42,101 nucleotides of DNA, taken from contig JAGRCP010000118.1 in NCBI GenBank assembly GCA_020433455.1, positions 1-42,101 on the forward strand, read 5' to 3'. Below, piece by piece: positions 1 to 42,101 of the stretch. This DNA is from Caldilineaceae bacterium (GTDB lineage: Bacteria; Chloroflexota; Anaerolineae; Caldilineales; Caldilineaceae). The first letter of the stretch is position 1; each line of letters starts with the position of its first letter. The notes under the pieces are model-generated. The model did no database searches and was not told the DNA's origin. It saw only the letters and a list, made by a program, of their open reading frames with translations. The translations under genes were made by a program, and so were the position numbers.

Positions 1-29
1 TTTGAAATCGTCGAAACTCGAGTAATGAG

Positions 30-950
30 GTGGTTTTTAAACGAAGTAATACAACCCCACTTATTAACGAACGCGGTATTCGAGGAAAGTGGAATATCTA
101 TATCAAAAAGTACCTTGGAGATGCATCAGGAGCGCCCTCATCACTAATTCCAAGAAGCATTGTTGGAATTTCGAATGCAGGAACGAAGCAGATAAAAGAA
201 TTGTTTAATAATCAAGCTGTTTTCAATAATCCTAAGCCAACAAATTATCTAAGTTATCTTCTGTCCATGGGTACGGAGTCAGAAGATATTGTACTAGACT
301 TCTTTGCAGGTAGTTGTAGTACGGCCCATACTGTTATGCAGATGAACGCAGAAGATAGCGGTATGCGACGGTTTATTCTGGTGCAGCTACCCGAGCCCAC
401 AGAGCAAGGTACAACTGCGTATAAGCAGGGCTTTGCAACAATTGTGGATATTGGCACAGAACGCATACGACGCGCAGGTAAAAAAATACGAGAAGAAAAC
501 CCCGACTATGAAGGCGATCTCGGCTTCAAGGTCTTCAAGCTGGATAGCAGCAATATCCGTGCCTGGAACCCGGACGCCAGCGATCTGGAACAGACGCTCT
601 ATGATCACGTCGAACATCTGGTACCGGGCCGCAGTGAAGAGGATGTGCTGTATGAATTGCTATTAAAGCGCGGTGTGGACCTTGCCACCCCGATTGAAAG
701 CCGGACGGTGGCGGGGAAGAGCGTCTATAGCATCGGCTATGGTGTGCTGATTGCCTGTCTTGCACCTTCCATTGCACGGGGGGAAGTGGAAGAGCTGGCC
801 AGCGGCATAATTTCCTGGCATGAGGAATTGCAGCCTGCTGCTGATACCCATATCTTTTTCCGGGACAGTGCTTTTGGTGATGATGTGACGAAAACCAACC
901 TTGCTGCCATCCTGCAGCAGCATGGTATTCACCATGTGCGCAGCCTGTAA
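30..950 (+). CDS. mod: Type III restriction-modification methyltransferase (Mod), C-terminal part
   Basis: This encodes the C-terminal half of a type III Mod subunit, which methylates adenine in the recognition site and supplies DNA specificity to the Res partner. The visible AdoMet motif is DFFAGSCSTAHTVM (about residues 90-103), as in beta-class N6-adenine methyltransferases; the DPPY catalytic motif of that class lies upstream of it and is not in the window. Complete Mod proteins are usually about 600 residues, so roughly half is missing. The frame is open only from base 6 because a TGA occupies 3-5. GTG at 30 is therefore the first usable start here, but it may be an artefact of a frame break in a longer gene rather than a real start. 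The first ~480 bases are visibly more AT-rich than the remainder. The stop is 12 bases before res, so the two are an operon. Family assignment is secure; intactness is not. Confidence 0.85.
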   Translation: MVFKRSNTTPLINERGIRGKWNIYIKKYLGDASGAPSSLIPRSIVGISNAGTKQIKELFNNQAVFNNPKPTNYLSYLLSMGTESEDIVLDFFAGSCSTAHTVMQMNAEDSGMRRFILVQLPEPTEQGTTAYKQGFATIVDIGTERIRRAGKKIREENPDYEGDLGFKVFKLDSSNIRAWNPDASDLEQTLYDHVEHLVPGRSEEDVLYELLLKRGVDLATPIESRTVAGKSVYSIGYGVLIACLAPSIARGEVEELASGIISWHEELQPAADTHIFFRDSAFGDDVTKTNLAAILQQHGIHHVRSL

Positions 951-962
951 GGGGGGTGTGGG

Positions 963-3962
963 ATGAAGCTTTATTTCGAAGATAATCTGGATTACCAGCT
1001 TGCTGCGGTGGATGCCGTGGTTGATCTTTTTCAGGGGCAGGATATCTGTCGCACGGAATTCACGGTGACGTCTCAATCCAGCGCGCCGATGGTGCAGGGG
1101 CAGATGGGCTTTATCGAAAATGAGCTTGGTATTGGCAACCGCCTGCAATTGCTGGATGAAGAGATTTTAGAAAATCTGCGCGCCATTCAGCTGCGCAGCG
1201 GGTTGCGGCCTTCTGAGTTACTGCCCAGTGGTGATTTCACGATTGAGATGGAGACCGGTACCGGCAAAACCTATGTCTATCTGTGCACGATTTTTGAGTT
1301 GCATCAGCGCTATGGGTTTACAAAATTCGTGATTGTTGTGCCTTCGATTGCTATCAAGGAGGGCACCTACAAGACGCTCCAGATCACCAGGGAGCATTTT
1401 GAGAATCTCTATCCTACGGCCAAGGGGTATGAGTATTTTCTTTATGATTCCAGCAAACTGGGGCAGGTGCGCAGTTTTGCCACCAGTCCCAATATCCAGA
1501 TCATGGTTGTGACGGTTGGGGCTATCAATAAGAAAGATGTAAATAACCTCTATAAAGAAAGCGAGAATGTTGGCGGGGAAAAGCCCATCGATCTAGTACG
1601 GGCAACCAACCCCATACTCATCGTCGATGAGCCACAGAGCGTGGACGGCGGTCTGCAGGGACGGGGTAAGGAAGCGCTGGAGGCCATGAACCCGCTCTGC
1701 ACGCTACGTTATTCGGCCACCCATGTCGATAAGCACGCTATGATCTATCGGCTGGATGCAGTGGATGCGTATGAACGCGGCCTGGTCAAGCAGATCGAAG
1801 TTGCATCACTGGAAGTGGAGGATGGGCACAACAAACCCTATCTCAAACTCATCTCTACCCATAATATCCGTGGTTCCGTTACGGCTAAGGTGGAAATTGA
1901 CATACAGCGGGGCAAAAATATCCGCCGGGAGATTGTGACCGTAGAGGATGGCGATGATCTGGAGCAGGTGACGAATGGCCGTGCCATCTATGCCAATAGG
2001 CAGATTGGCACGATTACCTGTGGCAAAAACAATGAATCGATGGAAGTGAAAGTGCCGGACATGGAATATCCGCCACTTAATCCCGGTGACGTGATTGGCG
2101 GTGTTAGTCCGGATGATCTGAAACGGCTGATGATTCGCCGCACGATCAAAGAGCATCTGGATAAGGAAATGCGCTTTGCCCAGCAGAAGATGGGCGTGAA
2201 GGTCTTGAGCCTTTTCTTTGTCGATAGCGTGGAGCATTACCGTCAATATGATGAGGATGGGCAGCCGGTCAAAGGCAAATATGCGCTGATGTTTGAGGAA
2301 GAATATCAGCGACTGGCTCGACAGCCGGAATATCAGACGCTCTTTGAAAAGATCGATTTATCCACCGATGTGGCAGAACTACACAATGGATATTTTTCGA
2401 TTGACAAAAAGGGAAATTGGACAGAAACAGCGGAAAATAATCAGAGCAATCGCGACAACGCTGAACGCGCCTATAATCTCATTATGAAAGAAAAAGAAAA
2501 ACTGTTGAGCTTTGACAGTAAGCTCAAGTTTATCTTTTCGCATTCGGCCCTGCGGGAAGGCTGGGACAACCCCAATGTGTTCCAGATCTGTGCTTTGCGC
2601 GATATTGGCACTGAGCGCGAACGACGGCAGACTATTGGCCGGGGATTGAGGCTCTGCGTCAATCAGCAGGGGCTGCGCTTGCGCGGTTTCGATGTCAACA
2701 CGCTAACAGTTGTTGCAACGGAAGGTTATGAACAATTTGCAGAAAATCTTCAAAAGGAGATTGAGGCTGATACGGGTATTCGATTCGGGGTAGTAGAGCA
2801 GCACCAATTCGCGGCGATTGCTGTCACCGACGAGGCTGGGCAGGCCGTGCCAATGGGCGTGGAAAGGTCTGAAGAGCTCTGGCACTTCCTACATGAGCAG
2901 GAATGGATCGACAGTAAGGGCAGGGTGCAGGACAGTCTGCGTCAGCATCTCAAGGATGATACGCTGGAGGTGCCCGAAGCGTTTGAGCAACAATTGCCGG
3001 AGATCAAGGCAATCCTCCGTAAGCTGGCCGGGCGGCTTGATATTAAGAATGCCGATGAGCGGCTCGATATTCAGCCCCGGAAAGAGATTCTTCTTAGCGA
3101 GGATTTTCAGGCACTCTGGGAGCGAATCAAATATAAGACGACCTATCGCGTTGAGTTCAATAATGAAAAGCTGATTCAGGATGCCGCGAAGTCTGTTACT
3201 GACTGCCCACCGATTACCAGAACCAGAGCAAGGTTTCGGAAAGCAGACGTATCCATCGGCAAGGGCGGGGTCGAAGCAACGGAAAAGGCGATTTCCGAAT
3301 CGACGACCATTTACGAAACCAACATCGACCTGCCCGACTTACTTACGGATTTGCAGGATAAAACCCAACTCACACGTCAGACCATTGTGCGTATCCTCAT
3401 CGAGAGCAAGAGATTGGCTGACTTTAAGCGCAACCCCCAGCAATTTATCGATCTGGCAGCTGAAGCGATCAACCGGGCCAAACGGCTTGCGTTGGTGGAT
3501 GGCATTCGCTATCGCAAACTGGGTTCGGGATATTATTATGCCCAGGAATTATTCGAACAGGAAGAGCTGCGAGGTTATCTCAAAAATACGCTGGAAGTGC
3601 AAAAGTCGGTGTATAGCCGGGTGATTTATGATTCGGCCGGTATCGAGAGAAATTTCGCGCTCGACCTGGAAGCCAATGAAGCAGTGAAGCTTTATACCAA
3701 ACTGCCGAGTTGGTTTAAGGTTCCTACGCCGCTTGGCGCTTATAACCCCGACTGGGCTGTAGTGGTAGACGAGGATGGCCGGGAGAAACTCTACTTCGTG
3801 GTCGAAACCAAGGGCAGCAGCTGGTGGGACGATTTCCGCCATCAGGAAGGCGCAAAAATCAAGTGTGGGGAAAAGCATTTTGAAGCAATTGCCGAGGGGA
3901 CGAACCCGGCCCGTTATGTGCTGGCATCCACAGTGGATGATATGCTGGATTATGCCGTTTAG
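963..3962 (+). CDS. res: Type III restriction endonuclease subunit (Res), superfamily 2 helicase
   Basis: Res translocates on or switches state on DNA using ATP and cleaves near two inversely oriented unmethylated sites in complex with Mod. The 999-residue protein has the normal length. Helicase motifs are visible in order: Walker A in METGTGKTY (about residue 97), motif II DEPQ (in LIVDEPQSVDG, about 221), motif III SATH, and motif VI QTIGRGLRL (about 557), preceded by REGWDNPNVFQ. Near the C-terminus NPDWAVVV followed by FVVETKG forms a PD-(D/E)XK nuclease core, the expected endonuclease domain. A GGGGGG-rich ribosome site lies just before the ATG. Every key motif is present and the frame is unbroken, so this subunit looks intact even though its Mod partner may not be. 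Confidence 0.95.
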   Translation: MKLYFEDNLDYQLAAVDAVVDLFQGQDICRTEFTVTSQSSAPMVQGQMGFIENELGIGNRLQLLDEEILENLRAIQLRSGLRPSELLPSGDFTIEMETGTGKTYVYLCTIFELHQRYGFTKFVIVVPSIAIKEGTYKTLQITREHFENLYPTAKGYEYFLYDSSKLGQVRSFATSPNIQIMVVTVGAINKKDVNNLYKESENVGGEKPIDLVRATNPILIVDEPQSVDGGLQGRGKEALEAMNPLCTLRYSATHVDKHAMIYRLDAVDAYERGLVKQIEVASLEVEDGHNKPYLKLISTHNIRGSVTAKVEIDIQRGKNIRREIVTVEDGDDLEQVTNGRAIYANRQIGTITCGKNNESMEVKVPDMEYPPLNPGDVIGGVSPDDLKRLMIRRTIKEHLDKEMRFAQQKMGVKVLSLFFVDSVEHYRQYDEDGQPVKGKYALMFEEEYQRLARQPEYQTLFEKIDLSTDVAELHNGYFSIDKKGNWTETAENNQSNRDNAERAYNLIMKEKEKLLSFDSKLKFIFSHSALREGWDNPNVFQICALRDIGTERERRQTIGRGLRLCVNQQGLRLRGFDVNTLTVVATEGYEQFAENLQKEIEADTGIRFGVVEQHQFAAIAVTDEAGQAVPMGVERSEELWHFLHEQEWIDSKGRVQDSLRQHLKDDTLEVPEAFEQQLPEIKAILRKLAGRLDIKNADERLDIQPRKEILLSEDFQALWERIKYKTTYRVEFNNEKLIQDAAKSVTDCPPITRTRARFRKADVSIGKGGVEATEKAISESTTIYETNIDLPDLLTDLQDKTQLTRQTIVRILIESKRLADFKRNPQQFIDLAAEAINRAKRLALVDGIRYRKLGSGYYYAQELFEQEELRGYLKNTLEVQKSVYSRVIYDSAGIERNFALDLEANEAVKLYTKLPSWFKVPTPLGAYNPDWAVVVDEDGREKLYFVVETKGSSWWDDFRHQEGAKIKCGEKHFEAIAEGTNPARYVLASTVDDMLDYAV

Positions 3963-4024
3963 CTTTTTCCCCGCTGCATCACCTGTATTCGTTTGGGACT
4001 ATTGTTGAGAGAGCGACAGGTCAG

Positions 4025-4375
4025 ATGACTTCTACTGAATCAGACTCCGTTTGGACTCAAAAAGGCAGCACGCTGAGCGATAAATCTGCTCGCAAGGAAT
4101 TTGGCCTGACTCAAGCAGAGATTGTCGGGGCGATTAGGGCCGGCAAATTGCAGTACCGTCAAAACAATATCTTTGGAAACCCGTACCTGCGACTGATCCG
4201 AAGCGAAGTAGAGTCGCTCGTAAATGAAAAATATGGTCGCAACTATCTCAAGAAGAAACAGCTTGCGAAAGAGTTGGCTGAAACCAAAAGAGAGTTGAAA
4301 AAACGAAAAGCTCAGGTAGCTTCGCTGGAAAAGAGGAAAACTGAACTGCAAAACAGCCTTGGTGAATGTGAATGA
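4025..4375 (+). CDS. Small coiled-coil protein with helix-turn-helix-like N-terminus, unknown function
   Basis: This 116-residue protein has no name I can give with certainty. Residues about 18-68 ([18 protein letters not shown] onward) read like a compact excisionase/MerR-type DNA-binding fold: two short helices followed by a basic strand region. Residues about 75-112 are a Lys/Glu/Leu-rich heptad pattern that should form a coiled coil. It sits 62 bases after res on the same strand, and its TGA overlaps an ATG in the Fic remnant that follows. It may be a DNA-binding accessory protein associated with mobile or defence genes; that is inference from position and composition only. Confidence 0.6.
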
Positions 4376-4622
4376 ACAGGAACAATCCTCAGTTCGCCAT
4401 CACAAAATTGGTACTCTACAGAGTGGGCTATGACTTCAAACGCCTGTTCACCATTAGCGAGTACTATGATGGAGATCGCTCGGCGTTCATATGCAAGCAC
4501 TTTTCCCCGATATCAGCATACGAACACTACAGCGGGACCTGAAAGTCCTCCTCAAAGCAGATATGATTGTTGCTGAAGGGTCTACCAATCGACTGATCTA
4601 TCGACTGAAGAGCGCAAGTTGA
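4372..4622 (+). pseudogene. Remnant of a Fic-family (Fido) protein C-terminal region
   Basis: Two pieces in different frames match the tail of Fic proteins with a winged-helix C-terminus. From 4372 the frame gives [20 protein letters not shown] and then DGDRSAF, the post-Fic-domain helix signature (GYD-RLF-SEYYD-DR) of this family. Around 4488 the match jumps frame; from 4491 it reads [20 protein letters not shown] followed by VAEGSTNRLIYRL, a typical winged-helix end with RTLQRDL recognition helix. The roughly 60-100 residues expected between them, and the whole catalytic HPFxxGNGR core, are absent. I infer a deletion-degraded gene. The short ATG frames at 4372 (to 4545) and 4491 (to 4622) are unlikely to be functional alone. 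Confidence 0.6.
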
Positions 4623-4632
4623 GTAGCAGATA

Positions 4633-4689
4633 ACTTGCGACAAACTTGCGACATCACTTGCGACACAAACCACCCAATTTTGTCGCAAG
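4633..4689 (+). promoter_or_regulatory. Four CTTGCGAC boxes upstream of MalT-like regulator
   Basis: ACTTGCGAC occurs at 4633-4641, 4644-4652 and 4656-4664 as direct repeats with starts 11 and 12 bases apart, about one helical turn each. The reverse complement GTCGCAAG is at 4682-4689. The array ends 23 bases upstream of a -35 element, a position suited to an activator. Helical phasing of direct repeats is compatible with the oligomeric MalT family, so autoregulation is a possible reading; the bound protein is not known. Confidence 0.55.
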
Positions 4690-4712
4690 ACGCTCCTCCC
4701 GCGTTTTTCACT

Positions 4713-4741
4713 TTGCCCCCCTTCCGTCACATCGATATAAT
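4713..4741 (+). promoter_or_regulatory. Sigma-70-type promoter of MalT-like regulator 1
   Basis: TTGCCC at 4713-4718 and a perfect TATAAT at 4736-4741 are separated by 17 bases. The start codon at 4749 is only 7 bases past the -10 box, so transcription should begin at or next to the A of the ATG, giving a leaderless mRNA. Confidence 0.6.
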
Positions 4742-4748
4742 CACGTCC

Positions 4749-7370
4749 ATGTCTGACCCGCTGCTCCACACAAAATTGCAGGCGCCCCGGCTGCGGGCCC
4801 GGCTCGTTCCCCGCCCGGCGCTGATCCAACGGCTCAACCAGGGGCGGAGCGGCAAGCTGACCCTCATCTCAGCGGCCGCGGGCTTCGGCAAAACCACCCT
4901 GGCCGGCAGTTGGATCGACGCCCTCCAACGCGCGCCCCTGCCCACGCGGGTCGCCTGGCTCTCGCTGGACGAAAACGACCGGGATCCGGTCCGCTTTCTG
5001 ACGTACCTCATGGCCGCTTTACAGCGCATTGACCCCAACATCGGCGAGTCGGCCCGCTCCATGCTGCAAGCGTCGCCGCCGCCCATTCCGGCCGCGCTCA
5101 CCGCGCTGCTCAACGATGTGGCGGCCCGGCCCGACAGGCTCATGCTGGTGCTGGACGATTACCACGCCGTCGCCGCCCGGCCGGTGGACGAGGCGATGAC
5201 CTTCCTGCTGGATCATCTGCCGCCCCAACTGCATCTGGTGATCACTACCCGGGAAGACCCTGACCTGCCCCTGGCCCGGCTGCGCGTCCGGGGCCTGCTC
5301 ACGGAAGTGCGCACGGCCGATCTGCGCCTGACCGTGGCAGAGGCGGCCGTCTTTCTGCGCGACGTCATGGGGCTGGAACTGACGGAAGAGCAGATCGCCG
5401 CGCTGGAAGCCCGGACCGAGGGCTGGATGGCCGGGCTGCAAATGGCCGCGCTCTCCCTGCGCGGTCGGGAAGACGCGTCCGCCCTGATCCGCGCCTTCAC
5501 CGGCGGGCACCGGTTTGTGCTGGATTATCTGCTGGAAGAGGTGCTGAACCGACAGCCGGGCCATGTGCAGGAATTCCTGCTGCAAACGTCCATCCTCCGC
5601 CAACTGACCGGCCCCCTGTGCGACGCCCTGACCGGAGAAGCTGACGGACGGGAGATGCTGAGGTCCCTGAACCGCGCCAATCTCTTCCTCACGCCCCTGG
5701 ACGATGAGTGGCGCTGGTACCGGTATCACCATCTTTTTGCGGAGCTGCTGCGCCGGCGCCTGCAGCTCCGCGCGGGGGAGGACGAAATCAGGGACCTCCA
5801 CATGCGGGCCTGCGCCTGGTATGAGGCCAATGGCCTGGAGCTGGAGGCGTTTTACCACGCGACAGCGGCCAATGATGTGGACCGCGCCCTGGGCCTGATC
5901 GAAGGGGACGGGCTGCCGCTTTACTTCCGGGGCGAGGCGCTGCCGGTCCGCCAGTGGCTGGAAACGCTGTCGGAAGCCGAGATGCGGGCCCGGCCTGCAC
6001 TGCAGGTGACCTACGCCTCGGTGCTCACCGTCACCGGCCGCCTCCATGAGAACATCGAACCGATTCTCTCCGCGGCGGAAGCGGCCCTGAAAGACGCGAC
6101 CCCGGATGACAAAAGAGATGATCTCCTGGGGCGGATTGCGGCCAACCGGGCCATGTTGGCCGTGCCGAAGAATCAGCCGGAGACCATCATCGCCCAGTCG
6201 CGCCGGGCGCTGGATCTGCTGCACCCGGACAACGCGCCCATGCGCACCATCACGGCCTGGACGCTGGGCTATGCCTACCAGGTGCAGGGGAAACGGGCGG
6301 CCGCGGCCGACGCGTATGCGGAGACCATCGCCCAAAGCCGAAAAGCGGGCAATACCATGCTTGAGATCGCGGCCACGACCTGCGTGGGGCAGATTCAGGA
6401 GACGGAGAATCAGGCCCATGCGGCCGCGCGATCCTTTCGCCGTGTGCTGGAGCTGGTCGGCGATCCGCCGTGGCCCGCGGCGTGCGAGGCGTGCGCGGGG
6501 CTGGCCCGGCTCTATTACGAATGGAACGATTTGGCGGCCGCGGCGGAGTATGCGCGGCAGGGGTTGGCCCTGGCCCGGCAGTTGGAGAATGTGGATACGC
6601 CCGCCGCGTGCGGCCTTCTGCTGGCCCGGGTGAAGCTGGCCCAGGGAGATACAACGGCCGCCTTAACCCGTCTGGCCGAGGCGGAGCAGTTCGTACAGCA
6701 GCATCATTTCGACCAGTGGACGAGTGAGATAGCGGCCCTGCGCATCCGGACGCTGCTGCACCAGGGCGCTCTGGCCGCGGCCGCCCGCCTGGCCGATGCC
6801 CACGATCTGCCCCTCAGTCGGGCGCGGGTGCACCTCGCACAGCATGAGCCCCAAGCGGCCCTTGCGCAACTGGCCCCGCTGCGCGAGCAGGCGGAGGCAA
6901 ACGATTGGGCCGATCAGCGGCTTCAGGTTCTGCTGCTGCAAGCCCAGGCCCAGCAAGCGGCCGGCGCAGGCGGGCAGGCCGTGCAAACGCTGGACGAGGC
7001 TTTGGCGCTTGCCGCGCCGGGCGGCCTGTTGCGTCCGTTTGTGGACGCGGGCCCGGCCATGGCGCCGCTGCTGGCCGCGGCCGCGGCGGAAGGCCGCTCC
7101 CCCCTTTTCGCCCGGCAGGCGCTGGCCGCGCTGGAAGAGACGACCGTCACTCCGCCGCCCCAGCCTCTCCCCGACCCCCTCTCCCGCCGGGAACTCGAAG
7201 TGCTCAGTCTGCTCGCCACCGAACTCACCGGTCCCGAGATTGCCCGGGAGCTGGTGGTTTCCCTCAATACCCTGCGCACGCATACGAAAAATATTTACGC
7301 CAAGTTGAGCGCCACCAGCCGGCGGACGGCCGTCCGCCGCGCGCAGGAACTCGATCTGTTGCCGCGGTAG
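4749..7370 (+). CDS. LuxR-family transcriptional regulator of the MalT type (STAND ATPase)
   Basis: This is an 873-residue signal-transduction ATPase of the MalT/LAL type, which oligomerises on binding an inducer and ATP and then activates transcription. Walker A is AAAGFGKTT at about residues 42-50 and Walker B is LMLVLDDYH at about 131-139. A winged-helix/arm segment and a helical TPR-like sensor region follow. The last ~64 residues are a LuxR helix-turn-helix (SRRELEVLSLLATELTG, then NTLRTHTKNIYAKL). I chose ATG 4749 because the alignable start (SDPLLHTKLQAPRL) begins there; the frame extends upstream to 4635, but that extension would translate the CTTGCGAC boxes and promoter. No ribosome site is seen, consistent with a leaderless transcript. 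Inducer and targets are unknown. Confidence 0.9.
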   Translation: MSDPLLHTKLQAPRLRARLVPRPALIQRLNQGRSGKLTLISAAAGFGKTTLAGSWIDALQRAPLPTRVAWLSLDENDRDPVRFLTYLMAALQRIDPNIGESARSMLQASPPPIPAALTALLNDVAARPDRLMLVLDDYHAVAARPVDEAMTFLLDHLPPQLHLVITTREDPDLPLARLRVRGLLTEVRTADLRLTVAEAAVFLRDVMGLELTEEQIAALEARTEGWMAGLQMAALSLRGREDASALIRAFTGGHRFVLDYLLEEVLNRQPGHVQEFLLQTSILRQLTGPLCDALTGEADGREMLRSLNRANLFLTPLDDEWRWYRYHHLFAELLRRRLQLRAGEDEIRDLHMRACAWYEANGLELEAFYHATAANDVDRALGLIEGDGLPLYFRGEALPVRQWLETLSEAEMRARPALQVTYASVLTVTGRLHENIEPILSAAEAALKDATPDDKRDDLLGRIAANRAMLAVPKNQPETIIAQSRRALDLLHPDNAPMRTITAWTLGYAYQVQGKRAAAADAYAETIAQSRKAGNTMLEIAATTCVGQIQETENQAHAAARSFRRVLELVGDPPWPAACEACAGLARLYYEWNDLAAAAEYARQGLALARQLENVDTPAACGLLLARVKLAQGDTTAALTRLAEAEQFVQQHHFDQWTSEIAALRIRTLLHQGALAAAARLADAHDLPLSRARVHLAQHEPQAALAQLAPLREQAEANDWADQRLQVLLLQAQAQQAAGAGGQAVQTLDEALALAAPGGLLRPFVDAGPAMAPLLAAAAAEGRSPLFARQALAALEETTVTPPPQPLPDPLSRRELEVLSLLATELTGPEIARELVVSLNTLRTHTKNIYAKLSATSRRTAVRRAQELDLLPR

Positions 7371-7464
7371 GGCGCAACCCTTGCGGTCGCCCGTTGACGC
7401 TTCGCATATCAGTTGCGGCCGCCCCTGGAAAGGAACGTCTTGCTTTAGGCCATTTCAAGGAATC

Positions 7465-7530
7465 ACGTCCCCGGCACTGGCCATAAATTTCGCTGGTAAC
7501 CAGTGTGACGCGGGCCAGTGCCGGGGACGT
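7465..7530. repeat. 18-bp perfect inverted repeat with nested palindrome
   Basis: ACGTCCCCGGCACTGGCC (7465-7482) is exactly complementary to 7513-7530. The 30-base loop contains CTGGT-A-ACCAG at 7493-7503. It lies about 95 bases past the regulator stop without a T-tract, so it could be a factor-dependent terminator or a small non-autonomous repeat. Confidence 0.6.
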
Positions 7531-7565
7531 TTGAGGGGGCCAATTTCCGGAAACGGCCTTAGCCC

Positions 7566-7600
7566 GGCATGCTTGCCGGACTGGAGTCCGGCGCTCCCGG
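7566..7600 (+). repeat. REP-like palindromic repeat, copy 1
   Basis: The core CCGGACTGGAGTCCGG (7576-7591) has 7-base arms and a two-base GG loop, preceded by GCTTG and followed by CGCTCCCGG. Matching elements lie at 7957-7989 and 10811-10843 in the same orientation, all between genes. Confidence 0.7.
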
Positions 7601-7621
7601 GAGCGCTTCCGGGCGGGGGGC

Positions 7622-7745
7622 AGCGGTTGAAACCGCCGCCTGCTACGGGAAACCGGCTCAAAGCCGGTTGGTTGATCGGAAACTAACGTGCTTGAGCACG
7701 TTTCCCGTAGCAGCCGCCGAATTCATTCGGCGGCTTGACCCCACG
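7622..7745. repeat. Multi-hairpin structured repeat, copy 1
   Basis: Nested complementarity is exact. GCGGTT/AACCGC forms a hairpin at 7623-7636. TGCTACGGGAAA (7641-7652) pairs with TTTCCCGTAGCA (7701-7712), enclosing two arms: ACCGGCT/AGCCGGT (7652-7668) and ACGTGCT/AGCACGT (7686-7701). GCCGCCGAAT/ATTCGGCGGC (7713-7734) then forms a further hairpin. A diverged copy is at 37560-37660. No open frame uses it; a mobile repeat or structured RNA are both possible. Confidence 0.65.
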
Positions 7746-7766
7746 AAAGCTCAGGGAACCATAAAT

Positions 7767-7842
7767 CGTACGGACATGAGGCGCGGTGAAAAACTCTCCC
7801 CTCCAGCCCACATCCGCCGGCCGCCGCACCTCGTGTCCCTAC
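7767..7842. repeat. GGACATGAGG/CCTCGTGTCC hairpin element, copy 1
   Basis: GTACGGACATGAGG (from 7769) pairs imperfectly with CCTCGTGTCCCTAC (to 7842), including a T·G wobble, and the stem continues inward through GCGG/CCGC. A second copy with the same ends but a different inner stem is at 8784-8858, so the two elements flank the DUF4386 gene. The next stretch to 7957 holds a small hairpin, ATCACCA/TGGTGAT (7871-7888), and nothing else recognisable. Confidence 0.55.
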
Positions 7843-7956
7843 CGCGATGTTCCTGTGAATCACCACCTTAATCACCACATCTGGTGATGACCCCTCACCC
7901 CATGCACGTGTATCCTTTGAAACATGAAGGGCGGGAGCGCCGGGCGTCGGCTTGGC

Positions 7957-7989
7957 GTTCTTGCCGGGCTGGAGCCCGGCGCTCCCGGC
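7957..7989 (+). repeat. REP-like palindromic repeat, copy 2
   Basis: The core CCGGGCTGGAGCCCGG (7964-7979) differs from copies 1 and 3 by a compensatory A-T to G-C change in the stem. CCCGGCGCTCCC (7975-7986) is also exactly complementary to 7933-7944, giving an alternative larger fold. Confidence 0.65.
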
Positions 7990-8030
7990 CCTGTCTGAAA
8001 TCGACCGTTTTACCCAAAGGAGAACCTGAC

Positions 8031-8765
8031 ATGAAAAGTGCCGTGCGGGAACTGTCCCCGTCCGCCTATGCCCGACTGGCGGGCGTTCTGTATCTGATCA
8101 TCACCGTGGCCGCGGTCTTTGCCCATTTTGTCATCCCCGAGCAGTTCATTGCGCCCGGCGATGCGGCCGCGACGGTCGCCAATATCGCGGCCAACGAAAC
8201 GCTCTTCCGCGCGGGCGCAATCGGAGGCGAGCTGATCATCCTGCTGAGCGAAGTTGCGCTCTCCGTGGTCCTGTACGTGTTGCTCAAGCCGGTCAACAGC
8301 ACGCCGGCGCTGATCGCGCTCGTTTCCCGGCTGGCCATGACCGTGATCCACGGCATGAACCTGCTCAATTATTACCTGGTGCTGCAACTGATCAACGGCA
8401 ACGGCTCCGCGTCGGCCTTTGATCCGGCGCAGGTCCAGGCGCTGGCAACGCTCTTTCTGGAGGCCCACAGTATCGGCTTCACCATCGGCATCGCGTTCCT
8501 GGTCCCCCACGTGTTGATTCTGGGGTACCTGATTGTCCAGTCGGGGTACTTCCCCAGGGTGCTGGGTTTTCTGTTCATCGCCGCGGGAATCGGCTACCTG
8601 TTCGACACAACGGGCCTGCTGCTGGTCCCGGGCTATACCCAGACCCCCGGCCTGATCGCCGTGATCATCGCCGTCGCCGAGATTGCCTTCCCCCTTTGGC
8701 TGCTGGTCAAGGGCGTCAACATGGATCGTCGGCAAAGTCACGGCCCGGCGCTGGAAGCGGCCTGA
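8031..8765 (+). CDS. DUF4386 family integral membrane protein
   Basis: This 244-residue protein resembles the DUF4386 family, membrane proteins of unknown function common in Chloroflexota and Actinobacteria. Hydrophobic segments suggest about six transmembrane helices: near residues 11-32 (RLAGVLYLIITVAAVFAHFV), 64-85, 95-115, 140-160, 175-195 and 205-235. The start at 8031 is set by AAAGGAGAA ending eight bases before the ATG; the same frame is open upstream to 7884 but that segment covers the REP-like copy 2. The gene is isolated between the two GGACATGAGG hairpin elements. No catalytic motif is visible and the function is unknown. Confidence 0.75.
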   Translation: MKSAVRELSPSAYARLAGVLYLIITVAAVFAHFVIPEQFIAPGDAAATVANIAANETLFRAGAIGGELIILLSEVALSVVLYVLLKPVNSTPALIALVSRLAMTVIHGMNLLNYYLVLQLINGNGSASAFDPAQVQALATLFLEAHSIGFTIGIAFLVPHVLILGYLIVQSGYFPRVLGFLFIAAGIGYLFDTTGLLLVPGYTQTPGLIAVIIAVAEIAFPLWLLVKGVNMDRRQSHGPALEAA

Positions 8766-8783
8766 GGCGCATCAAACAGTCCC

Positions 8784-8858
8784 GTACGGACATGAGGAAA
8801 GGCGGCAGCGCCGACTTCGCTGATGTACGCAAGCCCGCCCGCCTTTCCTCGTGTCCGC
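8784..8858. repeat. GGACATGAGG/CCTCGTGTCC hairpin element, copy 2
   Basis: GGACATGAGGAAAGGCGG (8788-8805) pairs with 8839-8856 over 18 bases with a single T·G wobble, loop 33 bases. The first 15 bases (CGTACGGACATGAGG) are identical to copy 1, whereas the inner stem has changed on both sides so that pairing is kept. Confidence 0.65.
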
Positions 8859-8904
8859 CCCTTGTTTCACGGAACAACCCATCTATCGTCAAAGGAGTCA
8901 CGTC

Positions 8905-9045
8905 ATGGAAGTCTTGCCGTACATTTTATCGTGGGGATCCCCCTTGGGCCTCTCGCTCTTTTTCTTCTTCTCGGCCAGCGGCGCGGGGATTCTCTTCTGG
9001 GGGATTTCTCACATGTCCCGGGGGGATGAAAAGGATCAATCTTGA
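8905..9045 (+). CDS. Small single-span membrane protein (46 residues)
   Basis: The ATG at 8905 follows AAAGGAG with an eight-base gap, a strong ribosome site, which makes this short frame credible. The product has one hydrophobic helix (about residues 13-33, LGLSLFFFFSASGAGILFWG) and an acidic, polar C-terminus (SRGDEKDQS). No family is recognised. Its stop codon overlaps the -35 box of the marR promoter. It may be a small regulatory or structural membrane peptide; no function is claimed. Confidence 0.55.
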   Translation: MEVLPYILSWGSPLGLSLFFFFSASGAGILFWGISHMSRGDEKDQS

Positions 9046-9070
9046 CAGCGCGCCCAGTTAGTTGTATATT
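9042..9070 (+). promoter_or_regulatory. Consensus promoter of the marR-DUF3179 unit
   Basis: A perfect TTGACA (9042-9047) and TATATT (9065-9070) are 17 bases apart. The -10 box lies inside the left arm of the inverted repeat at 9053-9105, so a bound repressor would cover the promoter. Confidence 0.75.
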
Positions 9071-9105
9071 GCAACTTATTTGGTTGCAATATACAACTAA
9101 CTGGG
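9053..9105. promoter_or_regulatory. MarR-type operator: perfect 23-bp inverted repeat
   Basis: Bases 9053-9075 are exactly complementary to 9083-9105 with a 7-base spacer. Each arm contains a pseudo-palindrome of the form GTTG-N7-CAAC (9061-9075 and 9083-9097), the size and AT-rich character of a MarR dimer site; the two centres are 22 bases apart, two helical turns. The site ends two bases before the marR ATG. Confidence 0.75.
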
Positions 9106-9107
9106 CT

Positions 9108-9563
9108 ATGGACAAAGACGGTTTGAGATTTCATCTGGATGACACAATCGGCTATGCGCTGAATCGATGCGTGATCCTGCTGCGGATCAGGCTGGCCCAG
9201 CAATTCAGCGAAAACGGGTATGACGTCACCGCGGAAGAGTGGGTGATTCTCAACCGCCTTTGGCAGAAAGAGGGGCGGCCCCAAAACGAGTTGGCGGAAA
9301 CGACCATCAAAGACAAGACGACAGTGACGCGTCTCCTGAATCGCATGGAGAAGAAAGGGCTGATTACCCGCCGAATTTCAACCGAAGACGGCAGGGTAAA
9401 GCTCGTGTATCTCACCCCATACGCCAGGGAACTGGAGGCCGGGCTGATCCCCATCGCCCAGGGGGTGCTGTGGGCAAGCGTCGCGGAAGTCGATGAGGCG
9501 GACGTGGCGACAACGGTCTCCGTATTGAAGAAAATCGAGCAAAATCTGCTGGATTTTGCGTAG
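9108..9563 (+). CDS. MarR-family transcriptional regulator
   Basis: This 151-residue winged-helix protein has the MarR layout: an N-terminal dimerisation helix, AEEWVILNRLWQKEG (helix 2), QNELAETTIKDKTTVTRLLN (helix-turn-helix), and the wing with RRISTEDGRVKLVYLT. MarR proteins bind inverted repeats as dimers and are released by small ligands or oxidation. ATG 9108 is chosen because it directly follows the operator; the longer frame from TTG 9042 would translate the promoter and operator. No strong ribosome site is seen. The promoter inside the operator indicates autorepression, and the DUF3179 gene 57 bases downstream is probably co-regulated. The ligand is unknown. Confidence 0.9.
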   Translation: MDKDGLRFHLDDTIGYALNRCVILLRIRLAQQFSENGYDVTAEEWVILNRLWQKEGRPQNELAETTIKDKTTVTRLLNRMEKKGLITRRISTEDGRVKLVYLTPYARELEAGLIPIAQGVLWASVAEVDEADVATTVSVLKKIEQNLLDFA

Positions 9564-9620
9564 GGATCCCAACCGCGGGGAATCGCTTCCTCGCCGGTCC
9601 ACCCACAAAGAGTGATACAC

Positions 9621-10787
9621 ATGGCATTGCTTTTCTACCTGCTCGCCCTCATCGCATTGGCCACGAGTACGGCGGCCGTTTACATGGCGCTCCTCAAACC
9701 CTTTCCGGTTCAGTGGCTGTATTACCACTACTTCATTCGCAAGCCCCTGGTCTGGACGATCCTGATCGGCGCAATTCTCGCGACCTTTTGGATCATCCGG
9801 CAGACGGGCGCTTTCCCCCTGTGGGCATTGGTCCCGCTTGCCCTCATGGCGTTAGCGGCGCTCCTGACGGACAAAATGCATCAGGAGAACGCGTTCAAGG
9901 CCGTCGATTTTCCGGCCATGGCCGAAGACGTATCCAGCCTTCCCCTGCAAGACGCGATGCAGTTGGGGGTCATTGAGTACGGCGGGATGACCAAGGCCTA
10001 CCCGCTGGCGTATGTGATCCATCACCACATCGTCAACGATCGGTTTGGCGACAGGATCGTGGCCCTGACCTATTGCGCCATGTGCCGCACGATTATCCCT
10101 TTTGATGTGACAGAGATCGGCCCCCTGTTTGTGGGCTCCTTCAAAGACGCGAACATGATCGTGGCTGACAGAAAGACCAAAACATTTTTCCAACAGGCCA
10201 CATTCCAGTCCATCATCGGGGCGCTCCACCCCCACACCCTGACTATGATTCCCTTTCAGATTCTCTCCTGGGGGGAGGTCCGGAAGCTGGACCCCATGCC
10301 CAAGGTGGTTAAGGTGACGGAAAAGGATTTTCGGGAATTCCAGCTGCCCATTCCGGGCGTTTGGCGGAAAATCACGGCAAGCGAGGTCACACCGGGGCTG
10401 AGCGCCAAAGAGCGGGACAAAACCTTCCCGGCCAGAACCCATGTGGTGGGCGTCATTGACCCCATCGCCCGACCGCCGGTCGCCTATCTCAAGGAAGAGT
10501 TGGTGCAGCAGGGCATGACATACAGTGAGGAATTGGGTATTTTTCTTGTCGCGGTCAATGATGCTGTCGTTGGCTTTAAGCGTCCGCAGAACGGCAGAAC
10601 GCCGGAAATCGCATTGACCCCCGATAACACCCTGCTGGACGCGTCCGGCGGGACGGTCTGGAACATTCGGGGCAAGCGAATCAGCGGCGCGATCCAGGCC
10701 GATCTGGAGCCGATTGCCCTCTCGGATGAGTATTGGTTCTCCTGGCGGAAGTTCCACCCCGAGAGCCGGCTCATTCGGCTGTCATGA
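9621..10787 (+). CDS. DUF3179 domain-containing membrane-anchored protein
   Basis: This protein of 388 residues begins with about three hydrophobic segments (residues 1-25, 40-56 and 62-82) and then carries a DUF3179 domain. The family signature is visible around residues 130-170: YPLAYVIHHHIVNDRFGDR followed by ALTYCAMCRTIIPF, with the conserved CxxC-T pattern. DUF3179 proteins are of unknown function; the paired cysteines could bind a metal or form a disulfide. ATG 9621 is preferred over GTG 9612 because AAAGAG lies at a suitable distance and the hydrophobic segment starts there. It probably forms an operon with marR. Confidence 0.8.
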   Translation: MALLFYLLALIALATSTAAVYMALLKPFPVQWLYYHYFIRKPLVWTILIGAILATFWIIRQTGAFPLWALVPLALMALAALLTDKMHQENAFKAVDFPAMAEDVSSLPLQDAMQLGVIEYGGMTKAYPLAYVIHHHIVNDRFGDRIVALTYCAMCRTIIPFDVTEIGPLFVGSFKDANMIVADRKTKTFFQQATFQSIIGALHPHTLTMIPFQILSWGEVRKLDPMPKVVKVTEKDFREFQLPIPGVWRKITASEVTPGLSAKERDKTFPARTHVVGVIDPIARPPVAYLKEELVQQGMTYSEELGIFLVAVNDAVVGFKRPQNGRTPEIALTPDNTLLDASGGTVWNIRGKRISGAIQADLEPIALSDEYWFSWRKFHPESRLIRLS

Positions 10788-10810
10788 ACATCCGGGAGCT
10801 CCGGCACGGC

Positions 10811-10843
10811 ACGCTTGCCGGACTGGAGTCCGGCGTTCCCGGG
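10811..10843 (+). repeat. REP-like palindromic repeat, copy 3
   Basis: CCGGACTGGAGTCCGG at 10818-10833, preceded by CGCTTG and followed by CGTTCCCGGG, repeats copy 1 in the same orientation about 3.2 kb away. Confidence 0.7.
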
Positions 10844-10947
10844 AATCGGCCGAAACGCTGTACCGCCAAGTTAAAAGCGGACACTTACTCAGCCCTGGGC
10901 ATAGCGGCAAAATGGCGGCCGCCCGTGGTACTTAACCATCGTAGCTG

Positions 10948-10956
10948 TGATATACT
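10948..10956 (+). promoter_or_regulatory. Extended -10 promoter of MalT-like regulator 2
   Basis: TGATATACT has the TG-N-TATACT form of an extended -10 element; the hexamer is at 10951-10956. The matching -35 position is poor (GTACTT at 10928). The ATG at 10965 is eight bases past the -10, so the transcript would be leaderless or nearly so, as proposed for regulator 1. Confidence 0.45.
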
Positions 10957-10964
10957 ATTACGTT

Positions 10965-13616
10965 ATGATAGCGCCGTTACTGTTGACAAAATTCCACATT
11001 CCGGCTCTTCGTGCCCAATTGGTCCCCCGTCAGCGGCTGCTGGAACAAATAAGAACTTCGGGCAAACTCTCCCTCATCTGCGCCCCTGCCGGTTTCGGCA
11101 AAACGACGCTGGCCAGTTGCTTATTGGCCCGACAGGAGCGGCATGTGGCTTGGCTGTCGCTGGACGAAGCCGACAATGACGCGCAACGCTTCTTCGTCTA
11201 TCTGATTACAGCCCTCAACCGCAATGATTCCGTCATCGGGAAGACATCGTTGGAGATGTTGCAAACCCATAAAGCGCCGGCGGTTGCCACGCTCTTCTCG
11301 CATCTCATCAACGATCTGGCCCAATCATCGGAACAGCATGTTCTGGCACTGGATGACTACCATCTGATTCAGAACAAAACCATTCACGACGCCCTCGCTT
11401 TTTTGCTGGAGAACCAGCCGCCACAATTGCATCTCGTCATGATCAGCCGGACCGAACCGCCATTGCCGTTGGCAAAACTGCGGGCAAAAAATCAGCTGGT
11501 AACGCTGGGCGCCAACGATTTGCGCTTTACCCGGAGCGAAACCGAAACCTTCCTCAACCAAACCATGAAGCTGGGGCTGACCGACGAACAGGTTACTCAA
11601 CTGGACGCCAAAACCGAAGGCTGGATTACCGGCTTACAATTAGCGGCGTTAAGCCTGCAAAGCGCCGACGATGCCGACCGCCTGGTGCGGACGCTAACCG
11701 GAGATAATCGCTATGTGGCTGATTATCTGATCGACGAGGTGCTTTCATTGCAGCCCCGGGAGATTCAGCAATTTTTGCTGCACACGTCCATCCTCAGCCG
11801 GTTATGCGCCGATCTGTGCGACGCCGTAACAGGGGCGAAAAACAGCCAGCAGATGCTGGAGATGCTGGATAAAAACAATCTGTTCCTCATTCCGCTGGAT
11901 GACACCCGCCGCTGGTATCGCTATCATCAACTCTTTGCCGATATGCTGCGCCATCGGCTTGAAGAACAACATCCCGATTTGCGCCCGCAGCTGTATCGGC
12001 GGGCGTTTGATTGGCACCGTGAGGCCGGGCTGCAAATGCAGGCCATCCACTACGCGCTGCAAGGAAAGATGTATGCCGAAGCCGCCGATCTGATTGAAGA
12101 AATAGGTCATCGAACCTATTGGCGCAACCTGGCCGGAAATATAGGCGAGTGGTTACAGCAAATTCCGCGTTCCGTCATCGAAACGCGTCCTCAGTTGCGA
12201 ATTTTGCTGGTATTGGTCTTGATTGACCGAGGTCAAATTCGGGCTGTTGAAGAAGAGCTTGAACGTCTGGAGCGGTATCTGGCCGAGGGTCGCTCTTCGG
12301 ACGAGACAAAAAACCTTAAGTTTGAGGGCCAAATCCGGGCAATGCAGTCAGCCATGGCGTATCACCGCTATTTTGACGGCTCGATGACCGCCGCGTACGC
12401 CGACCGCGCGCTGGAAATTCTTCCGGAAAGCCCCCCTTTTGACCGATGCGTGGCGGCTTTTCATGGCGGCGGCGCATATACGTTACTGGGAGAGTTGGAT
12501 AAGGCCCGCGAGCTCCTGGCGGAATCGCTGCATTTGAGCAAAATTACCGGGACGCCGCTGGACAAAATGCTGGCGCAGAGCAACCTGGGGAAAGTGGAGC
12601 TGGTTGCCGGCAATCTTGACCGGGCGCACTCTTATTTTTCCCGGACGTGCGCAATGGCAGAAGAGATTGTCATTCGGCAAGCGAGCGCCTTTTCCGATGC
12701 GCTGACCGGTCTGGGCATCGTTCATTATCTGCAAAATGATCTTGAAACCGCACAAAAGTTCATTGAGCAGTCGATTGATGTGAGCGGCACGGACGAGTTT
12801 TTGGATCGATTGCTGGTGGCCTATGTTGCGATGATGCGGGTGCATTATGCACGGGGCAATATTGACTATGCAGCCGCGGTATTACGGCAGGCTACGAAGG
12901 TAATGACCCGGTTCAGTTCACCGCACAGCATTAACAATCAACTGGCGATAGAGCAGGCGCGCCTATGGTTTCTTGAGGAAAACAAAATGCAAGCCGAGGC
13001 CTGGGCCGCCAAGCAAACCGGTCTCCCCGGCACATTTGAGAACGAGGCGGCGCTGATGCTGGCCGCGCAAATCTTTCTGGCCCGGGCAGACTACAGCCGG
13101 GCTGAAGCGCTCCTGTCTGCCTTACTGGCAAAGGCCGAAGAGCAAGGACGTTTTTGCAGCGTGATTCACATAGAGATTCTCCTGGCAGAAACCCGGCAAT
13201 TGCAAGAAAACCTTCCTCAGGCAATGGCGCATTTACAACAGGCGCTGGTATTGGCCGAACCGCAATCCGTGATCCGCCCGTTTCTGGATGCCGATCCCGC
13301 GATAGGCGACTTGCTCTTCCAACTACGGCGCACCGAAGAGCTGACCCCTCCTGTCGCCGATTTTGCGGACAGCCTGTTGGCGTCCCGGCAATCCGCGCCG
13401 AATGCGTCCCCGGCTTTGGGAGCCGCACAACTCACCCCCCGCGAAATAGAAGTTTTGCGCCACCTGTCCGCCGGCCACACCTATGCCCAAATTGCCGCCA
13501 ACCTGATGATCACGGAAAACACCCTCAAATACCATATCAAAAACATCTATAGCAAGCTCGACGTCAGCAATCGAGTGCAGGCCATCATCACCGCCCACGA
13601 GTTACAGTTATTATAG
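10965..13616 (+). CDS. LuxR-family transcriptional regulator of the MalT type, next to rdh genes
   Basis: This 883-residue protein is a second MalT-type STAND regulator, clearly related to the one at 4749 but diverged. Walker A is CAPAGFGKTT (about residues 39-48) and Walker B is LALDDYHL (about 127-134). The arm carries TEGWITGLQLAALSL, and a long helical sensor domain follows. A LuxR helix-turn-helix ends the protein (TPREIEVLRHLSAGHTYAQI, then ENTLKYHIKNIYSKL). ATG 10965 is chosen since family similarity starts at LLLTKFHIP; GTG 10947 would add six residues and overlap the promoter. It ends 278 bases before rdhA on the same strand, separated by a hairpin, a promoter and a riboswitch. It is a good candidate for an activator of the rdh operon, but that is inference from position. 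Confidence 0.88.
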   Translation: MIAPLLLTKFHIPALRAQLVPRQRLLEQIRTSGKLSLICAPAGFGKTTLASCLLARQERHVAWLSLDEADNDAQRFFVYLITALNRNDSVIGKTSLEMLQTHKAPAVATLFSHLINDLAQSSEQHVLALDDYHLIQNKTIHDALAFLLENQPPQLHLVMISRTEPPLPLAKLRAKNQLVTLGANDLRFTRSETETFLNQTMKLGLTDEQVTQLDAKTEGWITGLQLAALSLQSADDADRLVRTLTGDNRYVADYLIDEVLSLQPREIQQFLLHTSILSRLCADLCDAVTGAKNSQQMLEMLDKNNLFLIPLDDTRRWYRYHQLFADMLRHRLEEQHPDLRPQLYRRAFDWHREAGLQMQAIHYALQGKMYAEAADLIEEIGHRTYWRNLAGNIGEWLQQIPRSVIETRPQLRILLVLVLIDRGQIRAVEEELERLERYLAEGRSSDETKNLKFEGQIRAMQSAMAYHRYFDGSMTAAYADRALEILPESPPFDRCVAAFHGGGAYTLLGELDKARELLAESLHLSKITGTPLDKMLAQSNLGKVELVAGNLDRAHSYFSRTCAMAEEIVIRQASAFSDALTGLGIVHYLQNDLETAQKFIEQSIDVSGTDEFLDRLLVAYVAMMRVHYARGNIDYAAAVLRQATKVMTRFSSPHSINNQLAIEQARLWFLEENKMQAEAWAAKQTGLPGTFENEAALMLAAQIFLARADYSRAEALLSALLAKAEEQGRFCSVIHIEILLAETRQLQENLPQAMAHLQQALVLAEPQSVIRPFLDADPAIGDLLFQLRRTEELTPPVADFADSLLASRQSAPNASPALGAAQLTPREIEVLRHLSAGHTYAQIAANLMITENTLKYHIKNIYSKLDVSNRVQAIITAHELQLL

Positions 13617-13642
13617 TCCCCACACAAATGTGTGGGGACTAT
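13613..13642 (+). terminator. Hairpin overlapping the regulator stop codon
   Basis: ATAGTCCCCACACA (13613-13626) pairs perfectly with TGTGTGGGGACTAT (13629-13642) around a two-base centre; the TAG stop lies in the left arm. No T-tract follows, so termination would be atypical or factor dependent. It separates regulator and rdh transcription. Confidence 0.5.
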
Positions 13643-13671
13643 CCCCCTCCCCAAAACCACATCTCCGTGTG

Positions 13672-13699
13672 TTCAAAAAACGCCCGATTCCTCTATGAT
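13672..13699 (+). promoter_or_regulatory. Candidate promoter of the rdh operon
   Basis: TTCAAA (13672-13677) and TATGAT (13694-13699) are 16 bases apart. Transcription would start near 13706, immediately ahead of the riboswitch core, which supports the assignment. The -35 is only a 4/6 match. Confidence 0.45.
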
Positions 13700-13705
13700 A
13701 GTTCT

Positions 13706-13805
13706 GTAATTCACAAGCGCTGATGAGGAAGCCGGTGGAAGTCCGGCGCTGTCCCGCAACTGTAACCCTGCCAGGCAGGCAAGCCAGACACTCATGGTGA
13801 TAGAG
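13706..13805 (+). promoter_or_regulatory. Cobalamin riboswitch aptamer upstream of rdhA
   Basis: The conserved cobalamin (B12-box) core is present in order: GAGGAAGCCGGTGGAAGTCC at 13725-13744, GGCGCTG, CCCGCAACTGTAA at 13753-13765, a variable stem (CCTGCCAGGCAGG), and AAGCCAGACAC at 13781-13791. These are the classical invariant elements of the RF00174-type aptamer, including GCCGGTGGAAGTCCGGC pairing. It sits between the promoter and a terminator 89 bases ahead of the rdhA start. The encoded enzyme depends on a corrinoid, so the leader links expression to cofactor supply. Whether ligand turns the operon on or off cannot be decided by eye. Confidence 0.9.
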
Positions 13806-13857
13806 ATGTAGCTCCGGCAGAGAGCCACATCACGGTTTCGTGCCGTGGTGTTTTTTT
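13805..13857 (+). terminator. Riboswitch expression platform: competing hairpin and intrinsic terminator
   Basis: CATCACGG (13828-13835) pairs with CCGTGGTG (13843-13850), one wobble, followed by seven T (13851-13857): a standard intrinsic terminator. GATGTAGCT (13805-13813) can instead pair with AGCCACATC (13823-13831), one mismatch. The two folds share bases 13828-13831 and exclude each other, as expected for a transcriptional riboswitch. Confidence 0.75.
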
Positions 13858-13893
13858 CGTTCAAATCGCATCCGATTACACAGGAGGAGAGCA

Positions 13894-15438
13894 ATGACAG
13901 AAACCGCCGTCAAAAGCGGGCCTTCCCGCCGCGATTTTCTGAAAATCGGCGGGGCCGCGGCGCTAGTGGTTCAGGCCGGCGGATTGGTTGCCGCCGGGAA
14001 TGTTCAGGGCTCAAGCGCCGAAACCTACACCGGCTGGGAATCATTTAACCCCGCGACCCAATTTTTCAACCGCAAACCGTTCGAGTTTGAAGGTCCGGCC
14101 CATCTGCCTGTCGCCGATGTGCGGCGCCCCAGCCACATGACCGATTATGTTTTTGGTCGGGTGGCAACCTTCCAAAGAGCGTATGAGGCGAATCCGACCT
14201 GGACGCCGGATGATCCGGTTGAGGATTTGGGCGTGCCGGATCCGCTGGTGGCTTTTTACAAGGAATATCCGGAGCGGCTGGAATGGGATTATCGTACGTT
14301 CAGCGAAACGATTCCCACCCGCGATGAAGACTACAAGGTTTACGGCAATTATTATAAATTGGCCGATGCCTACTCCTCCGGCTTCACCGCGCATGCGGCC
14401 TATCTTCCAACAGCCGGATCCCCTCCGGAAGAATCCGACTTTATGGAGATGCAACGAAACTGGCCCGAGCCAAAACCCATCGGCGACCCGGTCCCCTTCA
14501 AGAACGAAGAGAAAGCGGCTGAGTTCATCAAAGAAGTGGCCCACCGCTACGGAGCAACGCTGGTTGGCATTACAAGAGCCAAAATCGACTATTTCTACTC
14601 TGAAGGCTGGGCCGGTTGTCCGGAAGATTATGACTATTCGAAGTTACCGGAACACTGGCAATATGTCATCGTCATCGGCGTACCAATGGAGTGGGACACC
14701 GTACTGGCCAGTCCCCAGGCTTCAACCAGCTATGAAGGCTATGATCGCGTGTCAACGGCAGCTGTTCGTCTGGAAGGGGTGATCAAGAATCTCGGATATC
14801 CGGCCCGGGCCAGTACGCCCATGACATACTACGACATGATCGTACCGCCGTTTGCGATTGAAGCGGGCCTGGGCGAAGTGAGCCGCCCCGGCTACTGCAT
14901 CACGCCCGAATTGGGGAGTAACTGTCGTCTGGCCGCTGTTGTCACAAACTTGCCCATGGCGACCGACAAGCCGATTAAATTCGGCGTGGAAGAATTCTGT
15001 AACAGCTGTAAAATCTGCGCCGAGCAGTGCCCATCCGGCGCCATTTCAATGGCCGACAGCCCTGATGAGCAGGAATGGGGTACCGGACCGGTTCTGCGCG
15101 GATACAAACACTGGTACATCAATAACGGTGCGTGCTATAACTTCTGGCGCGAGAGTATGGGTCCGTTGGGATGTCGCTTGTGCGTGGCCGTCTGTCCCTA
15201 TAGCCGCAAAGACAACTGGATCCACCAGTTAGCCCGGGAAGTTGACCCGCGTGATCCCACAGGCATCACCCGCGAGAGCTTACTCTTTATGCAAAAGAAT
15301 TTCTTCGATTATCCGGAAGCGGTCGAGTATCGTCGCGTCGGCAGCGGCGGCCACTTTGCCAGCTACCGACCTGAACCGGCCTTCCTGCATGCCGAAGATT
15401 TTCTGGACATTCCAATCACCAGTCCGCATGCAGATTAA
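13894..15438 (+). CDS. rdhA: Reductive dehalogenase catalytic subunit
   Basis: RdhA enzymes remove halogen from organohalides using a corrinoid and two 4Fe-4S clusters on the outer face of the membrane, as terminal reductases of organohalide respiration. The 514-residue protein has a Tat signal (SRRDFLKIGG, residues about 11-20) and then a hydrophobic stretch to about 40. The corrinoid domain carries the family motif GLGEVSRPGYCITPELG. Cluster one is FCNSCKICAEQCP (first Cys 369); cluster two is Cys 414, then 12 residues, then CRLCVAVCP, the usual truncated second motif. AGGAGGA precedes ATG 13894 by about five bases; the same frame upstream to 13840 lies in the terminator and is not used. 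The export signal and partner genes favour a respiratory rather than a cytosolic enzyme. Substrate unknown; corrinoid dependence is inferred from the family and the riboswitch. Confidence 0.93.
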   Translation: MTETAVKSGPSRRDFLKIGGAAALVVQAGGLVAAGNVQGSSAETYTGWESFNPATQFFNRKPFEFEGPAHLPVADVRRPSHMTDYVFGRVATFQRAYEANPTWTPDDPVEDLGVPDPLVAFYKEYPERLEWDYRTFSETIPTRDEDYKVYGNYYKLADAYSSGFTAHAAYLPTAGSPPEESDFMEMQRNWPEPKPIGDPVPFKNEEKAAEFIKEVAHRYGATLVGITRAKIDYFYSEGWAGCPEDYDYSKLPEHWQYVIVIGVPMEWDTVLASPQASTSYEGYDRVSTAAVRLEGVIKNLGYPARASTPMTYYDMIVPPFAIEAGLGEVSRPGYCITPELGSNCRLAAVVTNLPMATDKPIKFGVEEFCNSCKICAEQCPSGAISMADSPDEQEWGTGPVLRGYKHWYINNGACYNFWRESMGPLGCRLCVAVCPYSRKDNWIHQLAREVDPRDPTGITRESLLFMQKNFFDYPEAVEYRRVGSGGHFASYRPEPAFLHAEDFLDIPITSPHAD

Positions 15439-15449
15439 GGAGAGATACG

Positions 15450-15755
15450 ATGTTTTTTGACGGCAATATATTCTGGCTCTTCATGGGAATTCTGACTGTC
15501 GTCGTTGGCGGCGGGTTTAACGAATTCGCCAAGAGCCGCGGCTGGACGCTCACCTGGTGGAAATGGGCGCTGGCCGTTGTTTGGTACATCATCTTTATGA
15601 TGGGCTTTTACGCCTGGGGAACCCTGATCGGAGAAAATGAAGGCAGCGCCGGTTTCAGATTCTTCCTGATGATCGCGTTCATCAGCGCTATTCTCGCTGT
15701 CGGCCTGTGGCGCTTGCTGGCCATTGGTTCCTCCAAAAACGTCAATACGCAGTAA
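15450..15755 (+). CDS. rdhB: Reductive dehalogenase membrane anchor (RdhB-like)
   Basis: The 101-residue product has three hydrophobic helices (about residues 5-23, 37-60 and 69-91) with little else, the size and layout of RdhB anchors that hold RdhA to the outside of the cytoplasmic membrane. It starts 11 bases after rdhA behind AAGGAGAG, indicating translational coupling. RdhB sequences are poorly conserved, so the call rests on size, topology and position immediately after rdhA. Confidence 0.8.
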   Translation: MFFDGNIFWLFMGILTVVVGGGFNEFAKSRGWTLTWWKWALAVVWYIIFMMGFYAWGTLIGENEGSAGFRFFLMIAFISAILAVGLWRLLAIGSSKNVNTQ

Positions 15756-15761
15756 ATAGAT

Positions 15762-15795
15762 CGACAGTCTTGCGTTGAAGAACGCAAGACTGTCG
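15762..15795 (+). repeat. Perfect 15-bp intra-operon hairpin
   Basis: CGACAGTCTTGCGTT (15762-15776) pairs exactly with 15781-15795 around a GAAG tetraloop, seven bases past the rdhB stop. No T-tract follows. It could protect the 3' end of an rdhAB message, cause partial termination or be a processing site. Downstream, CAGTCTGGAG is repeated at 15808 and 15828. Confidence 0.6.
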
Positions 15796-15845
15796 CACTC
15801 TGCAAGCAGTCTGGAGTCAGAGAATCAGTCTGGAGAGAAAGAATA

Positions 15846-17633
15846 ATGGCTCACAATCACGTAGAGCAATATCCGGCCCTCAATCAAAAATTGCAAACCG
15901 CCCGCCAAAACGCAGATACGCCCCAGGTATGTCTGGCGCTTGCCGATCTGGGGATGGCCCTGTTTCAACGGCGCCGGTATGAAACAGGTTTGCAACATTT
16001 TGAAGAGGCGATCGAATTATCGGCCGCCCTGCCGGATATTGAATTACAGGTGCACTGCTTGAATCTTAAAATGCTGGCGCTTCAACACGTCCCTCGCCTG
16101 CCGGATGCCTATCAAGTGGCTGAGGAAATCTTACAATTAGGCAGAGCCCGTCAAAAGCCCGACATTCAGTGCAACGCGCTGACCAGTCAGGGACAAATTA
16201 TGCTGGAATCAGGCGAACCGGTTATCGCGATCGAAAGGCTGCAAGCTGCCCAGGAGATCGCCCAGCAACTGGGTGAAAAGCGATTGTTGATGAATGTGCT
16301 GGGCGTGATGGGACACGCAAGCCTGGCTGTTGCTGCCGCGGATCAGGCCGGCGTCTACTTCAGACGAGCGCAATCACTGGCCGAAGAGCTGGATGATCCG
16401 GCCGCAAGCATTGGCTTTGAGGGCAATACTGCCATTGTGCTGATCTGGCAAGGCAGACATCCGGAGGCACTCCCCGCCCTTGAGCGGGTCAGAGCCTTTG
16501 CCGAAGAAGCTGACAACCAGACGGCGGAAATTCAAGCCTTGCGGCATCTTGTAAAAACGCATGCGCATCTGAAAAATCAAGCTGAAATCATCAATTACAC
16601 CCAACGCGGCCTGACGTTAGCCGATCCTGACGATGCCGCCACGCGCTTTTTCTTTCTCTCCGCCCAAATTCCCGCTCTGTATCAAGAAGGCCGATTGGCT
16701 GAATCGAAAGAGGCATTGACCGACGCTACGCAAATGATGCAGGGAATCAAAGGTGACCAAAACAGACTCGACTCATGGCTCGTCCTGTGTGAGCTTTATG
16801 CGTTGCTGGAGCTGCCCAATACAGCCGATATTTATCTAACCGCGCTGGATCAAGCCATATCACTCAACCGTCAAAAGGAGCAGGCTCGTCTGCTTAGCCG
16901 CCTGGGCGAGTTGATAACAGATGGAAGACGGCTTATGTATGCGCTGGAAACGCGGTTACCCCAATTAACAGAAAGCAATATTCTCGCTGAACGTTCGATG
17001 TTGCATAGCTTGATTAAGATTTGTATCGACGCGGGCGATTTTGAAAAAGCGATTGCCTACACCCAACGGGCGCTCATGCTGGCAGAAAGGGCTGATGAGC
17101 AGCCGCTGGCAGATTGGTATCGCATGACGCTGACCGACGCGCTGTTTAAAGCAAGGCGATACGCTGACGTTGTTGCAGCCATCAATACGGAGCTCAATGA
17201 TCATCCCGTCACAATCGATAAAGCCCGCGAATTATATCTGCGCCAAATGCAAAGCGATGCCTGCATTGAGCTGAATGATTTCGAAGCGGCGATCCATACG
17301 CTGGAGATCGCTTTAACGTTATCTGATCAGACGGAGCAACCGCAGAGTAAAGCCCGCATTCTGGGGCGACTCGGCTCAGTGTACGCGGAGCGGGGCGATT
17401 TAGAACGCGCCAATCTCTACATGATCAACGCAATTGAAGAGGCGCGCACCTGCAATGATTTAGAAACAGCGGGTGAGTTATTGTGCATACTGGCCCTCAA
17501 TTATCAGGATTTAGGTCAAGCGGATCGAGCGCTGGATTCCTGTGAAGAGGCGATTGGAATATTTCAAGACAAAGAGTCGGATACGCTGATCGCGACAGCG
17601 CTAAGTCTGAAGCAGGAATTACAGCCGGCATAA
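15846..17633 (+). CDS. Tetratricopeptide-repeat protein within the rdh operon
   Basis: This 595-residue protein is almost wholly helical, with successive TPR-type pairs marked by A/G-x-Y/F-x-x-A spacing, for example ALADLGMALFQRRRYETGLQ (about 29-48), ETGLQHFEEAIELS, LGRLGSVYAERGDLERANLY (about 500-520) and LALNYQDLGQADRALDSCEE. No signal peptide, membrane segment or catalytic motif is visible, so it is probably cytoplasmic. It resembles the sensor domains of the MalT-like regulators without ATPase or DNA-binding parts. GGAGAG precedes the ATG, and the stop is 15 bases before rdhC. A role in maturation or chaperoning before Tat export, or in regulation, is possible; neither is shown by sequence. 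Confidence 0.8.
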   Translation: MAHNHVEQYPALNQKLQTARQNADTPQVCLALADLGMALFQRRRYETGLQHFEEAIELSAALPDIELQVHCLNLKMLALQHVPRLPDAYQVAEEILQLGRARQKPDIQCNALTSQGQIMLESGEPVIAIERLQAAQEIAQQLGEKRLLMNVLGVMGHASLAVAAADQAGVYFRRAQSLAEELDDPAASIGFEGNTAIVLIWQGRHPEALPALERVRAFAEEADNQTAEIQALRHLVKTHAHLKNQAEIINYTQRGLTLADPDDAATRFFFLSAQIPALYQEGRLAESKEALTDATQMMQGIKGDQNRLDSWLVLCELYALLELPNTADIYLTALDQAISLNRQKEQARLLSRLGELITDGRRLMYALETRLPQLTESNILAERSMLHSLIKICIDAGDFEKAIAYTQRALMLAERADEQPLADWYRMTLTDALFKARRYADVVAAINTELNDHPVTIDKARELYLRQMQSDACIELNDFEAAIHTLEIALTLSDQTEQPQSKARILGRLGSVYAERGDLERANLYMINAIEEARTCNDLETAGELLCILALNYQDLGQADRALDSCEEAIGIFQDKESDTLIATALSLKQELQPA

Positions 17634-17648
17634 TCGAGGAAACAACCC

Positions 17649-18869
17649 TTGACAAAAGAAATTGAACCCATCCAAAAACGCAAAATCCGGACCAAACAGT
17701 GGGAACGGTGGTTGGGCGTCGCCGCCATCGCTACGATGATTATTGCCTGGTTTATCGGCTACGCTCAAGCCAACGCCGAGATTGAACTGTTTTTGTACCA
17801 GGCCATGCCCGACGCATCCCGCATCGAAAAAGTCAGCAGCGACACCTGGGCGGCTTACACCCTCGACTCGCCGGAGGAACCGGCCGGCTACATCACCGTC
17901 GGCGAAGCAAGCGGCTACGGCGGACCGATGAAGGTGGCTGTGGCTGTCGCTCCCGACGGCAACGTCCTGGGACTTTCGGTCGCGGAACAGCGCGAAACGC
18001 CGGGCTGGTTTAAGCGGGTAATGGACAACAACTTTACGGATCGGCTGATCGGCAAAGGCTATACCGACGCCTTTAATTTGGGCAGCGATGTGGACGGCGT
18101 GACCGGAGCAACCTACACGTCCCGCGCGATCGCCGACGCTGTACGACAGGGAAGCCGCCGCATTGCCGGACAAACCCTCGGCGCAGTTGACGTACCGGAA
18201 GAACCGAGACCCGACATTCAATTCGGCATTCCGGAAATTGTATTGATTGCCCTCTTTGCACTGGGCTATGTAGGCCACCAGCGCAAATTCAAGTACACGA
18301 AACAGGTGCGTTGGGTGAGTATGCTCACCGGCCTGTTTGTCCTGGGCTTCATCTACACCAATCCGCTGACCATTGCCTATATCAATAAATTTTTGCTTGG
18401 CTTCTGGCCGGATTGGCGCACGCATTTGTATTGGTATTTGCTGATCGGCGGGATTATCTTTGTCTTCACCGTGGACAACAAAAACCCGTATTGCAACTGG
18501 TTCTGTCCATTTGGGGCGGCGCAGGAATGTATGGGCGTCGTCGGCGGGGCGAAACCCCGTACGCCGCTGCGGTATCGTACAGCCTTCAAATGGCTGCAAC
18601 GCGGTCTGGCCTGGCTGGCAATTGTCGTGGCGCTGCTCTTCCGCAACCCGGGCATCTCCAGTTATGAGGTCTTCGGCACGCTGTTCGATCTGCAGGGCAG
18701 CATGATGCAGTTTGCGTTGTTGGGGCTGGTGTTGCTGGCAGCGCTGTTTATCAAGCGACCGTGGTGCAATTATCTCTGTCCGCTAAACCCGGTCGAAGAA
18801 TTTATCAGAATGACACGGGGGTGGATCAAGGAATTATGGCCCAAAACAAAAATAAAATCGGCAGGATAA
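17649..18869 (+). CDS. rdhC: RdhC/NosR-like FMN-binding, CX3CP membrane flavoprotein
   Basis: RdhC-type proteins are membrane flavoproteins that carry covalent FMN and are thought to pass electrons from menaquinol to RdhA or to aid its maturation. After an N-terminal helix (about 24-42) an extracytoplasmic FMN-binding domain contains DGVTGAT, a match to the flavinylation signature D-x2-[ST]-G-A-[ST], with Thr155 as predicted attachment site. About five further helices follow, with CNWFCP (about 282) and CNYLCP (about 376), the CX3CP pairs of NosR/NapH-like proteins. Unlike NosR, no C-terminal ferredoxin domain is present. The start is TTG 17649, supported by GAGGA at 17636-17640 and by the absence of a better codon. 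Length 406 residues is normal for RdhC. Confidence 0.85.
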   Translation: MTKEIEPIQKRKIRTKQWERWLGVAAIATMIIAWFIGYAQANAEIELFLYQAMPDASRIEKVSSDTWAAYTLDSPEEPAGYITVGEASGYGGPMKVAVAVAPDGNVLGLSVAEQRETPGWFKRVMDNNFTDRLIGKGYTDAFNLGSDVDGVTGATYTSRAIADAVRQGSRRIAGQTLGAVDVPEEPRPDIQFGIPEIVLIALFALGYVGHQRKFKYTKQVRWVSMLTGLFVLGFIYTNPLTIAYINKFLLGFWPDWRTHLYWYLLIGGIIFVFTVDNKNPYCNWFCPFGAAQECMGVVGGAKPRTPLRYRTAFKWLQRGLAWLAIVVALLFRNPGISSYEVFGTLFDLQGSMMQFALLGLVLLAALFIKRPWCNYLCPLNPVEEFIRMTRGWIKELWPKTKIKSAG

Positions 18870-19060
18870 CCGAATATCTGGTCATCGCTTTTGTGCTGGC
18901 AACCACCGTGCTGGTATTGATGGACATTGGCGGCAACGTAAGCAACGAGCTGGCATCCCGGAGAATCATCAGCACGCCGCAAATTCAGCCGACCGCTACG
19001 GCAACGTTAACGCCGGAAGATCTGCAGGAAATATTGAGAGAAAGTCCTGGCAGTGACTAA
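18836..19060 (+). CDS. Small membrane protein between rdhC and apbE (74 residues)
   Basis: The ATG at 18836 follows AAGGAATT and overlaps the last 34 bases of rdhC. The product has a basic N-terminus (MAQNKNKIGR), one membrane helix (about residues 12-32, including TEYLVIAFVLATTVLVLM) and a proline/threonine-rich tail ending in an acidic helix. The orientation rule puts the tail outside. No family is recognised. Tight overlap in the operon suggests a structural or assembly part of the RdhC complex. GTG 18761 gives a longer frame but lies wholly within rdhC coding sequence. Confidence 0.6.
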   Translation: MAQNKNKIGRITEYLVIAFVLATTVLVLMDIGGNVSNELASRRIISTPQIQPTATATLTPEDLQEILRESPGSD

Positions 19061-19067
19061 GGATCCT

Positions 19068-20105
19068 ATGTCAAACAAAAAACGGATTTCAAGACGAAAC
19101 TTTTTGCAGATCATTGCCGTCGGCACGGTCGCGGGCGCAACCGCTCAATTCAGCGCTGGTGTGCTGACCCAAACAAAGTCGGCCGGCGCCACTCGCTTGC
19201 TCATGGGAACGGTGACGAATCTCACCGTCATCAGCGATGACAAAGCCGCCGCGCAAACCATCATCGACGCGACCTTTAACCGGATGACAGCGCTGGAAGA
19301 GGTGCTGTCGCGCTTCAAGTCGGAGAGCCTGCTCTCTCAACTCAACCGCAGCGGGCAACTGGATAATGCCCACCCGGCCCTGCTCGCGCTCATCGTCCAG
19401 TCGCGCCGGTTGAGTGAACGTTCCGGCGGCGCGTTCGACATCACGGTCAAACCGCTGGTTGATCTATATCAGCGCCATCAGGCCGCAAATTCATTCCCCT
19501 CACAAACGGAAATCGCTGCTGTGTTAGAGAAGGTCGATTATCGGAAAATCCGGATAGATGGGAAACAAGTCATATTCGAGCAGCCGGGAATGTCCATCAC
19601 GCTGGACGGCATTGCCAAAGGGTTCATCGTGGATGAGGGCGTGAAAGTTCTCAATGATGCAGGGTTTGAGAACGTGCTGGTTGAAGCGGGCGGCGATTTG
19701 CTTGCAAGCGGACAGAAATCCGCGGGCGAGGCGTGGCAAATCGGCGTGCAGTCCCCGCGAAAATCGCAGCCGGATATATTAGCGAGGTTGACTATCAGAA
19801 ATCAGGCTGTCGCTACCTCCGGCGACTACATGCAAGCCTTCACCCACGATCTGAGCCACCACCATATCCTCGATCCGCGCACGGGGTATTCCGCGCCGGA
19901 ATCGGCTAGTGCGACCGTCATCGCCCCCTCGACAATGCTGGCGGACGGCCTGGCGACGACGGCAATGGTGCTCGGCCCCCAAATGGGCATATCGCTGATT
20001 AACGAGCTGCCGAATTGCGAAGCCTGCTTGGTTGACAAAAACTTGCAGCAATTTACAACGGCTAACTACCAGGCGCTTTCGGGCAAGGAGATGTTCTCCG
20101 GGTAA
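19068..20105 (+). CDS. apbE: FAD:protein FMN transferase (ApbE), exported
   Basis: ApbE uses FAD as donor to attach FMN to a threonine of membrane flavoproteins, releasing AMP. The 345-residue protein has a twin-arginine signal (SRRNFLQ, residues about 8-14) with a following hydrophobic stretch, placing it outside the membrane. Conserved ApbE motifs are visible: GGAFDITVKPL, TLDGIAKGFIVD, VEAGGDL, HHILDPRTGYSA and the magnesium-site region MLADGLATTAMVLG. ATG 19068 follows AAGGA at 19059-19063; GTG 19053 is a less likely start overlapping the previous gene. The natural target is RdhC Thr155 encoded two genes upstream, so the operon provides its own flavinylation. Confidence 0.92.
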   Translation: MSNKKRISRRNFLQIIAVGTVAGATAQFSAGVLTQTKSAGATRLLMGTVTNLTVISDDKAAAQTIIDATFNRMTALEEVLSRFKSESLLSQLNRSGQLDNAHPALLALIVQSRRLSERSGGAFDITVKPLVDLYQRHQAANSFPSQTEIAAVLEKVDYRKIRIDGKQVIFEQPGMSITLDGIAKGFIVDEGVKVLNDAGFENVLVEAGGDLLASGQKSAGEAWQIGVQSPRKSQPDILARLTIRNQAVATSGDYMQAFTHDLSHHHILDPRTGYSAPESASATVIAPSTMLADGLATTAMVLGPQMGISLINELPNCEACLVDKNLQQFTTANYQALSGKEMFSG

Positions 20106-20188
20106 AAGGGATGCGTCACCTTGTTATTTCTCCTGATGATCACATGCCCCGCAAAAAACTTTTGCCCTCAATCCGAAATCACTTTAAA

Positions 20189-20227
20189 ATTCAGGTCCAA
20201 TCGGGTTTCATCCGGTTGGACCTGAAT
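20189..20227 (+). terminator. Terminator-like hairpin after the rdh operon
   Basis: ATTCAGGTCCAATCGG (20189-20204) pairs with 20212-20227 (one T·G wobble) around a seven-base loop, 84 bases past the apbE stop. No T-tract follows. The 255-base gap to the next gene holds nothing else recognisable. Confidence 0.5.
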
Positions 20228-20360
20228 GAGTTACGCCTCAGGCAGCGACAAGCATGAATCCCACAAAAGCCAAAATTCATGTTTGTTTAGCCAGGCGCCG
20301 CCCTATTTCCTGCAACCACCGCATCTCACAACCACCACAATGATACGGAGATAATGAATC

Positions 20361-21131
20361 ATGGCGCAGCAAACGCTCCAGCGGGATGGATATACCACCG
20401 CCTATGTTGATCAGGGCAAGGGACGGCCAATAATTTTGTTGCCGGGCGGAAGCCTCAACATATCATACCTCGCCCCGCTCGCCGAGAGCCTGACAGACGG
20501 GGGGCTGCGGGTGATCCGTATCGGCTCGCGTCGCCCGCCGGAAAATCCCGCGGCCCTGGTGTTGATGCAGGACCTCGCGGCGGACGTCCTCGCGGTGATG
20601 ACGCACCTTGAGCTGCCGTCCGCGTGGGTGGCGGGCCATGCCTTCGGCAACCGGGTGGCCCGCACAGTTGCGCTTGATGCGCCGGACCGGACGGCAGGGG
20701 TGATTCTCCTGGCCGCGGGCGGCACGGTGCAGCCGTCGGAAAACGCGGCCCGAGCCCTGCGGGTCGCGTTTTCCGATGTGCCTGAATCCGAGGCTGTGGC
20801 CTCAATGCAGTATATGGTGGGGGACCCGGACAACGGTCAGGCCGCGTGGGATGCCGTCAAGAAGGCCCGCTCGCCTGAACTGGGGGCCATGCAGCGCAAC
20901 GCCGTGATCAAAACGCCCCAAAAAGAATGGGCGTCCCTGGTCCCGGGCAAACCCGCGCTAATCATCCAGGGTAGCGACGATCAGATCGCGCCGCCGGCCA
21001 ACGGCGAAGAGCTGGCGCGTTCCTATCCCGGCCAGGTCACCCTGGTTTCCATTCAAGGCGGCGGCCATCTCTTCCCCATCTTCCACAGAGATGAAGTAAC
21101 CAAGGCCATTGTCCATCACATCGCAACGTAA
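20361..21131 (+). CDS. Alpha/beta-hydrolase fold protein lacking the nucleophile serine
   Basis: This is a compact 256-residue alpha/beta hydrolase: oxyanion region IILLPGG, nucleophile elbow WVAGHAFGNRVA, acid turn IIQGSDDQIAPP and terminal GGGHLFP. The elbow, normally G-x-S-x-G, reads G-H-A-F-G; the codon at the nucleophile position is GCC (Ala). The acid and histidine positions are intact. Either the protein is a non-hydrolytic member (binding protein, or cofactor-free lyase/oxygenase type) or uses another group. I have a recollection of GHAFGNR-type proteins elsewhere, so it may be a subfamily trait and not a mutation. GGAGATAA precedes the ATG. The next gene is 68 bases downstream on the same strand. 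Confidence 0.85.
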   Translation: MAQQTLQRDGYTTAYVDQGKGRPIILLPGGSLNISYLAPLAESLTDGGLRVIRIGSRRPPENPAALVLMQDLAADVLAVMTHLELPSAWVAGHAFGNRVARTVALDAPDRTAGVILLAAGGTVQPSENAARALRVAFSDVPESEAVASMQYMVGDPDNGQAAWDAVKKARSPELGAMQRNAVIKTPQKEWASLVPGKPALIIQGSDDQIAPPANGEELARSYPGQVTLVSIQGGGHLFPIFHRDEVTKAIVHHIAT

Positions 21132-21199
21132 TGCATGTCCATAGCAGAAGACCGAATTCAGGGGAGAAGGCGAATGCCTCATAACAGGAAGGCGGCCAC

Positions 21200-21715
21200 A
21201 TGATTCTCCCTAAAGTGCGGGACCCGCGCTTCATTACCATCCGCCGGGGCGGGACCCTCACCGATGCCGATCACCATCTCCTTGCCCTGTGGGCGGCAGT
21301 CTGCGCAGAGCACGTTTTGCCGCTCTTCGCCGCGGAACGACCGCAGGATCAGCGGCCGCGCTATGCGATTGAGCAGGCAAGAGCGTGGGTGCGCGGCGAG
21401 GTCACCATGTCTGCTGCGCGCGCGGCCGCGGGTCACGCCAACGCCGCCGCCAGGGACTTGCGCGGCGCGCCGCGTTACGCGGCGTATGCTGCCGGTCAGG
21501 CCGCGGCGGTGGCCCACGTCGCCGCCCACGAACTCGGCGCGGCCGCCTATGCGATCAAGGCTGTGAAGGCGGCCGCGCCGGCGGATGAGCGCACAGCCGC
21601 CGGACGCCTCGAATGCCGCTGGCAGCGCGGGCAACTGCCGGACGCGATCCGCGACCTGGTCCTGGACGATCAGCGGCTGCGCAACGACATTTGTTGGTCG
21701 GCGTTTGTGTGTTAA
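21200..21715 (+). CDS. Imm5-like putative immunity protein
   Basis: The 171-residue protein resembles the Imm5-like 'putative immunity protein' family: an N-terminal segment with DADHHLLALWAAVCAEHVLP, then alanine-rich helices rich in histidine (RAWVRGEVTMSAARAAAGHA; AAVAHVAAHELGAAAYAIKA) and a C-terminal arginine/aspartate segment ending ICWSAFVC. The family was named from its occurrence beside polymorphic toxins, but many members stand alone and biochemical roles are not established. AGGAAGG precedes the ATG. No toxin gene is adjacent here. High alanine and GC content make the frame assignment, but not the function, secure. Confidence 0.65.
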   Translation: MILPKVRDPRFITIRRGGTLTDADHHLLALWAAVCAEHVLPLFAAERPQDQRPRYAIEQARAWVRGEVTMSAARAAAGHANAAARDLRGAPRYAAYAAGQAAAVAHVAAHELGAAAYAIKAVKAAAPADERTAAGRLECRWQRGQLPDAIRDLVLDDQRLRNDICWSAFVC

Positions 21716-21837
21716 CCCAATTCGGTTTGCCCCGATCAGCGGCAAAAGGCTCCATACCCGGCCGGTCCGACAACGTCTGGCCGGGTCGGCGGCCGCCCCA
21801 AGTGGTCCTGATGAGACAATAAACCGTAACCGGAATT

Positions 21838-21867
21838 TTGTAACGGAGAAGAACCAGATGATATAAT
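21838..21867 (+). promoter_or_regulatory. Promoter of the C25 peptidase gene
   Basis: TTGTAA (21838-21843) and a perfect TATAAT (21862-21867) are 18 bases apart, giving a leader of about 100 bases before ATG 21972. Confidence 0.5.
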
Positions 21868-21971
21868 ATGCCGACTCAAGAAAACATAACATTCCCAACG
21901 TAAATCACCTCTTCCCGTAAACAGAGTTCCAGCGCCGATTCGGCGCACAACACAATAAGGCGATACGATCC

Positions 21972-24050
21972 ATGCGCAAATCGCATTCCCCCGGCCATGC
22001 CTCAGCTCACTTCCTGCGGGCTTTAATTCTCGTCTCGCTGCTCCTCGGCCTGTTGCCGGCGGCCGCGCCGGGACACGCCCGCGCCCAGACGTGCGACGAT
22101 GCCAACTGCATTACAGCCAATCCCAACGGCGCGGATTTTGCGCCGTACGCCATGGTCGCTTCAACGCTGGCCGATGATGGGCGGACCGTACGCATCGAAT
22201 GGATAACCGAGCGGGAAATCTTTAGCGCCGGATTTAACATAGTCGTCGAAACCGATCGCGGTTTTGTCCCGGTTAACGATCGATTGATTCCCTCCCGGGT
22301 CATTGAGTCGCTCGATCCCCAATTCTACAGCTACACCACAGCCGTGGACGCGGACGCGTTCTATCTGGAGCACGTCACCATCGAAAATGAACGCTTTCGT
22401 GCCGGTCCGTTCTTCGTAGGCGAACGGGTGGGAGAGGCGCCCCAGACCGAAGCAATTGACTGGCGCGCGATCCGTGCAGCGAGCGAAGCCAAGGCGCAAG
22501 CACGCGCGGAAAAGAGCGTCGCGGCTATCGATCGCGCGCTGGACGCGGTTCGCGGTCCCCAAGAGTCCATGGGGGCGGCCAGAGTAACGCAGGTCAACGG
22601 TGCAATCGTAAATTTACTGGTTAAGGAAGAAGGGATTTATCGGGTTCGCTTCGAGGACATCGATAACAACGGAAACGGCCCGGACCTGAGGGGCGTACCC
22701 ATCGCCTATCTGGCCCTGACCAATCGGGGGATGCCGGTGCGCATTCACATGGTTGCGTCCGGCTCAAGCAGCACCTGGGAGGAAGGAGCCTACTTTGAGT
22801 TTGTGGGCGAGGGAATCGACACGTTCTACACGGACGAAAATATCTATGTGCTGCAGGTGAATCGGAGCAAGGCTTTCCGAATCTTCACGAATATGAGAAT
22901 GCCGGACCTGACAGAGACGCCTGCCCCCTATTATCGAGAAACCATTCGGTTCGAGGAAAACAATACTTTGGCGCTGTCTTCTACCGGCGCAGACCCCTGG
23001 GCATGGCAATATCGCATGGCAAGACCGGGCTTTCCTGTTTTATACTCTGCTTCTCTCCCCGGCATCGACGCCGTAGCGTCAAACGGGCCGCCGCCCCAAC
23101 TCACGACGGAAATATGGGGCGGCAATAACCTGAGTCATCACGCAATCTTTGCCGTCAACGGTACGCAGCTCCAGGATATCAATTTTACGGGTGAGGTGGC
23201 CGCGACAACCCAATCGCCGATGCCGGCCGGGATACTCCAAAACGGCGGCAACAGCGTTACGTGGACCTTGCCAGGCGATTCGAGCGCGTTCAACGACACA
23301 ATGGGCCTGGAGGCCGTCACTATCGAGTACTCAAGGGAGTTCGTCACCCAAGACGGTGCGCTTGCGTTTGAAGGCGACGCCGGGCTCTTCCGGGTTGACG
23401 GGTTGACCAGCGATCAGGTCACGGTATTCAGCCGCTATCGTCACCGTCTGTGGGTAACGGAGGCGGTCATAACCGAGGCCACTCCCCAGGGCTATTCAGC
23501 CGCCTTCTATGGTTGGGGTGATTCCGCAGAATATTTTGTGGCGGCGGAAGAGGCCATCAAGACGCCCGTCATCAAAGTGGGGCAAGTTCCCGTCGACATC
23601 GAGTCGGGAACGGCCGATTTTGTGATCATCGCCCATCCCGACTTTTTGTCCGGGCTACAGCCGCTGGTCGCCGCACGATCAACGCCTGAATTCACCGTCA
23701 AGGTGGTCAATGTACTGGACGTATACGCCCGGTACAGCGACAGCATTTTTGACGCCCAGGCCATCCGGGACTATATCCAGCACGTCATCCCGGCAATGGG
23801 GGCCGAGTACATCCTCCTGGTCGGCGGCGATGTGATTGACTATCGCAACTATGTCTATCCCGACGCCGTCAGCTTTATCCCTTCGCTTTACGCCGAGACC
23901 TATCCCGGCCAGAATTTCATGCCGGTGGATCCGCTTTACACGGATATTGATGACGATGGGACGCCGGACGCGGCCATTGGGCGCTTTCCCGTCAAGACCG
24001 CGCAAGAGCTGGCGGCAATGGTAAGCAAAACGCTTGACTATACGAATTAA
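21972..24050 (+). CDS. C25 (gingipain-like) peptidase, N-terminal part ending at an in-frame TAA
   Basis: The 692-residue frame starts with a Sec signal peptide (helix about residues 14-34, then AAAPGHARA), so the product is exported. It carries the N-terminal beta-rich region of large Chloroflexota C25 proteins, a segment with GISRYRVRFED-like order (IYRVRFEDIDNNGNGPDL), and the first half of the C25 domain: DFVIIAHPDFLSGLQPLV, YILLVGGDVIDYRNY, and VDPLYTDIDDDGTPDAAIGR. It stops at TAA 24048-24050 within the peptidase domain, before the catalytic His and Cys, and homology continues in the same frame after the stop. As written, this product would have no proteolytic activity. Confidence 0.8.
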   Translation: MRKSHSPGHASAHFLRALILVSLLLGLLPAAAPGHARAQTCDDANCITANPNGADFAPYAMVASTLADDGRTVRIEWITEREIFSAGFNIVVETDRGFVPVNDRLIPSRVIESLDPQFYSYTTAVDADAFYLEHVTIENERFRAGPFFVGERVGEAPQTEAIDWRAIRAASEAKAQARAEKSVAAIDRALDAVRGPQESMGAARVTQVNGAIVNLLVKEEGIYRVRFEDIDNNGNGPDLRGVPIAYLALTNRGMPVRIHMVASGSSSTWEEGAYFEFVGEGIDTFYTDENIYVLQVNRSKAFRIFTNMRMPDLTETPAPYYRETIRFEENNTLALSSTGADPWAWQYRMARPGFPVLYSASLPGIDAVASNGPPPQLTTEIWGGNNLSHHAIFAVNGTQLQDINFTGEVAATTQSPMPAGILQNGGNSVTWTLPGDSSAFNDTMGLEAVTIEYSREFVTQDGALAFEGDAGLFRVDGLTSDQVTVFSRYRHRLWVTEAVITEATPQGYSAAFYGWGDSAEYFVAAEEAIKTPVIKVGQVPVDIESGTADFVIIAHPDFLSGLQPLVAARSTPEFTVKVVNVLDVYARYSDSIFDAQAIRDYIQHVIPAMGAEYILLVGGDVIDYRNYVYPDAVSFIPSLYAETYPGQNFMPVDPLYTDIDDDGTPDAAIGRFPVKTAQELAAMVSKTLDYTN

Positions 24051-24677
24051 TCCCGTTCAGCCCTGTTCGCAGCGGACTTTAACGACGGCGTCTCTTTCTC
24101 AGACATCAGCAATGACGACTTTATCGTCGAGTTGCCGGCAGCCTGGCAGACCAGCCATGCGTATCTCCAATGGACTGATGAAAATGATCAGCAGCAATAC
24201 AGTACGATCGCCGATGAAAAACAAGCCATTCTCGATGCAGTCAACGCAGGCGTGGGCCTGGTCAACTATCTGGGCCATGGCACGCTGAAGCAGTGGAATT
24301 ATTTAGGGCTTTTGCGCACAAATGATGTGGGCACGCTGGTCAACTATACTGCGCCGAATGCAAACCCAACGCTTGTGACCCAGTTTGCCTGCGAGACGGC
24401 CTTTTATTCTCATCCCACCATCACACCCATTGCGTCGGCCTGGGTGCTCTCCGCCACGGGCGGAGCCGCGGCAAGCGTCGGAGCGGTGAGCTCGACGGGT
24501 CTCTCCGCCAATCAAAGCCTCGGTCGCGAGTTTTTTGCCCGGGTAGCAACGCCGGGGAAGAGCATCGGAACGGCCCTTCTGGAAGCAAAGCAGGCAGTGG
24601 CCCTATCCGATCCGGATGCCGACGTGCTGTTGAGCGTCATCCTGCTGGGTGATCCAACTCTGACAGTCGAACCCTGA
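24051..24677 (+). pseudogene. C25 peptidase, C-terminal catalytic part separated by the TAA
   Basis: Directly after the TAA the same frame remains open for 208 codons with SALFAADFNDGVSFSDI and then the C25 catalytic signatures: NYLGHG (predicted catalytic His, codon 24276-24278, residue 769 of the joined frame) and TQFACETAFYSHP (predicted catalytic Cys, codon 24390-24392, residue 807), ending SVILLGDPTLTVEP. No ribosome site or good start follows the TAA. One codon change would restore a 901-residue secreted cysteine peptidase, so this is either a young pseudogene, a base-calling error or a readthrough site. It ends 31 bases before the convergent kinase gene. Confidence 0.75.
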
Positions 24678-24708
24678 GCCGCGGCAGGAGAATGATCGCT
24701 TCAGGCTA

Positions 24709-27700
24709 TCAGCCGGCAGAGCGCGCGCAGCGGAAGCCGTTCTCAAACTTAGAATTTTCGGGTTTGGACCACGCACGCGCCCAGGAACGCAAATGACCAA
24801 TGCTGCCGGCATAAGAGCCGCCGCGCAGAATACGGTTAGCCGCATCAGTGTCCGACTCCCGGCCGTCATTGGCATCGTAGGGATAGCTCTTTCGCAGCGA
24901 GTGGGTCCATTCCCAGACGTTGCCGCTCATGTCGTGTGCGCCCACCCAGGAAACGCCTTGCGGAAAGCTGCCCACGGCAACCGGCACATCCGTCATCGCC
25001 TGGGAGGCCGCATTTTCTTCTATATACTCGTTGCCCCAGGGATAAATCCGACTATCGGCGCCGCGCGCGGCGTATTCCCACTCGGCCTCAGTCGGCAGGC
25101 GGGCGCCCCGGGATTCACAAAAAGCGGATGCTTCATACCAGGTAATGTCGGTGCGCGGCTGTTCCGGATCCGTCCATTCGGTTGCATTGGCTGCCTGACC
25201 GCCCAATTGCTCAAACTGTCCGTTTGTGACCTCGTAGCGATCGATCCAAAAACCCTCGGTAAAGCAAATTTCAACCACGGGGCTTTCATTGTCGCTAATG
25301 GAGCTGCCCAACCAAAAGCAGCCTCTGGGCGCCAGGGCCATCTCGACCCCGTTAAACTCCTGGAACCGGGGCTCCCACTGCGTCAATTCTGCAGCAGCCG
25401 TTTCTTTGGCAAGAAACGTTGCCACCGGCGTTTGCTCCAGCGTCGAAATCTCAACAACCACATTTCCCGCGGCCAGCGTTGCCATATTTTCGACTTTCAT
25501 CCGGAACAGCGCTTCGTCTTCAGCAAGGCGCGTGCTGGCCGCCTGGGCCTGGGTTGCAGCCGTTCGGGCATTTGAGCCGACGGCCACGGCAATCGCGGTC
25601 GCCACAACGGCAAGCAGAGACATAACTCCCAATATTACAGAAATACGGCGAAAATTTTGCGCGCGGCGGGCCGTGGCCGCCTCACGCTCCCTGCGTTCTT
25701 CATCAATACGACGTTCTTCTTCACGCATATCAACGCTGGCAACGATATATTCCCGCTCAACCTGGTTGAGTTTCAAAGAAGTGGTTCTTTCCAATTCCTC
25801 AAAGTCGGCCAGGCGCAAGCCCGTAGCCAATAAGCCTACATCGTCATCTGCATCACGCCACTCCGTCGCCATGGCGTTCAAGCGACGTTGCGTCAGCAAT
25901 CCCTCCATCTCTTCATCAAGCCAGATATGGAGGCGCGCCCAGGACGGAATCAGGGCATCATGGGTTATTTCTACGGTCGGTGCGCGGGTCTGTTCATCCC
26001 GATCGATCAGGAGCAGGCGATTTTGGCGACTGCCAAAAGCAGCGAGCAACGCGGCCAAATCATCAGGGACGAGTGAGTGCAGCTCTTCGATGGAAGCCCG
26101 ACGGCGCGTATGCTCAACGCCCTCGCCGATTGTTACGAGCCGTAGAAACAATTGGCGAGCGGCCTGCCTCTGGTCATCCGTCAGATGCTGGTAAATGTCC
26201 TCGGCACGCTGGGCCAATGCCTGGGTTACCCCGCCGATCTCGGCATAATTGGCGAGGGTGATGACATTGGTCCGGCGCGCGTTAAACAACGCCGTGAGCG
26301 CGTACTGAAGCAGGGGCAGGACGCCAAACCCGTTGCCCAGATCGCGCAACATCAGGCTCACCAACCCCTCCTCAAAACGAATATTCAACGCCTGAGCCGG
26401 CTGCGTAATCGCGGCAATCAATTCCTCCTGCGAAAAGGGGAGTACAGGCTCCAGCCCCTGGCGATACAGTTCGCCGAAGGCAAGATATTGAAGCGGACGA
26501 TCATAGAAATCCGCGCGCATGGTGATGACGATGCGCAGGCGGCTTCGGGTGTCAGCCGCCGCCGCCACCAGGGTATTCAGGAATCGCTGCCTCTTCTCTT
26601 CGTCGGGAGTCAAGGTAAAGAGCTCCTCAAACTGATCGATGACCAGCACCAATTCGACCCGGTCATCAGCCGGCAGCATCTGTTTCAGCGCACGCGCCAG
26701 CCCCAATTCGTCATGCTGCAGCATGGCAAGCAGGTCCGGCGGCGGCGTGACGGCAACCCGGAGCAGCGCCGACTCCAGCTCCACAAACGGATGGCTCCCC
26801 GGCGTCATGACAACAAAAAACCATTGCGCCGAATTGGGCAACGCTCCCTGGCGCAGGCGGGGCAAAAGTCCGGCCTTCACAACGCTGGATTTGCCGCTTC
26901 CGCTCGCCCCCACAACGGCAAGAAAGCGCGCGTCGGGACTGTCGCCATTCAGGTGCGAGAGCAGACGATTGACCTGACTTTCCCGCCCGAAAAAGCGTCC
27001 GGCATCCCCCTCGTGGAAGGCCTCAATCCCCTTGTACGGATTGGGCACGTCCTTGAGCACGGAGAGCGGAACGGCCTCATTCAGCGTACTGCTCACAACT
27101 GCCGCGCGATAAGCAGACAACATTTCCGTCGCCGATTGAAAGCGTTCGGACGCATCCTGCTTCAAGGCAGTCTGGATAACCGGCTGCAGCGCATTTGGCA
27201 GCTCGGGCCTTATGTCCTTCAGCAAGGGCGTCGGTTTGCGCAGTTGGGCAAACGATTCATGGTTAAACGGGTGTTGGCCCGTCAGCATTTTGAAGAGAAC
27301 CATGCCAAACGCGAACAAATCCGTCGCAGGCGACAGAGTGCCTTTTCCAACTTGCTCAGGCGCTAGATAGTCGATGGTACCCAGAATCTTTGCAACTGTG
27401 ACGTTGTCGTCGCTAACTTGCTTAGAGATGCCGAAATCCGCCAATAAAGCATTGTCTTCGCCGTCAAAGAGAATATTATCAGGTTTGATATCCCGATGAA
27501 TAACCCCGCGTTTATGGGCGAACGACAGCGCAGGTAAAACTTGCCCGATAATGAGGTCAACTTCCGACAAGGGGAGGGGACGGCCATCCTTGAGCCGGTC
27601 GAGCAATGTGCCGCCGGACATCCAACGCAGTACAATGACGGCGTTATTTGGACGACGCCAAAAGTCATAAATCGGAATAATGTGGGGATGTTCCAGGCCC

Positions 27701-27897
27701 GCAACAATTTGGGCCTCCGTTTCAAAGCGGCGAATAAATTCGGAATCCCGGGCATATCTCTGTGAAATAACCTTAACGGCCACGGTCCGATTCATCACGT
27801 TCAAATCGGTCGCACGGTAAACCGTACTAAATCCGCCCGCCCCAACCTGTTCATGAATCTGGTATCCTTCTATAATGGCGCCTGACAGATCGCTCAC
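24709..27897 (-). CDS. Ser/Thr kinase - nSTAND NTPase - TM - FGE-like fusion protein
   Basis: This 1062-residue protein joins four modules. An active-looking Hanks-type kinase occupies about 10-265: glycine loop GAGGFSTV, Lys42, HRDIKPDN (134-141), DFG (154-156). A STAND NTPase follows from PNPYKGIEAF and FFGRE (about 290-305), with Walker A VVGASGSGKSS (about 324) and Walker B LVLVIDQFEELF (about 419). One membrane helix lies near 750-775. The C-terminal ~220 residues form a formylglycine-generating-enzyme-like domain (GCFWLGSS, WIDRYEVTNGQFEQL, RLPTEAEWEYAARGA, DMSGNVWEWT, RILRGGSY, NGFRCA). The cysteines used for catalysis in true FGE (after GGSY) are absent, so it is probably a binding or sensing domain outside the membrane. 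It is 49 bases downstream of an XRE regulator on the same strand. Confidence 0.92.
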   Translation of the reverse strand: MSDLSGAIIEGYQIHEQVGAGGFSTVYRATDLNVMNRTVAVKVISQRYARDSEFIRRFETEAQIVAGLEHPHIIPIYDFWRRPNNAVIVLRWMSGGTLLDRLKDGRPLPLSEVDLIIGQVLPALSFAHKRGVIHRDIKPDNILFDGEDNALLADFGISKQVSDDNVTVAKILGTIDYLAPEQVGKGTLSPATDLFAFGMVLFKMLTGQHPFNHESFAQLRKPTPLLKDIRPELPNALQPVIQTALKQDASERFQSATEMLSAYRAAVVSSTLNEAVPLSVLKDVPNPYKGIEAFHEGDAGRFFGRESQVNRLLSHLNGDSPDARFLAVVGASGSGKSSVVKAGLLPRLRQGALPNSAQWFFVVMTPGSHPFVELESALLRVAVTPPPDLLAMLQHDELGLARALKQMLPADDRVELVLVIDQFEELFTLTPDEEKRQRFLNTLVAAAADTRSRLRIVITMRADFYDRPLQYLAFGELYRQGLEPVLPFSQEELIAAITQPAQALNIRFEEGLVSLMLRDLGNGFGVLPLLQYALTALFNARRTNVITLANYAEIGGVTQALAQRAEDIYQHLTDDQRQAARQLFLRLVTIGEGVEHTRRRASIEELHSLVPDDLAALLAAFGSRQNRLLLIDRDEQTRAPTVEITHDALIPSWARLHIWLDEEMEGLLTQRRLNAMATEWRDADDDVGLLATGLRLADFEELERTTSLKLNQVEREYIVASVDMREEERRIDEERREREAATARRAQNFRRISVILGVMSLLAVVATAIAVAVGSNARTAATQAQAASTRLAEDEALFRMKVENMATLAAGNVVVEISTLEQTPVATFLAKETAAAELTQWEPRFQEFNGVEMALAPRGCFWLGSSISDNESPVVEICFTEGFWIDRYEVTNGQFEQLGGQAANATEWTDPEQPRTDITWYEASAFCESRGARLPTEAEWEYAARGADSRIYPWGNEYIEENAASQAMTDVPVAVGSFPQGVSWVGAHDMSGNVWEWTHSLRKSYPYDANDGRESDTDAANRILRGGSYAGSIGHLRSWARAWSKPENSKFENGFRCARSAG

Positions 27898-27946
27898 GGC
27901 TTACTCCTCTACTAAATCCATCTCGATACACCTGCCCATCCTGTAG

Positions 27947-28354
27947 TTACTCCGCTGAATATTGCTGATAAATTGTGCGAAACATCTTCCCCAACGCAGC
28001 AGCATCATCCGGCTCAAGATTGTGATCCGCACGCAGATACGCCTCCACAATATCGGGCAATGAGGTTCCCCGGGGATATGGGGGGACGGATGCTTGAGCG
28101 CCGTTTCCGCTCATCCACACCTGGTCAATTGAAACATTCAGCCAATTCGCAACCGCGTGAAGCGTCTTCGTGTCCGGGATAGAGTCGGTCTTCCCCTTTC
28201 CCCGCGCGAGACGTTCCAGGCGGGATAATGTGGCCGCACTGACACCCGCCTGTTTGGATGCCTGTTGCAGCGTAAGTTTTTCAGCGACGCGTTTTGCATA
28301 AATCTGCCTGCCCAGGTCCTTTAACTGCAAAAATTCCTGTCCTTTGTTTCGCAT
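27947..28354 (-). CDS. XRE-family helix-turn-helix regulator
   Basis: The 135-residue protein starts MRNKGQEFLQLKDL and carries a Cro/C1-type helix-turn-helix at about 18-70: LTLQQASKQAGVSAATLSRL with ERLARGKGK beyond. The C-terminal half (about 90-135) has a conserved-looking LPDIVEAYLRADHNL helix pair of unknown role. The frame is open to 28438, but an ATG at 28354 with AAAAGAG upstream is a better start and leaves the AT-rich 28355-28438 segment for a promoter. The inverted repeat TAATC-N8-GATTA at 28384-28401 is a possible operator. It is probably co-transcribed with and controls the kinase fusion gene. Confidence 0.8.
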   Translation of the reverse strand: MRNKGQEFLQLKDLGRQIYAKRVAEKLTLQQASKQAGVSAATLSRLERLARGKGKTDSIPDTKTLHAVANWLNVSIDQVWMSGNGAQASVPPYPRGTSLPDIVEAYLRADHNLEPDDAAALGKMFRTIYQQYSAE

Positions 28355-28438
28355 AACACTCTTTTCTAACTGAGATAGTAGTCTAATCCATACAAAGATT
28401 ACATCATAATTATTTCCTACATGCAAAAATATTTTCAT

Positions 28439-28776
28439 GCCTGAAAAACATACCGCGTCTATTCCTCGGCAATAGTGCAGGGCAGCAGAGTAGACGCCTT
28501 AAAAAGCAGGGGCGGCGTCCGCGCAAAAGGGATACGAGTCAACTTCAGGGCAGAAAACAACGCGCTGCTTCACCGAGGCGACTCAGACGTAAGCCCCACA
28601 GTTCGCCTGGTACGAGAAATCGTCGCGTGAAGCAGATTCGCTCCAGCAAAACTTAGTTGCTCCCGCCACTGCTATGGACTACAATGATGAAGCATTTGTT
28701 TCCCTCTCGGACATGCCCGCAACGCTGGAATTCAACCTAATAAACGCAACACGCCTATTTGCAACCGGATGAAACT
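28439..28776. promoter_or_regulatory. Divergent intergenic region with promoter for the AAA-TPR gene
   Basis: No gene is seen in these 338 bases. TTGCTC (28657-28662) and TACAAT (28680-28685), 17 bases apart, could drive the rightward gene. CTGCTTCAC (28565-28573) is complementary to GTGAAGCAG (28627-28635) and encloses further short pairing (AGGCGA/TCGCCT), so a structured leader or small RNA is possible but weakly supported. Confidence 0.35.
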
Positions 28777-31659
28777 ATGACCCAAGACAAACCCCTCTTT
28801 GCCCGCGCAGAGGAAATGGCGCGTCTCCAGCAATCGCTTGATCGAACGCTGGCGGGCGACGGCCGGCTCTGCTTAATCTCGGGCCGTGCAGGAACAGGCA
28901 AGACCTTTCTCATGAGTGAGTTCATCCGCCGCGCGCAGGAACAGTATCCGGATGTCATTGTTGCAGTCGGAACCTGTGATGCGCAAAGTGGCTTGGACAA
29001 TCCCTACCTTCCCTTTCGAGAGGCGCTAAACTTGCTTCTTGGAACGGCAGATGAGCGCCTGGCCCAGACTCTTGTTACCAGCGAAAATCGGCAGCGCATC
29101 TCCAAAATCACGCTCAAGGTGACGGAAATTCTCGTCGCGTCCGGGCCGGATCTAATTGGGCTTGTCGTCCCCGGGGGAAATCTCATTGCCAAATTAGCCA
29201 CCCAAGCGGCCAAGCTGGGCAAGACATCGTTAGAAAAGACAGAGATTTTTAAACAGTGGGAAAATTCCCTCCAGACTGAGAGCAGTGTTAAATCGACCTA
29301 CAAAGACGCGCTGGATCAAAACCAAATCTACGAGCAGTGCAGCAACGTGCTTTGCCAACTGGCCGATGAACAGCCCCTCATCCTTGTCTTAGATGATCTC
29401 CACTGGGCTGATGCAGCATCCATAGGTCTCCTTTTTCGTTTGGGGCGACGGCTGGAATCCCGGCCCTTGCTCATCGTAGGCGCCTATCGCCCGGATGAAA
29501 TTGCCCGCGGCGATGCAGACGGCAGGCATCCCCTCACCAAGGTTCTCACAGAATTCAAACGTTATCTGGGCGATATATGGGTCGATCTGGATCAGGCTAC
29601 GGAACGAAAAGGCCAAGCATTTGTAGACGCTTTTCTGGACGGCGCGCCCAATCATCTGGATAGCGCTTTTCGGAGGCAATTCTATAATCACACTCAGGGT
29701 CAACCTCTTTTTACCGTTGAACTGTTTCGCCAACTGCAAGAAGCCGGCGGTCTCATCCGGGCAGATGACGGGGCCTGGGTCGCGAGCAAAAACCTTAGTT
29801 GGGATATGTTACCCAAACGAATGGAAGGGATCATCGAAGAGCGATGCGCCCGCCTAACATCCGAATTGCGCGAGATCCTCACCGTAGGCAGCGTAGAGGG
29901 ACAAGAGTTCACTACTGAGGTAGTAGCCCAGGTGCGAAACACCGACGTACGCGGCCTCGTGAGCCAATTGAGCAGGAGCGCGCAGGACGAGCAGCATTTA
30001 ATCCAGGCCCAGGGCGTACAGCGCATTGGCGGCCGGCGTATCTCCAGTTACCAATTCACCAGCTCCATCATCCAAAATTATCTTTATCAGGCTCTGGACG
30101 AAATTGAACGCTCCTACATGCATGAAGATGTGGGCAACGCGCTGGAGGCCCTCTACCGGGATGAGGCCGCAATGGTTGCCGTGCAGTTGGCTCGACACTT
30201 CGATCTGGCTGATATGCCTGACAAGGCTGTTACCTACCTGCGCATAGCCGGAGATCAAGCCCAGATTGCCTATGCTCATATTGAGGCTATCCGGCTCTAT
30301 AGTCGGGCGTTGGAACTCCTGAATGACAACAATGACAATGGTGATATCAACACGCGCTACGCGCTTCTGTTGACCCGAGAACACGCCTTTGCCATGCTGG
30401 GAAATCGTATAGCCCAGGCTCAGGATTTGGAAACGCTCATGAAGCTGGCCCGGCAGCAGAACAGTCTTGCAAAAGAGGCGGAAGTAACCCTCCGCCGGGC
30501 CGAATATGCCGTCCGCATCGGTAATTTTGAGGACGCGCTGACTGATGCTCAAGCGGCCATTCGACTGGCGCAACAGGCCGGCGATTCCAGCCAGGAAGCA
30601 TGGGCCCGCTATCGCTGCGGATCGGCCTGCTGGCAACTGGATCGCTACGACGAAGCCCGTCAATACCTGGAAGAGGCGCTCGCGCTGACGAATGCCCAAC
30701 CGGTTCCGGCCATGGAAGCCAATGTCGCCTACGAATTGGGCCTCATTCGTTACTATGAAGACGAGTATGATGAGGCCATTGAGCGCCTCAAGAGGGCCCA
30801 GGCCACGTTCAAGGAGTTGGGCGACGGCAAGGGCGAAGCCCGCTGTCTGAGTCTGGAAGGGGTGATCCTGGACACCACTGGCGATCATGGTAACGCCCAG
30901 GGTAAATTTGCCCAGGCGCTGCAATTAGCCCGCCGAATCGGTTGGCGCTATGCAGAAGCCCGCTTTCTCAACCAGAGCGGCGAAAATCTGATCCAGTTGG
31001 GCGACTATGCCCAGGCCCGGAAGCAGTTGCGGCAGGCGGTTGCTCTTTCCAGGGAGATTGACGATATGGATGCGGTCGCAAAATCGCTGGATATGTGTGG
31101 TCTGGCCGCTTTGTTTCAAGGCAACCCGGAAGAGGCCCGCACCTATTTTGATGAAGCGTTAGCCTTACATACGGAAATGGGCAGCCGGCGCGGGGAAGGA
31201 TTCGTTCTTACGCACTTGGGCGCGCTTCTGACAGAGACGGAAGAGTGGGAAGCTGCGATCGATATTCTGAACCAGGCGTGGGAGCTGCGCGCCCAGGGCA
31301 ATTCACAGCCGCTGGTCATGGAGACATTGGCCGCGCTGGCGCGCCTGGCCCTGCGTCTGGGTGACGCCGAAAGCGCAGAGGCGTACATCAGCGACATTCT
31401 GGCCTGGCTGCCGGTCAATGGAACGGACGGCATGGAGTATCCGACCCAGGTCTACCTAGCCTGCTACGAGGTTCTCGCCGCGCAGGGGCGCGACAATCCG
31501 CAAAAGGTGGCCCAGGCGCAACGTTTACTGACCGACGGCCATGAACAACTCATGGCCCGAGCGGATCGATTAGATGGAGAAGCGCGCATGCAGTTCCTGC
31601 AAAATGTCCCCTTTAACCGGGATCTGCACCAACATTGGCAAACCAGAGCCGTTGGGTAA
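28777..31659 (+). CDS. AAA ATPase with TPR array (LuxR/cyclase-associated type, no output domain)
   Basis: This 960-residue protein has an N-terminal AAA_16-like ATPase: FARAEEMARLQQSL, Walker A SGRAGTGKTF (about 35-44), Walker B ILVLDDLHWAD (about 203-213) and RPLLIVGAYRPDE as sensor strand. From about 490 to 900 it is a TPR array (for example ARYRCGSACWQLDRYDEARQ, AYELGLIRYYEDEYDEAIER, LSLEGVILDTTGDHGNAQGK). Such modules are usually fused to a LuxR helix-turn-helix or adenylate cyclase, but no output domain is present, so it probably acts through a partner. ATG 28777 is chosen over TTG 28759 because similarity begins there. It is divergent from the XRE-kinase pair, which may share signalling with it. 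Confidence 0.85.
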   Translation: MTQDKPLFARAEEMARLQQSLDRTLAGDGRLCLISGRAGTGKTFLMSEFIRRAQEQYPDVIVAVGTCDAQSGLDNPYLPFREALNLLLGTADERLAQTLVTSENRQRISKITLKVTEILVASGPDLIGLVVPGGNLIAKLATQAAKLGKTSLEKTEIFKQWENSLQTESSVKSTYKDALDQNQIYEQCSNVLCQLADEQPLILVLDDLHWADAASIGLLFRLGRRLESRPLLIVGAYRPDEIARGDADGRHPLTKVLTEFKRYLGDIWVDLDQATERKGQAFVDAFLDGAPNHLDSAFRRQFYNHTQGQPLFTVELFRQLQEAGGLIRADDGAWVASKNLSWDMLPKRMEGIIEERCARLTSELREILTVGSVEGQEFTTEVVAQVRNTDVRGLVSQLSRSAQDEQHLIQAQGVQRIGGRRISSYQFTSSIIQNYLYQALDEIERSYMHEDVGNALEALYRDEAAMVAVQLARHFDLADMPDKAVTYLRIAGDQAQIAYAHIEAIRLYSRALELLNDNNDNGDINTRYALLLTREHAFAMLGNRIAQAQDLETLMKLARQQNSLAKEAEVTLRRAEYAVRIGNFEDALTDAQAAIRLAQQAGDSSQEAWARYRCGSACWQLDRYDEARQYLEEALALTNAQPVPAMEANVAYELGLIRYYEDEYDEAIERLKRAQATFKELGDGKGEARCLSLEGVILDTTGDHGNAQGKFAQALQLARRIGWRYAEARFLNQSGENLIQLGDYAQARKQLRQAVALSREIDDMDAVAKSLDMCGLAALFQGNPEEARTYFDEALALHTEMGSRRGEGFVLTHLGALLTETEEWEAAIDILNQAWELRAQGNSQPLVMETLAALARLALRLGDAESAEAYISDILAWLPVNGTDGMEYPTQVYLACYEVLAAQGRDNPQKVAQAQRLLTDGHEQLMARADRLDGEARMQFLQNVPFNRDLHQHWQTRAVG

Positions 31660-31675
31660 GGACGGAATTTGCGCC

Positions 31676-34600
31676 CTACTCCCCGCAGTCAGAAGCGTAG
31701 AGTCCGGCAGGCGTGCGCCGGGGCGGAGCGAGATAGATGACGCCCGGCGTGTTCACCTGAACCAGGTACGATTTGCCGAACTTAAAACGGTCAGCAGGCG
31801 TGGCGGCGGGAACCAACTCCGCTGCCGATGGCGCATCGGCAGCCTCTGCCTGGGCCAGGATATCCCCCGCGTTCTCGCCTGTCGCCAGCACAGCGGCCAC
31901 GCCGTCCAGAGAAGCCAGCGCCTGCTCGCTGGTACGACAATCAGGCAGCGGATAGGCGACCAGATTCCATCCTGCCTTCAACGGCGGCAGGGCGATGGTG
32001 GACATGACGGCATAGATTCCCGCTTCCGGGCGCAGATCGGTGACGATGCGGTTATCCACGAACTGCTCGCCCTCCAGCCTCTCCCAGCGTTGACCGCCGT
32101 CGGGCAGGAAGTAGATGGTTAACGTGTTCTCGTAGCCTTCAGGCACGTCTCGCTGGAGATAGGTGAAGGAGATGGATGCGCCCTGGTCGACAGCACTTGT
32201 CTCGGTCACGCCCGCCTCGGCAGCGCCCGGCGCAATGTGATAGCCTTCGCCTACAGGCAACAGCCAGGGCGAAGCGCTCAGCTCCGGCAATGCCGCCAGA
32301 ATCTGAATCGAATCGATCTCCACCGTGTCGAAAATCCCGCCCTGGCTGAAGACAGTCACCTGCGCGTCAGGCGACAGCACGGGGGCGGCAAAGTCACGGC
32401 GCGCATCCGCACCGCCCACAAGCGCCCGATCTCCGCCGCCGACAAGAGCACGGTCTCCGCCACCTACTAACGCCCGATCTCCGCCGCCGACAAGAGCACG
32501 GTCGCCGCCGCCCACAAGCGCGCGATCTCCACCGCCGACAAGAGCCCGGTCGCCGCCGCCTACTAAGGCACGATCTCCACCGCCGACAAGAGCCCGGTCG
32601 CCGCCACCTACTAAAGCGCGATCTCCACCGCCGACAAGAGCCCGGTCGCCGCCACCTACTAAGGCACGATCACCACCGCCAACGAGAGCACGGTCGCCGC
32701 CACCCACCAACGCACGATCACCACCGCCAACGAGCGCCCGATCTCCCCAGCCCCATACCCGATAGATCGTTGCGGCAATGCCTGCCAGGGTCGGGTCCGG
32801 CGCGGCTGTGCCGGGGTATTCAGGCGCATCGGTCATCAGATCGCCGGGTTGCCACGGCAGTGCCACAAAGAGATGGAAGACAGCCTCGCGTCCGGGCGCG
32901 GCATCCCCTTCCACCCAGACGCGCACGTAAATCTCTTCCGCGGGATAGGGCAGCGTGATCTCGCCCGCATACTCGGGTCCAGTCAAGGTCGTCGCGGGCG
33001 CAATGCCGGCCACGGCCGGATAATCGGCAGGGTAGACCTGCACGCCCAAAACCGCCCCATCATCCAGCGATTGAGTCACGCTAATGTGCAAGGTGCGCGT
33101 GGTGACGGCGCTCACGGCAACTTGCGGAGCCCAGAGAGCAGCGCCCAAATCGCGCAGTGACTCGACTGTCAGGGTAGCCTCCGCGCCGCTGAGATTCTCC
33201 CGGCAGCCTGCGTAAGTCGTAAAGGCGTCGCTGAAATCGTACAGACAGAGCCGATCCCCGCTCTTTGCGCCCCGCACCAGAATGCGATCCCCGCCCGCGG
33301 TGGGCGATCCCAGCGCGATCAGGAGATCGTCAGCGAGATCATCCGTCCCCTGGGTTTGGAAGAGATAGACCTGGGCATTGGGGTGGCGGGCGATGGCCCC
33401 GCTCTCGTCACGCAATTCAAAGTAGCGGGAGTCCAGGGTCGGCCGGAGATCGTTAAACTCCCAGACCCGCACCTGGGTCATGGCCAGCGGCTGGATCGTC
33501 GGCCCGGCGACATTGGGCATCTCGGCCCCAGGCGTCGCCAGAAGCGGATAGAAGCGCTTGATGGTCTCCCAGTCGCTGCGCCCGGTGGTAACCGACGCCA
33601 TGGTAAGCAGACAATTGCCGGTCCAGCGCTCGGGTCCCAAAAATTCATCATAGCTGGGATCCCGGGTCGTGGTCATCAAACTGCCGGGACAGTCGACGCT
33701 GCCCAGATAGCGCTTGCCCGATGAGGGATCACGGGGATCCGGCTTTAAGCCGATATAGTTGTCGGGCAGGAAGAAAAGGTAGTGCCCCAGTTCATGGGCC
33801 AAAGCCCGCCACCACTGTTCACCCAGGTCGCCGGTATTCTCGCCGAAGGGATCCCAGCCGGGTCCCATGCGAATCTGCCCGCGCACGTATGCGTCGGGCA
33901 CGATGCGGGTCGCGTCGGAGCCGGCAATCTTCACCGTATCGGAGATAGGCGTGTTGGTCAGGCCGCCCAACGAAGCCGACGGGCGCATCTCGTTGGTGGC
34001 ATAGAGGAGAATGTCGGCCCGCTTCCAGAGCGCCCGCGCGGGCAGAACATCCACACGCCCCAGAAGCGCCTGGCCGTTGGTCACATCGTAGAGCAGTTCG
34101 GATGCGCGGTTCAGCCCCTCTTCCAGGCCAAGCATGAAGAGCGCGTCCTGGCTGGCATCCCATTCGGTGGCCAAGGTCAGGTTGAAGACGAGCAAGGGAT
34201 TGACCGATTGGGTCGTATCCGTGGGGATGACCAACTCCGCAATCGGCGCGTCGCCCGCGGAGGCCATCTCCAGTCCGGCGGCGGTGGGCCGTGCGCTTGT
34301 CAGGTAAAGCTCGGTCTGATCGTTATAGAGCACGCCCCCTGCTCCGTCGAAGGGCAGCAGCGCAGTCAACCGATCATCCGGCAGCAGAAGACTGCGCCCG
34401 CTCAGGTAGCCCTGCTCATCGGTCAGATAGGGTGTTCCCGTGCTGTCGGCCAGGGCCGTCGCGCCGGAGATTTGCCCCCCAGGGAGGCGATAGACCATGG
34501 CTCCGGCCAAAGGCGCGCCGCTCTGATCGGTCACGCGGATCTGTTTTCCTCGCACGCGGAAGGGGTAAGTTTGGGCCGCGGCGTAGGCCGTTTCTCCGCT

Positions 34601-37456
34601 GCTGCCCGCGGTGGAGTTCAACCCGGAAAGGGCAGGGTAGGCTTCCAGCCGCAGCACGACGTTGTCGCTCTGGCCCAGAAAACCGCTGCCGATGACGTCC
34701 CAGGCAAATGGATGGTCGCCTCCCGCAGCGCCCGCCGAGCTATCCGCCGGAGTGTTTGATGTCAGTGGTCCGTCCAGAGTGGGCGTAATGACGTAGCTTG
34801 TCGTCCCGGCGGCAAGGGCCGGGTACCAATCGCCGCCGCCATTGGGTGAGAAAAAGGCGCGCACATAACGGGCAGAGCCGTCGGCAAAATTGGTCAGGCT
34901 ATAGGTAAAGGTGATGACGCCCTGGTCGCGGATCCCGGGCGCGGCGTAAAAGGGCGCCGGCGCCAGGGCAGTGGTTGTGTTGCCGGCATCGGTTGTAACC
35001 GCATTTGCGTCCAGAGCGATGGAGATGCCGGGGGATGCGCCCCCTGTGGGCGAGGCATTTCCCGGGTTGAGATAAAGACGATCCGGGTCATCGGTGCTCT
35101 CGATTGCGCCGTAGTTGCCGAAGAGAACGTCCGGGCGGCCGTCGCGGTTGACATCAGCCACGGCCACGCTGCGGGTGCGATCGGGCAGAGCTGCGGTCCA
35201 GGAGCTTTCCTTTGCCAGGGCGCCCCGCTGGTTGAGGTAAATTTTGTTTGTGCTTTGCTGGCCCGCGGTTGGGCCGCCTTTTCCGCTGATCAGATCGGGA
35301 TAACCGTCGTTGTTCAGATCGCCCCATGCCACCACATTGATGCGATCCGCGTCGCTGGAAGTCCAGACGGGCGCGGGTTGGAGAATTCCGTCGACATTTT
35401 CATACAGGCGCAGCGGCGCAAAGTCAACGCCTGTCGCCAGGTCCAAATCGCCGTCGCCGTCCGCATCCGCCCAGGCCAGGCTGGTGATTGCACCGGCTGC
35501 AATGAGCTGATCCGCCGTGACAGGAAATCGCCCCGCCTGGTTGTAATAGACGCGCAGAAGGCCCTGATCATAATCACCCACGGCTAAATCCAGATCGCCG
35601 TCATTGTCCACATCGCCCCAGGCCAGGGCGGATGTTGCGCTGCTTTCCAGCGTAATGACCTGATCGGCGGAAAGCGCACCGCCTTCATTCAGGTAAATGA
35701 CCGTTGCCCGGCCGTAATTTCCCACGGCCAGATCCAGATCGCCGTCGGCGTCCGCATCGCCCCACGCCAGGGCAGTAGTGACGGCATCAGGATCGCCGAT
35801 CTCCATGGCGGCCGTAGCGGAGAGCCCGCGGCCGGTGTTGAGAAAAATCTGGTTTTCGCCGCCGGTCGTTTCATTCCCCTGGGGGCGATTCCCCACGGCC
35901 AGGTCCAGCAGACCGTCGCCGTTCACATCGCCCCAGGCCAGGCTGGTCGTCGCCCTGGCATCGTCGGGCGACCAGAGCTCCGCCGCCGGGAGCAACTCGC
36001 CGTCACCATAGCGATAGATGCCGTTGCTCGCGGCCCTTACTCCGGCAGCCCAGGGGAGATCAAGCTCCATGCCGCCGACTCTGCCGATCGCCAACTCCAG
36101 GTTGCCGTCACCGTCCACATCGCCCCAGGCCAGGGCCATGCTCGCGCCCACCGTCGCGTCGTTATAAGCCGGTCGGCGCAGTTGGATTGGCCGACTGTTG
36201 GGCAGCAGACCGCCCCGGTTCAAGAAGAGGGAAACGGAGCCCTGGATATCATCCTGCGCGCCCAATGTCGTCAGATCCAGATCGCCGTCGCCGTCCACAT
36301 CCGCCCACAGGAGATGGGCCGCAAAGAGGCCAACCGCGGGCGTCCAGGCGGCACGCTCCGTCTCCAGCTTGCCGTTGATGGTGCGATAAAGTTGCAGGGG
36401 GTAGCCGCCGTCATAAAGGAGCAGATCCAAATCTGCGTCACTGTCCACGTCACCCCAGGCCAGGGAGGTGCTAAAGCGTTGGGGCGTGGGTATGCGCCAA
36501 CTTTCCACCGGACGAATCGATCCGTCCGCCGTGCTCTGCAGCGCCACCACCTGATCGCAACAGTCCGCCACGTTGACGGCGAGTTCCCGCTCGCCGTTTC
36601 CGTTCACCCCGCCCCAGCCCAGATCGGTCACCCGGGAATTGGCGCCGTCCAGGGTAATGGTTAACGCGGGCGTTGCACCGAGAGTCTCGCCCTGGTTGAG
36701 GTAGAGGCCCCAATTGTTACCCGCACCATAGGCCAGATCCAGGCGTCCATCCAGATCTGCATCGCCCAGAGCCAGAGCCGTCACCCGGTTGGGCGTGAGT
36801 TCAAGGCAGTCAAACGGAGCTGTCGCTTGGGGCCAATTCAGATTGAACGCAAGGTCCCCGTCGGCAGAGGCGCTGTTTTCGTAGAGAAACATGTTGCCGT
36901 CGCATTGGGCGATGACAATATCAAGCCGACCGTCGCCGGTTATATCGCCCAACGCCACATGGGTCGTCAGGCGCGAGTTCTCAACGGCTTCATCCCAGCG
37001 CTGCTCCACGAATTGGGATCTGCCGTCCACGAGGCCCTGATTGAGCAGGAGGTAATTGGGACCGTAGACATTGCCCACCAGGATATCCAGATCCCCGTCC
37101 AGATCTAGATCGCCCAGAGCCAAACTCTCGGCGCGCACGCCAAAGCTTGCGGGATAATCCGTCCGCACCAGTTGGGGCACGCCATTGGCGTTCGGTCCAT
37201 CATTATAAAAGATGCTGATCGCGGCATTGGCGGGCGTAGCGGTCTGGCCCACCACCAGATCGAGATCGCCGTCGCCGTCCATATCGCCCCAGGCGCCGGA
37301 CTTGATGCGCAAAACATCCGAAAACCAGTCCGGTACGTCCGGCAGAGGCACAGGCCCGTCGGCACGGGCCTGCGGATGGATTATGAAAAGGAGGAAAAGG
37401 CCAATGACAAGCGCCGCCGACAACTGCCAGTGGCGGTGAGTTGAGAAATGATGCAT
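31676..37456 (-). CDS. Secreted FG-GAP/VCBS-repeat protein with HELGH metalloprotease motif
   Basis: This 1926-residue protein starts with a Sec signal peptide (helix about 12-32 ending HPQARA). Residues about 40-830 are FG-GAP repeats, each with a calcium-loop motif such as GDMDGDGDLDLVVG or DADGDLDLAVGN, forming one or two beta-propellers. Residues about 1200-1300 contain WRALAHELGHYLFFLPD, with HELGH at 1221-1225, the HExxH zinc-protease signature, followed by SLMTTTRDPSYDEF, so a metalloprotease is likely although the third zinc ligand is not identified. Near 1570-1682 lie 14 tandem GGGDRALV units. The C-terminal region (GWNLVAYPLPDC) resembles cell-surface protein tails in this phylum. 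It is convergent with the AAA-TPR gene, 16 bases between stops. Confidence 0.85.
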   Translation of the reverse strand: MHHFSTHRHWQLSAALVIGLFLLFIIHPQARADGPVPLPDVPDWFSDVLRIKSGAWGDMDGDGDLDLVVGQTATPANAAISIFYNDGPNANGVPQLVRTDYPASFGVRAESLALGDLDLDGDLDILVGNVYGPNYLLLNQGLVDGRSQFVEQRWDEAVENSRLTTHVALGDITGDGRLDIVIAQCDGNMFLYENSASADGDLAFNLNWPQATAPFDCLELTPNRVTALALGDADLDGRLDLAYGAGNNWGLYLNQGETLGATPALTITLDGANSRVTDLGWGGVNGNGERELAVNVADCCDQVVALQSTADGSIRPVESWRIPTPQRFSTSLAWGDVDSDADLDLLLYDGGYPLQLYRTINGKLETERAAWTPAVGLFAAHLLWADVDGDGDLDLTTLGAQDDIQGSVSLFLNRGGLLPNSRPIQLRRPAYNDATVGASMALAWGDVDGDGNLELAIGRVGGMELDLPWAAGVRAASNGIYRYGDGELLPAAELWSPDDARATTSLAWGDVNGDGLLDLAVGNRPQGNETTGGENQIFLNTGRGLSATAAMEIGDPDAVTTALAWGDADADGDLDLAVGNYGRATVIYLNEGGALSADQVITLESSATSALAWGDVDNDGDLDLAVGDYDQGLLRVYYNQAGRFPVTADQLIAAGAITSLAWADADGDGDLDLATGVDFAPLRLYENVDGILQPAPVWTSSDADRINVVAWGDLNNDGYPDLISGKGGPTAGQQSTNKIYLNQRGALAKESSWTAALPDRTRSVAVADVNRDGRPDVLFGNYGAIESTDDPDRLYLNPGNASPTGGASPGISIALDANAVTTDAGNTTTALAPAPFYAAPGIRDQGVITFTYSLTNFADGSARYVRAFFSPNGGGDWYPALAAGTTSYVITPTLDGPLTSNTPADSSAGAAGGDHPFAWDVIGSGFLGQSDNVVLRLEAYPALSGLNSTAGSSGETAYAAAQTYPFRVRGKQIRVTDQSGAPLAGAMVYRLPGGQISGATALADSTGTPYLTDEQGYLSGRSLLLPDDRLTALLPFDGAGGVLYNDQTELYLTSARPTAAGLEMASAGDAPIAELVIPTDTTQSVNPLLVFNLTLATEWDASQDALFMLGLEEGLNRASELLYDVTNGQALLGRVDVLPARALWKRADILLYATNEMRPSASLGGLTNTPISDTVKIAGSDATRIVPDAYVRGQIRMGPGWDPFGENTGDLGEQWWRALAHELGHYLFFLPDNYIGLKPDPRDPSSGKRYLGSVDCPGSLMTTTRDPSYDEFLGPERWTGNCLLTMASVTTGRSDWETIKRFYPLLATPGAEMPNVAGPTIQPLAMTQVRVWEFNDLRPTLDSRYFELRDESGAIARHPNAQVYLFQTQGTDDLADDLLIALGSPTAGGDRILVRGAKSGDRLCLYDFSDAFTTYAGCRENLSGAEATLTVESLRDLGAALWAPQVAVSAVTTRTLHISVTQSLDDGAVLGVQVYPADYPAVAGIAPATTLTGPEYAGEITLPYPAEEIYVRVWVEGDAAPGREAVFHLFVALPWQPGDLMTDAPEYPGTAAPDPTLAGIAATIYRVWGWGDRALVGGGDRALVGGGDRALVGGGDRALVGGGDRALVGGGDRALVGGGDRALVGGGDRALVGGGDRALVGGGDRALVGGGDRALVGGGDRALVGGGDRALVGGGDRALVGGADARRDFAAPVLSPDAQVTVFSQGGIFDTVEIDSIQILAALPELSASPWLLPVGEGYHIAPGAAEAGVTETSAVDQGASISFTYLQRDVPEGYENTLTIYFLPDGGQRWERLEGEQFVDNRIVTDLRPEAGIYAVMSTIALPPLKAGWNLVAYPLPDCRTSEQALASLDGVAAVLATGENAGDILAQAEAADAPSAAELVPAATPADRFKFGKSYLVQVNTPGVIYLAPPRRTPAGLYASDCGE
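32413..32748 (-). repeat. 14 tandem 24-bp units encoding GGGDRALV, in 48-bp dimers
   Basis: Fourteen consecutive 24-base units encode the same octapeptide. The units are not identical in DNA: aspartate codons alternate GAT and GAC along the first 13, and threonine-free alternations of valine and leucine codons follow the same two-unit rhythm, giving a 48-base higher-order period. The protein sequence is invariant while synonymous sites vary. Confidence 0.9.
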
Positions 37457-37559
37457 GCGCAGAACCCTTCGTCGCAGTCAAATGGAGAAGAACATAGTAC
37501 TTTGGAGCGTGCGCCCTGTCAAGCAAGATACGCGAAGTTGACCGGAGGGCCTCTATCCT

Positions 37560-37660
37560 GGCGCCTATTACGGAAAACCGGCTCAAGGCCAATTGACTAA
37601 CCGGAGACCGACTTGCTCCCCGTAGCAAGGGGCGGACTGGTTCGGCGGCTTGATCCCACG
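37560..37660. repeat. Multi-hairpin structured repeat, copy 2 (diverged)
   Basis: The order GCGCCT-TTACGG-AAACCGGCTCAA-...-CCCGTAGCA-...-TTCGGCGGCTTGATCCCACG follows 7634-7745 closely, with the ACGTGCT/AGCACGT arm partly deleted. The last 16 bases differ from copy 1 at one position. It lies in the 308-base gap between the FG-GAP gene and the DUF4173 gene, where nothing else is seen except a TATAGT (37729-37734). Confidence 0.6.
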
Positions 37661-37764
37661 CAAATTTGAAGAACCGATGCGCCTTGAGGGGAACCCGCCA
37701 TCTGCGACGGGCGTTGTGTGAATCAAGCTATAGTAATCTCCTATTCAGTAGAAAGGCGCCGTTC

Positions 37765-39363
37765 ATGTCTGAAGAGACAGCGGTCACGCCCCTCACTGAT
37801 GCCCCCATTGCAATCGACCCGCCCCACAATTCGGAATCTGAATTTCCGTCGAAAGAGATCGCCCAACGCACTCTCACAGGGTTGCGCATTCTGGCAGCCG
37901 CTTTAGTTGTCGGCCTGTTAGGCGATCTGCTCCTGCGTACTCTGCCGTGGGGCATTAACTTAGCCCTGTGGATCACTGTGCTGCTGGGCGCAGGCCTGTG
38001 GCTCGCCGGCTGGGGTAATTTTCTAGTCACGCCGGAAAGTCGCTGGTGTGCGGCCGTGGTTCTTTTGGGAGCCGGAGCCGTAGCCTGGCGTGCATCGCCT
38101 ACCCTTGTCGGGCTCAATCTGCTGACTCTAATTGTAGCTTTGGGATTGCTGATCTATTTTCGATTGCGAGCAGGCCTGAACAAAACAGGCGTGGCTGAGG
38201 TTGCGCTCATCTGGACCCAATTTGCCCTTCTCACCGCGGTCAATCCGCTGATTCTGCTCTTTAGCCGGATCAAGTGGAAAAGCCTGCCCCGCACCGGAGT
38301 CAGTCGTACCGCAATGTCCGTCGCGCGCGGTTTACTCATCGCTCTGCCCCTGCTGCTGATTTTCGCCCTGCTGCTTATGGCTGCGGACGCGGCCTTTGCG
38401 TTGCTGATGAACAACCTCATCGATCTGGATCTGGGAAGCCTTGTTGGCCATATTTTTCTCACCTTCGTCTTTACCTGGCTAGGGGCTGGTCTGCTCATGC
38501 AGATCATTATCCCGCCGTCGGAAATTGCCGGACACAACATCTTGCGAGGGCCGGGCGCAATGACCCTCGGGCCCATCGAAATTAGCCTGATTTTAGGGCT
38601 GCTGGACCTGCTCTTTCTTATCTTTGTGGCCGTGCAGTTCGGTTATTTTTTCGGTGGATTACACTTTCTGAGCACAAACGAAACGTGGTTACAAGCTGAG
38701 TATGCCCGGCGCGGCTTCTTTGAGCTGGTAACGGTAGCCATGCTGGCATTGCCGATGCTGTTGCTTATGCACTGGAGCCTGGACGGCGAGAAGAAAAATG
38801 CCGCGCGGGCGCGAGGAATTTACCGCGTACTGGCCGGCCTGATGATCGTGCTGCTCTACGTGATAATGGCCTCGGCGCTGCTACGCATGAACCTCTACGT
38901 CGCCCGTTACGGTCTCACTGAAAAGCGGCTGTATACCACAGCCTTCATGGGGTGGCTGGCTATCATCTTCGCCTGGTTCAGCGCAACGGTGCTCCGCAAC
39001 CGGCAAGAGCGCTTCCTGGTCGGCACGCTGGTCGCAGCCCTGGTGATCATCATGGGCCTGAATGGACTCAATCCCGACGCCTTCATTGTACGCGTCAACG
39101 CCGATCGGGAAGGCCGCACGGCCCAATCTTTCGATAGCCGCTACGTCACTACCCTTAGCGCCGATGCCGTGCCCCAAAGCATCCAGGTTATGCCGAGCAT
39201 GTCGACTCAGAACCGGCGCATTCTGGCCTGCACCATACTCACGGCATGGCCGGAGGACGCGCCGCCGGCAGGCTGGCGCACCTGGAATTGGAGTCGTTTC
39301 CGCGCGCACCAACTCGTAGACCGCAACCGGGAGGCGCTGGAAAGCTATCACTGCAAAATGTAG
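37765..39363 (+). CDS. DUF4173 (DUF4153-like) integral membrane protein
   Basis: The 532-residue protein has a polar N-terminal ~35 residues, then about twelve hydrophobic helices, and a ~90-residue soluble C-terminus. The DUF4173 signature is visible around residues 285-325: VAVQFGYFFGG, AEYARRGFFELVTVAML, and later NLYVARYGLTEKRLYT. These proteins are of unknown function, often beside two-component or stress genes. ATG 37765 is preceded by AGAAAGG; the frame upstream to 37666 is in the repeat-containing gap and is not used. A TATAGT at 37729-37734 may be its -10 box. Confidence 0.8.
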   Translation: MSEETAVTPLTDAPIAIDPPHNSESEFPSKEIAQRTLTGLRILAAALVVGLLGDLLLRTLPWGINLALWITVLLGAGLWLAGWGNFLVTPESRWCAAVVLLGAGAVAWRASPTLVGLNLLTLIVALGLLIYFRLRAGLNKTGVAEVALIWTQFALLTAVNPLILLFSRIKWKSLPRTGVSRTAMSVARGLLIALPLLLIFALLLMAADAAFALLMNNLIDLDLGSLVGHIFLTFVFTWLGAGLLMQIIIPPSEIAGHNILRGPGAMTLGPIEISLILGLLDLLFLIFVAVQFGYFFGGLHFLSTNETWLQAEYARRGFFELVTVAMLALPMLLLMHWSLDGEKKNAARARGIYRVLAGLMIVLLYVIMASALLRMNLYVARYGLTEKRLYTTAFMGWLAIIFAWFSATVLRNRQERFLVGTLVAALVIIMGLNGLNPDAFIVRVNADREGRTAQSFDSRYVTTLSADAVPQSIQVMPSMSTQNRRILACTILTAWPEDAPPAGWRTWNWSRFRAHQLVDRNREALESYHCKM

Positions 39364-39377
39364 GGTGAGCGGAAAAT

Positions 39378-39406
39378 GTGACGCGGGCCGGATTTCAGGC
39401 TATACT
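39378..39406 (+). promoter_or_regulatory. Candidate promoter of the DUF4180 gene
   Basis: GTGACG (39378-39383) and TATACT (39401-39406) are 17 bases apart, about 50 bases ahead of the GTG start at 39457. Confidence 0.45.
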
Positions 39407-39456
39407 TGCCGACCGCAATGAATTTGCCTTGCCATCTATAAACGCCGGAGAAAATC

Positions 39457-39777
39457 GTGTCAAACCTCTATTACGAAGTAACTAGCTCGTCCCTGAACCC
39501 GACTGCTGTTCTGCAGGAATGTGTGGAAAATGACTGCCGCTCAATTCTCCTGGCAGAGGGCGCATTCGGCGCGGATTTCGTTGATTTGAATACGGGGCTG
39601 GCAGGCGAGTTACTGCATAAGCTCTCTACCTACCGCATGCGGCTGGCCGGCATTGTCCCCAAGCCGGCCGATCTTCCCATGCGCTTTCAGGAATTCATGC
39701 GCGAGTCCAACCGAGGCGATCAGTTTCGCTTCTTCCCCACGCGGCAAGAGGCCATTGACTGGCTCGCTACGGAATAG
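39457..39777 (+). CDS. DUF4180 domain-containing protein
   Basis: This 106-residue protein matches the DUF4180 family in length and pattern: a central strand-helix region with ILLAEGAFGADFVDLNTGLA and GELLHKLSTYRMRLAGIV, and a C-terminal segment with RFFPTRQEAIDWLA. The fold looks like a STAS/SpoIIAA-type alpha/beta domain, but the biochemical role is unknown. The start is GTG 39457, supported by GGAGA eight bases upstream. It stands alone between the DUF4173 gene and the convergent antiporter gene. Confidence 0.8.
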   Translation: MSNLYYEVTSSSLNPTAVLQECVENDCRSILLAEGAFGADFVDLNTGLAGELLHKLSTYRMRLAGIVPKPADLPMRFQEFMRESNRGDQFRFFPTRQEAIDWLATE

Positions 39778-40110
39778 AGAAAACTCACGTGGTACGCAAC
39801 CTGCCCCCGATGGTTGATTCGAGGATGGCCGCCGGCTTTTCCGCCGCATACTGGCAGAGCAGTTCATGCAGTGCATAGCCGCTACGAAAGACCCATCTTG
39901 CCTTTTTCTGTTTAACGTACTAACCGATCGATGCCTCACCGTATAGTTATGTAAAATACATTTTATCTTACACTCGACTACTCATTAATTATTTTCACTT
40001 GATTCATTCTCATACCTTATGAATAGAATGTACTAAAGCTCGGCTGATACGCCACTCTGTTTTGTCCTCAATCATATCGGTCAGATTCCTACCCTGCCTG
40101 CGCGCTCGGT
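39778..40110. other. Gene-free stretch with an AT-rich block
   Basis: No convincing gene is seen in these 333 bases between converging genes. Bases about 39910-40030 are markedly AT-rich against the GC-rich surroundings. A 42-codon minus-strand frame (about 39786-39925) reads like protein but has no start signal. Confidence 0.4.
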
Positions 40111-42036
40111 CTACACCTCCAGCTTCAGTTCCACATCCTCCAGGCTGGCGCGGGAACCGACCAGGGTCACCCGGTCGCCGACTTCCAGCCGCGTGTAGCC
40201 GTGACAAAGCAGGCGATCGCCGCCCCGGGTAATGGCGATGATGAGCACATCGTGGGGCAGGCGCAGATCCCGGATAAAGACGCCGGCCAACTGGGGATTC
40301 GCGACTTCCACGTCGCGGATAGTCTCGTCGGGCTCCATACCCATAAAAATCGATGTCGAATAAGGCGAACGCACAAACTGATCCAGTAGCCCCACCATGG
40401 CGATGCCCGGTTCGACGACCCGCGCGCCCAGCGCCTGGAACTGATCCATGTAGCTGTGATTCTGTAGCCGAACCACCACGTTTTCAATGCCGAACCGCTC
40501 ATAGATCAATTCGCAGAGCTGCAAATTTTCCTCATCCGAAAGCATGAGTACCGCACATTCGGCGCGTCCCAGCCCCAACGCCTCCAACGTGTCAACCGTA
40601 TAGTCGGAGACGACCTCAATATGTGGTGCGTCACTATCCCGGCCCAGCACGGCAGCGGCATTACGCGTCGCAAGCCCCACGCGCCAATGGTTGTTCATCA
40701 ACTGTCGGGCCAACGCCAGGGACTGCCCCTCAACCCCGAAGATGAGCACCTCGCGGCTGCCTTCGTGCTCGCCCCCCCGGGCGCGGGTATGGGCCTCGCC
40801 CGCTCGATTGATGGCCCATTTGAGCAACGGTGGACCGAAAATCTGGTTCAGCACAATTACGCCGATGGAGAGGGTGGCCAGTTCCGGTCCCCAACGGCTG
40901 AACTCAACGCCGATCTCCTTAGCCAACCCCACGCTAACGCCGGCCTGGGTCAGATAGCCGAAGCCGAGCAGCGCGTTGCCGGGACTCTTGTCCCGCACAG
41001 CGAGCAGTCCCACATAGGTCCCGATAAAGATACCCAGCATGCGTACGACAACGAGAAAGAGAATAAAGCTCCAGGCAAATCGGATAACGTCCAATTCAAG
41101 TTCAATACCCACCAAGGTGAAGAAGAGCAAGAAGACGGCAGGCGCCATCTCTTCGATGATATGTTGAAATTCGGCTGCGCGAGAGGTGAAATTGGTGACG
41201 TAGAAGCCGGCCACCATGCAGATGAGCAACGGCTCCGAAAAGAAAGCGATGGGCATGCCCGCAGGATGAAAGTCGTGAAGCAGAGTAGAGATGAGGAAGA
41301 TGCTCAGCCCAAAAAGCAGAATCGCGGCCATCTTGAGCCAATCATAGGGTAGCCTGACGATAGTGTGCAGGAGCAACCCCAGCAAAATGCCCAATCCAAT
41401 ATCCAGGAGGATTTCGAAGGCGACAAAAAGGAGCAATCTAACGTCAAAATCTACGCCTTCGATGAGCGCGGCCGCAACCGAAACCGAAGCGGTAAAGACC
41501 ACGATCACGACGGCATCCATGAGGACCGTCGCGCCCAGCACCTTGTGGGTAAAAGGACCCCGCGCGCGCAGTTCCTTGATGATGGCAATGGCCGATGAGG
41601 GCGAGCGCGCGATCATGATAGTCGCGCCCAGGAGGGCAATCGCCATGACTTCGTTTTCAGGCAGGCCCGTCATGAACGGAAGCCGATTTCGGATCAACAG
41701 GAAGGCCCCTATCCCCAAGGCCATCACCGCGACGACTTGCCCTCCGATGAGCGCAACAATACTGCGCAAATAGCCGCGGATAACCTTAAGCTCAAGCTCA
41801 GCGCCCGCGGCAAAGGCGATAAACGCCAGGGACATCTCGTCCAGCGGCAGGAGTTGTCCCATATTTTCAGTGTGGACGAAGTCGAGGACGAAAGGACCGG
41901 TAAGGATGCCGGCAAAGAGAAAGCCGCTAATGAGCGGCAGGCGAAAACGAGCGAAGATGCCGCCCATCTGACGGGCGGCCAGGACAATGATGATGAGCGC
42001 GGCCGAAAGCGCGACAAGCGATCGTAACAGTTCCAT
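40111..42036 (-). CDS. CPA2-family cation:proton antiporter with TrkA-like C-terminal domains
   Basis: The 641-residue protein has about 12 membrane helices in the first ~400 residues with CPA2 (Kef/GerN/NapA-like) features: LISGFLFAGILTGPFVL, AFIAFAAGAELELKVI, ATIMIARSPSSAIA and ATVLMDAVVIVVFT. The usual paired-acid site is represented only by MDAV, so a single acidic residue is present, which in this superfamily favours electroneutral exchange (inference). A TrkA-N/RCK-like domain starts near 430 (EVLIFGVEGQSLALARQL) but its dinucleotide loop lacks a full GxGxxG. A TrkA-C domain ends the protein (VANPQLAGVFIRDLRL, VGDRVTLVG). It probably exports Na+ or K+ under nucleotide control. The last 65 bases of the window upstream of it show no gene. 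Confidence 0.88.
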   Translation of the reverse strand: MELLRSLVALSAALIIIVLAARQMGGIFARFRLPLISGFLFAGILTGPFVLDFVHTENMGQLLPLDEMSLAFIAFAAGAELELKVIRGYLRSIVALIGGQVVAVMALGIGAFLLIRNRLPFMTGLPENEVMAIALLGATIMIARSPSSAIAIIKELRARGPFTHKVLGATVLMDAVVIVVFTASVSVAAALIEGVDFDVRLLLFVAFEILLDIGLGILLGLLLHTIVRLPYDWLKMAAILLFGLSIFLISTLLHDFHPAGMPIAFFSEPLLICMVAGFYVTNFTSRAAEFQHIIEEMAPAVFLLFFTLVGIELELDVIRFAWSFILFLVVVRMLGIFIGTYVGLLAVRDKSPGNALLGFGYLTQAGVSVGLAKEIGVEFSRWGPELATLSIGVIVLNQIFGPPLLKWAINRAGEAHTRARGGEHEGSREVLIFGVEGQSLALARQLMNNHWRVGLATRNAAAVLGRDSDAPHIEVVSDYTVDTLEALGLGRAECAVLMLSDEENLQLCELIYERFGIENVVVRLQNHSYMDQFQALGARVVEPGIAMVGLLDQFVRSPYSTSIFMGMEPDETIRDVEVANPQLAGVFIRDLRLPHDVLIIAITRGGDRLLCHGYTRLEVGDRVTLVGSRASLEDVELKLEV

Positions 42037-42101
42037 AAAAGCGCGATCTGCTTCCCTGAACTTCGTTGATATTTATCCAGGCGGAAGATGCACCCCGTAG
42101 G

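What the first reader, a model, noticed from the sequence alone, without database searches (positions are those of the whole stretch)
13672..20105. Riboswitch-led, self-flavinylating reductive dehalogenase operon
A cobalamin riboswitch with terminator precedes rdhA-rdhB-TPR-rdhC-small membrane protein-apbE, all on one strand with small gaps or overlaps. The module pairs the corrinoid enzyme with the flavoprotein and the enzyme that would attach FMN to it. This is not the Dehalococcoides-type layout, where rdhAB is mostly followed by regulators only, and the host appears to be another Chloroflexota lineage. The link between cofactor sensing and a whole respiratory module is the most unusual thing in the window.
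Basis: partly seen in the sequence, partly recalled or inferred. Interest (0 to 1): 0.85.

Follow-up and report, generated by a model that had tools for sequence, protein, structure and literature searches.

The report
B12-riboswitch-led dehalogenase-type respiratory operon
An uncultured Caldilineaceae bacterium carries a dehalogenase-type enzyme operon that opens with a vitamin B12-sensing RNA switch, and relatives in other Chloroflexota also tie these genes to B12 uptake genes, so B12 supply and this electron-accepting enzyme appear to be regulated together.

Summary
A cobalamin riboswitch (RF00174, 44.8 bits) and an intrinsic terminator precede rdhA-rdhB-TPR-rdhC-small TM protein-apbE on one strand. 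RdhA belongs to the RDase family, not QueG, and keeps the PceA catalytic Tyr/Arg. RdhC keeps the FMN motif and both CX3CP motifs. RdhC flavinylation by ApbE is already known. The new point is the corrinoid link. The riboswitch is one of two in the host genome; the other leads a CbiQ/ABC import operon. The gene order recurs in 5 of 6 Anaerolineae orthologous loci, and 4 of the 6 have a riboswitch before rdhA (two below Rfam's cut-off). In two loci a second riboswitch leads btuFCD directly behind apbE. The sister RdhAs in Dehalococcoidia all lie within 2.6 kb of cbiZ (5/5, versus 4/126 other rdhA; p=4e-7). Riboswitch-led rdhA also occurs outside this clade. Best reading: a Tat-exported, quinol-fed RdhA/RdhC module wired into the cell's corrinoid regulon, probably reducing an unknown organohalide. 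The switch's sign is unresolved. If it is OFF, as such switches usually are, B12 would repress a B12 enzyme; that leaves open a role in corrinoid scarcity or acquisition. New variant of a known kind.

The parts
13682..13813 (+). Cobalamin riboswitch aptamer (RF00174)
   Evidence: cmscan 44.8 bits, E 3.4e-8, full model 1-189; found again in the whole-genome search
13827..13858 (+). Intrinsic terminator of the riboswitch expression platform; its 5' arm can pair instead with 13805-13809 (antiterminator next to the aptamer's closing helix)
   Evidence: hairpin plus seven T; pairing probability of the alternative helix about 1.0 in the transcript that stops before the 3' arm
13894..15438 (+). rdhA: Tat signal (SRRDF), corrinoid/2x[4Fe-4S] reductive dehalogenase catalytic subunit
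   Evidence: TIGR02486 above cut-off; PceA 4uqu 3.8e-35; Y283 and R345 align with PceA Y246/R305; tree
15450..15755 (+). rdhB: membrane anchor, 101 aa, 3 hydrophobic segments
   Evidence: orthologs 49-66% identical in six loci, conserved WW and GE motifs shared with Dehalococcoidia RdhB; hydropathy
15762..15795 (.). perfect 15-bp inverted repeat between rdhB and the TPR gene; no T run on the + strand
15846..17633 (+). TPR-repeat protein, 595 aa, no signal seen; role unknown, perhaps an assembly factor
   Evidence: TPR_12 9.3e-22; between rdhB and rdhC in the five orthologous loci with the full order; not found in operons of other RdhA clades
17649..18869 (+). rdhC: FMN-binding domain (TGATYT, T155) plus two CX3CP motifs and TM segments
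   Evidence: FMN_bind 2.2e-17, Fer4_5 4.5e-15; motifs conserved in nine RdhC
18836..19060 (+). small single-TM protein, 74 aa
   Evidence: homologs in L035, L037, L039 and, weakly, L060/L061 at the same position; no Pfam match
19053..20105 (+). apbE: FAD:protein FMN transferase with a twin-arginine N-terminus
   Evidence: PF02424 1.3e-78; RRxF N-terminus in all orthologs
10947..13616 (+). MalT-like LuxR-family regulator upstream; possible local regulator, not shown
   Evidence: TPR_MalT and GerE; MalT homolog also upstream in L035 and L040

Best explanation
The operon makes an extracytoplasmic, corrinoid-dependent reductase of the reductive dehalogenase family together with its electron feed. 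ApbE, itself exported, attaches FMN to T155 of RdhC. RdhC passes electrons from the membrane quinol pool to RdhA, which is folded with a cobamide and two [4Fe-4S] clusters in the cytoplasm, exported by Tat and anchored by RdhB. Transcription is gated by a cobalamin riboswitch, so the module is a member of the host's corrinoid regulon and not only of a substrate-sensing circuit. The substrate is most likely an organohalide. Shown by computation: gene content, order, motifs, clade, riboswitch, and recurrence of the corrinoid link. Inferred: electron path, export, co-transcription, substrate class. Unresolved: whether cobalamin represses or activates.
For: RDase family above cut-off; PceA and NpRdhA alignments with catalytic Tyr and Arg/Lys conserved, invariant in 15 aligned RdhAs. 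Tree of 67 sequences: the 7 Anaerolineae and 5 Dehalococcoidia RdhAs form one clade at 100/100, far from QueG. RdhC motifs are those that define RdhC in PMC5928378. Gene order conserved in 5 of 6 loci. Riboswitch before rdhA: window, L037, L040, G097 (L035) and G753 (L039) below cut-off. The host's only other riboswitch leads a CbiQ/ABC importer. Riboswitch-led btuFCD directly behind apbE in L037 and L040, and in G326 with another RdhA clade. Dehalococcoidia sisters: 5/5 within 2.6 kb of cbiZ against 4/126 of other rdhA, p=4e-7.
Against: No substrate or activity was found for any member of this clade. PF13486 is not matched and the N-terminal third is divergent. If the switch is OFF, a corrinoid enzyme repressed by its own cofactor is hard to rationalise as respiration. 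Two of six orthologs (L036, L038) have no riboswitch, and L038 lacks TPR/rdhC/apbE nearby. Host quinone use was not examined.
Confidence: 0.6

Rival explanations
1. Corrinoid-acquisition module: the RdhA-type protein works on external corrinoids (for example reductive removal of an upper ligand) to help uptake or salvage, and is expressed with btuFCD when B12 is scarce.
For: Riboswitches in the host and relatives otherwise lead corrinoid import/assembly operons: btuFCD-cobT, CbiQ/ABC importer, cobT-cobU region. btuFCD sits directly behind apbE in L037, L040 and G326. Sister clade beside cbiZ, cbiB, cobO, btuF. A linker motif CCTCG(A/C) shared by rdh and btu/ECF leaders hints at the same sign of control.
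Against: The dehalogenase catalytic Tyr and Arg are kept. Riboswitch-led rdhA occurs in several distant RdhA clades, which would need repeated recruitment to a corrinoid role, whereas a cofactor-hungry enzyme explains the link at once.
Confidence: 0.18
2. Cofactor-activated respiration (a sub-case of the best explanation): the riboswitch is an ON switch, so the module is made only when cobamide is available.
For: Logical for a corrinoid enzyme. An activating corrinoid riboswitch has been reported (title of PMC10653944; paper not read here). In the window the antiterminator and terminator share the 5' arm next to the aptamer, which allows either sign.
Against: Terminator and aptamer do not overlap. 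Three rdh leaders share a linker motif with btu/ECF leaders, which would be expected to be OFF. Loop-L5 complementarity in the linkers is at chance level and decides nothing.
Confidence: 0.3
3. Scarcity isozyme: an RdhA specialised for low cobamide or an unusual corrinoid that replaces other RdhAs when B12 is short, as MetE replaces MetH.
For: OFF logic; several genomes carry other, riboswitch-free RdhAs.
Against: The host itself has only one rdhA over the cut-off, so there is nothing to replace there.
Confidence: 0.1
4. The riboswitch is a relic or belongs only to the leader of rdhAB; TPR-rdhC-apbE is transcribed separately.
For: 90-nt gap with a perfect 15-bp hairpin between rdhB and the TPR gene.
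Against: No T run on the + strand; same gene order in five loci; aptamer core intact.
Confidence: 0.1

Closest known systems
pceABCT / cprBA-C type organohalide-respiration clusters of Dehalobacter and Desulfitobacterium, with flavinylated RdhC (PceC) (PMC5928378)
   Same: rdhA, rdhB and rdhC in one cluster; RdhC FMN motif and two CX3CP motifs; ApbE/Ftp as maturation enzyme
   Different: Here apbE is in the operon itself, a TPR protein lies between rdhB and rdhC, and a cobalamin riboswitch leads the operon
Dehalococcoides/Dehalogenimonas rdhAB loci
   Same: Nearest RdhA relatives (about 32-38% identity, one clade at 100/100); RdhB family; corrinoid salvage gene cbiZ beside them
   Different: Those have rdhAB, some with a MarR-like gene, and no rdhC/apbE beside them; the riboswitch there precedes cbiZ or salvage genes, not rdhA
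Cobalamin riboswitch regulons of organohalide respirers (Dehalobacter restrictus, PMC4285132)
   Same: RF00174-type aptamer followed by a predicted terminator, transcriptional control
   Different: There the five riboswitches lead corrinoid biosynthesis, salvage and transport operons; here an rdh operon is itself led by one
NapH-like flavinylation-associated respiratory clusters (PMC8238504)
   Same: FMN_bind + NapH/NosR-like membrane protein + ApbE + terminal reductase
   Different: That survey defined organohalide clusters by PF13486, which this RdhA does not match

Membership tests
Reductive dehalogenase (RdhA, TIGR02486) | Score above the curated family cut-off | tested here: met
   179.2 bits against 160.35
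Reductive dehalogenase (RdhA, TIGR02486) | Twin-arginine signal and two [4Fe-4S] motifs | tested here: met
   RRDF at residue 12; CNSCKICAEQCP at 369 and C414-C427-C430-C434P
Reductive dehalogenase (RdhA, TIGR02486) | Catalytic Tyr and Arg/Lys of PceA/NpRdhA | tested here: met
   Y283 and R345, invariant in 15 sequences
Reductive dehalogenase (RdhA, TIGR02486) | Pfam Dehalogenase domain PF13486 (a definition used in some surveys) | tested here: not met
   no match at E 0.001, while paralogs L037:7042 and L040:1828 match
Reductive dehalogenase (RdhA, TIGR02486) | Outside the QueG clade | tested here: met
   QueG joined by a branch of 1.96 changes per column, 100/100
Reductive dehalogenase (RdhA, TIGR02486) | Corrinoid binding and halide release | not testable with these tools
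   needs reconstituted protein
RdhC (definition of PMC5928378) | [S/T]G[A/S]TX[S/T] motif, two CX3CP motifs, several TM segments | tested here: met
   TGATYT at 152, CNWFCP at 282, CNYLCP at 373
ApbE FMN transferase (PF02424) | Family domain over most of the protein | tested here: met
   1.3e-78, residues 51-325
Cobalamin riboswitch (RF00174) | Covariance score above gathering threshold, full model | tested here: met
   44.8 bits, 1-189/189
Cobalamin riboswitch (RF00174) | Ligand-dependent control and its sign | tested here: inconclusive
   folding allows terminator/antiterminator exchange; L5-L13 complementarity at chance
Organohalide respiration | Growth coupled to organohalide reduction | not testable with these tools
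   uncultured host

The most novel reading that the evidence does not exclude
A clade of RdhA proteins, shared by Anaerolineae and Dehalococcoidia, serves corrinoid acquisition or corrinoid-scarcity metabolism rather than ordinary organohalide respiration: with its RdhC/ApbE electron feed it is induced together with btuFCD/cobT when B12 runs short.
Probability: 0.2. Interest if true: 0.85.

Novelty: new variant of a known kind. Interest (0 to 1): 0.6.

Why it matters
Putative rdhA genes occur in Anaerolineae, but reductive dehalogenation by this class had not been confirmed experimentally when PMC9303371 was written. This clade has an unusual, recurrent regulatory and genomic link to corrinoids that makes a sharp prediction: either B12 switches the enzyme on (cofactor-gated respiration) or it switches it off (a paradox that points to a corrinoid-scarcity function). 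One in vitro transcription assay separates the two. It also gives a functional handle on the cbiZ-linked RdhAs of Dehalococcoides and Dehalogenimonas.

Tried and rejected
AlphaFold model of RdhA from eight sequences: mean pLDDT 50, too poor for a fold search, so none was run. Kissing-loop (L5-L13) analysis to decide the sign: matches at chance level. Promoter scan: the -35/-10 pair at 13672-13699 would cut into the aptamer's 5' strand and is discounted. QueG reading rejected by tree and catalytic Tyr. Idea that cbiZ adjacency just reflects rdhA-dense genomes rejected by comparison with 126 other rdhA. One more paper, PMC10772276, could not be opened.

Full report
OBSERVATION. The finding is real. 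cmscan places one cobalamin riboswitch at 13682-13813, followed by a hairpin plus seven T. Then come rdhA, rdhB, a TPR gene, rdhC, a small TM protein and apbE, all on the + strand. Family searches name rdhA (TIGR02486 over cut-off), rdhC (FMN_bind, Fer4_5) and apbE. rdhB and the small protein have no family match and are named by position and orthologs. A perfect 15-bp hairpin without a + strand T run lies between rdhB and the TPR gene, so a single transcript is likely but not shown.

HOST. The genome (G000, 5.25 Mb, 98.97% complete) is in the same family as G097, whose contig has the length and rdhA of a Caldilineaceae MAG contig. It has one rdhA above the cut-off and two cobalamin riboswitches. 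The second leads unassigned proteins, a CbiQ-type protein and a double ABC ATPase, which reads as a corrinoid or cobalt importer. No CobT or CbiZ was found, so the host may depend on imported cobamide (inference from a draft genome).

CONSERVATION. Six orthologous loci were found in other Anaerolineae. Five keep rdhA-rdhB-TPR-rdhC-apbE; the small protein was detected in three of them by blastp; L038 keeps only rdhAB. The rdhA of L039 carries a frameshift. A riboswitch precedes rdhA in L037 and L040 above the gathering score. In the genome-wide search it also does in G097 (= L035; 26.0 bits) and G753 (= L039; 26.3 bits), below the curated cut-off but at the expected place and with visible core motifs. 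L036 and L038 have none.

CORRINOID LINK. In L037 and L040 a further riboswitch directly behind apbE leads btuF-btuC-btuD; in L037 cobT follows, and in L040's genome cobT lies just beyond. In G753 the other riboswitch leads btuF-btuC-cobT; in G097 it leads a set of secreted proteins followed, by inspection, by further corrinoid genes. In L037 and L040 a second, distant rdhA is also riboswitch-led. In G252 and G326, which carry RdhAs of another clade, an operon rdhA-rdhB-rdhC-small protein-apbE has a riboswitch upstream (in G326 just below cut-off), and in G326 riboswitch-btuFCD follows. In most other Anaerolineae rdhA loci scanned there is no riboswitch.

TREE. With 67 sequences the window protein and its six orthologs form one clade (100/100) with five Dehalococcoidia RdhAs, apart from the other sampled Dehalococcoides RdhAs and far from QueG. 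The five sisters lie beside cbiZ, in two loci with cbiB and cobO, in one with btuF. Within four Dehalococcoidia genomes 5/5 clade members but only 4/126 listed other rdhA lie within 3 kb of a cbiZ (Fisher p=4e-7; at 6 kb 16/126, p=7e-5). The five are related copies, so the effective number is smaller than five.

MECHANISM. RdhA keeps the Tyr and Arg that act in PceA. RdhC meets the published definition (PMC5928378). ApbE starts with a twin-arginine motif in every ortholog. This supports quinol to RdhC(FMN) to RdhA electron flow outside the membrane, by analogy with PceC and NapH-like systems (PMC5928378, PMC8238504); it was not tested.

SIGN OF THE SWITCH. The terminator does not overlap the aptamer, and its 5' arm can pair with a segment next to the aptamer's closing helix. 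Three rdh leaders share a CCTCG(A/C)-type linker motif with btu/ECF leaders, which suggests the same sign, usually repression. The window's own leader lacks this motif and loop-loop complementarity is at chance. An activating corrinoid riboswitch has been reported (title of PMC10653944). The sign is left open, leaning to repression.

PRIOR ART. In Dehalobacter restrictus the five cobalamin riboswitches lead corrinoid operons, which are repressed by B12 (PMC4285132). PMC5102406 mentions riboswitches of unstated class upstream of tceA. Searches of the held library found no description of a cobalamin riboswitch leading an rdh operon; the library lacks most subscription journals, among them the Desulfitobacterium riboswitch survey, so this is not proof of novelty.

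VERDICT. An ordinary-looking RDase operon in parts, with an unusual and recurrent corrinoid regulation. New variant of a known kind; substrate and sign of control are the open points.

Noticed in passing
G751:C19:57149-57244 (L087:3150-3245): A weak, partial cobalamin riboswitch hit (23.4 bits) precedes what looks by eye like a corrinoid methyltransferase system (methyltransferase-like, corrinoid protein, RACo-like), another B12-dependent operon under a possible B12 switch.
   Followed up: no
L040:13904-14251 and L037:15131-15367: A TatA/B-like gene (by inspection) lies next to the operon between apbE and btuF in L040, with a homologous stretch in L037.
   Followed up: no
L060:6009-6257, L058:7154-7498, L059:8400-8870, L064:4797-5090: Small zinc-ribbon (Zn_ribbon_8/FmdB-like) proteins beside rdhAB in several Dehalococcoidia loci (one Pfam-confirmed) and, by eye, between riboswitch and rdhA in G252/G326.
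   Followed up: partly
L037:5730-6365, L039:7949-8581, L040:6472-7083: Homologous TetR-type regulator genes stand divergently upstream of the operon in three orthologous loci; none found in the window.
   Followed up: no
L039:9243-9264: rdhA of this MAG is split by a frameshift (assembly error or decay).
   Followed up: no
window 30-3962: Type III restriction-modification genes: N6_N4 methylase (partial match) and ResIII/RE_endonuc subunit.
   Followed up: no
window 24709-27897 (-): One protein joins a Ser/Thr kinase, an nSTAND1 NTPase and an FGE-sulfatase domain.
   Followed up: no
window 4635-7370 and 10947-13616: Two MalT-like LuxR regulators in one window; the second is directly upstream of the riboswitch.
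   Followed up: no
G413, G438, G559, G614: Dehalococcoidia genomes carry 4-7 cbiZ copies each, several beside rdhA genes of other clades too.
   Followed up: partly
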